From a virus: DNA of 44,247 nt. The notes under the pieces are model-generated. The model searched no databases and was not told where the DNA came from. It worked only from the letters and a program-made list of their open reading frames with translations. The stretch covers positions 1 through 44,247 of IMG/VR virus record IMGVR_UViG_3300005096_000046; one strand, 5' to 3'. Below are positions 1-44,247 of the stretch, piece after piece (within the stretch, counting starts at the first letter, position 1; every line of letters starts with the position of its first letter). A program made the position numbers and the translations under genes.

Positions 1-91
1 ACAGCGCATTGGACTCGGCGTTCAACTACGCCTCGATGGAGGGGCCGGATCTTCGTTCCAGAATTTACAGGATCCTGGACCGGATCGATGG
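1..91. repeat. Left copy of 91-bp terminal direct repeat (circular contig overlap)
   Basis: The first 91 bases are identical to the last 91 (44157-44247). The repeat lies inside a single open reading frame that continues seamlessly from the right end to the left end. This is best read as an assembly overlap of a circular or circularly permuted genome, with an odd length that could match an assembler k-mer. A true physical direct terminal repeat is less likely, because such repeats in podophages are usually longer and rarely interrupt a coding sequence. The unique length is 44,156 bp. Confidence 0.95.
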
Positions 92-3000
92 ATCTTATAT
101 CGAGGAGGTCCTCAACGAAGGGGATGAAGATGCGTACGCCGTGGTCCAAAGTGCTTTCGGCGGCCTCATCGATGACATGAGCATCGAGGAGTTCCAGGAT
201 TATTTCGGGGACAGCGAGGACTATAAAGACGTTGCGGAGGAACTGATCCGGGAACGGATGAAACTCCAGACTCCCCGGGTGATCCCGGTCTTTCTCTCGA
301 TCAAGAACCCGGCTTACGTGGATTCGATCCCGCCTGAGCAAAGAGAGAAGTTGGGCCTCGAAGTCAAGAAGTCCGTCATTGGGAATTTCGACGAAGGCGG
401 AGACGAGTTCGTCGACCAGCTCTTCGACTACCTGACGACGGCAATCGATTCTGTTGTGACCCGAGAGGATATCGAATTCTCTTACAACCAGATCGAGGAG
501 GCAGTCTCCAACATCGTCATACCGTTGATGGAGGAAGGTGGGGAACTTACAACAGCCGCTCTCACCGAGAAGATCCGAGAGGTTCTCGGCGATATCGATT
601 GGTTCTACATGGCCGGGCCCACGGCGGACGAATACGCCGTTGGGGAAGTCGTCAAGGAAGTGCTCGAACTTTACGGGTTCGACGGTGTCGTCCATCTCTC
701 GGCTGGCCCGGACTTCCGGATGAAAGGCCAGATCTACGAGACGGCGCACTACATCGCCTTCTATCCTGAGCAGATCAAGAGCGTCTACAACACCGGGACC
801 TGGTCGACCACGGATGCCAGGATCCTCTTCCAGGAGGGCTCTCCCCTCAACCGGGGGCGGAAGAAGGGGGCCATCCAGTTCGGGAAGACGGAGACCATCA
901 TCCGCCTGTTCGAGGGAGCGGACCTGTCCACCATCGTCCACGAGATGGGCCATCTCTTCCTTCGCCAGCTCCAGGTCCTGACCCACCAGGGCCACGAGGA
1001 GGCCGTCCAGGACATCGCCACCCTGGAGGAGGCTTTCGGATCCCTGACCAGGCGGGAGAGCGTGGAGCGGGTCGCCGACGCCTGGACTCGATACATCGCC
1101 GAGGGGCGGGCCCCGACGCCCCGCCTGGCCGGGGTCTTCGCCCGGCTGTCCCGCTGGCTCCTGGACCTCTTCCGGGGTCTCAGGAACCTCATCAAGGGCG
1201 ACCGGATGGACCCCGAGGTCAAGGCGGTCTTCGACCGCTGGCTCGCCAGCGAGCAGGATATCCAGGCCGCCCGGGCCTACTACGAGCGGAACCAGGCCCT
1301 TTCGGAGATTCTGGCCACCGGAGCCTCCAGGGGCCAAGCTGAGCCCCCAGGCGCAGGCCAGGCGAAGAGCGAGGGGGAGGGGGAGGGTCAGAAGACCCAG
1401 GAACCCGAACGCCCCGCAGAAGGCGAATCTGGGGCTCGTAGAGGCCGTCGGCGTCAGCCCCCCACCGAACGGGAGACCCGGGCGGCCCGGAATCTCAAGG
1501 AGGCCAGGGCCCGGCTCGAGGCCGCCCGGCAACGGGCCCTGGAGGACCTGGTCCAGAAACGGCTTCGCCGAGTGATCCAGCTCAAGGGGGGCCGGGGGGC
1601 CCTGTCCGAGCACATCAAGACCCAGCTCCTCGAGGAGGATCCGGTCTATTCCCTCCTGGCCGAGGTGCGCCGCCTGGGCGGGCTGACGCCGACTCAGTTC
1701 GCCGGGCTGGGCGGGCTCCCCCAGGACTGGATGGAGGTTCTTCAGAAACGGCATGGGAAGGCCCTGGTGAGCAGTACGAAAAAGGCGAAGGTCACCCTTG
1801 CCCAGTTCGAGGAGATGGCCCAGGCCCGAGGATTCGCCTCCGTGCAGGCCGCTCTGAAGGAGGTGCTTGCCAGGCCGCCTCTCAAGCAGGCGGTGAAGGA
1901 GAAGGTGGAGCAGACCCTACGGGACCTGGAGGCCTCGATCCGGGAGGACCTGGAGAAGAACGGCTCTCTCATGCTTGGGGATGAGGCGGTTCACACGCCG
2001 GAGGACCTGGACTTCATCCTGGCCGACCTGGAACTCCTCCGGGAGCGGGCCGCCCGGCAGGCTGTCAGGATCCTCTCCAAGGCAGAGGCCCTGGCCCTCC
2101 GGGACGCCGCCAGGGACACCCTGCGGGCGGAGGCCCCGCTCCGGAAGGCCATGCGATACGACCTGTGGGGAAAGAGGGAGGCCGCCGCCGCCGTCCAGGC
2201 CGAGCGGGCCCTCCGGGAAGGTAAATGGGAGCAGGCTGAGGAGGCCATCAAGCGGCGCATCTTCTTCTTCTCCCTCGTCCAGGAAGCCATCCGTCTCCGG
2301 AAGGATGCGGACAGGATTCTCAAGAAATACGGACTCCAGGATCTCGAGAAGACTTTGAAGAAGGTCCCGCCGGAGACGGCGGCCCTGGTCCAGGACGTAG
2401 CCGCCTACTTCGGCTTGAACAAGGGGCGGGGCCCAGTCTCGGATCTGAAGTTCCGGTGGTATGAGTGGGACGAGGCCAGGACCCGGAGGGAGTTCCAGGA
2501 AGGCCTGGACATGTACCTCCCGGATCTGGAGAGCATGGTCCCCGGATGGATCCTCGAGGGGGAACGACCGGAAGAGTTCAAAGACGCCAAGGATCTGACG
2601 TTCGACCAACTCGATCAGCTCGACAGTTTGCTTCAAAAGATCATCGCCGACGGGAAGGGCGAGGTCCGGGCCCTCCAGGATCTCGGCTACAAGACCATCA
2701 CCGAGTTCTTGACCGACTCGATGCGCAGGCTCCAGACGATCCCGAAGAAGAAACGGAGGGATATCCGCACGATCCCAGGGATGGTCGGACGGCAGATCAA
2801 CCGGGCTCTGGCCGCTCTCCACATCAAGGAATTCATCTTCGAGGAAGCGGATGGAAGTCCTCTCCTCCGAGGGCGGGAATTGGGTCCTCTTCACAAGCTC
2901 TTCAACAAGGTCAACCAGGCGGACGCCGAGGAGCAGAACCGACTCGGGGAACTCTTCCACGTACTTGCCCCGGTGATGAAGGTCCTTGAGCAGGAGAGCC

Positions 3001-4928
3001 GTAAGTTCGACAAGTTCTTCGACATCGAAGGCGTCCCGGTCCCGAGGATCTTGCAAGAAATATACGGCAAGACGCAGTGGGATTTCGATATGCTCATCGC
3101 CGTTCTTCTGAATACCGGGAACGAGGACAACCTCAGGGTCCTGGCCCAGAGCGAGTACGAACTCACAGCCGACACGATCGAGATCCTACGAGGGCAGATC
3201 AGCAAGGAGGCCTGGCAGGCGATTCAGACCATGTGGGATGTGGTCGACTCCCTCTTTCCGGAACTCGAGAGCGTCCGTCGCAGGCTGACCGGCTTGAAGA
3301 CCGAGAAGGTAAAACCGTTGCCCTTCGAGGTCGTGCCAAGAGGGGCGAAGGAATCGATCAAGCTCCGGGGCGGCTACTACCCCTTGATCGCCGATCCAGG
3401 CGTCTCGGAGCGGGCGGCCTCAGCCGAGGAGGAAGAGACCTTCCTCACCCGGGCCAGGAAGGAGATGATCTACCACCCGACGGTCAAGGCGAAACAGGGA
3501 TTTACTGTTTCCAGGATCCGGGACGAGGAGGGCAGGGCCCTCTCGACTCGAGCCCCTCTTCTCTCGACTTCGGTGCTGTTCACCCACCTGAAGGACGTGG
3601 TCCACTTCATCACCCACGCCGAGGTCCTGGACGCCTTCGACAAGGTGACCAGGGACAAGAGCTGGGCCCAGCTCTTCAAGTCGAAGTTCGGGGATGAGGA
3701 ATACGAATCCCTCCGGACCTGGTTGAACTACGTGGCCAGGCCGGAACGGCGGGTCACCGACCCCTTCAACAAGGTCATGGAGTGGGGCCGGAGGAACTTC
3801 GTCGCGGCGGCTCTCGGATTCAGGCTGACCGTCGGCCTGAAACAGCGGCTCTCGATATTCAACGCCATCAACGCCTTGAACCAGGTGGTCAAGGGGTCCG
3901 GGTGGAAATATATCGCCAGGGGTATGGCATTGGTAGCGGCAACTAAATACGGTCCGCTCGAGTATGTCGGGCGGGATATTCTCCTCACGAACCTGGTTGG
4001 GAAGGGATCCCAACAGCTCCTGGATTGGATCCATTCCCTCTCCCCTCTCATGAAGTCCCGGTGGTACACCCTTGACCGGGACCTGGCGGACGCCTTGTCG
4101 TCTCTCAAGCCGAAGGATCTGAAAGGGGAGAAGTTGAAGAAGCTTCGGGAAGCCGCCTTCTGGTGGGTCAAGGCGAACGATGCGGCGGCGGTGATCCCGG
4201 TGTGGCTGGCGGCTTTCGAGCAGGCCCTCGATCATCATCTCAACGGGATCACCCCGGGGATGGAGCAGGAGGAGGCGTTCCGCCGGGCGGCGGAGCATGC
4301 CGACGTGATCGTCAGGATGTCCCAGCCTTCGGCTCTCCCCTCCGACCTGGCCCCGATCCAGCGGCTCGAGGGGATGGCCAGGCTCTTCACGACCTTCATG
4401 ACCTGGCGGATCAAGGCGGGGAATCGTGAGATGTGGTTCCTCTCCGAGGCCAGGCTCAAGCGGATCAAAGCCGGGGAGCCCGCCCTGGACGAGTGGATCT
4501 CGGACCCGGCGGCGACCTGGGGGACCCTCGTCAGGCACTTCGCATTGGAGTGGATCCTGCCGGCCACGGTGGCCCTGGGGACGTCCTGGCTCTGGTATCG
4601 GGACGACAGGGACAAGCCGGGCTGGTGGTCCTGGATCCTCCGGCCCACGACGGACGCCACCCTGGGGTGGATTCCCATCGTGAGCGAGGCGGCGAAGGCG
4701 GTGGAGAGGAAGGAGGCCGCCGGGGTCCCCGTGCTCGCCGGGGCGGAGGCCCTGGGGAAGGCGGCGGACTACACCGTCAAGGCCATCGAGACGGGGGACC
4801 CGGGCCGGGCGACGAAAGCGGCGGTCACCTGGTGGCGGACCATGGAGTGGTTCGCCGGGATTCCTGTGAGTAACATCCCGAGAGACGTCCTTCGCCTCTG
4901 GGAGAAGGGAGTTCTCAATGCCAAGTAA
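3..4928 (+). CDS. Giant polyvalent virion/ejection protein, C-terminal half (continues from 39332-44247)
   Basis: This is the C-terminal half of a protein whose N-terminal half begins at 39332; in the joined gene (GTG 39332 to stop 4928) it is about 3,250 residues. It opens inside an ADP-ribosyltransferase-like domain begun on the other side of the junction. The C-terminal signature of that domain, GFDGVVHL followed by YIAFYPEQIKSVYNTGTW, lies near bases 680-800. Next is a zinc metallopeptidase motif HEMGH at 939-953 (joined residues about 1922-1926), preceded by RLFEGADLSTIV, as in phage polyvalent-protein peptidases. A low-complexity Glu/Gly/Pro/Arg linker follows (about 1320-1480), then long charged helices. 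The last third, with a hydrophobic segment near 4551-4600, resembles the C-terminus of podophage internal virion proteins (T7 gp16 role). It is inferred to enter the host with the DNA. The first ATG in this piece (9) is not a real start because the frame is open upstream. Confidence 0.85.
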   Translation, partial: SALDSAFNYASMEGPDLRSRIYRILDRIDGSYIEEVLNEGDEDAYAVVQSAFGGLIDDMSIEEFQDYFGDSEDYKDVAEELIRERMKLQTPRVIPVFLSIKNPAYVDSIPPEQREKLGLEVKKSVIGNFDEGGDEFVDQLFDYLTTAIDSVVTREDIEFSYNQIEEAVSNIVIPLMEEGGELTTAALTEKIREVLGDIDWFYMAGPTADEYAVGEVVKEVLELYGFDGVVHLSAGPDFRMKGQIYETAHYIAFYPEQIKSVYNTGTWSTTDARILFQEGSPLNRGRKKGAIQFGKTETIIRLFEGADLSTIVHEMGHLFLRQLQVLTHQGHEEAVQDIATLEEAFGSLTRRESVERVADAWTRYIAEGRAPTPRLAGVFARLSRWLLDLFRGLRNLIKGDRMDPEVKAVFDRWLASEQDIQAARAYYERNQALSEILATGASRGQAEPPGAGQAKSEGEGEGQKTQEPERPAEGESGARRGRRRQPPTERETRAARNLKEARARLEAARQRALEDLVQKRLRRVIQLKGGRGALSEHIKTQLLEEDPVYSLLAEVRRLGGLTPTQFAGLGGLPQDWMEVLQKRHGKALVSSTKKAKVTLAQFEEMAQARGFASVQAALKEVLARPPLKQAVKEKVEQTLRDLEASIREDLEKNGSLMLGDEAVHTPEDLDFILADLELLRERAARQAVRILSKAEALALRDAARDTLRAEAPLRKAMRYDLWGKREAAAAVQAERALREGKWEQAEEAIKRRIFFFSLVQEAIRLRKDADRILKKYGLQDLEKTLKKVPPETAALVQDVAAYFGLNKGRGPVSDLKFRWYEWDEARTRREFQEGLDMYLPDLESMVPGWILEGERPEEFKDAKDLTFDQLDQLDSLLQKIIADGKGEVRALQDLGYKTITEFLTDSMRRLQTIPKKKRRDIRTIPGMVGRQINRALAALHIKEFIFEEADGSPLLRGRELGPLHKLFNKVNQADAEEQNRLGELFHVLAPVMKVLEQESRKFDKFFDIEGVPVPRILQEIYGKTQWDFDMLIAVLLNTGNEDNLRVLAQSEYELTADTIEILRGQISKEAWQAIQTMWDVVDSLFPELESVRRRLTGLKTEKVKPLPFEVVPRGAKESIKLRGGYYPLIADPGVSERAASAEEEETFLTRARKEMIYHPTVKAKQGFTVSRIRDEEGRALSTRAPLLSTSVLFTHLKDVVHFITHAEVLDAFDKVTRDKSWAQLFKSKFGDEEYESLRTWLNYVARPERRVTDPFNKVMEWGRRNFVAAALGFRLTVGLKQRLSIFNAINALNQVVKGSGWKYIARGMALVAATKYGPLEYVGRDILLTNLVGKGSQQLLDWIHSLSPLMKSRWYTLDRDLADALSSLKPKDLKGEKLKKLREAAFWWVKANDAAAVIPVWLAAFEQALDHHLNGITPGMEQEEAFRRAAEHADVIVRMSQPSALPSDLAPIQRLEGMARLFTTFMTWRIKAGNREMWFLSEARLKRIKAGEPALDEWISDPAATWGTLVRHFALEWILPATVALGTSWLWYRDDRDKPGWWSWILRPTTDATLGWIPIVSEAAKAVERKEAAGVPVLAGAEALGKAADYTVKAIETGDPGRATKAAVTWWRTMEWFAGIPVSNIPRDVLRLWEKGVLNAK

Positions 4929-5076
4929 GAGTCCGGAACAAGCGGCGTTGATGCGGGCGGCGTGCCACAATCCGAAGATCGCCCGCAAGCGTGGTATTCC
5001 TGTTGGTGTGGCCTGTGAGTTCTTCAGGGCGGACCAGGCCAAGAAGAAAAGGCTCAAGAAGCGAGGTAAGTCATGA
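4918..5076 (+). CDS. Small conserved basic phage protein (52 aa)
   Basis: The ATG overlaps the last codons of the giant gene by 11 bases, and the stop overlaps the next start (ATGA at 5073-5076), so it is translationally coupled on both sides. The 52-residue product starts MPSKSPEQAALMRAACHNPK and has a GIPVGVACEFFRADQ segment and a Lys-rich tail. Similar small proteins (MPSKS...HNP...GIP...A.EF..AD) occur in many phage late operons; no function is known to me. It may be a minor virion or nucleic-acid-binding protein. Confidence 0.75.
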   Translation: MPSKSPEQAALMRAACHNPKIARKRGIPVGVACEFFRADQAKKKRLKKRGKS

Positions 5077-5339
5077 GCAAAAAAAAGAAATGCGAGGTTT
5101 GCGGTGGCGAGGGTTTCGTCGCCAGTCACACCGGGCGTCCCTGGTCTGAGTTCGTCCAGGAGGTGGAGAAGGCCGGGTTCGACCTGGAGGAGTATCCTCA
5201 CGTCAAGGTCGGTATGGTTCAGAAGGTTCCTTGCCCCGAATGCTCGGAGCAGAAGGGAATCCCCAAACAGAACTACAACCAGATCGGTCCTCCCAAGGCC
5301 GAGGAAATCGAGGAAGGGCTCCAGGAGAGCGGAGCCTAA
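5073..5339 (+). CDS. Small zinc-ribbon-like protein (88 aa)
   Basis: The protein begins MSKKKKCEVCGGEGFV, a DnaJ-type CxxCxGxG half-knuckle, and has a second CPEC pair about 45 residues later. Together these four cysteines could bind one zinc ion. The middle is acidic and aromatic, and the tail is Glu-rich. It is the last gene of the late operon, coupled to the previous gene by an ATGA overlap and followed by a hairpin terminator. The role is unknown; candidates are a small regulatory, chaperone-like or DNA-binding factor. Confidence 0.75.
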   Translation: MSKKKKCEVCGGEGFVASHTGRPWSEFVQEVEKAGFDLEEYPHVKVGMVQKVPCPECSEQKGIPKQNYNQIGPPKAEEIEEGLQESGA

Positions 5340-5345
5340 AAGAGA

Positions 5346-5387
5346 ACCCCTCGCCGACAACCGCCCTGGTCGACGAGGGGTCTTTTT
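5346..5387. terminator. Bidirectional intrinsic terminator between convergent operons
   Basis: ACCCCTCG (5346-5353) pairs with CGAGGGGT (5374-5381), and CTTTTT follows on the plus strand. Read leftward, the same stem is followed by TCTCTTTT. It sits between the stop of the late operon (5339) and the stop of the leftward early operon (5458), so it can end both transcripts. Confidence 0.85.
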
Positions 5388-5457
5388 CTAGGCGAATTTA
5401 TAGTAGGCAAGAAGTAGCAGGATCCAGAATACGGACCAGAATATAATAAAGAGCAAG

Positions 5458-5835
5458 TTACCTCTCAGGTCCAGTCGCAGATTGTTCTTCGTCACCGTCC
5501 TCCTCCTGTTTTTCAAGACGCTTCATGGTCTTCGCCACCATCTTCTTGAGAATTTCACAGGCCAGGTCCAGGTCGGCTTTCTCCTGGCACGCATCCATGG
5601 CGATGACACTCTCGGCTCTTAGCTTGGCTACGGCCAGGTTGATCGAGGCCTTGGCCAGGTCGATACAGTCCATGAAGAACTCATAGAGGTCCGGATAGAA
5701 CCTCTTGAGGAAACCGACGGTGTTACGTATCTCCGACATCGTATGCCACCCGTCGGGCCACTGGGCCAGTCCATAGGCCAAGTCTTTGAGGACTGCCTTC
5801 TCATGTAGTTCTTGCGGGGAAAATCGTCGGTTCAT
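5458..5835 (-). CDS. Hypothetical helical protein (125 aa)
   Basis: This is the last gene of the leftward early operon. Its ATG lies 3 bases after the stop of the DNA polymerase gene, with AGAAAGGA as a probable ribosome binding site inside the polymerase end. The product has an aromatic N-terminal half (WPDGWHTMSEIRNTVGFLKRFYPDLYEFF), a long amphipathic helix with Lys/Glu, and an acidic C-terminal tail. I recognise no family. Its coupling to the polymerase gene suggests a replication-linked or host-directed accessory role, which is inference only. Confidence 0.7.
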   Translation of the reverse strand: MNRRFSPQELHEKAVLKDLAYGLAQWPDGWHTMSEIRNTVGFLKRFYPDLYEFFMDCIDLAKASINLAVAKLRAESVIAMDACQEKADLDLACEILKKMVAKTMKRLEKQEEDGDEEQSATGPER

Positions 5836-5838
5836 GGC

Positions 5839-7863
5839 TCAGTCCTTTCTGTAGCGTTTTCCATACCAGCCGGAGATGGCAAGCGGGAAGTCCCCGGCCC
5901 ATTCCGGTTTCCGCCCGGCGATCTCCAGGAATGTTTTGAACTTCTCATCAGTGGGTTCGCTTTCGGTCTCCACCACGATCTCATCGTGGACATGAAAGAT
6001 GATGGTGAAGCCCGCCCTGGCGACCTCGAGCAGGCTGTTTACGAGGAAATCTCTGGCGATCCCTTGGACCAGATTTTCGGTCAACTTCCCGCCGTAGGTG
6101 GTGACGTCGCCCCATTGGCGGGTATAGGTGTTGATCCCGAAGTAGTGGATCTGGGCCCAGTTACCTTCCTTCTTGATGACCGGGCGAAAGTAGTGAATCA
6201 TCCGTCCGGATGGGAGATGGAGACGAAGCCACCATCGGTTGGGGTCCTGGTGCAGGACGTCGAAGAAGATGGGGACCTGGGAATCGACCTTGGTCTTTTT
6301 TCCGGTGAGGATGGCCTCCCTGGCGGCCATCTCCATCTTGGCCCAAAAGTCCACGATCTTGGGATGCCTGGCTCTCCACTTCTGAACGATCTCCTTGGCC
6401 TTCTCCTCTTCCATAGGCTCCAGGCCGTAGTTCGGCCCCATCTTCCGGAAAGCCGTTGGGCCGCCTTGGTAGCCGAGGGCGAGGGTGGCAACCTTCCCGA
6501 TTAGCCGCTCGTAGGACTCCTTGGAGATCTGGTCGACGGGGATGTCGAAGATAGCAGATGCGGCTCTCTTATACACATCTTCCTTTTTTCGGTAGGCGTC
6601 CAGAATGCTGTCCTCTCCAGCCACCCAGGCGAGAACCCTGGATTCGATCTGGTCGAAGTCCCCGGCCATGATCCCGAAAGGGGAGAAGATGGACCCTCGC
6701 ACGGCGGCGGAACCGATCTGGAAGGCGGCCTGGGGCGAGAACCGACTCGGGTCCTTGAAGAGCATGGAGACCAGGCGGAACAGCTTGGAAGGCTTCCACG
6801 GGCTCCGGGCCATGTTCTGGACCTGGACCCCCATCGAGGCCCAGCGGCCCGTGTTGCTTCCCCAGAAGACCAGGCTGTCCCGGAGCCTGGCGTCCTTGGG
6901 ATCGGTCTTGTCCAGGAAGGCCTGGAACTTCTTGGTGGAGCTTCGCCCCAGGACCGCCCGGATCTCCAGGACCTCTCGGACGATGGGGGGAAGGTCCGGG
7001 CGTTTCAAGGCGTCCTTGACGGTCTTGGCCCGGAGGTCCGGGAGCTTGAGTCCGTGGACCTTCAGCCACTTGAGCATCTCTGCGACCTGGGTGGGGCGGA
7101 AAGCGTTGTTCACCAGGGAGGCCATCCGTTTGAGGAGGACGGCTTCCTTTGTCTTGAGGATCTGGAGGAACCGGTAGACGTAAGGAAAATCCACCGGAAT
7201 CCCGTGATGGTTAATCTCCTGGTCGAGCACCCATTCTCGCCAGAGAGTCTTCCAGGTCTTTCTCCAATCCGGGAAGGAGACCAGCAAAGCGTATTCGGCT
7301 TCGACATCCGCTTTGTTGTAGATCAACATGCGGATATAGTCCTCTGGGTTTGTGGACCGCACGTCCTTTCGGTCCGGGCTGGAGCACTTGTAGAGCCCCA
7401 TCTTGTTCTCGGTGTCCTTTTCCTTCCCGGTCATGAGGGTCTTCGCCGCTCCGTCCAGGGCCCTCGGCAGGCCGTGGACAGCGGCCAGAACGGCGGTGTC
7501 GACCCATTTCTTCAACGGCGGGCGTTGAGGCGTACCTTCAGGAAACAGGTGCCAGGCGTTGTATTCGAAGGAAACGTTGTGGGCTACGATGACGTCCGCT
7601 TTTTGGATCGCCTCAAAAAGCTCATATTTCGTGACGGCGCAATTGAATATGGGAACCTCTTCTTTGGAGAACATGTAACCTTGTTCGATCACCTGACAGG
7701 TGAAGGGCCCCCACCAGATCTTGGTCGGTTCGTTGTTCAGCTTGAACCCGATGCAAAGAAGTTCGGTGTCCGGGTGATGTAGGTATTGCCAGGCCCCGAC
7801 TCGTTTGATGTCGACCGTTCCGTAGGTTTCAATGTCGATTGTCAGGACGTTCAAGGGTTTCAT
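5839..7863 (-). CDS. polA-like: Family A DNA polymerase with 3'-5' exonuclease domain
   Basis: This is the replicative DNA polymerase of the phage. The N-terminus carries an exonuclease motif I (LTIDIETYG) and a later VIVAHNVSFEYNAW exonuclease motif. The polymerase motifs are clear: motif A DFDQIESR (Asp about residue 402), motif B RLIGKVATLALGYQGG, and motif C VHDEIVVE (Asp about 627). There is no 5'-nuclease domain, and about 674 residues is normal for phage family A enzymes. I chose ATG 7863 rather than GTG 7866 because GGAGGG lies 6 bases upstream of the ATG. The gene follows a stable hairpin leader (7887-7906). It sits in one operon with SSB, helicase and nuclease genes, and probably partners the Prim-Pol/helicase encoded divergently at 15775. 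Confidence 0.97.
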   Translation of the reverse strand: MKPLNVLTIDIETYGTVDIKRVGAWQYLHHPDTELLCIGFKLNNEPTKIWWGPFTCQVIEQGYMFSKEEVPIFNCAVTKYELFEAIQKADVIVAHNVSFEYNAWHLFPEGTPQRPPLKKWVDTAVLAAVHGLPRALDGAAKTLMTGKEKDTENKMGLYKCSSPDRKDVRSTNPEDYIRMLIYNKADVEAEYALLVSFPDWRKTWKTLWREWVLDQEINHHGIPVDFPYVYRFLQILKTKEAVLLKRMASLVNNAFRPTQVAEMLKWLKVHGLKLPDLRAKTVKDALKRPDLPPIVREVLEIRAVLGRSSTKKFQAFLDKTDPKDARLRDSLVFWGSNTGRWASMGVQVQNMARSPWKPSKLFRLVSMLFKDPSRFSPQAAFQIGSAAVRGSIFSPFGIMAGDFDQIESRVLAWVAGEDSILDAYRKKEDVYKRAASAIFDIPVDQISKESYERLIGKVATLALGYQGGPTAFRKMGPNYGLEPMEEEKAKEIVQKWRARHPKIVDFWAKMEMAAREAILTGKKTKVDSQVPIFFDVLHQDPNRWWLRLHLPSGRMIHYFRPVIKKEGNWAQIHYFGINTYTRQWGDVTTYGGKLTENLVQGIARDFLVNSLLEVARAGFTIIFHVHDEIVVETESEPTDEKFKTFLEIAGRKPEWAGDFPLAISGWYGKRYRKD

Positions 7864-7886
7864 CACGGGCCCTCCAGGGAAAGGGC

Positions 7887-7906
7887 GGGCCCCCCGAAGG
7901 GGGCCC
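7887..7906 (-). promoter_or_regulatory. C(UUCG)G tetraloop hairpin in the polymerase leader
   Basis: An 8-bp perfect GC stem (GGGCCCCC/GGGGGCCC) closes the four bases 7895-7898, which read UUCG on the minus-strand RNA. This gives an exceptionally stable C(UUCG)G hairpin. It lies between the stop of the secreted-protein gene and the polymerase start, about 20 bases upstream of the polymerase Shine-Dalgarno. No U tract follows, so it is more likely an RNA stability, processing or attenuation element than a complete terminator. Confidence 0.6.
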
Positions 7907-7917
7907 TGGGAAATGGT

Positions 7918-8574
7918 TTAGGCGTTGTCGAAGCGGTGGCTGTAGTGGTAGTAGTGTGACCAGCCACCTCGGTAGTCGTAGACTTTGATGCGGCATCCGG
8001 GATAGTCTCCCGATTTATAAAAATCCAAATAGATCCCTTGCCCGTTGGTGTAAAAGTTTCCGTTGGCGTTTGCCATCGGGTAGAACCTTTCATTCGAGTC
8101 CACAACCCCATCATCGTTGAGGTCTAACCAGACTTCGCCAGCCTCAAGACACTTCCAGTGCACACAACCGCCGTTCCACCCGTCATCGAAAAGCGCCTCA
8201 TACATATGGGCGCTGTAGAGAGCGGCCAACTCATCTGAGCCGAAGTCTTCTCCCTGCGCGGCGGGAAGAGCAACCCAAGATCCTTCCTCTTTCGGATTCT
8301 TGGATACCCACTCTCCTTTCTCGTTCTTGACAAGGACCTCGTAGTGGTCCCTGCCAAACACCACCTTCTGCGGAGGGGTGGAGTTCTGGGTGTAGCCGTT
8401 CTCCTGCTCGTTCCACATGAACTCCGTTCCGTGCTCGGGCAAGAAGAGGTAGTTGCCGTTGTTGTTCACCCAGCCGATGATGGAACCGAACCGGTACCGT
8501 CCGCTGGAAAGCTTCCCGGCAAAGGCGGTCCCGGCCATCAAAAAGACGGCCAACAAGCACAACAGTTTCCTCAT
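7918..8574 (-). CDS. Secreted protein with one EF-hand-type calcium loop
   Basis: The product (218 aa) has a classical signal peptide, MRKLLCLLAVFLMAGTAFA, with probable cleavage after AFA at residue 19, so it should be exported to the periplasm or outside. Residues 151-162 read DLNDDGVVDSNE and match the 12-residue EF-hand/dockerin calcium loop at positions 1, 3, 5, 6, 8, 9 and 12. The mature part is rich in Trp, Tyr, Gly and Asn and ends in a His/Tyr-rich segment. No enzymatic family is recognised. The ATG overlaps the stop of the upstream gene (ATGA) and has AAGGAG in front. An exported calcium-binding protein inside a DNA-replication operon is unexpected; it could be a superinfection-exclusion or envelope-modifying factor, which is speculation. 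Confidence 0.85.
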   Translation of the reverse strand: MRKLLCLLAVFLMAGTAFAGKLSSGRYRFGSIIGWVNNNGNYLFLPEHGTEFMWNEQENGYTQNSTPPQKVVFGRDHYEVLVKNEKGEWVSKNPKEEGSWVALPAAQGEDFGSDELAALYSAHMYEALFDDGWNGGCVHWKCLEAGEVWLDLNDDGVVDSNERFYPMANANGNFYTNGQGIYLDFYKSGDYPGCRIKVYDYRGGWSHYYHYSHRFDNA

Positions 8575-8933
8575 TTCGCATCTCCTTTGTCTGAGGAACC
8601 TCCGTCCTGAACGGACGGCTTGACGAACTCCTCCAGGAGAACAGCCTCCAGGAGGACCATATACGCCATGATGTCTCCGACTTTCTCATCGATCCAGGCC
8701 TGATCGATGGTCAGGACCCCCGGGCGGTCGATGACTTCCTGGACCGATCCGATGGGTTTGATCACCATACCCCAAAGAGCCTGGGCCATGGTCGTGCCTC
8801 GCATCCTGGCGGCGAGACGAAAGGCAGATAGTCTATCTTTACCTGGAGCGTATTCACGCCCTTTCTCAGTCAGGCGATCAATCGTCCGTTCTAAGGCTCG
8901 GTCCAGAATGCATTGAAATTCTTTTCGATTCAT
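8571..8933 (-). CDS. Nmad1 / DUF1599-like protein (120 aa)
   Basis: The pattern is EKGREYAPGKDRLSAFRLAA, then WGMVIKPIGSVQEVI, then IDEKVGDIMAYMVLLEAVL. It resembles the small helical phage family DUF1599, also called nucleotide modification associated domain 1, which is thought to be related to MazG-like folds. In phages this family often accompanies base-modification or nucleotide-pool genes, though I see no other modification gene here. I chose ATG 8933 because it forms an ATGA overlap with the upstream stop and has AGGTG before it; upstream in-frame starts would run through the previous gene. The family assignment is from memory of the motif pattern. Confidence 0.65.
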   Translation of the reverse strand: MNRKEFQCILDRALERTIDRLTEKGREYAPGKDRLSAFRLAARMRGTTMAQALWGMVIKPIGSVQEVIDRPGVLTIDQAWIDEKVGDIMAYMVLLEAVLLEEFVKPSVQDGGSSDKGDAK

Positions 8934-9463
8934 TTCACCTCCAGGATCTTGTGCGGAGCGTTGGGGTCCTGGCCGTCCCAGTCCCCCCGGAAGGACCAGA
9001 CCTCCATCTTGGTGATCCAGCTCGGAAGTTCCAGGGTCGACCATCCGATGCGAAGGTCCCTCCTGAGATCGAAGACGTAGCGGTCCGCCCTGGCCTGGGC
9101 AGGGAGGAGGCCCTGGTGGGTCTTCCCCTCGGCATCCAGGTAGGTGTAGTGGAGGGCCACCCGCCCGATCCCGGCGGTGGACACCTCAACCCGAGCCAGA
9201 GGGACACGTTCTCCGGCCCACCGGAGGGATTTGGTGACCACCTGGGTGATCTCCGGGGGCTCCAGGGTGGGGGTAAAGACCCAAGTCTTCCCGGACCACC
9301 ACCCCACCAGGCCGCCCCCAGCGGCCAAGCCAAGCCAGAGGAGGACCTGGAGAAGGATGTTCCTGGAGGTCTCCGGGGGGACGCCCTCGCCGGTGTCGAT
9401 GACCACGTGTCTCGAGGGTAAGGGGTTTTTATCCAGGTCGTGGATATACGGTTTCTTTTTCAC
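8930..9463 (-). CDS. Single-pass membrane protein (177 aa)
   Basis: A GTG start at 9463 overlaps the upstream stop as GTGA and has GAGGAG 8 bases before it. The N-terminal 50 residues are charged and probably cytoplasmic. One strong hydrophobic segment follows (LLQVLLWLGLAAGGGLVGWW), then about 110 residues with beta-like alternation. No family is recognised. It is the second envelope-directed product of this operon, after the secreted EF-hand protein two genes downstream, so the two may act together; that is inference. Confidence 0.7.
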   Translation of the reverse strand: MKKKPYIHDLDKNPLPSRHVVIDTGEGVPPETSRNILLQVLLWLGLAAGGGLVGWWSGKTWVFTPTLEPPEITQVVTKSLRWAGERVPLARVEVSTAGIGRVALHYTYLDAEGKTHQGLLPAQARADRYVFDLRRDLRIGWSTLELPSWITKMEVWSFRGDWDGQDPNAPHKILEVK

Positions 9464-9873
9464 TTCGGCAACTCCTCGTCCTTGATCCCTCGGTGTTCGA
9501 GCATGAGCCCGTAGAAGAACATGCTCAAGCATGCCTTCATGAACTCGATCTGATTGAACGGCATGAACTCCGGCACAGCGATGACAGCGTGTTCCGGGCG
9601 GACTACCGGGTTGGGAAAAGCCCCCAGCAGGCTCAGTAGATCACCCAGAACCGACCGGTCGATCACGAACCTAGTGGCAAGGAAATCAGGAATTTCCTTG
9701 CCGGGGACAGGGTGCTCGAATTTTAGGACGGCAGGATGGGCGCCGAAAAGAAGGCTCAACTGGGCGAACGGCACCGTCCTCAACTTCTTGTATGTTTCCC
9801 GCCCGATGCGCAGTGAGGTCAGAAGACCTTGTTCTCCGTTTTCGTCGAGGGTGAACGTTTGCACCTTATACAT
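9460..9873 (-). CDS. Hypothetical protein (137 aa)
   Basis: Start ATG 9873 (MYKVQTFTLDENGEQG) overlaps the upstream gene by 8 bases, and its stop overlaps the next start. The sequence reads as an alpha/beta protein with a hydrophobic C-terminal half (FMPFNQIEFMKACLSMFFYGLMLEHRG). There is no clear membrane helix prediction by eye and no family I recognise. Its position in the coupled operon between SSB and polymerase suggests an early-expressed accessory protein. Confidence 0.65.
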   Translation of the reverse strand: MYKVQTFTLDENGEQGLLTSLRIGRETYKKLRTVPFAQLSLLFGAHPAVLKFEHPVPGKEIPDFLATRFVIDRSVLGDLLSLLGAFPNPVVRPEHAVIAVPEFMPFNQIEFMKACLSMFFYGLMLEHRGIKDEELPK

Positions 9874-10216
9874 CTGACTCCTCCTCGGCTTCCGGTTTCT
9901 CTGGAAGCACGATCTCCAGCTCCTCTCCGAACTGGTCCCGGTAAAAGCGGACCGCATCGAAAAGGAAGGGCTTGCCGAGTTTACCCATGATGTGCTCTGC
10001 GAGCTGTTCGATGGCTTTGTCGATGTGCTCTATGATACGGATCTTCTGATCCGTTCGCACAGGAGCCAGGCGGAACCGACGGAGAAGGACGGACAGCTTG
10101 AGCAGGAGGTAGAACCTGTCGAACAGGTCGTCCTTCATCTTGTCGGGAAGCATCCGCCACGCCACAGGAGACTCGAGTTCAGGTTCCCGGTGGGGTTCAG
10201 GGGTCGGGTCAGGCAT
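9866..10216 (-). CDS. Hypothetical helical protein (116 aa)
   Basis: ATG 10216 is preceded by GGAGG at good spacing. The N-terminus is Pro/Glu-rich, the centre is helical and basic (KLSVLLRRFRLAPVRTDQKIRIIEHIDKAIEQLAEHI), and the tail is acidic (EKPEAEEESDV). I recognise no family. It follows the SSB gene after a 63-base spacer that holds a hairpin (10235-10269). Confidence 0.65.
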   Translation of the reverse strand: MPDPTPEPHREPELESPVAWRMLPDKMKDDLFDRFYLLLKLSVLLRRFRLAPVRTDQKIRIIEHIDKAIEQLAEHIMGKLGKPFLFDAVRFYRDQFGEELEIVLPEKPEAEEESDV

Positions 10217-10234
10217 GATTCCTCCGAAAGAAAG

Positions 10235-10269
10235 GGTCCCTGGACCCCGCCAGGCAGGGCCCAGGGACC
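10235..10269 (-). terminator. Hairpin downstream of SSB gene, weak terminator or attenuator
   Basis: GGTCCCTGG (10235-10243) pairs with CCAGGGACC (10261-10269), leaving a 17-base loop. On the transcribed minus strand the stem is followed by CTTTCTTTC, a pyrimidine run rather than a clean U tract. Placed just after the SSB stop, it could partly terminate transcription or stabilise the upstream message, so that SSB is made in excess over the genes that follow. Confidence 0.5.
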
Positions 10270-10279
10270 AGTCAGCGGG

Positions 10280-10963
10280 TTAGAAGGGAATGTCGTCGGA
10301 GTCCCAGGAAGCCCCTCCCTGGGCGTCCTGGGCGGGCTGAGGAGCCTGCGGGGCCGGGGCCGCCGGGGCGGCCTGGCCGCCGAAGGGATCGGTCTGAGGG
10401 ATCGGGGAGGGGCTCCCGTCCATCTCCCGTTGGAGATCGCCCCGGAAGAACTCCTCCGGGTCAACCATTGCCCCGCCCAGGGGCTCGTCGTCCTTGATCT
10501 TGGCCAGGGCCAGGAGGGCGAACCCCAGACCCTGGTTCACCTGTACCTTGTAGGCGAAGGGGACGATGGCGGCCTTGCACCAGCACCCGGGATACAGCTC
10601 CGACTGCTCGAGAGGGAGGCCGTTGGGGCCCACCACCTTGGGCGGGTTTTTGGAGGTCGCCCTGACGGCGATCATCCCCTCATACCCGGCATAGATCTGA
10701 CCGTCCGCCTTTCGGCGGCAGGTCTCTCCGGGCCGGAAGGGGCTCTTGATCCCCATGGCCTCCATCTGGGCCATGGCCTTCTTCCCGAACTTCTCAATCC
10801 CGACGGCGTAAGCCGCCCGCTTCAGCTCGGAGATATCCTCCGAAACGGGGAAAAGCATGGTGATGGTATACCGCTTGGTCCCGTCCGGACGGACTTCCGG
10901 TTCGAAGATCTTGGGGAAGGAAAGACGGAAGAGGGGGGTCTTGATGATGTTCGACATTTTCAT
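10280..10963 (-). CDS. ssb-like: DUF2815-type single-stranded DNA-binding protein
   Basis: The protein (227 aa) opens with an OB-fold-like segment (TPLFRLSFPKIFEPE...RYTITMLFP) typical of phage DUF2815 ssDNA-binding proteins, which are functionally like T7 gp2.5. The C-terminus is a Pro/Ala/Gln-rich flexible linker ending SWDSDDIPF, the acidic, Phe-terminated tip by which SSBs contact partner proteins. The ATG overlaps the upstream stop (ATGA) with AAGGAG before it. It would coat ssDNA at the fork and partner the family A polymerase and the DUF2800 nuclease. Confidence 0.9.
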   Translation of the reverse strand: MKMSNIIKTPLFRLSFPKIFEPEVRPDGTKRYTITMLFPVSEDISELKRAAYAVGIEKFGKKAMAQMEAMGIKSPFRPGETCRRKADGQIYAGYEGMIAVRATSKNPPKVVGPNGLPLEQSELYPGCWCKAAIVPFAYKVQVNQGLGFALLALAKIKDDEPLGGAMVDPEEFFRGDLQREMDGSPSPIPQTDPFGGQAAPAAPAPQAPQPAQDAQGGASWDSDDIPF

Positions 10964-12183
10964 TCTCCTTGGATTAGTTCATTTGCGACGTTTTCGATCT
11001 GAGCTTCAGGTTCTACTTCTGGTCTTTTATCGTGAACCGGGGCCAGGGTTAATCCTGTAAATGGTTTTTCCCAAAGGCCCTGGATTGTCTTTTTTCCGAC
11101 GATCTTCTCGGCCTGGGCCGGGGAGACCAGCTTCTTTATGTAAGCATCTTCGCCGAGGATTTCAACCACTTTTTCTTCGGGGACCTTCCAGGCCCTGTTG
11201 GCCCGCTTCCGGACCAGCTTGAAGCCGGGGATCTTCTCCCCCGCCATGGCCCGCTTGAAAGCCTCCTGTTCGACCGCTGTGACGAACTTCTCAAGGAGCT
11301 TGGCCTTCGCCAGAATCTCCCCAATCCTGGCCAAAGAAAGCTTCTCGACAAGGGGGAAGTCCTTCTTGCTGGCCGGGACGATCTCGTCGAAGAACTTGTC
11401 CATCTTAGGGCACTTGCCCTTCGCCTCGCAGAACTTACACCATTCCCCCGCCTTGAAAGCGTCAAGGGTGAGATCGGTTTCCAGATAGGCCCGGCTTTCC
11501 TGGATCGCCGGGAGGAATACCTCATCCCGGAACCTCCGGAGTTCCTGGGCTGAATACTTCTGGAAGTCGGTAGGATCCGCCACCCTGGGCTGGACGATCC
11601 CGACGTAGACCTCCTCCAGGTCGTACTTCTCCATCAATCCGAGGGCGTAGGCCCGGAGTTGAAGGGTGTCGGCACTCACCTCGTAGGTGCCGTACTTGAG
11701 ATCAACGATCATGCCGATGTTGCGCTCGGTTGGTTGGTCGGAGGTTCTGACGTACGTCAGATCAGCCGTACCGAAGACTCCCTCCCCATAAATCTTTGGA
11801 TCGAAGTCGATCCGTTCCTCCACCCCGATCTTCCCGTTGGGGTAGAAGGTTTGGATCTTACTGAGCAGGAGGCGGACCGTCGCCAGGTAAAGTGGGACAT
11901 AGGTCTTCAACTCCTCGATCTCCTCTTTACTGAGGAGGAAAGATCCAGCTTCCGCCCCGCTCTCTTCCTCCACCTCTTTTGCGAGCCGCTTGATTGTGGG
12001 GCCGGGGAGGTTTTCCTTGTCGTTGAGGAGGGCCCACTCCGCCAGCTTGTGAGCTAGGGTCCCGAGCATCGAGGCCCTGGACCTCTCTTCCGGCATATCC
12101 TTCAAGAGGATGATGCTTCCAGGGCACTTGGTCCACCGATATGCGGAGGACGGGGCCCAGAGACTATGGTCATTTTTCGACAT
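10960..12183 (-). CDS. DUF2800 RecB/Cas4-like nuclease
   Basis: The protein (407 aa) begins SLWAPSSAYRWTKCPGSI, followed by RASMLGTLAHKLAEWAL, the usual start of DUF2800 proteins. It then shows PD-(D/E)XK-like elements (IGMIVDLKYGTYEV; QLRAYALGLM) and a Cys cluster WCKFCEAKGKC. This is a RecB-family nuclease common next to DUF2815 SSB, family A polymerase and SNF2 helicase genes in phages. It probably acts as an exonuclease in recombination or replication. The ATG has AAAAGGAGC in front. Confidence 0.85.
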   Translation of the reverse strand: MSKNDHSLWAPSSAYRWTKCPGSIILLKDMPEERSRASMLGTLAHKLAEWALLNDKENLPGPTIKRLAKEVEEESGAEAGSFLLSKEEIEELKTYVPLYLATVRLLLSKIQTFYPNGKIGVEERIDFDPKIYGEGVFGTADLTYVRTSDQPTERNIGMIVDLKYGTYEVSADTLQLRAYALGLMEKYDLEEVYVGIVQPRVADPTDFQKYSAQELRRFRDEVFLPAIQESRAYLETDLTLDAFKAGEWCKFCEAKGKCPKMDKFFDEIVPASKKDFPLVEKLSLARIGEILAKAKLLEKFVTAVEQEAFKRAMAGEKIPGFKLVRKRANRAWKVPEEKVVEILGEDAYIKKLVSPAQAEKIVGKKTIQGLWEKPFTGLTLAPVHDKRPEVEPEAQIENVANELIQGE

Positions 12184-12195
12184 GCTTGCTCCTTT

Positions 12196-13851
12196 TCAGT
12201 TCAAGGTTTTCTCGAGGACTTTCATCTTTTCGACCATAGCCTGGAGGATGTATTCGTCCAGGCTATCTTCCCACACGAGGTATTGGATCAGGACGTTACC
12301 TTCCTGACCCAGACGATGGACCCGGTCCTCCGCCTGGATGAGATTGGCCGGGACCCAGTCCGGCTCGGCGAAGACCACGGTCTGGGCCGCCGTCAAGGTG
12401 ATACCTACCCCGGCGGCCTGGATCTGGCCCAAGAAAATCCTGGGCCCCTGAGGGTCCTGGAAGGCGTCCACGACGGCCTGGCGACGGCCCTGCGGAGTGG
12501 CCCCCCGGATCACCGCCACCTCCCCGACCAGGTCCTCCAGGTTGGCCTTGAGGAGGTCCAGGACCCGGTTGTGGTAGGCGAACACCACCAGCTTCCCGGG
12601 CCGCCCGTTGTCCTCCTCCAGGGTCTCCAGGAGGTCCCCGATGTGCTGGATCACGTAGGGGACCTTGTTCTCGCCCAGCTCCCGGCGGGCCGTCGCCAGT
12701 TCCGGCCCCGAGAGGCCGGGCCGTGAGACCCTGGCCAGCCGCTCCAGGACCATCTCCTGGAAGTCCTCTGGGCCCTGGGCGAAGTCCTCCGAGGACACCC
12801 CCAGGAGGCCCTCCAAGGTCCTCAGGGTTCGCTTGACGACCCCCTCCGGGGTCACAGGGACGATCTGACGGGTCTTCGCCGGGAGATCCTTAAGGACCAT
12901 CTCCTTGAGCCGCCGGATCATGATGCTTCCTCGGAGCCTGACGTTCAGCTCCCGGAGGTTGGAGTTCCCGCTGACATCCATCCCTCCGAAGCCGCTCGGC
13001 TGGGCGTCACAATACCGCCGGAAGTAGGCCCACTTGTTGGGCCAGGCCGAAGGCCGCATCCAGTTGAGGAGGCTCCAGAACTCCGCCGGGCGGTTCAGGA
13101 TTGGGGTCCCCGAGAGGAGGACCCGGAGCGGAATCTTGAGCCCACGGATCTTCTTGGACCGGAGAGAGGAGGGGTTCTTGATCTTCTGGCACTCGTCCAA
13201 GATGACCATCCCGAACCCCCACTCTTCCACGATCTTTGCCAAGGTTTCCTTGGGGATGGTGCTGATCCTGGCGTAGTTCACCACTAGGACCCGGGCGTAG
13301 TTGGGCTTCCCCCAGGGCGGCCCCACCACAATCTCGGATGGGTTGTATCCGCCCCAGCGCATTAACTCCCGTCGCCAGAACTCCTTGACGGAGGCGGGGC
13401 AGATGACCAGGACGGGCTTGGCCCAGTCGTTGTTGCGCCCTGGAGGGGCCTGGATTCTCGCCAGAACGCACGCCTGGGCGGTCTTCCCCAGGCCCATCTC
13501 GTCGCCGATGAGGACGCTCCCCCAGATGGCGAGGCGGCGGTTGGCCTCGAGGACCCCGGCGACCTGGTAGGGCCGGAGGTCCTTGACCTGAGGGACGATG
13601 TGGACCCACCCCGGAGGCGGGGCGGCCTGGGCCATCCAGGAGGCGTTGACGGCATGCCGCCAGAGTTCCCGGAAGTCCGTCACAAGTCGGCTGTCGACAA
13701 ACTGGAGGACCTGGGAATAGGGGTCCTCGCAGATGTAGACCCGCCGTCCGTTCCAGACCATCGAGGGCAAGCTTGCCTCTCGGATGGCGGCCTTCTCCTG
13801 GGGCCGCTCAGGCTCCAGGAGCAGGCTCTGCTTGACCAGGAACGCTCTCAC
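12196..13851 (-). CDS. SNF2-family (superfamily 2) DNA helicase/translocase
   Basis: The protein (551 aa) has the helicase motifs in order: Q-like DLRPYQVAGV, Walker A GDEMGLGKTAQA, Ia-like VLVICPASV, Walker B ILDECQKIKN (a DEAH variant), motif III LLSGTPI, and C-terminal motifs V/VI (GVGITLTAAQTVVFAEPDWVP...QAEDRVHRLGQ). The length matches the compact SMARCAL1-like phage SNF2 proteins, expected to remodel forks or anneal strands. The start is GTG 13851, overlapping the upstream stop as GTGA. It belongs to the common polymerase-SSB-DUF2800-SNF2 replication cassette. Confidence 0.95.
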   Translation of the reverse strand: MRAFLVKQSLLLEPERPQEKAAIREASLPSMVWNGRRVYICEDPYSQVLQFVDSRLVTDFRELWRHAVNASWMAQAAPPPGWVHIVPQVKDLRPYQVAGVLEANRRLAIWGSVLIGDEMGLGKTAQACVLARIQAPPGRNNDWAKPVLVICPASVKEFWRRELMRWGGYNPSEIVVGPPWGKPNYARVLVVNYARISTIPKETLAKIVEEWGFGMVILDECQKIKNPSSLRSKKIRGLKIPLRVLLSGTPILNRPAEFWSLLNWMRPSAWPNKWAYFRRYCDAQPSGFGGMDVSGNSNLRELNVRLRGSIMIRRLKEMVLKDLPAKTRQIVPVTPEGVVKRTLRTLEGLLGVSSEDFAQGPEDFQEMVLERLARVSRPGLSGPELATARRELGENKVPYVIQHIGDLLETLEEDNGRPGKLVVFAYHNRVLDLLKANLEDLVGEVAVIRGATPQGRRQAVVDAFQDPQGPRIFLGQIQAAGVGITLTAAQTVVFAEPDWVPANLIQAEDRVHRLGQEGNVLIQYLVWEDSLDEYILQAMVEKMKVLEKTLN

Positions 13852-14633
13852 GAGCGACCCTCCCTGGTCTTACGGCGGGCCTCGTCAAGAGTCCAGAATC
13901 CTACCGAGGGGGCGTAACGGTGCTGGTCAGCCGGGTTCAGCCGGTTGAGGGCTCGAGTGAATCCTTGCAGAAGACTCCAGTAGGAGGCCCCCTGGACGTC
14001 CGGGGTCTTCCCGTCCCGCCAGAGTTCAAAGCCCCGCTTCAGGGTGTTGGGAGGAAGGGCCCCCCGTCGGAGAAGTCGGAAGGACAGGGCCTCCGCCTCC
14101 TCCACATCCCTCAATTGTACCAGGCTCAGAAACTCCTGGTTTTTCTCGTTCCATTCCCAGGACTCCACGGCCCTGGGGAGGGCCTCCTGGACCTCGCCCA
14201 GGATGTCCACCCGGTGGGTGTGGCGTCGATGAAGGAGGTTCTGCGTCCCGACCATGGCCATGTTCGAGCAGATGAAAACCTTTGCTCCCGCCACGATTGA
14301 TGCGGCGGCCCGCATCACGTGGCTGTTACGGAAGGCCAGCATACGCCCTTGAGCCAGGCCGTTGATGTAGGTGGTCCCATTGACCTTGAGTTCCCCGATG
14401 AGGTCCGGGGTTTCGACCACCAGGTCCTTTTTCTCGACTGGCTCGGTCTTCAGAGCCAGATCGAGTTCGTAGTCGAGTTTCATCTTGTCGAGAGACCTCA
14501 GGATCGTCTCGACGAAAGCCCGATGCGGGACAGGAGTGTGCTGGGGTCCGAGGACCCGGGCGGGCGGGGTGGTGTTGGTGAGGTCGTCGATGGTGACCCG
14601 GCTCCATCCCTTTGTGTCGATGATCAGTGTCAT
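13848..14633 (-). CDS. DUF932-like phage protein
   Basis: The protein (261 aa) carries a segment FRNSHVMRAAASIVAGAKVFICSNMAMVG followed by LHRRHT. This matches the core pattern of DUF932 proteins (a 'fRNSHDks... v..g.rVfVCdNla' element), often found in phages and near ArdC-like anti-restriction genes. Biochemical function is not established to my knowledge. ATG 14633 has AAGGAG in front. As second gene of the early operon it is probably made soon after infection. I am fairly sure of the resemblance, not of the role. Confidence 0.7.
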   Translation of the reverse strand: MTLIIDTKGWSRVTIDDLTNTTPPARVLGPQHTPVPHRAFVETILRSLDKMKLDYELDLALKTEPVEKKDLVVETPDLIGELKVNGTTYINGLAQGRMLAFRNSHVMRAAASIVAGAKVFICSNMAMVGTQNLLHRRHTHRVDILGEVQEALPRAVESWEWNEKNQEFLSLVQLRDVEEAEALSFRLLRRGALPPNTLKRGFELWRDGKTPDVQGASYWSLLQGFTRALNRLNPADQHRYAPSVGFWTLDEARRKTREGRS

Positions 14634-14651
14634 GATTGGACTCCTTTCGAG

Positions 14652-14867
14652 TTAGTCGATTCTGACGACAATATAATCCGGACGACCAGCTTCGTTCTGT
14701 TCCAGGAAATAGCAGGCTCGTCTCAATTCGGCGATGCGGGTTTTAGCCTCTTCTTCGGTCTCGAAGCGTTGGGCGAAGGTGGAATCGGTGAATCCGTGTT
14801 TCCCGACCCAGGTGATGAGATCAGGAAGTGGGGGAAGAAAATGTTGGACGGCTTTGATCACGAACAT
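14652..14867 (-). CDS. Small first gene of leftward operon (71 aa)
   Basis: ATG 14867 is preceded by GGAGG with 5-base spacing, better than any upstream in-frame start. The product reads MFVIKAVQHFLPPLP and then a helix with FETEEEAKTRIAELRRACYFLE. It looks like a small alpha/beta protein; such 70-residue proteins with an 'f.t.eeA..ri..l' helix often lie near DUF932 genes in phages, but I assign no function. As the promoter-proximal early gene it could be regulatory or anti-host. Confidence 0.65.
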   Translation of the reverse strand: MFVIKAVQHFLPPLPDLITWVGKHGFTDSTFAQRFETEEEAKTRIAELRRACYFLEQNEAGRPDYIVVRID

Positions 14868-15095
14868 GATGTCCTCCGTGTCCCGGTTCGAGGCGGGGGT
14901 CCTGGGGCCGGGATCCCCAGGTCGCCAGGGAAAAGTCGACTCAAAGAACACAGGTATTGTCGGCGAAAGTTCTTTCGAAGTAAGAGGTCAATTGTAACAA
15001 AAGTGTAAACAACCCCCGCCCCCTTGACTTTCACCCCGCCCTGGCACCTTTTAGGATAGGTTCACAAGCAATTTTGACAGCCCTAGGGGGTATTT
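14868..15095. promoter_or_regulatory. Divergent control region between the two operons
   Basis: These 228 bases separate the leftward early operon from the rightward Prim-Pol operon and must hold at least one promoter for each. Visible elements are a palindrome CGAAAG-TT-CTTTCG at 14964-14977, an AT-rich stretch at 14990-15010 with two TGTAA(A)CA-type repeats, TTGACT at 15024, and an ATTTTGAC octamer at 15071-15078 that resembles the iteron found at 18512-18879. I cannot fix a -35/-10 pair with proper spacing on either strand, so promoter positions stay open. Confidence 0.6.
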
Positions 15096-15788
15096 ATGAA
15101 AGATCCCAAGAGCCTTCCCAAAGTGCCGTCGGACTTCATGAAGGAGTTCACCCGGCGGCCCCTCGACGCCGACCCGCCCCTCGCCTGGGACTTCTTCGCC
15201 TACCAGGCCGGGGTGTCTCAGTACGATACCGAGCAGGCCATGCGGGAGTGGCAGGCCAAGGAGGACCTCCTCAAGGAGTTCATGGGCGACCACCACCGGG
15301 AGATCCTCCTCCGGGCCCTGGCCCTCACCAGCGGCCTCTCCGAAAGCTACGTCCGGGCCATCCAGGAGAGAACCGCCCGGCCCAGCGTCCTCGAGGCCTT
15401 CTACCTGGAGGCCGCCGCCCGCATCCTCGGGATGGTCACCCTGGACGCCATGCAGTTCTACTGCAACGCCTTCTCTCCTCACCCCTTCTTCACCCCCTTC
15501 GGAAAAAACATCTTCGCCGTCAACATCGTGCGGCGATATGCCGGGAAGCGGATCAAACAGCATTTCAAGCTTCTCATGACCCGCATTCCTTACCGGGCCG
15601 CCAAGGACAAGATCGAGGACATCGCCATCAAGTGGATGGTCAAGGTCCGGAATGTCCTGAAGAAAAACCCGCTCGACAACTACCGCACCATCGAGGAGGT
15701 GATGGAGGACGAGAAGAGAAGCAAGGACAGCTTCCTCTCCGCATTGAAAACCCACGACGAGGAGGACGAGAACTATGTCACCGACTAA
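15096..15788 (+). CDS. Hypothetical protein preceding Prim-Pol (230 aa)
   Basis: ATG 15096 has AGGGGG 5 bases upstream. The protein is helical, with a possible HTH-like N-terminal half (DFFAYQAGVSQYDTEQAMREWQ...LALTSGLSESYVRAIQERTARPSVLEAFYLEAA). A basic C-terminal part and an acidic tail follow. Its 3' end overlaps the primase start by 14 bases, indicating coupled expression. The genomic slot would suit a replication initiator or a helicase-loading partner of Prim-Pol, or an origin-binding protein for the iterons downstream; this is inference, as I recognise no family. Confidence 0.75.
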   Translation: MKDPKSLPKVPSDFMKEFTRRPLDADPPLAWDFFAYQAGVSQYDTEQAMREWQAKEDLLKEFMGDHHREILLRALALTSGLSESYVRAIQERTARPSVLEAFYLEAAARILGMVTLDAMQFYCNAFSPHPFFTPFGKNIFAVNIVRRYAGKRIKQHFKLLMTRIPYRAAKDKIEDIAIKWMVKVRNVLKKNPLDNYRTIEEVMEDEKRSKDSFLSALKTHDEEDENYVTD

Positions 15789-18507
15789 GGTCCAAGATCA
15801 AGGCCAGCTCGAGAAGATTCTCTACTTGAAGAGGAAATATCACTTCAACGTCTTTCCCCTCTACCCCGGAAAGAAGTCCCCGGCCTTCGCCGGGTGGCAA
15901 CGGTGGGCGGTCGAAGCGGACATCCACGCCATCGAACAATACGCCATCGACCACCCGAACACCAACTGGGGTATTTACACCCAGGACATGGTCGTCATCG
16001 ACCTAGACGTCAAGAGCGGCCCCAACGGCGTGAAGGAGTTCCAGGCCCTCTGCGCCCAGCACAAGGAGACCCCGCCCACCCTCGTCGTAAGGACGCCATC
16101 CGGGGGGTTCCACCTCTACTTCTCGGGTGCGGACGTCCCCGGCTCGGCGAGCACCCTGGGTCCGGGCATCGATGTCCGCTCCCGGGGGAACCTGGTCGTC
16201 GCCCCGGGGTCCGTATTCGGCGACAAGGTCTACGAACTCGTCCAGGACCTCCCCCCTGCGAAGATCCCGGACTGGCTTCTCAACCTCATCAAGTCCAGCC
16301 GGTCAGCCCGCCCGCTCGCCGAGACCCTCGTCGGTCCCATCTATTCCGGCCAGCGAAACGTCTCCCTCTTCCAGGCGGCGGCCTACTTCCGGAAAAAGGG
16401 AATCAGCAAAAAGGCCGCCTCGGTCGCAATCCACATCGAAAACGAGGCCCGATGCATCCCACCGCTTTCGAGGTATGAGGTCGACAAGCTGATCGAGTCG
16501 GCCTATCGATACGATCCGAAGGACGGAGAGGCCATCGCCGCCCTGGCAGAAGAGATCGTCGATTCCAAGAAGACCACCCTCCTGCCAGCCTCCGAACTCC
16601 TCTCCTCCCCGGCCAAGGCCAGGGAGTGGCTGATCAAGGACCTGGTCCTCCGGCGCATCATGACCGTCCTGGTCAGCCCGGGAGGGTCCGGGAAGTCCAG
16701 CTTCTCCCTCCTCGCCGCCCTGGCCCTCGTCACAGGGCGGCCCCTCCTGGGGCGGGACAGGTTCCAGGTCCCCACCCCTCTCCCGGTGTGGCTCTACTCG
16801 ACCGAGGACCCTCTGGACGAACTCCACCGCCGCCTCGAGGCCTACTGCAACAAGTTCGATATACCGCCGAGCGAACTCAAGCACCTTTATCTCACCTCCG
16901 GCGTCAAGCAACCTCTCACCCTCGTCCAGGCCACCCGGGAAGGATTCATGGTCAACACCGAGGCCGTGGAGGTGCTGATCCAGAATATCCGAAAAAACAA
17001 TATCAGTCTTCTCATCATCGACCCCTTCATCCGGGCCCACCAGGTAGACGAGAATTCCAACACCGGCATCGACCAGGTCATGAAGGTCCTGATCGAGATC
17101 ATGGAGCAGACCAATGTCGGTATCTTCCTCATCCACCACACGAAGAAAACGGCCATGAACTACACCCCCGGCGACCCGGACAACGCCAGGGGGGCCTCCG
17201 CCCTCATCGACGCCGCCAGGATGGCCTTCACCCTCGGCCCAATGCGGGAAGACGACCAGGCCGCCACCGGAGTCGACGCCCAGACCCGCCGCCTCTACCG
17301 CCGCCTGGACTACGCCAAGAACAACCTCCTTCCCCCGGCGGACCGGGCGATCTGGTTCCGGTGGGAATCGATCAACCTGGCCTGCGGCGAATCCATCGGG
17401 GTCCTGGCCCGCCGGGAAAATACAGTCGACCAGCAACAGCTTGACCAGGTCCTCGATGTCCAAAGCGATCCTCAACCCCTGAACTCGGATATCTTCAGCT
17501 CAGACCGTGAGAAGGGGATCTTCTTCCTCACGAAACGGCTTATCCGCTCCATCCCGTTGAATGGGAGCATCATGTTACGGGATTTCGTGGAGGAGAATAT
17601 GGATGAGGAGTGGAAAGACGCCATCTGCCAATCGGACGATGTCAGACGCCACCTACGCCTCATCAAGAACCTCTTCAAGAACTTCCTCGGAGCCCTGCCC
17701 CATCTCAGTTCCCTCCCCTTCGCCGTCCTCTACGAGGAAAAGAACGCTCAGACCGGGCGGGTCTTCACCCTCAAGCAGATGACACGGGAAGGCCGACGGG
17801 GGCGTCCAAGCCTCGGGATCGAAGACGTCACAGAACAAGTCCGGAAGACGTTTGAGTCGGAAGAAACCTTCTTCGAGGAAGGATGCCCGTTCATCGCCCT
17901 CGACACCATCGCCCTGGCGAAACACGAGGAATTCAACGTGGTCCAGCCGGGGCTCTACCAGGCCCACCCCCTCCTGATCTGGTTCCTGGCCCGAACCCTC
18001 GGGATCACCCTCCCCACCCCGGCCACGGAGCGGAAGATCCAGCACCTCGAAGGGGCCCTCGAGGCCGCCGCCCCGCCCCTCGCCCAGGAGGGCGTCCCCG
18101 CCCCGGCCCTCGAGGCCGCCCAGGAGGAAGGGTCCGGGTGCGCCCTGGAGGCCCCCCAGGACGCCGGGACACATGGACGGATCCCATCCGTCCCCGATCC
18201 GTCCCGTCCCGTCCCGCACCGGCCCGAGGACCTGGCCGCCCCCTTCGAGAACCTCCTCCAGGCCGACTCCCAGGAGGCCCCTCAGAGCCCCCAGGAGCTG
18301 TTCGAAGACCCAGGGGAGGTGGAGGTCCAGGACCCCCAGGCGGACGCCCTGGAGGACGCCCAGGGCCCCTCTGAGGACCCCATCCCGGAAGCCCCCGAGG
18401 AGGACCCGCACAACTACGTGGACCTGGATCAGATTGAGATGCCGGACGAGGTCGACGAGACCTTCAACGACGCCCTGGGACGGGGTCCGGGAGGTGGCTC
18501 AGAATGA
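15775..18507 (+). CDS. Bifunctional primase/polymerase (Prim-Pol) fused to RepA-like helicase
   Basis: The N-terminal 200 residues are an archaeo-eukaryotic-type primase-polymerase: MVVIDLDVK (metal ligands D76 and D78), GGFHLYF (H113) and GIDVRSRGNLVVAPGSV. A small helical linker follows. Then comes a RecA-fold RepA/DnaB-like ATPase with Walker A SPGGSGKSS (K307), Walker B LLIIDPFIR (D416) and FLIHHTKK. The last 150 residues or so (from about 755) are a Pro/Glu/Ala/Asp-rich disordered tail, ending near DLDQIEMPDEVDETFNDAL, which could be a short interaction peptide. The protein should unwind and prime the phage origin. The non-coding iteron region begins directly after its stop, consistent with an initiator gene next to its origin. 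Length 910 aa. Confidence 0.93.
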   Translation: MSPTKVQDQGQLEKILYLKRKYHFNVFPLYPGKKSPAFAGWQRWAVEADIHAIEQYAIDHPNTNWGIYTQDMVVIDLDVKSGPNGVKEFQALCAQHKETPPTLVVRTPSGGFHLYFSGADVPGSASTLGPGIDVRSRGNLVVAPGSVFGDKVYELVQDLPPAKIPDWLLNLIKSSRSARPLAETLVGPIYSGQRNVSLFQAAAYFRKKGISKKAASVAIHIENEARCIPPLSRYEVDKLIESAYRYDPKDGEAIAALAEEIVDSKKTTLLPASELLSSPAKAREWLIKDLVLRRIMTVLVSPGGSGKSSFSLLAALALVTGRPLLGRDRFQVPTPLPVWLYSTEDPLDELHRRLEAYCNKFDIPPSELKHLYLTSGVKQPLTLVQATREGFMVNTEAVEVLIQNIRKNNISLLIIDPFIRAHQVDENSNTGIDQVMKVLIEIMEQTNVGIFLIHHTKKTAMNYTPGDPDNARGASALIDAARMAFTLGPMREDDQAATGVDAQTRRLYRRLDYAKNNLLPPADRAIWFRWESINLACGESIGVLARRENTVDQQQLDQVLDVQSDPQPLNSDIFSSDREKGIFFLTKRLIRSIPLNGSIMLRDFVEENMDEEWKDAICQSDDVRRHLRLIKNLFKNFLGALPHLSSLPFAVLYEEKNAQTGRVFTLKQMTREGRRGRPSLGIEDVTEQVRKTFESEETFFEEGCPFIALDTIALAKHEEFNVVQPGLYQAHPLLIWFLARTLGITLPTPATERKIQHLEGALEAAAPPLAQEGVPAPALEAAQEEGSGCALEAPQDAGTHGRIPSVPDPSRPVPHRPEDLAAPFENLLQADSQEAPQSPQELFEDPGEVEVQDPQADALEDAQGPSEDPIPEAPEEDPHNYVDLDQIEMPDEVDETFNDALGRGPGGGSE

Positions 18508-18511
18508 AGCA

Positions 18512-18879
18512 GGTTTTTGACCGATCTGGAATTATGACTTTCCGTCAAAAATCGAGGGGATTTTTGACGCTGATTTTTGACTCGCCCCTTTCTGCGAAGG
18601 GCGGATCGAGCTAAGGTCCTGGAATGCAAGGGTTTGTGATTTTTGACCGCCGAGAAAAACGAGCATATAAAACCTAAGTGTATGAATTATGACGGAAGAA
18701 AAATGTCAAAAATCATAAACCCCTGCGCCTCAAGGACTTCTGATTTTTGGTATTTTTGACAAAACGACGGAGCTGAGCCTGGTGCCCCTCCCCCCTCCGC
18801 CCCCTAAAGGGGGCTAGGGAGGGGCAAGGGAGGTTAGGCACCAGGGAAATGCTTTGGAGCGTATGAAAAGTCAAAAATC
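18512..18879. repeat. Iteron array, 10-bp unit GATTTTTGAC: candidate replication origin
   Basis: The only large non-coding stretch of the genome (18508-18957) carries repeated copies of GATTTTTGAC. Exact copies on the plus strand start at 18559, 18572 and 18638. Exact copies on the minus strand (GTCAAAAATC) are at 18544, 18705 and 18870. One- or two-base variants are at 18512 (GGTTTTTGAC), 18742 (GATTTTTGGT) and 18751 (TATTTTTGAC), and the related GAATTATGAC occurs identically at 18529 and 18684. Five copies fall in the first 70 bases. An AT-rich stretch at 18661-18690 could melt. Position beside Prim-Pol/helicase suggests an origin; an operator array is the alternative. Confidence 0.75.
18781..18842. 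repeat. Long imperfect inverted repeat (cruciform/hairpin) inside iteron region
   Basis: Three nested arms pair around one centre: GGTGCC/GGCACC (18781-18786 with 18837-18842), GCCCCTCCC/GGGAGGGGC (18784-18792 with 18817-18825) and the perfect core GCCCCC-TAAA-GGGGGC (18799-18814). The first two share bases, so they are alternative or partial pairings. There is no T tract for termination of the Prim-Pol message. Within an iteron region it could be a primase or single-strand initiation hairpin, or simply a structural barrier. Confidence 0.65.
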
Positions 18880-18957
18880 AAACCCGGCCCCTGGAGGCCC
18901 TTGGGAGGGTGCGAAAGGTGCCGACAACCGGGCCCCTGGCGGGCCGAGGAGGATGCG

Positions 18958-19683
18958 ATGGCGAAGCGAACGAGAGAACGCCTGGACGCCCCGGTGGGCG
19001 AGCGGGCCTACGACTTGTGCATGACCCGGGCGTTCCACGGGGAGTGGCCTGGGACCTGGAACTTCCAGCCGGAGAAGTGGCCCGAGCTGTGGAGGGGCCT
19101 GGTGCTCGCCCTGGACCCCGGCCCGGAGGTGACCGGCTGGGTGATCCTGAACGTCGGGACGGCCCAGGTGCTCTACGCCGGGGAGGACGCCAACCCGGCG
19201 GTTGGAGCCCACCTGCTCTGGGCGGCGGACCAATACACCGGGCGGACAGGCGAGGACCCGGAGCTGGTCCCCCTCGTCATCGAGGGCCTGAGCTGTTTCG
19301 GGGCCCGGGTGGGGCAATCGGTCTTCGAGACAGCTCGGTGGATCGGCTTGTTCGAGGAGGCCTATCACGGCTTCGGCGGACAGGTGGCAGGGCGGATCTT
19401 TCGCCCGGAGGTCAAGCTCGCCCTGACGGGGGCGACCAGGGCGAAGGACGCCGACGTGCGCCGGGCCCTGCTCTCGATCCAGTGGCCGGGGCCCAGGGGC
19501 GGCGGGGCCGAGCCTCTAGTCGGGACGAAGAAAAAACCCGGTCCCCTGTATAAAGTGCGAGGACATGCGTGGTCGGCCTTGGCCGTCGCAGTGGCCTGGG
19601 CGGTCCACGGCTATTCGGTCGTCGATCTGGACGGCGGGTTCTACGGCGAGATGTTCAGAGGAGGAAAAGATGCGAGTAAGTGA
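18958..19683 (+). CDS. RuvC-like Holliday-junction/branched-DNA endonuclease
   Basis: The protein (241 aa) shows the RNase H-fold pattern of phage RuvC-like resolvases: LALDPGPEVTGWV (D53), LVIEGLSCFGARVGQSVFETARWIGLF (E109), TRAKDADVRRAL (D164/D166) and GPLYKVRGHAWSALAVAVAW (H203 near the position of the usual C-terminal acidic pair). It would resolve branched replicative DNA before packaging. I chose ATG 18958 because GAGGAGG lies just upstream; an in-frame ATG at 18901 lacks a Shine-Dalgarno. It overlaps the next gene, its paralogue, by 14 bases. Confidence 0.88.
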   Translation: MAKRTRERLDAPVGERAYDLCMTRAFHGEWPGTWNFQPEKWPELWRGLVLALDPGPEVTGWVILNVGTAQVLYAGEDANPAVGAHLLWAADQYTGRTGEDPELVPLVIEGLSCFGARVGQSVFETARWIGLFEEAYHGFGGQVAGRIFRPEVKLALTGATRAKDADVRRALLSIQWPGPRGGGAEPLVGTKKKPGPLYKVRGHAWSALAVAVAWAVHGYSVVDLDGGFYGEMFRGGKDASK

Positions 19684-20362
19684 TGATCGACTCATTGGTC
19701 TCAAGGCGTATAACACCCGTATGCATTCTGCGATCAATGGGGAGTGGCCTGGGACCAAGGTTTGCGAGCCCTATGAGTGGGAGGAGGAGTGGCTCGGAAA
19801 GGTGTTGACGATCAGCCCTGGGGCGCATTCGAGCGGTTGGGCCTTCGTCGATATCCCTGAGGCGAAGGTGATCACGGGCGGAGTGATGGCGAACCCTGAT
19901 CTCGTCTCCCAGGTGATCTTTGCGGCGCAAGCCTGCGTGGAAGGCTGGCCTGGAGAGAAGGCGAAGAAGGACATGGTCCCGCTTTTGTTTGTGGACCCAT
20001 ATACTTTGGGCGATGAATCGTGGTGGGTCTCACAAGCCAGCAGATGGTGTGGTATCTTTGAGGCTGAGTATCGTCGATCCGGCGGGACGGTTGCGGGTGG
20101 CATCGGGATGAGTCTTGTCATGCGGTTACTGTTCGGCAAAAACCGGGTTGAGAGATGGGTTCTTCGGAGGGGAGTACTATCCCTTCCGTGGAATGGGAAG
20201 GTCGGGGCTGGGTCGGCGGCATTGACTGGAGGGGAGAAGAGTCCGGGCCCGTTATATCCCGTCGTACCCCCTGTTGTCATCGAGGCATTGGCGGCGGTAT
20301 TGGGTTGGGTGTTGAACGGTTACGACTGCATCCATATAGACAAAACGTTTTACAAGAGTTGA
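19670..20362 (+). CDS. Catalytically degenerate RuvC-like paralogue
   Basis: This 230-residue protein aligns along its length with the preceding RuvC-like nuclease. It shares an N-terminal GEWPGT...W motif, the spacing from SPG (for DPG) to the next core strand, an ANP element, GPLYPV and a C-terminal DGGF/DKTF-like end. The catalytic positions are changed: first Asp is Ser (TISPG, S49), Glu is Asp (LLFVDP, D109), AKDADVR is replaced by NRVERWV, and HAWSA by VVIEA. An 18-base identical stretch (19039-19056 and 19739-19756, exactly 700 bp apart) supports tandem duplication. The best guess is a non-catalytic partner that forms a heterodimer or regulates the nuclease. GAGGA precedes ATG 19670. 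Confidence 0.8.
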   Translation: MRVSDDRLIGLKAYNTRMHSAINGEWPGTKVCEPYEWEEEWLGKVLTISPGAHSSGWAFVDIPEAKVITGGVMANPDLVSQVIFAAQACVEGWPGEKAKKDMVPLLFVDPYTLGDESWWVSQASRWCGIFEAEYRRSGGTVAGGIGMSLVMRLLFGKNRVERWVLRRGVLSLPWNGKVGAGSAALTGGEKSPGPLYPVVPPVVIEALAAVLGWVLNGYDCIHIDKTFYKS

Positions 20363-20374
20363 GAGGAGACCGTC

Positions 20375-20926
20375 GTGGACAAGGATTGGATGTATATTCC
20401 GACAGCCACTTTCGAGCAGTTGAAGCAGATCCTCGAGCTGGTCGAGGGGATGTGCGGGATCACGAAGCGGGAGAAGGCCCGACTCCCGATCTACGAGCGG
20501 GTGCCGCTTGCTCTCCAGCGGTTCGAGGAGGTCTCAGCGAAGGTCAAGGCCCTCCTCGGGGTTGGGCTTACGGACCACAAGAAATTCATCCACAAGCTTC
20601 GGGTCTGGACCCAGCTTTTCCAGACCACGAAAAGTGCGGGGCTCTGGGAGTTGGTCGACGATCTCATCGTGCGGATGATCGAGGACGCCCGGTCGGTCAC
20701 ATCGGTCGCCCGGACCCTGGGGGTCTCCAGGGCGACGGTCTACCGGGCCCTCGAGCGGGCGAAGGTCAGGGGGTGGGTGTTACCGAAACTTGACCAAACC
20801 CAGAGGCGGGTCCAGGTGCGGAAGTCGGCGGATCCGGGGAAGTGGACGGCTGGAGGCCGGAAGAAGCCCAGCGGGGGGCCCTGGGCCGCCAGGCGTAAGC
20901 GTGGTGCGAAGAAAAGGGGTTCCTGA
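20375..20926 (+). CDS. Helix-turn-helix DNA-binding protein (183 aa)
   Basis: GTG 20375 has GAGAGGAG 6 bases upstream. Residues about 108-135 form a clear resolvase/HTH_23-type helix-turn-helix (SVTSVARTLGVSRATVYRAL). The protein ends in a strongly basic tail (Lys/Arg/Gly). The N-terminal half is helical and unassigned. It is the last gene before a strong terminator, so it closes the replication operon. It may be the regulator that switches to late genes or binds the iterons; a terminase small subunit role is less likely because a better candidate follows at 21470. Confidence 0.8.
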   Translation: MDKDWMYIPTATFEQLKQILELVEGMCGITKREKARLPIYERVPLALQRFEEVSAKVKALLGVGLTDHKKFIHKLRVWTQLFQTTKSAGLWELVDDLIVRMIEDARSVTSVARTLGVSRATVYRALERAKVRGWVLPKLDQTQRRVQVRKSADPGKWTAGGRKKPSGGPWAARRKRGAKKRGS

Positions 20927-20950
20927 GACTCACCACAGCGGCCCCCTTCG

Positions 20951-20993
20951 AAAGCCTCTCAGACGGCGTTTCTCGGCCTCTGAGAGGCTTTTT
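20951..20993 (+). terminator. Strong rho-independent terminator
   Basis: A 13-bp perfect stem AAAGCCTCTCAGA (20951-20963) / TCTGAGAGGCTTT (20979-20991) with a 15-base loop runs into TTTTT (20989-20993). It separates the Prim-Pol/RuvC operon from the late operon. A late promoter is therefore expected between about 20995 and 21170, although I cannot point to one. Confidence 0.93.
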
Positions 20994-21177
20994 CATTTCG
21001 AGACGGTTTCCGCCTTTCAGGGCCCTCGTCCTAATCCGAGACAATCGGGCTCCAGGCCCCTCTTTACGCCGCCGCCCGGGCCCTCATCCTGACGCCATGG
21101 GCGGAGCACATACTTTCGAGGGGGGCCAGGGCGAGCCCCAGGGCCGGATCCAGGGCACGGCGACGCCGGAGGCCGTG

Positions 21178-21468
21178 ATGCTTCTCCTGTCAGCGCAGGA
21201 ACGGCGCATCCTGGATCTGACGAAGGCGGTCAGCTCGTTGACAAAAAGCGTGACGAGACTCGAAGCGAGAGTGGATGCGATTGCTCGAACGGTATCCCGT
21301 TTAGAGCAATCGCTCGACAGAAAGGAGGAGGATCTAGTGCAGAACCTACGGGCGGAGCTGGGACTCAAGAACAAGATCCTCTGGCAGATGGCCGTCTCCA
21401 CGCTGTCCGGGCTCCTGGGGGCCCTGGCCACCCTCTTCGCCGTGAGGGAGAAGATCCTAGGGGGGTAA
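21178..21468 (+). CDS. Coiled-coil protein with C-terminal membrane segment (96 aa)
   Basis: From ATG 21178 the product has a long heptad-like helix (ILDLTKAVSSLTKSVTRLEARVDAIARTVSRLEQSL). It then has a C-terminal hydrophobic segment (ILWQMAVSTLSGLLGALATLFAV) and a basic end. This tail-anchored coiled-coil shape resembles some holins and haemolysin XhlA-like proteins, so it is a second holin or antiholin candidate besides 28999-29289. I chose 21178 because GGAGG lies 5 bases upstream; an in-frame ATG at 21097 lacks a ribosome binding site. It precedes the terminase genes. Confidence 0.7.
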   Translation: MLLLSAQERRILDLTKAVSSLTKSVTRLEARVDAIARTVSRLEQSLDRKEEDLVQNLRAELGLKNKILWQMAVSTLSGLLGALATLFAVREKILGG

Positions 21469-21469
21469 C

Positions 21470-22000
21470 ATGGGAAACGCTTACCACGAGGGGACGAACA
21501 TACCGATCACCGAATACCTGCATCCTGGGTTTCGGGAGATTGCCGTCGCCGAAAAGTGGGGACCGGAGGAACTGGAGCGGGCTAAGTTCGCTCTCTTCCT
21601 GCGCTATTGGTGCGGGGAACCGAAGCTGACGGCGTTGGCCATGGAGGTCGACGGGTGGGACGGAGCCCTCAAGCCCTACGAGCTGAAGAAGTTCGCTCGG
21701 AGCAAGGAGGCCCAGGCCGCCCTGGTCCTGGAGGCGAAGAAGGAGGGCGGCGAATACGTCCCGGGCGTCGCCCTCGTGCGGGAGTTGAAGGTCTGGTGGA
21801 CCCAGGTCATGCGGAACATCACCTTCGACGTCAAGGACCGCCTGGCCGCCTCCACGAACCTCGCCAGGGCCCTGGGCGTCTTCGTGGAGAGGAAGGAGGT
21901 CAAGCACTCGTTCGGCGAGAAGCTCCTTGAGCTGACGAAAGAGCTGGACGACGAGGAGGACCTTGACAGCGAGGACCCGGGAGAGGAGGATGAGGGCTGA
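21470..22000 (+). CDS. terS: Terminase small subunit (putative)
   Basis: The protein (176 aa) lies directly upstream of the large terminase. Residues about 40-80 (LRYWCGEPKLTALAMEVDGWD...KKFARSKEAQAAL) have the size and pattern of the N-terminal DNA-binding helices of phage TerS proteins. A helical oligomerisation region and a very acidic C-terminus (DDEEDLDSEDPGEEDEG) follow. It would recognise phage DNA and start packaging. The assignment rests on gene position and pattern rather than a strong motif. Confidence 0.75.
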   Translation: MGNAYHEGTNIPITEYLHPGFREIAVAEKWGPEELERAKFALFLRYWCGEPKLTALAMEVDGWDGALKPYELKKFARSKEAQAALVLEAKKEGGEYVPGVALVRELKVWWTQVMRNITFDVKDRLAASTNLARALGVFVERKEVKHSFGEKLLELTKELDDEEDLDSEDPGEEDEG

Positions 22001-22001
22001 C

Positions 22002-23453
22002 GTGCAGGATCCCGCCGGAAGCATTCTGACTCCTCCGAACAGCGAGAAGCCAACGCCAGGGAAACTCAAAAAGGTTCTCGCCCGCTTCCGGCGGGATCCT
22101 GTCTTTTTTGTCACCTACGCCTTCAACGTCGAGCCCACCCACCAACAGGCGCAGATCCTTCGAGCCATCGCAAAGCCCGGGGCGAAGGTGTCGGTCTCCT
22201 CGGGCCACGGGATCGGGAAGACGGCGGCTCTGGCCTGGGCAATCGACTGGTTCCTGCTCTTCTTTCCCCACTGCCGTATACCGTGCACGGCCCCGACTTC
22301 GAGCCAGCTTCATTCGGTTCTCTGGGCGGAGTTGAAGCGATGGCATTCCGTCATGGAGGAGCCCTGGAAGTCGGAACTCAAGGTCATGAAGGACAAGGTC
22401 ATCGTCGTGAGCGATCCGGACCGGTTCGCTGTGGCGAGGACGGCCCGGAAGGAGGACGCAGAGGCCCTTCAGGGGTTCCATGCGAAGAACCTCCTCTTCA
22501 TCATCGACGAGGCCTCGGGTGTCCACGACAAGATCTTCGAGTCCGCCAGGGGGTCTCTCTCGACCAAGCGGGCCCGGGTCCTCATGACCTCCAACCCGAC
22601 CAGGCTACAGGGGTTCTTCTGGAAGTCTCATCATCGGAACCGCAATCACTGGACCAGGTTCCAGTTCTCTTCGGAGGACAGCCCGCTCGTCGACAAGGCC
22701 TATGTCGAGGAGATCCGGGAGGAGTACGGGGACGACTCCGACTATTTCCGGGTGCGTGTCGCCGGGAAGTTCCCCAGGGCGGCCATCTCCCAGCTCATCT
22801 CCCTGGAGCTGGCGGAGGCGGCGGCCAGGCGGAAGCTCGGGAAGTCCGACTACTACTTCGCCCCGGTGGTCCTCGGCGTGGATGTGGCCTGGGAGGGCGA
22901 CGACAGGTCGGTGGTGGTCCTTCGCCAAGGCCTCCATTCCCGGGTCCTCGGGCACTGGCGGAACTTGTCCACGATGGCCCTGGGGGACCTGGTGGCCCAG
23001 TTCGAAGACCAGTATCAGGCGGACGCCGTGTTCGTGGACGCCGGGTGGGGAGCGGGCACCATCGACCGCCTGCGGTCCCTGAACCGGAACCCGATTCCGG
23101 TCTTCTTCGGGGAATCGGCGATGGAGCAGAAGCGGTTCGCCAACAAGCGGGCGGAGATGTGGGTGCGGCTTCTCGAGTGGCTCCAGCACGGCGGGCAGAT
23201 CCCGGACATGCCGGAGCTGATCGAGGACCTGACCGGACCGATGAAGATGTTCTCCCCGAGCGGAAAGATTCAGCTCGAGCGTAAAGAAGACATGAAGAAG
23301 CGGGGGCTCGCCTCCCCGGACTTCGGTGACGCCCTGGCCCTCACCTTCGCTTCGCCGGTGTCCAGGAAGAAGCCCATCGAGACGAGGTTGAGCCTGGACT
23401 ACATCCAGGATCATGCGGAATACGAATACGACGTTCTTTCCTTGGAGGACTGA
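22002..23453 (+). CDS. terL: Terminase large subunit
   Basis: This is the ATPase and nuclease that packages DNA. Walker A is SSGHGIGKTAALAW (K73), Walker B is LLFIIDEASG (D169/E170), and a coupling motif MTSNPTR follows. The C-terminal RNase H-like nuclease has VLGVDVAWEGDDR (D294), AVFVDAGWG and DFGDALALTF. I prefer GTG 22002 (483 aa), which has GAGGG 5 bases before it and avoids overlap with TerS; ATG 21990 or TTG 21963 in the same frame are alternatives. Circular permutation of the contig would fit a headful mechanism, but that is inference. Confidence 0.95.
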   Translation: MQDPAGSILTPPNSEKPTPGKLKKVLARFRRDPVFFVTYAFNVEPTHQQAQILRAIAKPGAKVSVSSGHGIGKTAALAWAIDWFLLFFPHCRIPCTAPTSSQLHSVLWAELKRWHSVMEEPWKSELKVMKDKVIVVSDPDRFAVARTARKEDAEALQGFHAKNLLFIIDEASGVHDKIFESARGSLSTKRARVLMTSNPTRLQGFFWKSHHRNRNHWTRFQFSSEDSPLVDKAYVEEIREEYGDDSDYFRVRVAGKFPRAAISQLISLELAEAAARRKLGKSDYYFAPVVLGVDVAWEGDDRSVVVLRQGLHSRVLGHWRNLSTMALGDLVAQFEDQYQADAVFVDAGWGAGTIDRLRSLNRNPIPVFFGESAMEQKRFANKRAEMWVRLLEWLQHGGQIPDMPELIEDLTGPMKMFSPSGKIQLERKEDMKKRGLASPDFGDALALTFASPVSRKKPIETRLSLDYIQDHAEYEYDVLSLED

Positions 23454-23454
23454 C

Positions 23455-23658
23455 ATGTGTTTGAAACCGAAAGCTCCGAAGATCGAGGCCCCGCCGCCCG
23501 CTCCGCCTCCTCCTGTCCAGAAGGAGAAGGCGAGCTACATCGACATGCGAGTGGCGACGGCCCTGGCCCAGAGCATGCGGCGGAAGCGGACCATCGCAAC
23601 GTCGGGGCTCGGGGACCAGAGCCAGGCGGTGTTCAACAAGAAGGCCTTGGGCCAGTAA
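23455..23658 (+). CDS. Small proline-rich protein upstream of portal (67 aa)
   Basis: ATG 23455 has GGAGG 6 bases upstream. The product starts MCLKPKAPKIEAPPPAPPPP, and continues with a short basic region (QSMRRKRTIAT). Small proteins beginning MC with a Pro-rich stretch are common between terminase and portal or near ejection genes in podophages. Function is unknown; a minor virion or assembly factor is plausible. Confidence 0.75.
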   Translation: MCLKPKAPKIEAPPPAPPPPVQKEKASYIDMRVATALAQSMRRKRTIATSGLGDQSQAVFNKKALGQ

Positions 23659-23667
23659 GGGAGACGG

Positions 23668-25368
23668 ATGGTCGAGTTCGACGAAAAGGTGTTGAGCGAT
23701 ATCCGGCGGCGGTTTCGCTCCTTGTACGACGAGAGCGTGACCTGGAGGGCGCATTGGGCGGAACTCCGGGACTACATCGCTCCGAACCGTGGAGCCTTCC
23801 TCGACTCGATCCGGGAGGAAAAGCCGTCGGAGAAGGGGGCCAAGAAGCGGAGCAAGATCATCAACAACGTGGCCGAGAAGGCCCTCCAGATCCTGACGTC
23901 GGGGCTCCACGGGGGGCTGACGTCGCCGTCCCGGCCCTGGTTCCGGTTCGGCCTGGAGGACAAGGACCTCGAGGAGTTCACCCAGGTGCGGCTCTGGCTC
24001 CGGACGGTCAGGGACCTCGTGCTCGACACCATGGCGAGGACGAACTTCTACAGCTCGATCCATATGGTCTACAAGGAGACCGGCGGGTTCGGGACTGGCA
24101 ACATGTTCATCCTCGAGGACCACGTCAACTATTTCCGATGCAAGACGATGACGGTGGGGGAATACTACCTCACCACGACGGAGAACGACGAACCAGATAC
24201 GGTATTCAGGCTTTTGAGCCTGACCGCCTCCCAGCTGGTCGCCAAGTTCGGGGAGGAGAACGTCAGCGAGGAGGTCAAGCGGGCGGCGGAGCGTCAGCCG
24301 GACAAGTGGTTCACCATCGTCCACATGGTGCGCCCCCGGAGCCGATACGATCCTTTCCTCGAGGACAACCAGGCCTACCCGTACGAGTCGGTTTATTTCG
24401 AATACGCCACAGGGGAACAGAACAAGGTCCTTTCGGTCTCGGGGTTCAAGAGCAAGCCGTTCGTCTCGCCGAGGTGGGAGGTGACGGGGTCGGAGATCTT
24501 CGGGCGGGGCCCGGGAATGGTGGCCCTCCCGGACGTCAAGGCTCTTCAGCGGATCGAGTCGGACAAGCTCATGGCCATCGCCAAGATGGCGAACCCTCCA
24601 ATGAAGGCCGGGCCGAACCTCAAGCCCGCCGCAGGAAATGTGAAGCCGGGCGGGGTGACCTTCGTGGACGAGGTGGGCGGGATGGATTCCTACGCCCCGG
24701 TCTACCAGGTCAACCCCAACGTCAACGGCTTGCTTCTCCAGGTGGACAAGACGGAGCGGGCCATACGGGAGGCGTTCTACAACGAACTTTTCCTGGCCAT
24801 CCTCCAGGAGGAGAAGACCATGACCGCCCGGGAAGTGGCGGAGAGGCACGACGAGAAGCTCCTCCAGCTGGGCCCCACCCTGGAGCGGCTGGAGAGGGAA
24901 CTCCTCAGCCCGACTATCGAGCGGGTGCTGGACATCCTGTTCGACGCAGGGATGGTTCCGCCGCCTCCCCCGGAACTCGAGGGGATGGATATCCGGATCG
25001 AATATATCAGCATCCTGGCTCAGGCCCAGAAGCTGGTGTCCCTGGGCGGGATCGAGCGGCTGGTCGGGTTCACAGGCGGCCTGGCCCAGCTCGATCCGTC
25101 GGTCATCGACATCCTCAACCTGGACAAGAGCATCGAGGACTACGCCAGGACCGTGGGTGTGGACCCCAGCCTCATCCGGGACCCCCAGGAGGTGGCGGCG
25201 ATCCGGGCGGAGCGGGCCAGGCAACAGCAGGCGGCCCAGATGGCCATGGCGGCCCAGGCGGCGAAGCCTGCGGCGGAGGCGGCTAAGGACCTGTCGGAGA
25301 CGGAGACAAGTCAGGGGAACGCCCTGGACAACCTGCTCGGGTTCTCGGGCCCGGGCACGAGGGGGTGA
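23668..25368 (+). CDS. Portal / head-to-tail connector protein
   Basis: The 566-residue protein begins with RFRSLYDESVTWRAHWAELRDYIAPNRG and continues ...NNVAEKALQILTSGLHGGLTSPSRPWFRFG. This is the signature of the podophage head-to-tail connector family (PF12236) found in BPP-1- and T7-related phages. Twelve copies would form the portal ring at one capsid vertex, through which TerL pumps DNA. The C-terminal part has Ala/Gln-rich helices (QQQAAQMAMAAQAA) typical of the portal barrel. GGGAG precedes ATG 23668. Confidence 0.95.
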   Translation: MVEFDEKVLSDIRRRFRSLYDESVTWRAHWAELRDYIAPNRGAFLDSIREEKPSEKGAKKRSKIINNVAEKALQILTSGLHGGLTSPSRPWFRFGLEDKDLEEFTQVRLWLRTVRDLVLDTMARTNFYSSIHMVYKETGGFGTGNMFILEDHVNYFRCKTMTVGEYYLTTTENDEPDTVFRLLSLTASQLVAKFGEENVSEEVKRAAERQPDKWFTIVHMVRPRSRYDPFLEDNQAYPYESVYFEYATGEQNKVLSVSGFKSKPFVSPRWEVTGSEIFGRGPGMVALPDVKALQRIESDKLMAIAKMANPPMKAGPNLKPAAGNVKPGGVTFVDEVGGMDSYAPVYQVNPNVNGLLLQVDKTERAIREAFYNELFLAILQEEKTMTAREVAERHDEKLLQLGPTLERLERELLSPTIERVLDILFDAGMVPPPPPELEGMDIRIEYISILAQAQKLVSLGGIERLVGFTGGLAQLDPSVIDILNLDKSIEDYARTVGVDPSLIRDPQEVAAIRAERARQQQAAQMAMAAQAAKPAAEAAKDLSETETSQGNALDNLLGFSGPGTRG

Positions 25369-25369
25369 G

Positions 25370-25666
25370 ATGGATTTCATCGACGAACTCGAGGCTAAGG
25401 ATCACGAGGCGGAGCGGGCCAGGCTGGACCTCCAGGAGGTCCTCGAGATGCCCTCGGGGGCCGGACGGCGGTTCCTCGTGCGTCTCCTCGAGTACGCAGG
25501 ACTTTACAGGCAGTCGTATACGAGAAACGCCGACACCTACTACTACGAGGGGAAGCGGGCGGTGGCCTTGTGGCTCCTCAGTCAGGTGGCGGAGTTGGAT
25601 GTCAACGACCGGGTCTGGGCGGCGGTTACACGCTCTGGCCGGATGCGGTCCGAGGTAAAGGAGTAG
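25370..25666 (+). CDS. Bbp19-like phage protein (98 aa)
   Basis: The sequence GRRFLVRLLEYAGLYRQSYTRNADTYYYEGKRAVALWLLSQVAE matches the compact pattern of the Bbp19-like family named after a BPP-1 protein. It lies between portal and scaffold. The ATG at 25370 follows the portal stop by one base. The family's exact role is not known to me; its constant position suggests head assembly. Confidence 0.82.
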   Translation: MDFIDELEAKDHEAERARLDLQEVLEMPSGAGRRFLVRLLEYAGLYRQSYTRNADTYYYEGKRAVALWLLSQVAELDVNDRVWAAVTRSGRMRSEVKE

Positions 25667-25670
25667 GATC

Positions 25671-26507
25671 ATGGGAATGGAAGACGTCAACCTGGACAAG
25701 ATCTACGGCGATCACACCGACCCTCAGCCGGGGAACCCCCCGGCGGAGCCCCTGGCGACGGGAGGGGACCCGACGCCTCCGGAAGAGGTTCCGGAGGACG
25801 TGAAGGGCCTGTTCTCGGACGACGAGGGCGGCGGGGACGGCGGGAAGACCGGGGAGCCCCAGGGCGACGGAGAACCGAAGAAGACCGAGCCGGATACTGG
25901 CGAACCCCCGGCGGGGAAGGATGACACCGGAACCGACGAGGGTGGAGAGAAGGACGAGTTCGTCGAAGTCGAGGGGTTCAAGATTCCCTCCGACATGACG
26001 GTGGACACGGACCTGCTCAACCAGTTCAAGGCTCTTGGAGAGGAGAAAGGCCTCGATCAGGAGGTCCTGCAGTCCTTCCTGGACCTGAGCATCAAGCACC
26101 TGGAATCCATCGCCGAGGAAGGCCTCAAGGAACTCGAGAGCATGAAGCAGGAGTGGCTGGAAGAGGCCAAGCCTCAGCTCATCGAGGAGGCCAAGGCGAC
26201 GGTGCTCCGGGAGGTTGAAGCGAAGCACCAGGAGACCCTGCGGGCGTGGCGGAGGGCCGCCGCCCAGGATGAGATCCTGGGTGGCTCGAAGGAGAACCAG
26301 GAGAAAGTCCAGGCGACCATCGAGAAGGTCCTCACCAAGTTCGGAGACAAGGAACTGTGGGCCCATTTGAAAGAGACCGGACTCCATTGGCACCCCGCTT
26401 TCGCCAGGTTTGTGGCCCGAGTGGGCCAGGTGATGAGCGAGGATCGTTTCGTTCAAGGGAAAACCGGGGTCCCGCAAAAGGAGCCCTGGGAAAAGATGTA
26501 CAAGTAG
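25671..26507 (+). CDS. Capsid scaffolding protein
   Basis: The protein (278 aa) has an extended acidic Pro/Gly/Glu/Asp-rich N-terminus, then KDEFVEVEGFKIPSDMTVDTDLLNQFKALGEEKGLDQEVLQSFLDL, then a long Glu/Lys helix and a small C-terminal domain. This layout and the position between portal and capsid genes are those of podophage scaffolds such as T7 gp9-like proteins. It would guide procapsid assembly and leave before packaging. An AGGAG precedes ATG 25671. Confidence 0.9.
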   Translation: MGMEDVNLDKIYGDHTDPQPGNPPAEPLATGGDPTPPEEVPEDVKGLFSDDEGGGDGGKTGEPQGDGEPKKTEPDTGEPPAGKDDTGTDEGGEKDEFVEVEGFKIPSDMTVDTDLLNQFKALGEEKGLDQEVLQSFLDLSIKHLESIAEEGLKELESMKQEWLEEAKPQLIEEAKATVLREVEAKHQETLRAWRRAAAQDEILGGSKENQEKVQATIEKVLTKFGDKELWAHLKETGLHWHPAFARFVARVGQVMSEDRFVQGKTGVPQKEPWEKMYK

Positions 26508-26521
26508 GAGTGTGATTTCGC

Positions 26522-27496
26522 ATGCCTGATTATCTGAATCTCGCCGATTGGGCGGCAAGGCTGGCTCCGGACGGGAGCATCCCCGTCATCGTGGAGTACA
26601 TGAAGAAGGTCAACAAGATCCTGGACGACATGCCCTGGGTGGAGGGGAACCTCCCCACCGGCCATCGCACGGTCATCCGGACGGGTCTCCCCGATGTGGC
26701 GTGGAGGCTCCTGAACTACGGCGTCCAGCCCAGCAAGTCCACCACGAAGGCGGTCACCGACACCACGGGTCTCCTGGAGGCCTGGAGCCGGATCGACCAG
26801 AAGCTCGCCGAGCTGGGTGGGAACGTGAAGAAGTTCCGCTTCTCCGAAGATACGGCATTCATGATGTCGATGGGTAAGGAGTTGGCGAACACCATCTTTT
26901 ACGGCGACACGAGCACGGACCCGGAGAAGTTCCTGGGCCTGGCCCCGAGGTACAGCTCCCTCAGTGCTCCCAATGCTTCCAACATCATCGACGCCGGAGG
27001 GTCGTCCAACCTGACGTCCATCTGGCTCTGCGTCTGGGGCCCTTCGACGCTCTTCGGGTTCTTCCCGCAGGGATCGACCGCCGGGCTGAAGCACGAGGAC
27101 CTGGGCCTGGAGACCGCCTCGGACAGTGCGGGCGGGCTCTACCGGGTCTACACCAGTCACTTCACCTGGGACGCCGGTCTCTGCCTGAAGGATTGGAGAT
27201 ACGTCTGCCGTATCGCCAACATCGACGTCACGGGTCTCAAGAAGGACGCTTCTTCCGGTGCGGATCTCATCGACCTCATGGTGCAGGCCGCCGAGACCGT
27301 CGAGGACCTGGAGGTCGGGACCCCGGCCTTCTACTGCAACAGGACCATTTCTTCCTTCCTGCACAGGCAGGCTCTGAACGCCAAGAACGTCCAGCTTCGG
27401 TTTGACGAGGTGGCGGGGAAGCCGGTCCTGAAGTTCATGGGCATCCCGATTCGTCGGGTCGACGCCCTCAAGGAGACGGAAGGGCAGGTGAGCTAA
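26522..27496 (+). CDS. Major capsid protein (BPP-1 gp7-like)
   Basis: The 324-residue protein starts MPDYLNLADWAARLAPDGS and has WVEGNLPTGHRTVIRTGLPDVAWRLLNYGV, plus a late FMGIPIRRVDAL. These are typical of the 'gp7-like' HK97-fold major capsid family seen in BPP-1-related podophages. Gene order portal-Bbp19-scaffold-MCP-cement supports it. It should be the most abundant virion protein. TAGGAG lies upstream of ATG 26522. Confidence 0.9.
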   Translation: MPDYLNLADWAARLAPDGSIPVIVEYMKKVNKILDDMPWVEGNLPTGHRTVIRTGLPDVAWRLLNYGVQPSKSTTKAVTDTTGLLEAWSRIDQKLAELGGNVKKFRFSEDTAFMMSMGKELANTIFYGDTSTDPEKFLGLAPRYSSLSAPNASNIIDAGGSSNLTSIWLCVWGPSTLFGFFPQGSTAGLKHEDLGLETASDSAGGLYRVYTSHFTWDAGLCLKDWRYVCRIANIDVTGLKKDASSGADLIDLMVQAAETVEDLEVGTPAFYCNRTISSFLHRQALNAKNVQLRFDEVAGKPVLKFMGIPIRRVDALKETEGQVS

Positions 27497-27497
27497 C

Positions 27498-27935
27498 ATG
27501 ATTTTCGACAAGGCCTTCGTCCTGAGCGACGCTCAGACGGTGACCGCTAATGCGGCTTCTACCGGATATGCAGATCTCGGGGAACCTTATAGCAAGGATT
27601 CCAAGTACCCCCGGATGAAGATGTTTGGTTCGATGAATCAGCTCTATCTGGTGGTCGGTATCTCCGGGATCAGCGGGACGACGCCGACGTTTCAGGTTAA
27701 GCTTCAGAAATCTCCGGATCATTCGACGTGGGCGGACTGGATGTTGACTGAGACGTTTTCGGCGGACCCGACTGACAGAACAAAGGGAGTGGTCAATGGC
27801 GACATGCTGATCATCCCGGTTCCTCCGACGAAAGGAGAACGTTACGTCAGAGCGTACTACGTAGTGGGCGGCACGTCGCCGTCTTTTACGATCTCTGCCG
27901 TCGTGTCCTCCTCGCCTGAGGTCCTGATCAACTAA
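27498..27935 (+). CDS. Bbp16-like capsid cement protein
   Basis: The 145-residue protein begins MIFDKAFVLSDAQTVTANAASTGYADLG, the usual opening of Bbp16-family cement (decoration) proteins, and lies one base after the capsid gene. The rest is beta-rich (VVGISGISGTTPTFQVKLQKS...ERYVRAYYVVGG), consistent with the jelly-roll trimers of BPP-1 cement protein that stabilise the capsid surface. Confidence 0.85.
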   Translation: MIFDKAFVLSDAQTVTANAASTGYADLGEPYSKDSKYPRMKMFGSMNQLYLVVGISGISGTTPTFQVKLQKSPDHSTWADWMLTETFSADPTDRTKGVVNGDMLIIPVPPTKGERYVRAYYVVGGTSPSFTISAVVSSSPEVLIN

Positions 27936-27949
27936 GGGAGGAGAGACCA

Positions 27950-28417
27950 ATGACCATCATGGACAAGAAGCTTTTGATCGCCAAGAACGCCGATTTCAAG
28001 CACGCCACGAGCGGTGGATCCGGCGTCGATTGGCCCGTCATCGACAGGGGGGCGATCTTCGCCGCATCCGGTGCGGCGTCGGACAGGTATGTCGGACAGT
28101 ACGAGCGGTTGCACCTTTTCCTGATCGTGTCGGAGGACGTAGCCCCTGTGGCGAGCAATGCGCTCTCCTTCATCATGTATGTGCACCCGTCGTCTGCGAC
28201 GCCGTCGATCCCCTACAGGTACTACACCAACTTTACCGCCGGGAATTTCAGGAAGAACGGAATTCTCGATTTCGGTCCCATCGACTTCACGCAGTGCAGG
28301 TCGATTGGGGTGTTGTGGACCTCGTCCACGGCGCTTACGGCAGGGAAGTGCTCGCTCTTCATGGCGACGTGTCCTCCCTCCAACAACCCGGCGATGTTCA
28401 TCATCAACCCGACGTAA
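27950..28417 (+). CDS. Beta-rich structural protein, possible second capsid decoration protein
   Basis: GGGAGGAG lies upstream of ATG 27950. The 155-residue product begins MDKKLLIAKNADFKHATSGG, reminiscent of the cement protein start, and continues as alternating beta segments (YERLHLFLIVSEDVA...SFIMYVHPS) with a C-terminal NPAMFIINPT. Directly following the cement gene and of similar length, it may be a diverged duplicate or partner that decorates the capsid. No family is recognised. Confidence 0.7.
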   Translation: MTIMDKKLLIAKNADFKHATSGGSGVDWPVIDRGAIFAASGAASDRYVGQYERLHLFLIVSEDVAPVASNALSFIMYVHPSSATPSIPYRYYTNFTAGNFRKNGILDFGPIDFTQCRSIGVLWTSSTALTAGKCSLFMATCPPSNNPAMFIINPT

Positions 28418-28418
28418 C

Positions 28419-28610
28419 ATGGCACGGAAACCGAAACTGGGCTCCGGCGGGCGTTTCGCCGCTCTGAAGGCCAAGCTGGCCCGACAGGGTGTGCGGAACC
28501 CCGCCGCGGCCGCCGCCGCCATCGGGAGAGAGAAATACGGAAAGAAGCGTTTCCAGGCCCTAGCGGCGGCGGGCCTGAGACGCAAACGCCGCAAGGCGAG
28601 AAAGGCATGA
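28419..28610 (+). CDS. Small very basic protein (63 aa)
   Basis: ATG 28419 follows the previous stop by one base. The product (MARKPKLGSGGRFAALKAKL...NPAAAAAAIGREKYGKKRFQALAAAG...) is dominated by Lys, Arg and Ala and resembles small phage proteins of the 'GSG.RF..L...L...G..dP.alAA.iGr.KYGkk.F..mA' type that occur in late operons. It may bind packaged DNA. The stop overlaps the next ATG (ATGA). Confidence 0.8.
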   Translation: MARKPKLGSGGRFAALKAKLARQGVRNPAAAAAAIGREKYGKKRFQALAAAGLRRKRRKARKA

Positions 28611-29002
28611 TCATGGCGGAGAAGGTGACCCCCAAACCGGAGAAGCAGGAGACGGGGAACCCGAAGCCTGACATCCAGACGACGGTCGAACCCGGCTATT
28701 CCGGGGTATTGGCCGTTTGCACCCAGCCGACGTACGAGTTCGGGCGGTGGTGGGGCCCTGGGGAGGCCGTCCCTGTGGAGAAGGTCATCCCCAGGGGCTT
28801 TGCCATCCTGGTCCCGGAGAAGGCCGCAGAGGCCCTGGAGCCCTCCAGGAAGGCCCTCAAGGACGTGTTCAAGGAGGAGCCCAAGTCGGACGACCTGGTC
28901 GTGGCGAAGTCGATGGATGAGGCGACCAAGGCGACGTCCTTCCTGGACGCCCTGAAGGAACCTGAGAAGAAACCCAAGGCCAAGAAGGAGGCGAAGAAGT
29001 GA
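28607..29002 (+). CDS. Hypothetical protein (131 aa), beta core with charged tail
   Basis: The start ATG 28607 overlaps the upstream stop; ATG 28613 is an alternative. The middle (GYSGVLAVCTQPTYEFGRWWGPGEAVPVEKVIPRGFAILVPE) looks like a small beta domain, and the last 25 residues are Lys/Glu-rich. No family is recognised. Position between head and lysis/tail genes suggests a head-completion or assembly role. Confidence 0.7.
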   Translation: MIMAEKVTPKPEKQETGNPKPDIQTTVEPGYSGVLAVCTQPTYEFGRWWGPGEAVPVEKVIPRGFAILVPEKAAEALEPSRKALKDVFKEEPKSDDLVVAKSMDEATKATSFLDALKEPEKKPKAKKEAKK

Positions 29003-29289
29003 GGGATCCCATCGTTCAGCGCATGCTCAAAGACGGGGTGCAGACCTCTGAGTATCACGCCTTCAAGCACACCTCGTATTGGGGAACCGTATCCATCGTG
29101 CTCGGTGCGTTGACGGCTATCCTGACCGAGGTGACGCAGATGCTGGGCTCTGACAGCAAGTGGGGAATCATCGCAGGGGCCCTGCTCGCAATCGTCGGTA
29201 TCATCACGAAGACCCTGGTGACCCTCGGCTATATTAAGGCGAGGGAGAACGTGAAGAGGTCCGCCACTTTCTACAGGAGCGAAAAATGA
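28999..29289 (+). CDS. Putative holin (two membrane segments)
   Basis: GTG 28999 overlaps the previous stop. The 96-residue product has a charged N-terminus, two hydrophobic segments (GTVSIVLGALTAILTEVTQML and GIIAGALLAIVGIITKTLVTLGYI) and a basic C-terminus (KARENVKRSATFYRSEK), the plan of class II holins. Two small lipoprotein genes follow, supporting a lysis cassette. No endolysin is recognisable beside it. Confidence 0.7.
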   Translation: MRDPIVQRMLKDGVQTSEYHAFKHTSYWGTVSIVLGALTAILTEVTQMLGSDSKWGIIAGALLAIVGIITKTLVTLGYIKARENVKRSATFYRSEK

Positions 29290-29537
29290 GGCTCAGGGAA
29301 ATTCTGATCCTTCTCGCCTTGCTCGTGACGGTTCCGGCGTGTTCGACGCTGGACAAGGCGAAGGAGGCCTACCAGTTCGTCAAGTCTCACGTCTACGTGA
29401 CCCGGGCCCCGGTCGGTGTGGCCCCGGTCTACCAGTGGACGCAGGAAGGGAAGCGGGAGACCTTCGTCCGGGTCGGGGAGGGGTGGATCCTGATCCCGCC
29501 CTTCTCCGAGTGGGTGAAGGGAAAGGAGCCGGATTGA
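29286..29537 (+). CDS. Small lipoprotein, possible o-spanin-like (83 aa)
   Basis: The signal sequence MRLREILILLALLVTVPAC ends in a lipobox-like VPAC with acylated cysteine C19, so the mature 65 residues would be anchored in the outer membrane. The body contains APVYQWTQEGKRETFVRVGEGWILIPPF. It overlaps the holin-like gene by 4 bases. An outer-membrane spanin is possible; no coiled coil or matched i-spanin is obvious. Confidence 0.65.
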   Translation: MRLREILILLALLVTVPACSTLDKAKEAYQFVKSHVYVTRAPVGVAPVYQWTQEGKRETFVRVGEGWILIPPFSEWVKGKEPD

Positions 29538-29704
29538 AACTTTCTTGGTTGGTGAACCTGATCCTCGGGATCCTCAAGGGCCTGATCGAGGCGGCGAAGC
29601 CGTTGGTCATGCGCTCGAAACCGAAGGGTCCGCTCGAGGATCGGTTGAAGAAAAAGATCGAGGAAGAGTGGGGCAGGGGCGATGACGACGAAAAGACGAC
29701 TTGA
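29534..29704 (+). CDS. Small membrane-anchored basic/acidic peptide (56 aa)
   Basis: A TTG at 29534 overlaps the stop of the lipoprotein gene (TTGA). The frame encodes LKLSWLVNLILGILKGLIEAAKPLVMRSKPKGPLEDRLKKKIEEEWG: one short N-terminal hydrophobic helix, then a charged helix. AAGGAG lies at a suitable distance (29521-29528). It may be the inner-membrane partner (i-spanin-like) of the flanking lipoproteins. The unusual start and short length keep confidence moderate. Confidence 0.5.
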   Translation: MKLSWLVNLILGILKGLIEAAKPLVMRSKPKGPLEDRLKKKIEEEWGRGDDDEKTT

Positions 29705-29954
29705 CTTTCGAGGGGCGGCGAAACCCTGCGCAGTGTTTGCGCTTATATGTTTTCTTCTCGTTGCCGCTTCCTGCTCCACTCCTCCTTTTTATCGTGTAGT
29801 CTACGTCCCCTGGGGCAAGGCGGTTCGCCTCCGGGAGACCTTGAAGAAGGTGAAGATCTGGGTCAAGACGGAAGACGGCAAGACGGTCCCGGGCGAGATC
29901 GATATCCCTGAGGGATGGTTCGCCTTGCCGGATCCCAGGGAGGTGGGACGATGA
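29682..29954 (+). CDS. Second small lipoprotein (90 aa)
   Basis: The N-terminus has basic residues, a hydrophobic run and a lipobox-like VAASC (C31). The mature part (VRLRETLKKVKIWVKTEDGK followed by VPGEIDIPEGWFALPDP) resembles small lipoproteins encoded near tail genes in other phages and shares a GW(F/I).LP element with the lipoprotein at 29286. It overlaps the upstream small gene by 23 bases and the next start as ATGA. Role unknown; spanin or superinfection-blocking lipoprotein are options. Confidence 0.65.
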   Translation: MTTKRRLDFRGAAKPCAVFALICFLLVAASCSTPPFYRVVYVPWGKAVRLRETLKKVKIWVKTEDGKTVPGEIDIPEGWFALPDPREVGR

Positions 29955-30553
29955 AGATCGTGGATATCTGCAATATCGCCCTGTCGAGGATTGGAGTGGC
30001 TCCGATCTCCTCGACGAGCGAGCAATCGGCGCAGGCGAATCATTGCCGGGTGTTCTTTGATCTAGCGAGGGATTCGGCGCTCCGGGCGCATGAGTGGAAC
30101 TTTGCGACGGCGCAGATCCAGTTGACGGAGGTGGCCACGAACCCGTTTTATGGGTGGGGCTACTGCTACGAGTATCCTCCGAACTGCGTGAAGGTTCGGA
30201 AGGTCGGGACAGCTGAGATTTTTATCGGTGCGGATCCGGCTAACTTCGCTGTCCTACTGGACGACAAGCTCGGGAAGAACAGGATCGTCTCCGATCAGGA
30301 AGATGCCTATTGCGAGTATACGGTCCAGGTCATCAACAGCGATCTTTTCGATGCGCTTTTTGTGGACGCCCTGGCTTGGCGGCTGGCGGCGGAGCTGGCC
30401 ATCCCACTTCGTGGGGATCCCTCCCTTCAGAAACAGGCCTTCCAGAATTTTTTGGCGATTGTCTCGCAGGCCCAGGCTACGGACGCCAATACGCAGAAAA
30501 AGAAGAGCACGGCATCTACAGGGACCAATCCTTACGTAGAGGCGAGGCAGTAA
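29951..30553 (+). CDS. Head-tail adaptor (T7 gp11 / tail tubular protein A-like)
   Basis: The sequence MKIVDICNIALSRIGVAPISSTSEQSAQANHCRVFFDLARDSALRAHEWNFA is the typical opening of podophage adaptor proteins that bind under the portal ring. Length 200 aa is normal. It is followed by the nozzle gene, as expected for the pair T7 gp11/gp12. I chose ATG 29951 because it overlaps the previous stop; an in-frame start at 29915 lies inside the lipoprotein gene. Confidence 0.88.
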   Translation: MKIVDICNIALSRIGVAPISSTSEQSAQANHCRVFFDLARDSALRAHEWNFATAQIQLTEVATNPFYGWGYCYEYPPNCVKVRKVGTAEIFIGADPANFAVLLDDKLGKNRIVSDQEDAYCEYTVQVINSDLFDALFVDALAWRLAAELAIPLRGDPSLQKQAFQNFLAIVSQAQATDANTQKKKSTASTGTNPYVEARQ

Positions 30554-30554
30554 G

Positions 30555-33500
30555 ATGGCGATGACCTTCCCCTTGGTATCGTTCCTTGGCGGCGAATGGG
30601 ATCCTTCGCTCCATGCCCGTGTGGACCTGGCGAAGTACCGGATTTCGGCTCGGAAGCTGAAGAACGCCATCCCGACGATCCAGGGAGGGGTCAAGAACAG
30701 GGCGGGGACGGGGTTCGTGGCAAACCTGGACCCCTGGTGCGAGCACAAACTGATCCCCTTCGTCTTCTCGAACGAGCAGGCCTACCTCCTGGTCCTCGAG
30801 GCGGACCAGAAGATGTGCCGGATGCGGGTGATCAAGGACGGGGCGGAGGTCATCGATCCCACGACCATGGACGCTCTGAACACGTCGACCTTCACGTGGG
30901 AGCCTGATTCGGCGACGGGGTGTTGGTTCCTGCGGCTTGCGACGGCGTCAGGAGGGTCTTACGACCCCTCTGGGAGCCTCACCATACCCACCTACGGAAC
31001 GACCAGGGCGGCGAAGGAACGGGGCTTTGAGGCGGTGCTCTACGGTTCCTCGAAGGCCCCCCTGCTGGATTGCGGCCTGTCCTACGACAACCCCGGGGCG
31101 GGCCTGGTGTTGGCGGGCCCGGCGCTCAAGTGGAACCGGCAAGGGACGACGGATGCCTGGTACATCACCGCCCTGGACGGGAGCAACCCGCATCTTTCGA
31201 AACCGGCCACGGTGCGGCACATGCTGGGGGAGCGGGGACTTCAGTGGAAGGAACTGGACTACCAGGCCATCACTTCCCTGGTGGGTGGGACGGTGGGGTG
31301 GGGCTACGGGGACCCGGGGAGCCTTGGCTACAGCACCATCGTCGTGAACCTGGGCGGGACGGACCCTTCGACGAAGGACAGGGGCTGGATCGAGGCGGCC
31401 TACACGAAGGTCCTCCCCAAAGACGCTTGGGCTTACGGCTGGGCGGAATACAGCGGGTCCAGATTCAAGACGATCTGGGTGAACCCTGCAGAGGATCCGA
31501 CGACGGTGTCGGCTACCGACTACCTGGTCACCGCCTACAAAGTGATCGTCTATGGGGATCTTCCTTACAAGTCCTCGGATATACACAGGGTCACCTACAT
31601 TCAGGACGCCGATACGCTTCTTCTGTTTCATCCAAGCTACAATCCGAGGCGGATCACCAGGGCGAGTCACACGTCCTGGACCATCGAGGACCTCCCCATG
31701 GCCTCGGATTGCAACGCCTACACCGGCGGCCAGGCCGCCCCGGGGTCCGCTCCAACGGTGACCAAAGGGTGGGAATACATCAATGGTCCTGGGTTCAGGT
31801 GGGAGCAGTCTACTCAGAGGACGGCATCGGGGACTTGGTATTTCCTGACCGAGCAGAACGGGAGATCGCCCTACCACGTGGTGGCCCCGGCCTCGGTGCG
31901 GAAGGGCACCTCGGTGCTCACGAGAGGGTCGGCGGCGGGGAATTGGGAGTGGGGGGATTTCGACAACCTAGGCTTCGAGACCATCTACGTTCAGGATTCC
32001 ACGGACCCGGATTCTCAACCGCAGGGGACCTTCCAGGCTCAATGGCAGGATCAGAAATACGTGGCGACGGCGGTGAGTCAGGATGGGGAGGAGTCCCTTC
32101 CTTCGGCGGAAGCTACGGCGGGGACCGGCGGGATCCTGACTCCGCCAGCTACCACTGGTGCGGATCACTTCAACCTCTATCGGAAATGGCGGGGGTTCTA
32201 CGCCTGGGTTGGGACGGACTCTCCCTTGAGCAGGAACATCCCGATCAGCCCGATTGAGCCGGACGCTTCGAAGGGCCCTCCCCAACGATACGGGACGGCG
32301 GGGACCCCGGACCTGCAGACGGCGGCGGGGTATCGCCCTGGGAAGGGTGTTTTCTTTCAGCAACGTCTTGTCCTTGCGAGGACGGACAAGAAACCGACTA
32401 CGCTGTGGGGGAGTCAAGTTGGGTTCATTTACAATTTTCTGTATTCAGTTCCTCCGAGGGATGACGATGCCTTTTCTTTTACCTTGGCGTCGGAGCAGAT
32501 GGACGAGATCGTCTGGCTCGCCTTCCTCGGGGACCTGCTGGTCGGGACGAAAGGTGGGGAATACAGGATTTCTCCGGAACCAACCAGAGGGGCGATCACT
32601 CCTTCCTCCGTTTATATCCGATCTCAGAGTTCTTGGGGCTCGAAGGAGGTCCAACCTGAGGTGGTTGGCCGAACGCTCTTTTTCGTCCAGCGCGGTGGGA
32701 TCGTCTTGCGGGCGATGGCCTACAACCTTCAGGCGGACGGGTTCCAGAGTTCAGACGTTTCGGTCTGGGCGAGGCATCTTTTCGAAGGGGTGAAGCTCCT
32801 GCGGCACTATGTCTGGACCCCCTCGGATGACAGGTGGGTGAAGAACGGGAAGCCGCTCGAGTGGGTGAACATCTCGTCGACGAACCTGTGGTATCTGAAA
32901 AGGAACTACAAGTATACGGATGCCACGAACTGGTCGACTTATTTATGGAAAGACGACCAGTGCCCTTTCAATCGGCCTTGGGGCTTCTTCGCCTACATGT
33001 ATCTCCCTTCCCAGGGCGTGCTCCAGCTCACGGCGAAAGAGACGACGGCGGATCTCAACGGGAATTTTCAGTGGACCTGGGGCCAGCACAGCGGCACCCC
33101 CGGCTATGACACGGTGTTCATCTACTCCACGACGGATCCGAACGAGAACGTCGACATCGGCTACGGATATTGGGAGAGCAAGAAGGCGGTCATCAAACGG
33201 CTTGCCTACCAGGTCGACCCGGAAGGTATCCTCTGGGTCCTCACCGAATCGGGAGAGCTGAGGGGCCTTCTCTTTTCGGAGGAACAACAGGCACTGGCCT
33301 GGTTCCGGGTGGAGACCAGGAACGGTCTTTTCATGGACGAGGCGGTGGTCCCGTCGGCGGATGGCACGAAGGAGGATCTTTATGTCGTTGTCCGCCGGGA
33401 GACGGCGGGGAACCAGGTCACCAAGAAGCTTGAGATGTTCCTCAAACGTGAGCCTGATCCCTGGAAGAACCTTACCAGTTTCAATCTGGTGGATTGCGCT

Positions 33501-34016
33501 GTTACGGTTTATGCTTGGAACAACCCCGTCTCAGAGGTTTGGAGTCCTGGTCTGATTGACGGGGAAACCTACAGCATCGTCTATTATACGGGATCCAATA
33601 TACGTTACAAGACGGGATTGGTTTGCAAGAACGGGAAGCTTTCTCTCCCGGAGAAGGCGAAGTTCGTCAGAGTCGGCCTTCCTGTTTCTTTCGAGGTGGA
33701 GACCAACGATCTCGCCCTTCTCAACGAGCAGGGGTCGACCCAGGACAAGTTGAAGAAGGTGGATTCGGTCCTGTTCTCCGTTGCGGATACCTATTCCGGG
33801 CTCCTGATCGGGACCTCCGGGATCGGAGAGAGTGACTTTTCCCGCTTGGAATTCGGCCATGATCCGACGGAACAGGGCACTCTTTTCACAGGGCTTTTTG
33901 AGGGGTTCACAATGCCGCACAACGTGCGTGAGCTGTCGATCATCTTCAAGACGGCGGAACCGATCCCCGTCCATGTGCGGGGGCTGTACGCCCGGATCAG
34001 CGGAGGGATGTTCTGA
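30555..34016 (+). CDS. Tail nozzle protein (T7 gp12 / tail tubular protein B-like), enlarged
   Basis: The N-terminus (SFLGGEWDPSLHARVDLAKYRISARKLKNAIPTIQGGVKNRAGTGFV) is the signature of podophage nozzle proteins. The C-terminal half holds the usual elements: FFQQRLVLARTDKKPTTLWGSQVG, DDAFSFTLASEQMDEIVWLAFLGDLLVGTKGGEYRI and QRGGIVLRAMAYNL. At 1,153 residues it is larger than T7 gp12 (about 800). Three copies of a similar Trp/Gly-rich segment (ending WGYGDPGSLGYSTI, WEWGDFDNLGFETIYV and WTWGQHSGTPGYDTVFIYS) suggest inserted repeat domains, perhaps receptor- or glycan-binding. Confidence 0.9.
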   Translation: MAMTFPLVSFLGGEWDPSLHARVDLAKYRISARKLKNAIPTIQGGVKNRAGTGFVANLDPWCEHKLIPFVFSNEQAYLLVLEADQKMCRMRVIKDGAEVIDPTTMDALNTSTFTWEPDSATGCWFLRLATASGGSYDPSGSLTIPTYGTTRAAKERGFEAVLYGSSKAPLLDCGLSYDNPGAGLVLAGPALKWNRQGTTDAWYITALDGSNPHLSKPATVRHMLGERGLQWKELDYQAITSLVGGTVGWGYGDPGSLGYSTIVVNLGGTDPSTKDRGWIEAAYTKVLPKDAWAYGWAEYSGSRFKTIWVNPAEDPTTVSATDYLVTAYKVIVYGDLPYKSSDIHRVTYIQDADTLLLFHPSYNPRRITRASHTSWTIEDLPMASDCNAYTGGQAAPGSAPTVTKGWEYINGPGFRWEQSTQRTASGTWYFLTEQNGRSPYHVVAPASVRKGTSVLTRGSAAGNWEWGDFDNLGFETIYVQDSTDPDSQPQGTFQAQWQDQKYVATAVSQDGEESLPSAEATAGTGGILTPPATTGADHFNLYRKWRGFYAWVGTDSPLSRNIPISPIEPDASKGPPQRYGTAGTPDLQTAAGYRPGKGVFFQQRLVLARTDKKPTTLWGSQVGFIYNFLYSVPPRDDDAFSFTLASEQMDEIVWLAFLGDLLVGTKGGEYRISPEPTRGAITPSSVYIRSQSSWGSKEVQPEVVGRTLFFVQRGGIVLRAMAYNLQADGFQSSDVSVWARHLFEGVKLLRHYVWTPSDDRWVKNGKPLEWVNISSTNLWYLKRNYKYTDATNWSTYLWKDDQCPFNRPWGFFAYMYLPSQGVLQLTAKETTADLNGNFQWTWGQHSGTPGYDTVFIYSTTDPNENVDIGYGYWESKKAVIKRLAYQVDPEGILWVLTESGELRGLLFSEEQQALAWFRVETRNGLFMDEAVVPSADGTKEDLYVVVRRETAGNQVTKKLEMFLKREPDPWKNLTSFNLVDCAVTVYAWNNPVSEVWSPGLIDGETYSIVYYTGSNIRYKTGLVCKNGKLSLPEKAKFVRVGLPVSFEVETNDLALLNEQGSTQDKLKKVDSVLFSVADTYSGLLIGTSGIGESDFSRLEFGHDPTEQGTLFTGLFEGFTMPHNVRELSIIFKTAEPIPVHVRGLYARISGGMF

Positions 34017-34561
34017 TGGAGGGCAGAAGCGTATACGTTCGGGAGGCGGTGGAGCCGGATGCTCGCCGTATTGCGGAGAACCTCCGGGAAAGTGACAAGG
34101 AGGAAATCTGGCTGGCTTGTGCGGGGAATCCCGAGAAGGAGGTCATGCGGACTTTCAAGATCTCGGAGATGGCTTGGATCGTATATTTCGAAGAGCATCC
34201 TGTCTGCCTGGGCGGCTGTTGCGACGGCGGGACTGACGGGCCCTGGAAGAAGGGCTATCCCTGGTTTGTGGCGACGGATGAGTTGAATCTCTGGATCGTC
34301 AGGATGTTCCTCGCAAAGTACAGCCCGAACTTCGTCTTTCACATGTTCGAGAAGTTCGACTACCTCGAGAACTGGGTATACCACGAGAACCTCATATCGC
34401 TGAGTTGGCTGGCCCGGCTTCTGTTCACGATAGACGACGAGGCCCCCTATGGTCCGTTTGGTGCGGGGTTTCACCATGTTAGCTTGCATCGGATGACGAT
34501 GGAGCGGCTATTGAACCAGGACATCGTCCAGGAAAACTGGATCGAAGGGTTGGTGGTATAG
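34016..34561 (+). CDS. GNAT-fold virion protein (T7 gp13-like)
   Basis: The 181-residue protein starts VYVREAVEPDARRIAENLRESDKEEIW and has an IVYFEEHPVCLGGCC strand and a late Asn/Tyr region (FEKFDYLENWVYHENLISLSWLARLLF), as in the acetyltransferase-like proteins encoded after nozzle genes in podophages (T7 gp13, DUF2833). These are usually inactive or assembly-related. It overlaps the nozzle stop by one base and ends immediately before the tailspike start. Confidence 0.75.
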   Translation: MEGRSVYVREAVEPDARRIAENLRESDKEEIWLACAGNPEKEVMRTFKISEMAWIVYFEEHPVCLGGCCDGGTDGPWKKGYPWFVATDELNLWIVRMFLAKYSPNFVFHMFEKFDYLENWVYHENLISLSWLARLLFTIDDEAPYGPFGAGFHHVSLHRMTMERLLNQDIVQENWIEGLVV

Positions 34562-36922
34562 ATGGCGGTCTATCATTTCAGCATGGTCGAGGGGAATGAC
34601 GACCACGGATCGGGGACCCAGTCGTCCCCGTTTCAGACTTTGGACAAAGCGAACGCTATTTTTTCGTCTGCCATCGTGGCCCCGGGTGATCACTTCTTGT
34701 TTGCCATGGGGGAGACGTTCTTTGGAAAGCTCGAGGCCATCGTAGCCGGGACGGCGGACAAACCGATCAAGATCGGTACTTATGTGCGGGAAGGATCGGC
34801 CTACGACTACATGCCAGCTAGGTTCTGTGGCGGGATCTATCTGATCGGGGCGTGGGAACGGTACAGTTCCGGCGGGGTCGAGATGCGGAGGCGGCCTCTT
34901 CCTGGGTCCGTGTCCTCGGATGTCCTCATGTTCAGGAACCTCGTGGGGAGAAAGTGCGCATCGGTCTCGGCCATTTCGAACGACTATGACTGGACCATCG
35001 ATTCGAACTACATCTACATCTACGCTTCAGCGGATCCATGGAGTTACTACGGGATCAAGCCGGAAGATCTGGTCCTCGTGACGAAGGATTCGATCCTTGC
35101 TATTGGAGCGGGATACATCGAGGTGGAACGAATTCGGTTCCAGCATTGGAACTACGTTTCGTCCAATCAGGCCCCGGCTGTGAATATCGATGGGGATACG
35201 TCGGTCATCAAGGGGATCTCGATTCACGATTGCGAGATTCTTGCCGGGTTCAATCTTGGCTCGGTAGGAATCTCGGTGCAATACGCAGAGGCCGACATCG
35301 AACACAACCATTTCGATAGGCCGTACATCGGCATCTCCGTCAGGGACCACGGAACGGTGACGAGCAAGAGCAATCTTTTTTCCGGGGTCTTCACGCCGAT
35401 CTCTCTGGATCACGTCACGGCGGGCGGGACCTCCACGAAGGATCTTTCTGTCGGCGGGATGCAGACGTTCCCGACGGACATGGATACCGGGACCTCGAAG
35501 GAGGACAATCGGCTTCCCTTCGAGTTCTTCGTGCGACCTTCGAGCATGATGAAGGCGACGCTGATTCTCGACGATCCTTTTCTTGCGGCGAGTGACTACT
35601 CCAGGGCGGGGAAGACGCCGATTGTTCTTCCTGATTTTCTGAATACGATCCTCGATATTTTTGATCGATTCGGTCAGAAATATCCGGGATTGGGCGTAGT
35701 GTCCGCTCGGCTTGCCGAGGACCCGGAGACTTGGCAAGGGGCGATTGAGTTCCTCCGGGAGTTCCATGACAAGGGCGGGGACATCGTCAACCACTCCTGG
35801 TCCCATACGGCGTTCATCTCGGGTTCGGCGGATGTGGGGCTCTACATTTCGTCTACTTTGGCCGATCCCAAGTTGACGATCCAAGATGTCGTCAGTGGGA
35901 GCACTACGACAAGGCATCTCGTCATCAAGGACGGAACAACGGTCAAGGAGGATCTGAACCTTTCGTCCTCGGCTTACAAGTATATCTACCAGGTAGTCGA
36001 CTACCTCAACGCCAAGTCGGAATACACGGTTTCCCCGGGGGTTGTGACTTATACCTACAACAGCTATAAATATCAACATTCCGAATCTTTGGCTCTCATC
36101 GCTGATGTTCCGATCTCCTCGACTTACGGGGCGAAGTTTTCGGCACAGAAGTTCGCCGAACACGAGATTGGCAAGTCCTATGATTTCCTCACCGATGTCG
36201 TGGGGACCACTCCAAGCCGGATGTATGCATATCCTTTCGGTCAGCTCTACGACTACGCAAGCCTGGACACGGTCTTCTCGGCTTTCTCGAACCATAAATG
36301 CGGGCGGAAAGCCGCTCCGGATCCCTTGGTGACGCAGAATCCCGGTTATAAGGGGGCGTTCGATATGCTCGCCCTCCCGGCCCAGGTTTTCACTCTCTCG
36401 GCCAGTACCGAATCGGGGTTGAGGGACAGCATCTTTCGGCACATGCGGTTCTGTCAGCGGAACGCCCAGCCAGCGATTTTCTTCTTCCACCCGGAATACG
36501 GTACGGAATATCTGGTCAAGGCGATTCTCTCGGCAATCCTGGAGCTGGGGGAGTTCGTGACCCCGGACGAACTTTACGAGGATTTCGAATCCAACCTCAT
36601 CACGCTGGATTTCCGGCATAGGATGCTGAAGGCCGAGAGCAGGCCGAATCTCTTTGATCTTCGGACCTTCTACGATCTCCACGAGGATTCCTCGGCGAGG
36701 GGGGAGGGGGCGGCCCCTGTCGGCACTTACGACATCAAGGGACGGATCTATGAGCCCTCCCTGAGGCGGGACGTAGGGCCCCGGCAATGGATCTCCAGGC
36801 TTCGGGAGTTGAGGGAGGCCCCGGTGCCGGTCCGGGTGGCGGACGCCCCGGAGACCGGCTACGCTGAGGCGTCGATGTTCTTTCTGGTCATGGAAGCCGA
36901 GACGGCTCCGGTCTTTCCGTAG
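34562..36922 (+). CDS. Tailspike: beta-helix domain plus NodB-type polysaccharide deacetylase domain
   Basis: The 786-residue protein begins with a beta-helix-like region: GSGTQSSPFQTLDKANAIF, and later rungs such as IEVERIRFQHWNYVSS, ISIHDCEILAGFNLG and IEHNHFDRPYIGISV. From about residue 325 it changes to a carbohydrate-esterase-4 (NodB) pattern: motif 1 ATLILDDPF (D337/D338), motif 2 NHSWSH (H411, H415), a YAYPFGQ element near 557-560 and IFFFHPE (H643). It should bind and deacetylate a host surface polysaccharide. The C-terminus (DIKGRIYEPSLRRDVG...) is a short beta tail. The first aspartate pair is followed by Pro rather than Gly, a slight departure from TFDDG. Confidence 0.85.
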   Translation: MAVYHFSMVEGNDDHGSGTQSSPFQTLDKANAIFSSAIVAPGDHFLFAMGETFFGKLEAIVAGTADKPIKIGTYVREGSAYDYMPARFCGGIYLIGAWERYSSGGVEMRRRPLPGSVSSDVLMFRNLVGRKCASVSAISNDYDWTIDSNYIYIYASADPWSYYGIKPEDLVLVTKDSILAIGAGYIEVERIRFQHWNYVSSNQAPAVNIDGDTSVIKGISIHDCEILAGFNLGSVGISVQYAEADIEHNHFDRPYIGISVRDHGTVTSKSNLFSGVFTPISLDHVTAGGTSTKDLSVGGMQTFPTDMDTGTSKEDNRLPFEFFVRPSSMMKATLILDDPFLAASDYSRAGKTPIVLPDFLNTILDIFDRFGQKYPGLGVVSARLAEDPETWQGAIEFLREFHDKGGDIVNHSWSHTAFISGSADVGLYISSTLADPKLTIQDVVSGSTTTRHLVIKDGTTVKEDLNLSSSAYKYIYQVVDYLNAKSEYTVSPGVVTYTYNSYKYQHSESLALIADVPISSTYGAKFSAQKFAEHEIGKSYDFLTDVVGTTPSRMYAYPFGQLYDYASLDTVFSAFSNHKCGRKAAPDPLVTQNPGYKGAFDMLALPAQVFTLSASTESGLRDSIFRHMRFCQRNAQPAIFFFHPEYGTEYLVKAILSAILELGEFVTPDELYEDFESNLITLDFRHRMLKAESRPNLFDLRTFYDLHEDSSARGEGAAPVGTYDIKGRIYEPSLRRDVGPRQWISRLRELREAPVPVRVADAPETGYAEASMFFLVMEAETAPVFP

Positions 36923-36931
36923 GAGGGTGCG

Positions 36932-37453
36932 ATGTGCGTGGATCCGATCACTGCAACGGCCATTGTGGCGGGCACTGCCGCTGTCGGGCAGGGCTATGCC
37001 ACGGCTATGGGGCAGAAGGCGCAGAACAAGGCTCTCAGAGCCCGGGCCCGCCTGGCGGAGCTGAACGCCCGGGTCAACCAGGCACGGGCCTCGGACGCCA
37101 CTCTCAGGGGCCGCACGAGGGCCCTCAGGCGGGCTGTGCAGGCCGAGCATGCCATGGGTGCCACCAGGGCCGGGGCGGCGGCGGCGGGCGTCCAGGTGGA
37201 CACAGGGAGCCCTCTGGCCCTCCTCCAGGCGACTGAGCATGTTGGCCAGCAGGAGGTCTTCGAGGAGACCCAGCGGGCCGCCCTGGAGGCCTGGGGCTAC
37301 AACGTGGAGGCGGTCAACGCCAGGAACCGGGCGAACCTCTACAGGGCCAGCACGGCGTCCCCCTGGTTCGCCGCTTCTCTGCAGACGGTCGGATCGTTGG
37401 GACAGCTCGGGTTTTCCTACCTGGGAGCCTCGGGCGTGGGGAAGGGAGCGTAA
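36932..37453 (+). CDS. Internal virion protein B-like (T7 gp14-like)
   Basis: The 173-residue protein starts MCVDPITATAIVAGTAAVGQGYATAMGQ, then has long Ala/Arg/Gln helices (NKALRARARLAELNARVNQARAS) and ends with Gly/Ser-rich hydrophobic residues. This is the composition of small podophage ejection proteins that span the outer membrane in T7 (gp14). Its position between tailspike and the two larger helical proteins supports the assignment. Start is ATG 36932 with AGGAGG upstream. Confidence 0.75.
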   Translation: MCVDPITATAIVAGTAAVGQGYATAMGQKAQNKALRARARLAELNARVNQARASDATLRGRTRALRRAVQAEHAMGATRAGAAAAGVQVDTGSPLALLQATEHVGQQEVFEETQRAALEAWGYNVEAVNARNRANLYRASTASPWFAASLQTVGSLGQLGFSYLGASGVGKGA

Positions 37454-37455
37454 AG

Positions 37456-39330
37456 GTGCGGATTCCTTACAGGCGGTTTTCTCAGGGCGGGATGCCGGGG
37501 CTCCCCGGGGTGCAGGTCTCGGAGAATGTTCCCGGGGCGGCCTTCGGGGCCCAGAAGTTCTCGCAGATCTCCCAGGGCCTGGGGAGCATCCAGCAGGCGG
37601 GTTCTGCCGGGATGCAGTTCTTCGCCTATCTCCAACGGCAGGACGACTATCTCAAGGTCACCCAGAAGATCGCCGAGCAGAGGGATTGGCAGAATTCCTT
37701 CATGCAGGAGGCGATGCAGAAGAGGGGGATCGAGGCGTCGGGTCTCACGAAAGCCTTCATCGAAGCGCAGAAGGAGAAGGCCAAGGAGTTGGAGAAGACT
37801 CTGGAGACGCCGAGGCAGATCGCCATGTTCCGGATGGCTCAGTTGCGGTATAACACATACGCCTTGAACGCCATCCAACGCCATGAGATCCAGCAGAAGG
37901 AGGCCGCCTTCCAGGAGGAGACCAAGAAGCAGATGGAGTTGGACCTCCACGATGTCGCCCAGGACCCCTACAACGATGATCTTTTCCAGGCCAGGCTCAA
38001 GGATTTTCAGGAGAAGACCGTCGTGTTGAATCGAGGGCTTACGCCGAAGGCCCTGGAGGAGGTCAAGCGGAAGGCGGCGGAAGTCATCGTGGAGCACCGG
38101 GTCCAGGCCATCATTGCCGATGCGGCGAACTACGAGGGCCGGGAGCGGGAGGAGAAGCTTGCGGCGGCGAAAGAGGTGTTGGCCCAGCACAGGAAGGTCA
38201 TGGATGGGGTGAAGTACTCGTCCCTCCTTTCGACCTTGAAGCAGGCGGAGGTGCAGGCCAAGGGGGATCGGATCGGGGAGGAGGCTTTCGACAAGTACGG
38301 CGAGGAAGCGATCTATAAGATCACCGAACTCAACAATCTCTCCGACGAGGTCAAGACCAGGGCCCTGGAACGGGTGAAGGATCTTGTCGCAAAAGAGAAG
38401 ATGGCCCAGGTCGTGAAAGAGAAGGAAGCGGTCGACAGGATCTTGACCACTTTCGACGAGCAACGGCAGACAATGACAAAAGCCGATCTGACCAAGATGC
38501 TCGAAACAGAATATGACAATCTTTCTCCGTCGAAGCGGCTCGCATTGCGGAATCAGTTGGAAAGCTACATCGACGCCAGAGACAACAATCGTCTCCGTGA
38601 GGAAAAGGCTCAGATTCGGAACCAGATTCTCGAGACCTATCTCAAGGATCCGAAGGCTTTTCTCGACCTCGACATCCAGGATGTTGGAGCGGCGTTGGAT
38701 CCTACCGAGAGGGCGAAGTTCATCGAGATGCAAAACGAGATGCGTAGAGGCGAGACGACGCTCAAGACGAAGTTCTTCCAGACCGGGATGAAAACAGCCG
38801 ACAGCGTATTCAAGTCTTATTTCCCGAAACCGACCAAGCTGAAAGACGAGAGCGAAGAGGACTATCAGGCCCGAGTGGATGACTGGATGCTCAAGAAGTC
38901 CGACTTTACCAGCATGGCCATGCAGATCATCATGAGGGCGGATCCGAAAAAGACATCGATCTCGGAGATCAACAAGGAAATCGGAAACCTGGTCGAGACT
39001 TTCACATCTACCGAAACCGGTTCAACGCTTTACAAGTTCCAGATCCCGAAGGAATACAGCGGAGGCGGGCTTGGCGAACTCGAGCCCTCGGAGCGGACCG
39101 TCGAGCTGTGGCGGAAGCGGTATGGATTTTCTGACGAAGCGAGGTTCGACGCCGGGACGGGGCTCTTCGAAGAAGAAAACAAGGAGGCGATCAGGAAGGT
39201 GCTGTTCTCGTTCGGCAAGCCCGCCACCTTCCAAGGCCATGCCATCGACAAGATCTGGATGACGGCGGACGAGAAGCTCTACAAGATCAGGACGACGGAC
39301 GGAAAGATCCACATCCTTCAGGAGAAGTAA
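37456..39330 (+). CDS. Internal virion/ejection protein C-like (624 aa)
   Basis: GTG 37456 follows the previous stop by two bases. The protein starts with a Gly/Pro-rich arm (RIPYRRFSQGGMPGLPGVQVSENVPGAAFG), then is almost wholly helical and charged, as in T7 gp15-like ejection proteins that build the periplasmic tunnel. The C-terminus has a small beta domain (DEKLYKIRTTDGKIHILQEK). No enzymatic motif is seen. Assignment is by order, size and composition. Confidence 0.75.
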   Translation: MRIPYRRFSQGGMPGLPGVQVSENVPGAAFGAQKFSQISQGLGSIQQAGSAGMQFFAYLQRQDDYLKVTQKIAEQRDWQNSFMQEAMQKRGIEASGLTKAFIEAQKEKAKELEKTLETPRQIAMFRMAQLRYNTYALNAIQRHEIQQKEAAFQEETKKQMELDLHDVAQDPYNDDLFQARLKDFQEKTVVLNRGLTPKALEEVKRKAAEVIVEHRVQAIIADAANYEGREREEKLAAAKEVLAQHRKVMDGVKYSSLLSTLKQAEVQAKGDRIGEEAFDKYGEEAIYKITELNNLSDEVKTRALERVKDLVAKEKMAQVVKEKEAVDRILTTFDEQRQTMTKADLTKMLETEYDNLSPSKRLALRNQLESYIDARDNNRLREEKAQIRNQILETYLKDPKAFLDLDIQDVGAALDPTERAKFIEMQNEMRRGETTLKTKFFQTGMKTADSVFKSYFPKPTKLKDESEEDYQARVDDWMLKKSDFTSMAMQIIMRADPKKTSISEINKEIGNLVETFTSTETGSTLYKFQIPKEYSGGGLGELEPSERTVELWRKRYGFSDEARFDAGTGLFEEENKEAIRKVLFSFGKPATFQGHAIDKIWMTADEKLYKIRTTDGKIHILQEK

Positions 39331-39331
39331 C

Positions 39332-42300
39332 GTGACCAGCATGCCTCCTCTCTTTCCCGGTCTGGAGCCTGAGAAGGACAAACCCACCTTCCCGGTCGAC
39401 GATACCAAGGCGTGGGGTTCGGCGATCACCGTCCCGGACCTCAACGTCGATGAGGCCCTTGCCAAAGCCAGGGAGCGGGAACGGCGGCTTCCCGTCTGGG
39501 AGTTCCATCGTCCTGGGTTCAAGGGTCCGCACAAGGCTCTCCAAGAACTTTTCTCCGAGTATTCGCCAGAGGACCTGGTGGAGGTGGTGGCGGGCGGGAA
39601 GGAAAAGACCTTTCTGCAGGCCCTTCATCTCTATCAAGACCCGGACAAGGCCTACCTGGCGGCCTTCGGGAGGGAAGGGACAGCGAAAGAGAAGGCGAAG
39701 CTCTACGCTGAGTTGACGGGGATCCCAGAGCACGAGATCGTAAGGCATCTCAAGGACTTCGAGGAGAAGGTCCTTTTCGGGAAGATCCCTGACGTCAAGA
39801 AGGCCTACGACGAGTTCTTGTCCAGGTCCGTCTTTGCGGAACAGAAACGGAACGAGAAGGAGATCGCAGAGATCGCCGATTCCCTTCGACGGGAATTCGA
39901 GAAGGGATCGAGCCAAGAGGCTCTGATCTACAAGTACGCCAGAATGCTCGAGGTTTCCCCGGCCTACGTCCGGGCGAACCTGGACAAGGTGAGGGCGGAG
40001 GTCTTCACGAAAAAGGTCCTGGAGGATCTGGATCGCTTGTTCCCCTACCCCAAAGACGGGGATCTCATGAAGGCCTGGTTGAAGAATCCGGAGAACGCCA
40101 GCCTGGCCGTCAACAGCCTCCCCTACATCTCGAGGGTCCGGGGGATGATGATCGCCAAGAAGGCGTCCTGGCCGGAGAAGTTCTGGAAATCCCAGGTCGT
40201 CCCGATGGCGGAGGGGTTGTTCGGGGCCGGGATTCTCAGCTTTTCCGGCATGCTGAATAAAGGGGCGAGTTTCCTGCTTTCGCCGATTTCGGAGAAGGCG
40301 AAGGAAGATCAGTACTCGCTCTACCTGCAGGCGATGGCGACATCCAAGTTGATCGAGGAGTCTCAGCCTGTCTTTGCGAAGGGCGAGATCGGTTACGGGA
40401 CGGAACTCGCCGGGGCCTTCGGGCAGATGATTGCGGCGGTTGGCGTAACGCTTCTCAGCGGCGGCTCCGACATACCGGTGCTCTTCCTTTACGGCACGTC
40501 GGAAGCGGGGAACCTATTCCGGGAAAAGGACGCCCAGGGCGTTCCTTTCCTCCCTGCGTTTCTCATCTCCGTGTCCGTCGGGACCTTGAACGCCACCATC
40601 GAGTCGATGCAGATCAAGGGAGCCGGGCGCATCGGCGGATTCCGGAAGTTCCTCGCCAAGGACCTGGTACGCCAGCACGCCTTCGAGATCGCCGGGGAGA
40701 TCATGCGGGAGGGGGCGGAGGAACTGATCCAGCAGGTGGTCCACGAGGTCGGATCCATCGGATTGGACTTGGCTGGGCCCGCCAGGAACCGGCCCTCCTT
40801 CAAGCAGATCCTCCAGCGCATCGCCGGGGCGGTGACCTCCGGGCTCTATCAGGGAAGCCTGGCGGCCCTCTCGGCCTCCTTCTTCGGGGCCTTCCGGCTG
40901 AGGAACATGTTCCATCGGGTGTCCTTGGCACAGGCCCAGCAGGAGTTCGTCAAGAACATCATGGAGGCCTCCCAGGCCGCCCCTATGACCGAGGAGAACG
41001 TGGAGGCCACCAGGACCTTCCTCCAGGCCGCCTTCAAGGGGAGTGATCTGGAGCGGTCCTACATCCCCGCCCAGGCGGTCGAGGAGTATTTTCAGGACAA
41101 GGGGGAGGAGATGCGCCGGGAGTTCCTTGAGGCCCTGGCCATCACCGAAGAGAAGTTCCTGAAGGTCCTCCGGGAGGGAGGGGACCTGGAGTTCAACACC
41201 GAGGATTGGCTCGCCCGGGCGGCCAGGATGGATTCGGCGGTTGATCTGTTCTCGAAGGTGTCCTGGGGCGGTCAGATGACTCTCATGGAGATGAACGAGG
41301 TTGCCGTCAAGGCGAAGCATGACGCCCAGGTCCTTGCCTCCACCCTTTACGATATGGCGGAAGTGGAGAATCCCGGAGAATTGTCCTCGGCCAAGATTGA
41401 GGCGATGGAGGAGACTCTCACGGAGTTCTACGGGAAAGAGCAGGCCAAGGCGGTCATGGCCCTCTTCAAGGCCGGGGCTCTCCGATTCGGCAAGTTGCAG
41501 GGGATGAGTCCGAAGGAGATCGCTCAGAAGCTGACCCCCACGATTGTCGTCCAGTCGTTCGACTCTTTCGTCGAGGCAAAGAACGGGAAGGTCGATGTCG
41601 CCCTGGAGGAAGCCCATCGGAAGATCATGGAGAAGCGGGCGGTGAGCTGGCTCCCTCCCCGAGCCCGGCGGGCTAAGATGCCCCCGGCCTTCCTGAACAA
41701 GGAGGGCATGGCCCTCCCAGCCTATCGGGAGACCGGAGGGATCTGGCGAATCCATCGGACGCCGGTCACCGGGGAGGAGATGGCCATCCTCAGGGCGAGG
41801 AAGACCCTGGACGTGAACGCCGAGACCCAGGAGGCGGAGGATTTCAGATCCTGGGCCCGGGACCAGGTGGGGAGCGTCTACAAGGCCATCCAGGCTTTTT
41901 CCTCCGGGGAGCGGGGTTCCAAGGTCATCCGAGACCGGGTCCGTGCCTGGGCGAAGGCGAGAGGGATCGACATCATCTACGACGGCACCGAGGTTGTGCC
42001 GATGACTCGCCAGGCGATCCAGCCGATCAAGATCGGGCCGGAAGAGAAGGAGAGATTTCAACATCCGGAACCGAACTATTTTTACAAGACCCTCGGCGAG
42101 ATCGACCCCGAGAACATCGAGGTCGACAAGGAGGCCGAGGAGGAGTTCTTTCAGCAGGATCCGAGGAAGTGGCGATACGATTTTTCTAAATACGAATGGA
42201 AGGTCGTCAACAACCGGGTTGCGAAGGAATTCGAGATCATCGATGCTCTCGGATTCAAACCGCCGAGTCTGCTTGAAGAGCTGATCGTCACCGGGGAACC

Positions 42301-44247
42301 GGGAAAGAAGAGTGAGAAGAGGAACAGGGTCCCCGAGGCCTATTCCCTTGCCGAGGCCATCTACGCTCAATTGGATTGGGCAAAAAAGCTGTTCGACCCA
42401 AACCTCACCCCGGAGGGACTTTTCGAGCAGACCGATCTGAAGGGGGCGAAGGCAAAGGCCAAGTTCAAGAAGTTCGTTTTGAAGCTGAGACAAGGATCGA
42501 CGCTTTTCGACGAACCGCCGGAGAAGGGTGTTCTTTCGGCCAACGACAAGGCGACGGCGGGGGTGAGCCTGGCTTTGTTCATGTGTCAACCTTCCGTCTC
42601 ATGCCCTGAGTGCTATGTCGCCAAGGCCATGATTCGATTCGACACCGTCTTCAAGGCGGTGCGGAACTCGCTTCTCATCCTGCTTGATCCAAAGGCTTTT
42701 GGCCGGGCCGTGGCCGAGGAGGCGAAAGCTTTTTCCAAGCTCGATCTCCCGTATATCCGTCTGCTCGATTCCGGCGACATGACCTTTTCAGAAACCGTCG
42801 AGGCCTTCAACGAGATCGCCAAGCATGCGGATCGGGACATCCATATCTTCTCCAGGCATCATGACAACCTGGCCAAGTTGAAGAGCACCTGGAATTCCGC
42901 CTTCATGAAGATGGGGTCCTTGGACATCGGGCTCTACGAGCACTACGTGAAGGAATACGGAAAAGAGTGGCTCAAGAACAATCTCAGGGAACGGGGGATC
43001 AGCAACTGCTGGCTCTTGCGGGATCCCTCTGAGATCCCGTTGGTCGACCAGCTTGTGGATGAGGGTATCATCAATCTGATCTTCCCGGCGTCGGAGAAGC
43101 TCCACCCGAAGCTTGGGGTCCTGGCCAGGGCCTCTTCGTGCCCGTGCGATATTCACGAAAAGTCGTCTCTCGGCGCATGTCGAGGATGCGCCGCCAGTGC
43201 GATGGGGTGTCGCCTTGCGTTCAACAAGGTCTACGTGGACGAGGCCGGGAACCTTCTGGTCGAAGAGGACCTGGACAAAGCTCAGGGCAACGTCCGCCCT
43301 CTCGCCACCTCCTTCCTCAACAAGGCGGTCCTCGAGGAGGGGCTCTCGGGGCGGGCCGAAGCTGTGGCGAAGACCTACGCCAACGTGGTCCGGGACTACC
43401 TGAAGAAGATGCAGGAAAAAACCCGGGACGACGAGCGGGCCTGGAGGAAGATGCGGAAGGTCGTTCTCGAGGAGAAGCGGGCTCCGAAGCAGAGTGACAA
43501 GGCGAAGATGGGGGTCAAGTTCCGGGACTACCGGGCCCCGGACCAGGACGTCACCTATCACGACATCGAGGTGGCGATGGCCAGGGAGAACATGACCCGG
43601 GCGAAACGAGGAAAGCTTCCGATCACGCTCGAGGAGATGCGGCAGAAAGAGGCCAAGATCCAAAAGCGCAAACCTGGATTCCGATACGCCACCAAGGAGG
43701 AGATCGAAGCAAGGCTTCAGGCCTATCGAGAGAACCTCCAGGGTGCGTGGGCCAAGCTCGAGAAGGGAACCTTTTTCATCCCGGGCGGAGAGGCTGTTCC
43801 TCCTGTGGCCTACAAGGCCTGGAAGAAGATGGACACCATTGAGGACCTGGACCTCAACGAGTTCTTCCAGGAGGAGGGGCCTGCATTCTCTTGGGGCTAC
43901 AGCTACCCCTACAACGAGGAAGGAACGCAGGAGTTCGTCATCGGCTACCGGGAGCAGATCCAGAACTCCCAGGCGGTCAAGCGCACCCTCGAGGATGAAA
44001 ATTTCAAGAAGTGGTTCGAAGGATCCAAGATCGTCGATCAGGACGGCAAACCCTTGGTCGTCTTTCACGGGACCTTGCGGGACATCGAGGGCGGAGCCTT
44101 TGATATCTCGAAGATCCCTCTGACCAACGATGTTGGCCGGGCGTTCTATTTCAGTGACAGCGCATTGGACTCGGCGTTCAACTACGCCTCGATGGAGGGG
44201 CCGGATCTTCGTTCCAGAATTTACAGGATCCTGGACCGGATCGATGG
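39332..44247 (+). CDS. Giant polyvalent virion/ejection protein, N-terminal half (continues at 3-4928)
   Basis: GTG 39332 has GGAG 7 bases upstream (ATG 39341 is the alternative with poorer spacing). The frame is open to the window end and resumes at base 3, giving about 3,250 residues. Residues 1-280 are helical. About 285-525 contains several hydrophobic segments, likely membrane-inserting. Around 1080-1300 lies a cysteine domain resembling phage GP88: C1091-PE-C1094-Y, LLDSGDM (D1149), and a late cluster C1270/C1272/C1283/C1286/C1293. Near 1565 an ADP-ribosyltransferase-like domain starts (VDQDGKPLVVFHGT, H1579; RAFYFSDS) and finishes on the other side of the junction. The metallopeptidase and virion-core parts follow in 3-4928. 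It is inferred to be injected with DNA (T7 gp16 slot). Domain names rest on motif recognition only. Confidence 0.85.
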   Translation, partial: MTSMPPLFPGLEPEKDKPTFPVDDTKAWGSAITVPDLNVDEALAKARERERRLPVWEFHRPGFKGPHKALQELFSEYSPEDLVEVVAGGKEKTFLQALHLYQDPDKAYLAAFGREGTAKEKAKLYAELTGIPEHEIVRHLKDFEEKVLFGKIPDVKKAYDEFLSRSVFAEQKRNEKEIAEIADSLRREFEKGSSQEALIYKYARMLEVSPAYVRANLDKVRAEVFTKKVLEDLDRLFPYPKDGDLMKAWLKNPENASLAVNSLPYISRVRGMMIAKKASWPEKFWKSQVVPMAEGLFGAGILSFSGMLNKGASFLLSPISEKAKEDQYSLYLQAMATSKLIEESQPVFAKGEIGYGTELAGAFGQMIAAVGVTLLSGGSDIPVLFLYGTSEAGNLFREKDAQGVPFLPAFLISVSVGTLNATIESMQIKGAGRIGGFRKFLAKDLVRQHAFEIAGEIMREGAEELIQQVVHEVGSIGLDLAGPARNRPSFKQILQRIAGAVTSGLYQGSLAALSASFFGAFRLRNMFHRVSLAQAQQEFVKNIMEASQAAPMTEENVEATRTFLQAAFKGSDLERSYIPAQAVEEYFQDKGEEMRREFLEALAITEEKFLKVLREGGDLEFNTEDWLARAARMDSAVDLFSKVSWGGQMTLMEMNEVAVKAKHDAQVLASTLYDMAEVENPGELSSAKIEAMEETLTEFYGKEQAKAVMALFKAGALRFGKLQGMSPKEIAQKLTPTIVVQSFDSFVEAKNGKVDVALEEAHRKIMEKRAVSWLPPRARRAKMPPAFLNKEGMALPAYRETGGIWRIHRTPVTGEEMAILRARKTLDVNAETQEAEDFRSWARDQVGSVYKAIQAFSSGERGSKVIRDRVRAWAKARGIDIIYDGTEVVPMTRQAIQPIKIGPEEKERFQHPEPNYFYKTLGEIDPENIEVDKEAEEEFFQQDPRKWRYDFSKYEWKVVNNRVAKEFEIIDALGFKPPSLLEELIVTGEPGKKSEKRNRVPEAYSLAEAIYAQLDWAKKLFDPNLTPEGLFEQTDLKGAKAKAKFKKFVLKLRQGSTLFDEPPEKGVLSANDKATAGVSLALFMCQPSVSCPECYVAKAMIRFDTVFKAVRNSLLILLDPKAFGRAVAEEAKAFSKLDLPYIRLLDSGDMTFSETVEAFNEIAKHADRDIHIFSRHHDNLAKLKSTWNSAFMKMGSLDIGLYEHYVKEYGKEWLKNNLRERGISNCWLLRDPSEIPLVDQLVDEGIINLIFPASEKLHPKLGVLARASSCPCDIHEKSSLGACRGCAASAMGCRLAFNKVYVDEAGNLLVEEDLDKAQGNVRPLATSFLNKAVLEEGLSGRAEAVAKTYANVVRDYLKKMQEKTRDDERAWRKMRKVVLEEKRAPKQSDKAKMGVKFRDYRAPDQDVTYHDIEVAMARENMTRAKRGKLPITLEEMRQKEAKIQKRKPGFRYATKEEIEARLQAYRENLQGAWAKLEKGTFFIPGGEAVPPVAYKAWKKMDTIEDLDLNEFFQEEGPAFSWGYSYPYNEEGTQEFVIGYREQIQNSQAVKRTLEDENFKKWFEGSKIVDQDGKPLVVFHGTLRDIEGGAFDISKIPLTNDVGRAFYFSDSALDSAFNYASMEGPDLRSRIYRILDRID
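44157..44247. repeat. Right copy of 91-bp terminal direct repeat
   Basis: This stretch is identical to bases 1-91 and shows that the contig closes on itself. Removing one copy leaves a 44,156-bp circle in which the giant gene is intact. Confidence 0.95.

Follow-up and report, generated by a model that had tools for sequence, protein, structure and literature searches.

Why does a virus carry, directly behind a gene for an apparently intact Holliday junction resolvase, a second gene of the same family that has lost the active site, and what might the second product do? The window analysed here is one whole virus record (IMGVR_UViG_3300005096_000046, 44,247 bases), and all features are given on its plus strand. 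The two open reading frames in question, A (18958-19683, 241 aa) and B (19670-20362, 230 aa), lie where a sequence-only reading of this DNA had placed them and overlap by 14 bases (19670-19683). Both begin at a perfect Shine-Dalgarno sequence plus start codon (AGGAGG-N5-ATG), AGGAGGATGCGATG at 18947-18960 for A and AGGAGGAAAAGATG at 19659-19672, within the end of A, for B; these are two of only three such perfect sites in the window. The gene upstream of A encodes a Prim-Pol/AAA primase-helicase (15775-18507; Pfam Prim-Pol, PriCT_1 and AAA_25), for which we found no close relative, a scan with the Prim-Pol protein yielding none. B is followed by genes for a helix-turn-helix (HTH) protein (20375-20926; Pfam HTH matches) with no relative among the viral contigs scanned, a coiled-coil protein, a probable small terminase subunit (TerS, 21470-22000), assigned because it precedes the large subunit and matches the equivalent ORF of one related locus, L110, and the large terminase subunit (TerL, 21963-23453; phrog_2 terminase large subunit).

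Two further features of the locus were observed in passing. The non-coding stretch between the primase-helicase gene and A (18512-18879) holds an array of GTCAAAAATC, comprising six exact copies and two copies with one mismatch in both orientations. With one more one-mismatch copy outside the array, the window contains nine copies against 1.95 expected, and the array resembles an iteron-type origin or a set of operators. Behind TerL, the longest ORF in 23457-25368 (23457-25286) has a third-position GC of 0.41, for which reason the true gene, likely that of the portal, is probably the frame 23668-25368 that overlaps it.

Judging from its sequence and structure model, A belongs to the RuvC-type Holliday junction resolvases of phages, as a divergent member. 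Its direct hmmscan match to phrog_1770 (Holliday junction resolvase) is weak (E 0.026), and Pfam and NCBIfam gave no name for either A or B. The best tblastn matches of A include annotated phage Holliday junction resolvases, and in the family alignment, which A joins by tblastn and HMM, 54 of 56 rows match phrog_1770 at E 0.001. The best PDB matches of the A model are all RuvC proteins, headed by that of T. thermophilus (E 9.7e-8). The putative active site consists of D53, E109, D164 and H203; these four positions are occupied by D, E, D and H/D in 95 of 95 distinct relatives, with no exception, and A keeps 35 of the 45 family-conserved columns. A is probably a working resolvase. The catalytic residues of RuvC are D7, E66, D138 and D141 in E. 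coli and D7, E70, H143 and D146 in T. thermophilus (PMC3864405). According to the alignment, the last canonical Asp is in most cases replaced by A, S or P across the phage family of A; the position corresponds to S206 of A (19573-19575), and the family as a whole is without the canonical Asp there. The invariant Asp of the RAKD motif, D164 in A (19447-19449), lies in the aC-aD region and may take over from the last canonical Asp, which suggests that the metal site of the phage family is rearranged.

B is homologous to A over its full length, including the N-terminal GEWPGT region (BLASTP, 81/224 identities, 36%, E 5e-40), and by this measure the two are true paralogues, as the sequence-only reading had proposed. 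The positions equivalent to the active-site residues of A hold S49, V108 (L by the HMM alignment), R162 and P/V in B, which is the only one among the family members compared to have none of the four residues. Since none is kept, B is very probably non-catalytic. The earlier description of a Ser in place of the first catalytic Asp (D53 to S49) and of the loss of the KDAD and HAWSA elements proved accurate, but its "Asp for Glu" is only approximate: B does possess an Asp109, but in the ungapped alignment Val108 stands opposite Glu109 of A and Asp109 falls one residue past the Glu column. This Asp might reach the pocket; metal binding with the other three residues gone seems unlikely. Outside the active site, B retains PG, W.G.F, KxPGPxY and the final AL among the 21 of 45 family-conserved columns that it keeps, and the loss at the active site is in no significant excess over that elsewhere (Fisher p 0.11), so that it appears as part of a general divergence. 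The structure model of B (pLDDT 73, pTM 0.70) has its elements in RuvC order, and every one of its 11 PDB matches below E 0.001 is a RuvC protein (best D. radiodurans RuvC, E 7e-7), although the alignment given to the prediction held the RuvC family and thus biased it toward this fold. The models thus support a RuvC fold for both proteins, and the different fold that had been raised as an objection to B was not seen.

The frame of B is open over 230 codons, and all gaps in the A/B alignment are in-frame. In a neutral simulation at 0.3 hits per site, fewer than 1.5% of the frames stayed open (about 99% closed). Between A and B, pN is 0.43 and pS 0.68, with pS saturated and the ratio blending constraint on A with constraint on B. 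Together with the perfect ribosome-binding site, these results argue that B is translated and that selection has acted on it during most of its past; a recent loss of function would still be compatible with them. B thus looks ready for translation, and we infer its expression on these grounds. At the same time, B has a GC content of 0.56 compared to 0.68 for A, its third-position GC (0.65) is the lowest among the well-framed genes compared, and it forms the longest branch of the family tree. The low GC and the long branch would fit either relaxed selection or a separate arrival. Relaxation carried to its end would make B a decaying, functionless duplicate, seen before any stop or frameshift arose. 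We consider this a live but less likely reading: the very long branch, the low third-position GC, the loss of half of the family-conserved columns and the lack of B relatives (see below) would be expected of such a gene, but a sequence that is compatible with the fold, preceded by a perfect ribosome-binding site and open over its whole length with in-frame gaps only, would not, and neutral evolution seldom left such a frame open in the simulations.

The separate arrival bears on the origin of the pair. An identical stretch of 18 bases, GGGGAGTGGCCTGGGACC, occurs at 19039-19056 in A and at 19739-19756 in B, exactly 700 bp apart as had been reported, and encodes GEWPGT in both proteins. The sequence-only reading took it as a sign of duplication, a use that did not hold up, because the match follows from the codons for GEWPGT, a conserved motif: when B was shuffled synonymously, 9 of 200 shuffles yielded a match as long as 18 bp. 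Elsewhere, identical A/B residues share the same codon about as often as expected by chance (36 observed, 33.5 expected). Gene conversion or a recent duplication, as deduced from the 18-bp identity, was therefore rejected. The proposed duplication with loss of catalysis survives with regard to the paralogy and the disappearance of the whole active site. Synonymous sites between A and B are saturated. The simplest reading of the sequences is that the pair arose by an old duplication inside one lineage. In the tree, A and B group at 94/72, where long-branch attraction is possible. It is very improbable, in our view, that B is instead a xenologue acquired from another phage with an unrelated new role; its lower GC and the saturation would suit such an origin, but both the GEWPGT extension and a C-terminal GY...D..FY motif are common to A and B and occur in no relative, and the grouping in the tree, with the reservation just made, also speaks against it. 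The N-terminal extension that carries GEWPGT (18958-19098 in A, 19670-19798 in B) was absent from all relatives seen and is a possible binding or oligomerisation element.

The sequence-only reading had also proposed a search for the gene pair in related phages, which returned none. Of 117 loci encoding a family member, one of them that of the window, only the window's own contained a second; the search at most loci covered no more than about 6 kb of flanking DNA, so that distant second copies could be missed. The annotated phage records had one family member each (15 of 15), the pair was found neither on the plasmids searched nor on the viral and genome contigs searched with GEWPGT patterns, and scanning genomes with the family alignment turned up single copies only. 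B on its own with an intact active site was seen in no relative, yet relatives specific to B were not found at all, the six weak matches being ordinary RuvC members. B thus appears to be an orphan of one lineage, because no relative has a second copy in the fetched DNA or the GEWPGT extension. In two loci with RuvC near TerL (L110 and L108), there is one RuvC gene each, the order in L110 being RuvC, a coiled-coil-like protein, TerS and TerL. In the eight viral records whose TerL comes closest to that of the window (L092-L099, 49-58% identity, some of them fragments), no RuvC-family member was detected, and the resolvase therefore seems to have been swapped among related phages. Paired or inactive RuvC proteins in phages are not described in the literature as far as searched, and the A/B pair is unusual within the RuvC family as sampled.

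RuvC acts as a dimer with two sites that cut sequentially, one cut per subunit (PMC2670506), and the dimer interface of phage RuvC is formed largely by helix alpha-B (PMC3864405). In the region of B matching this helix, 7 of 19 residues are kept compared to A, RW.G.FE.Y being common to both; the region is conserved about as well as the whole protein, no better. With regard to DNA contacts, some of the basic residues of the aD-aE loop are missing from B (the net charge falls from +5 to +1), and the aC-aD region of B has become more basic (+3 to +5), with R in place of D164. In bIL67 RuvC, basic residues of the aC-aD region are near DNA in a model and matter for cleavage, and the nuclease-deficient D8N mutant keeps its fold (PMC3864405). 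These precedents, with the RuvC fold kept in the B model and its basic aC-aD region retained, would allow B to form homodimers that do not mix with A and bind branched DNA uncut, for instance to shield forks or junctions or to bring in the terminase encoded nearby. We rate this on a par with the decaying duplicate, as a live but less likely reading, since other basic residues of the loops are gone and 36% identity to A leaves cross-dimerisation possible.

We favour, at a probability of roughly 40%, the reading that B is a co-translated pseudo-enzyme partner of A, over both the homodimer and the decaying duplicate. A would cut junctions and thereby debranch the phage DNA ahead of packaging, a role that fits its location beside the terminase; phage RuvC is thought to clear branched DNA that interferes with packaging (PMC3864405). 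B, an old non-cutting paralogue with the RuvC fold and the dimer-face helix kept, would be translated from the message of A just downstream and mix with A. A mixed dimer of this kind could attach to a junction or fork and either cut one strand only or hold the DNA uncut. The sequence-only reading had suggested a heterodimer that nicks only one strand, which is a fair hypothesis. The full-length homology, the loss in B of all four residues that the 95 relatives and A have, the RuvC-only PDB matches, the open frame, the ribosome-binding site and the kept dimer-helix region speak for such a partnership; the lack of a B-specific relative, the high general divergence, a dimer helix no better kept than the rest and the loss in the basic loop speak against it. 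A stricter form, in which A pairs with B always or by preference and the RuvC heterodimer, having a single active site, is a natural nickase of junctions or forks, is plausible by analogy with MUS81-EME1, and gene arrangement and sequence fit it, but we rate it as rather doubtful. RuvC serves as the textbook case of a symmetric resolvase. If a pseudo-RuvC occurs naturally beside an active paralogue, one could test whether a phage tunes debranching by mixing dead and live subunits; if B is merely decaying, the case is an ordinary one.

Among known systems, the closest kin are the phrog_1770 resolvases of Xanthomonas phage Rb1, Cyanophage Cy-LDV1 and Cellulophaga phage phi19:3. The motifs DPG, E, RAKD, H/D-x-W and GTKKxPGP are common to them and A, and several relatives also have the gene near the terminase. 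They differ from A by lacking its 47-residue N-terminal extension and from B by having an active site, and the known members are single-copy, in 15 of 15 phage records, whereas the window has two. The cellular RuvC proteins (E. coli, T. thermophilus, D. radiodurans) and phage bIL67 RuvC have the fold seen in the A and B models. Their first Asp, Glu and His/Asp at the last helix are also found in A; the D146 of T. thermophilus RuvC is mostly A, S or P in A and its relatives, which have the invariant D164 in aC-aD instead, and none of their active-site residues is found in B. MUS81-EME1/Mms4 consists of an active nuclease and a homologous subunit with mutated active-site residues (PMC4519697). 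The comparison concerns the way of working only, as this eukaryotic complex has the unrelated ERCC4 fold and is a proven heterodimer, whereas A and B are known here from their genes and single-protein models; if the heterodimer is real, the pair would be a RuvC-fold counterpart of MUS81-EME1 in a phage.

Follow-up and report, generated by a model that had tools for sequence, protein, structure and literature searches.

A 3,250-residue Bbp10 homologue divided between the ends of a circular podovirus contig: very likely a polyvalent protein carried in the phage head and delivered along with the DNA

The locus

The window, by which we mean the whole analysed stretch of 44,247 nucleotides, ends as it begins: an exact 91-bp repeat has its only copies in the window at positions 1 and 44157, and joining the ends gives a circle of 44,156 bp on which one very large gene runs through the joint.

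39332..44156, plus strand: giant gene, first part (from the GTG start through residue 1608, plus base 1 of codon 1609; continues at base 1 of the window)
1..4928, plus strand: giant gene, second part (residues 1609-3250 and stop)
1..91, no strand: exact 91-bp end repeat, left copy, read here as assembly overlap
44157..44247, no strand: exact 91-bp end repeat, right copy, likewise read as assembly overlap

The first-pass annotation had proposed that a gene of about 3,250 codons is split by the contig ends, and an ORF check bears this out: the frame opening at GTG 39332 is free of stops to 44245 (1,638 codons); the frame with its stop at 4928 extends back to base 3 without interruption (1,641 codons); and the joined ends place both in a single in-frame gene of 9,753 nt and 3,250 aa with zero internal stops, which occupies 22.1% of the 44,156 bp and is the window's largest, the runner-up measuring 3,462 nt. 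That these are the halves of one gene is further supported by an ART-PolyVal profile that crosses the junction and by uncut relatives elsewhere. On base composition alone, 3,250 open codons would arise by chance with a probability of about 8e-48; the two parts of the gene have similar GC contents by codon position (0.60/0.39/0.81 and 0.64/0.41/0.83), and their codon usage agrees, with a correlation of 0.94. A few bases 5′ of GTG 39332 stands AGGAG, and the GTG itself follows directly on the stop of the upstream gene. The right-end part had also been expected to be missed in a linear annotation; genes left open at an edge are reported as partial by most gene callers.

Opposite the giant gene an antisense frame of 1,094 codons also spans the junction (42788-44156 plus about 1-1916, minus strand). 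We rejected it as a gene and attribute it to the GC-rich third positions; automatic gene callers might list it in error.

The genes upstream of the giant encode virion proteins and one mid-size protein:

30555..34016, plus strand: tail (nozzle-slot) protein, phrog_376
34016..34561, plus strand: internal virion protein, phrog_308
36932..37453, plus strand: internal virion protein, Pfam T7_gp14 / phrog_418, two genes upstream of the giant
37456..39330, plus strand: 624-aa mid-size protein, with no domain match here

In Pseudomonas phage AF the slot of the 624-aa protein is annotated as 'structural lysozyme', in Cobetia phage Carin1 as 'putative lysozyme'. An extra gene for a 786-aa protein (34562-36922) lies between the two internal virion proteins, and its only family match is a weak one to DUF1565; in several relatives a tail spike follows the giant and the window has none there, so the 786-aa protein may be the tail spike. 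Elsewhere a minus-strand replication block (5458-18507) encodes a family A DNA polymerase, an SNF2 helicase, an Enc34-type ssDNA-binding protein, and a DUF2800 nuclease, with a plus-strand primase-polymerase/AAA protein (15775-18507) divergent from it. Scans of the window for tRNAs and Rfam families gave no match.

Homology and synteny with Bordetella phage BPP-1 bbp10

A tblastn search of phages with the left half of the giant returned 34 records, all below 60% identity, headed by bbp10 of Bordetella phage BPP-1; and phrog_9880 matches both parts of the giant in order, at positions 429-669 and then 1215-2044 (E 1.7e-104). Gene order much like that of the window is found in eight phages, BPP-1 and the seven others whose Bbp10 homologues we compared (Carin1, Jess A, MZH0603, AF, vir555, CP2, and PS25B.1), the common order being tail/nozzle protein, two small internal virion proteins, mid-size protein, giant. 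Judged by its homologous zincin and C-terminal part and by its syntenic position, the giant gene is a syntenic homologue of BPP-1 bbp10 and belongs to the Bbp10-like family.

At least 571 viral contigs encode relatives of the giant in our viral contig scan, and relatives with the same gene uncut reach 4,254 codons. One IMG/VR contig of 44 kb (L118, 3300040801_001131) carries at 3553-16317 a Bbp10-like frame that takes up about 29% of its length (4,254 codons), with matches to LPD22, two ART domains, and PBECR5. Megablast of 30555-39330 against phages gave zero matches, as did a search for the host by capsid in bacterial genomes, and an NCBIfam scan of both giant halves found no match.

Variable cargo in the N-terminal part

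From N- to C-terminus the joined protein comprises an LPD22-like module, a hydrophobic stretch, a GP88-like seven-cysteine domain, an ART domain, a zincin-like HExxH...E core, and a conserved C-terminal part.

39881..40159, plus strand: LPD22-like N-terminal module (residues about 184-276)
42302..43321, plus strand: GP88-like cargo domain (residues about 991-1330), its seven cysteines invariant in five aligned giants
44036..44156, plus strand: ART-PolyVal, first part (profile 1-46; H1579 and Y1606)
1..794, plus strand: ART-PolyVal, second part (profile 47-136; D1836 at 681-683)
939..1067, plus strand: zincin-like metallopeptidase motif HEMGH (residues 1922-1926) and invariant E1964, from alignments of relatives
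1473..4925, plus strand: C-terminal part conserved among Bbp10-like proteins (residues about 2100-3250), the part reached by phrog_9880 (E 1.7e-104)

The LPD22-like module is a profile-level match only (hhalign probability 83, E 9e-6), obtained against a profile built on the relatives' N-termini; Pfam LPD22 itself (PF18834) has no match in the window. When the N-terminal and cargo regions of 30 relatives were scanned with Pfam, LPD22 was found in 25 and ART-PolyVal in 16, while PBECR nucleases, kinase, GNAT, RadC, GGDEF, ddrB-ParB, MuF_C, HATPase, and GP88 each turned up once or a few times; a cargo composition of this kind has been published for phage polyvalent proteins (PMC5512222).

The ART domain lies across the junction. 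The right end of the contig matches positions 1-46 of Pfam ART-PolyVal (PF18760) and the left end positions 47-136, the cut falling at 46/47; the halves score 27.5 and 21.4 bits, each below the curated cut-off of 31.2 bits, which only the joined piece passes (56.1 bits). Because the profile thus continues from 46 to 47 over the joint, and exceeds its cut-off only when the pieces are joined, the contig ends belong together. The H-Y-D triad, the active site described for ARTs of polyvalent proteins (PMC5512222), is intact as assigned by motif, its first two residues (H1579 and Y1606) being encoded at the right end and the third (D1836) at the left.

The GP88-like domain carries C1085-x5-C1091-x2-C1094-Y followed by C1270, C1283, C1286, and C1293. 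At 23.3 bits it falls just under the curated cut-off of Pfam GP88 (PF17338; 24.4 bits), whereas the homologous domain of the L216 giant is over it at 36 bits. Homologues are present in six other giants (G028, L155, L156, L157, L216, and L229), and a profile of these six scores 30.7 bits against the window domain and at most 5.5 bits in 200 shuffles. Searches with the window domain found no match in viral and genome contigs, and tblastn against phages found none with either this domain or its G028 homologue; with a mean pLDDT of 40.7, an AlphaFold2 model of the GP88-like domain lacked the quality that a fold search needs. The one match to solved structures by sequence, L37Ae, was dismissed as chance-level.

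The word 'gp88' is absent from the main text of the polyvalent-protein survey (PMC5512222), and the fusion of GP88 to a polyvalent protein may for that reason be undescribed so far. The cysteine pattern, CX5CX2CY with four C-terminal cysteines, hints at an enzyme of the iron-sulfur type, perhaps radical-SAM-like, that polyvalent proteins would bring into the cell as cargo, a speculative idea to which we give a rather low probability; if true, iron-sulfur cargo would be a type that the text of the survey does not name. We regard the GP88-like cargo as the aspect of the giant protein most worth following.

A constant zincin-like core and C-terminal part

Bbp10 residues 700-1000 served as a seed for the CLCA_X zincin family (PMC3650047), and the window giant has both sequence hallmarks of a zincin-like metallopeptidase, HExxH and a downstream glutamate ligand. 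The HExxH motif occupies an equivalent place in 27 of 27 giants of a first comparison; its H, E, and H and the downstream E (E1964 in the window) are invariant in 18 aligned sequences and again in 52, the independent result in the latter set being the downstream E only, since its 51 relatives had been preselected for HExxH. Four giant frames lack HExxH (L181, L191, L194, and L156 at 1-5835), the last of which retains a GP88 domain. A sequence search of solved structures with the zincin and C-terminal part returned nothing.

Among 87 giants, with frames counted stop to stop and possible duplicates between sets, the length before the motif ranges from 649 to 3,039 residues, the length behind it averages 1,270 with a standard deviation of 126, 95% of the length variance is N-terminal to the motif, and nine exceed 3,250 residues, the longest reaching 4,254. 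The comparison shows that the zincin-like core and C-terminal part are constant and the N-terminal cargo is swapped within the Bbp10-like family; the window giant illustrates such swapping ahead of a fixed part.

A polyvalent protein, very likely packaged and ejected

Three disparate domains in one polypeptide (ART, conserved zincin motif, and GP88-like) and a gene beside virion structural genes identify the giant as a further member of a large, already known class of polyvalent proteins, long although not the longest. Phage polyvalent proteins have been argued to be packaged and ejected, and their zincin domain has been proposed to release parts by proteolysis (PMC5512222); literature searches turned up no virion proteomics of any Bbp10-like protein. 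Its gene position and its T7 gp14-type neighbor suggest that the giant is probably packed into the head and leaves it together with the DNA. In that case packaging, ejection, and release by (auto)proteolysis would be the task of the constant zincin-like core and C-terminal part; the variable N-terminal cargo would do its work soon after entry into the host cell; and the ART domain could ADP-ribosylate host proteins. Taken together, we consider it very likely that this podovirus giant is a 3,250-residue, polyvalent homologue of Bbp10, split by chance of assembly, that it is housed in the head of the virion, and that it enters the host with the DNA.

The giant might instead be a lysis protein, a virion lysin with no role as an injected polyvalent effector, and Bbp10 relatives are indeed labelled 'lysis protein' or 'lysin' in Caulobacter phages and in PMC9239159; yet that name is tied to a beta/gamma-crystallin motif with no measured activity behind the label, scans against Pfam, PHROGs, and NCBIfam detect no peptidoglycan-degrading domain, and the cargo consists of ART, nucleases, kinase, and similar domains. 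We judge a lysin very improbable, and prefer a polyvalent protein ejected with the DNA.

Why the contig ends fall within the gene

We compared the ends of 21 relatives on viral contigs. Four have end repeats, of 99, 99, 123, and 127 bp, and in two of these (G028 and G021) the same gene is also cut, at other positions, with frames of 2,750 and 2,609 codons after joining. In window-equivalent residues the three break sites are 1608, 2652, and 1764, and no conserved end is apparent.

Short exact end repeats are a recognised form of phage genome ends, and the 91-bp repeat could on that ground be a genuine direct terminal repeat, the virion genome being linear and the gene interrupted in the particle and restored on circularisation. 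A packaging site, however, would keep its place, and the breaks at 1608, 2652, and 1764 do not; the repeats of the relatives are all odd numbers, and odd repeat sizes are typical of an assembler k-mer. The related phage UFJF_PfDIW6, moreover, has a circular assembly from which terminal repeats are absent (PMC8951688). A terminal repeat is hardly credible on this evidence, and as both repeat sizes and break sites differ among circular relatives, we conclude from the comparison of these contigs that the split very probably reflects an assembly break at an arbitrary site and not a physical genome end. That the halves are two separate genes, or a chimeric assembly, joined in frame by coincidence (a prior of 1 in 3) has next to no probability, given an ART-PolyVal profile that runs over the joint residue for residue, phrog_9880 matches to both halves in order, and the shared codon usage, and is brought close to refutation by relatives that carry both halves in a single uncut frame.

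Consequences for annotation

A circular contig can thus hide its largest gene: here each half scores too low to pass the ART cut-off, and the residues of the catalytic triad lie partly at one end and partly at the other. Because such genes fill a large share of the genome (22% in the window, about 29% in contig G005), cuts of this kind should be frequent, and one was seen in two of the four other relatives with end repeats. Rotation of circular contigs ahead of annotation would recover giant genes cut in this way.

Comparison with known systems

The window giant can be compared with four known systems. i) N4-like virion RNA polymerases are likewise very large, contain an MPTase domain, and are carried in the virion (PMC5512222), but no RNA polymerase module was found in the window giant. 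ii) T7 gp14, gp15, and gp16 offer a parallel in gene order, a gp14-type internal virion protein being followed by a mid-size protein and then by a very large one; unlike gp16, however, the giant has no sequence match to gp16, and no transglycosylase domain match in Pfam or PHROGs. iii) The polyvalent proteins of Iyer et al. 2017 (PMC5512222) resemble it in being large and multidomain, in combining an ART and a zincin-like peptidase with an LPD-type domain, which in the giant is LPD22-like at profile level, and in their setting among virion genes; to these the window giant adds the GP88-like domain. iv) BPP-1 Bbp10 (2,052 aa) and its homologues share the slot behind internal virion proteins, the HExxH...E core, and the C-terminal part. 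Identity to Bbp10 over the zincin core and C-terminal part is 25-31%; the window giant is about 1,200 residues longer, nearly all of them N-terminal to the zincin motif, and carries GP88-like and ART domains where Bbp10 has PBECR1.

What the first reader, a model, noticed from the sequence alone, without database searches (positions are those of the whole stretch)
44040..44247. ADP-ribosyltransferase-like domain spanning the contig junction
VVFHGT with RAFYFSDS near the right end, plus GFDGVVHL and YIAFYPEQIKSVYNTGTW near 680-800 at the left end, match the N- and C-terminal signatures of ART domains in phage polyvalent proteins. The gap between them is larger than usual, implying an insertion of about 150 residues. 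It could modify host targets on entry. It is invisible unless the contig is circularised.
Basis: partly seen in the sequence, partly recalled or inferred. Interest (0 to 1): 0.7.

Follow-up and report, generated by a model that had tools for sequence, protein, structure and literature searches.

The report
Phage ADP-ribosyltransferase split by contig ends
A short-tailed phage carries, inside a giant protein that it probably injects with its DNA, a PARP-like enzyme domain of the kind that tags host molecules with ADP-ribose; it was cut in two only because the circular genome was written out as a line.

Summary
The contig ends share an exact 91-bp overlap (1-91 = 44157-44247), and one gene runs through the junction (39332 to 44247, then 1 to 4928; about 3250 codons). 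Searched apart, its two ends match adjoining parts of Pfam ART-PolyVal: profile 1-46 at 44036-44191 and 46-136 at 249-794. A profile built only from uninterrupted relatives gives 83 and 118 bits; the best of 4000 shuffles gives 9.5. The extra ~150 residues are real: they mark a long ART-PolyVal class (about a dozen distinct relatives, including phages Mx1 and Tunturi_5) with helical insertions and a conserved T-x-H-Y-I-A-F-x-P-E-Q motif. AlphaFold models of two long-class relatives match PARP/tankyrase and a protein of the cyanophage A4 pre-ejectosome. His and Tyr of the H-Y-E triad are present; by inference, the Glu position holds His. The gene lies in the ejection cassette, syntenic with Bordetella phage BPP-1 bbp14-bbp10, and an HExxH motif follows the ART. 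Best reading: an injected polyvalent effector that mono-ADP-ribosylates a host target early in infection. The fold assignment is strong; injection is inferred from synteny; activity and target are unproven. New member of a known kind; a possible H-Y-H subfamily is the only mildly novel part.

The parts
39332..44247 (+). 5' part of the giant (about 3250-codon) virion/polyvalent gene, running off the right end
   Evidence: open frame, GTG start just after the stop of the upstream gene
1..4928 (+). 3' part of the same gene, entering from the left end
   Evidence: in-frame continuation through the 91-bp terminal overlap; phrog_9880 E 1.7e-104
44157..44247 (+). right copy of the exact 91-bp terminal overlap (identical to 1-91)
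1..91 (+). left copy of the 91-bp terminal overlap
44003..44247 (+). N-terminal part of the ART-PolyVal domain (FKKWFEGSKIVD lead-in, strand-1 VVFHGT, strand-2 RAFYFS, start of helical insert 1)
   Evidence: PF18760 profile 1-46; long-class profile 5-87
92..845 (+). C-terminal part of the ART-PolyVal domain (insert 1, strand VIPVFLSIKNP, insert 2, GFDGVV, HYIAFYPEQIKS)
   Evidence: PF18760 profile 46-136 at 249-794; long-class profile 64-288
44066..44068 (+). His of FHGT, strand 1, predicted NAD-binding/catalytic His
44147..44149 (+). Tyr of FYFS, strand 2, predicted NAD-binding Tyr
747..749 (+). His of the THYIAF-type motif, at the position of the PARP catalytic Glu
939..1085 (+). HEMGH ... 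ESVERVADAW: zincin-like metallopeptidase motif 64 residues after the ART motif
   Evidence: fold not tested
42584..43216 (+). Cys-rich stretch overlapping a weak GP88 (PF17338) match
   Evidence: E 4.6e-4, below curated cut-off
36932..37453 (+). internal virion protein (phrog_418), upstream in the ejection cassette
37456..39330 (+). 624-aa protein in the place of BPP-1 bbp11 (endolysin) / second ejection protein
   Evidence: position only; no family match

Best explanation
The two contig ends together encode one ADP-ribosyltransferase domain of the ART-PolyVal family (PARP-like fold), of a long class with helical insertions. It lies in the middle of a roughly 3250-residue Bbp10-like polyvalent protein of a podovirus. 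The gene is the last of an internal-virion (ejection) cassette, so the protein is most likely packaged in the head and ejected into the host with the DNA. The adjoining HExxH metallopeptidase may free the ART. The ART would then bind host NAD+ with its His/Tyr pocket and transfer single ADP-ribose units to a host macromolecule early in infection. Shown: the join, the family, the fold of relatives, and the gene order. Inferred: packaging, ejection, cleavage, catalysis and target.
For: Exact 91-bp terminal overlap in frame. Adjoining Pfam matches. 82.6 and 118 bits against a relatives-only profile versus 9.5 for shuffles. Uninterrupted relatives with the same insert and, in L012, L013 and L032, the same following HExxH at 57-60 residues against 64 in the window. 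AlphaFold models of the long-class relatives L012 (pLDDT 80, pTM 0.73) and L108 (pLDDT 83, pTM 0.80), not of the window itself. BFVD best match an ART-PolyVal-like phage protein, E 6.4e-14. PDB matches by VIA-align: cyanophage A4 pre-ejectosome 9k3a_B, Z 9.5 (rmsd 4.1, 169 aligned) and 10.9 (rmsd 3.8, 174 aligned), then tankyrase at Z about 8. Cassette syntenic with BPP-1, vir555, L012 and L032. Polyvalent ARTs and zincins described by Iyer et al. 2017 (PMC5512222); packaging of phage ARTs argued in PMC9503650.
Against: No acid at the PARP Glu position (His instead), so activity could be weak, changed or lost. The window's own domain was not folded as one chain; models are of relatives (about a third identical to the window parts). 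Tankyrase Z values of 7-9 are only moderate by the tool's own note; Foldseek alone gives E of 0.2 or more for tankyrase, and the second model has no Foldseek PDB match with E below 0.001. No direct evidence of packaging, cleavage or activity.
Confidence: 0.75

Rival explanations
1. The domain has the ART fold but is catalytically dead; it is kept as an NAD/ADP-ribose-binding or structural module of the ejection apparatus, for example sensing or titrating ADP-ribose-based defence signals.
For: PARP Glu position is His in the window and in every long-class member seen. The best solved match is a protein inside an intact pre-ejectosome.
Against: His of strand 1 and Tyr of strand 2, needed for NAD binding, are conserved in nearly all of these. 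Human PARPs with H-Y-I or H-Y-Y are listed as mono-ADP-ribosylating (table in PMC7955679). The conserved His suggests use rather than decay.
Confidence: 0.2
2. The two halves are ends of different genes or genomes, brought together by an assembly overlap; no single ART domain exists.
For: The junction lies exactly in this gene, and a 91-bp overlap could in principle be a repeat.
Against: Overlap is exact and in frame, falls in the long-class motif GPDLxSRI present on both sides, the profile positions adjoin, and relatives are uninterrupted with the same neighbours.
Confidence: 0.03
3. The ART acts inside the producing cell late in infection, or on competing phages (superinfection), rather than being ejected.
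For: Gene is in the late structural block; no proof of packaging.
Against: Same place as the ejection/internal virion genes in BPP-1-like phages; polyvalent proteins are thought to be virion-borne.
Confidence: 0.1

Closest known systems
ART-PolyVal, Pfam PF18760 (Tox-ART-HYD2-like ARTs of polyvalent proteins; Iyer et al. 2017)
   Same: Profile match on both halves, His in strand 1, Tyr in strand 2, GFDG and AFxPEQIKS motifs, setting in a multidomain phage protein beside a zincin motif
   Different: About 150 residues longer (two helical insertions); His at the PARP Glu position instead of an acid
Bordetella phage BPP-1 Bbp10 and its relatives (phrog_9880)
   Same: Gene position in the structural cassette and the HExxH region; the window's C-terminal body matches phrog_9880
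   Different: BPP-1 Bbp10 shows LPD22 and a PBECR1 RNase domain and no ART match; the window has an ART and a weak GP88 match
Long-class ARTs of Myxococcus phage Mx1 and Tunturiibacter phage Tunturi_5 (annotated only as NUDIX hydrolases)
   Same: Whole long-class profile, 240-243 bits, His before Y/F-I-V
   Different: Larger genomes and other gene settings; their proteins are annotated as NUDIX hydrolases
T4 Alt
   Same: Works like: a virion-borne ART ejected with DNA that modifies host proteins
   Different: Alt belongs to the R-S-E clade; not the same family
Cyanophage A4 pre-ejectosome protein (PDB 9k3a chain B)
   Same: Best solved structural match of the relatives' models (Z 9.5 and 10.9), located in an ejection complex
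   Different: No sequence match at E below 1; the paper (PNAS 2025) was not readable here

Membership tests
ART-PolyVal (PF18760) | profile match | tested here: met
   32.8 bits for the right half (cut-off 31.2) and 22.4 for the left, at adjoining positions; each half alone is below cut-off in hmmscan, 27.5 and 21.4 bits
ART-PolyVal (PF18760) | ART (PARP-like) fold | tested here: met
   models of long-class relatives L012 and L108 match tankyrase (Z 8.8, rmsd 3.9, 114 aligned; Z 8.0, rmsd 4.9, 125 aligned) and 9k3a_B (Z 9.5 and 10.9); window itself not folded as one chain
ART-PolyVal (PF18760) | His in strand 1 | tested here: met
   FHGT, His at 44066-44068
ART-PolyVal (PF18760) | Tyr in strand 2 | tested here: met
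   FYFS, Tyr at 44147-44149
ART-PolyVal (PF18760) | Asp in strand 5 (Iyer et al. 2017) | tested here: inconclusive
   Which column is meant is not stated in the text read. Asp of GFDG is present (675-698). The residue aligned with the PARP Glu is His (747-749). In 117 other sampled domains only 59 have D/E at either of the two candidate positions
Polyvalent protein (Iyer et al. 2017) | large phage protein with several unrelated effector domains | tested here: met
   about 3250 codons with ART, HExxH motif and weak GP88; the last two rest on motif or sub-threshold evidence
Polyvalent protein (Iyer et al. 2017) | zincin fold for the HExxH region | not tested
   motif HEMGH plus downstream Glu only; 33 phage records match the left part of the protein, most of those listed over this region
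Polyvalent protein (Iyer et al. 2017) | packaged and injected | not testable with these tools
   inferred from gene order

The most novel reading that the evidence does not exclude
The long class is a separate ART subfamily of ejected phage proteins with a conserved H-Y-H active centre. The second His takes the place of the catalytic acid, and the helical insertions serve to recognise one particular host target.
Probability: 0.3. Interest if true: 0.5.

Novelty: new member of a known kind. Interest (0 to 1): 0.3.

Why it matters
It shows that a gene cut by linearising a circular contig can be read correctly. It also joins a recognisable set of long ARTs, some of which sit at the effector slot of BPP-1-like ejection proteins. 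That slot holds different effectors in different phages: an RNase in BPP-1, ARTs here, and zeta toxin plus ART in L012. If the conserved His at the Glu position is functional, it would be a small but testable variation on PARP-type chemistry.

Tried and rejected
Uninterrupted relatives were folded instead. Sequence search of PDB found no chain at E below 0.1; the best was tankyrase at E 0.21 over the HG...YF part, and the two whole halves gave only chance matches. The cyanophage A4 paper is not held. A search for 'H-Y-H' ARTs in papers found none, which says little given the library's limits. The long antisense frames (for example 3-1754 minus) are taken as shadows of a GC-rich coding strand. 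No tRNA or Rfam RNA in the window. Coordinates of the models were not available, so pocket geometry was judged from alignment ends only. The third-residue mapping assumes no gap between the His and the last aligned residue, and the tankyrase residue number for the catalytic Glu (TNKS2 1138, TNKS1 1291) is from my own knowledge; both models give the same pairing.

Full report
Observation. The window is a 44,247-base virus record. Its first and last 91 bases are identical, and the frame that opens at 39332 runs off the right end and continues, in register, from the left end to the stop at 4928. Counted with the overlap once, the gene has about 3250 codons.

Not chance. Pfam PF18760 (ART-PolyVal) matches the right end over profile positions 1-46 (E 6.1e-9, above cut-off) and the left end over 46-136 (E 3.2e-6), with no match in 14 control genomes (hmmscan gives the same split). 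A profile built from eleven uninterrupted relatives and without the window scores the right part at 82.6 bits (positions 5-87) and the left part at 118 bits (64-288). The overlap of the two ranges is the duplicated 91 bp. None of 4000 shuffles passed 9.5 bits, and no other frame of the window passed 2.3 bits.

The insertion. In a sample of ART-PolyVal domains from IMG/VR, the distance from the strand-1 His to the last strand has a median near 135 residues; in the window it is about 281. The excess is shared by a distinct long class (218-288 residues in the sample). Its members are L003/L108, L012, L013, L020, L030, L032, L035, L038, L039, L097 and L110, with L052 and L115 apparently near-duplicates of L039 and L012/L013; several loci are repeat fetches of one contig. 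Two isolated phages, Mx1 and Tunturi_5, also belong (240 and 243 bits). Shared marks are GPDLxxRI after strand 2, helical insertions before and after the PVYLxxxNP strand, and a His directly before the last strand (T-x-H-Y/W/F-I).

Fold. AlphaFold models of L012 (pLDDT 79.9, pTM 0.73) and L108 (pLDDT 83.2, pTM 0.80, all five models alike in confidence) show the strand order of the ART fold with mostly helical insertions. These are relatives; the window's own domain was not folded in one piece. In BFVD the best match is a phage ART-PolyVal-like protein (E 6.4e-14). In PDB the best by VIA-align is chain B of the cyanophage A4 pre-ejectosome, Z 9.5 (rmsd 4.1, 169 aligned) and 10.9 (rmsd 3.8, 174 aligned), followed by tankyrases at Z 8.8 (rmsd 3.9, 114 aligned) and 8.0 (rmsd 4.9, 125 aligned).

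Active site. The A2 profile aligns HG and GxGxYF with tankyrase HG and GAGIYF (E 0.2), which fits His 44066-44068 and Tyr 44147-44149 as the NAD-pocket pair. The last aligned residues in the two models (277 to TNKS2 1152, and 277 to 1151) both place the conserved long-class His at TNKS2 1138, the catalytic Glu. This assumes no gap in the last 13-14 residues and uses my own knowledge of the Glu number. In the window this residue is His 747-749. Iyer et al. describe H, Y and D for the family. Which column carries their D is not clear to me: the GFDG Asp is present, and at the PARP Glu column and its neighbour only 59 of 117 other sampled domains have an acid. Human PARPs without the Glu are listed as mono-ADP-ribosylating (PMC7955679), so the His does not by itself argue for a dead enzyme.

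Setting. Upstream lie terminase, head-tail adaptor (portal-type connector), a scaffold/protease-family protein, major head protein, two tail proteins (phrog_394, phrog_376), an internal virion protein (phrog_418), a 624-aa protein without family, and then the giant gene. Bordetella phage BPP-1 has the same order, bbp14-bbp13-bbp12-bbp11-bbp10, as do vir555 and, for the part held, L012 and L032. The giant protein belongs to the Bbp10-type family (phrog_9880, E 1.7e-104; tblastn to Bbp10). BPP-1 Bbp10 has LPD22 and a PBECR1 RNase domain; L012 has zeta toxin and ART; L032 has several ART stretches and LPD22. An HEMGH motif follows the window's ART motif by 64 residues, as in L012, L013 and L032 (57-60), and phage records matching this part include BPP-1 and relatives. 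Iyer et al. propose that such zincins process polyvalent proteins.

Mechanism. Most likely the protein is packed in the head, ejected with the DNA, perhaps cut next to the ART, and the ART uses host NAD+ to mono-ADP-ribosylate a host molecule, as T4 Alt does although from another ART clade. The join, family, fold of relatives and gene order are shown; packaging, cleavage, catalysis and target are inferred.

Verdict. The finding is right and the thing is of a known kind. The mildly novel part is the long class with a conserved His where PARPs have Glu.

Noticed in passing
42584-43216: Cys-rich stretch in the N-terminal half of the giant protein overlapping a weak GP88 (PF17338) match, E 4.6e-4, below the curated cut-off; a possible second effector domain.
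   Followed up: no
34562-36922: Protein in the tail region with weak matches to DUF1565 and polysaccharide deacetylase, perhaps a receptor-degrading spike.
   Followed up: no
L012 13991-15280: A reverse transcriptase (phrog_1423) lies downstream of the ART-bearing giant gene, as in the tropism-switching cassette of BPP-1.
   Followed up: no
L144 3105-7544 and L145 1802-5890: The giant proteins of phages Mx1 and Tunturi_5 are annotated only as NUDIX hydrolases although each carries a whole long-class ART.
   Followed up: partly
L142 6105-12029: vir555 (host given as Methanomicrobiales) has a Bbp10-type giant protein with a weak ART-PolyVal match, E 0.0072.
   Followed up: no
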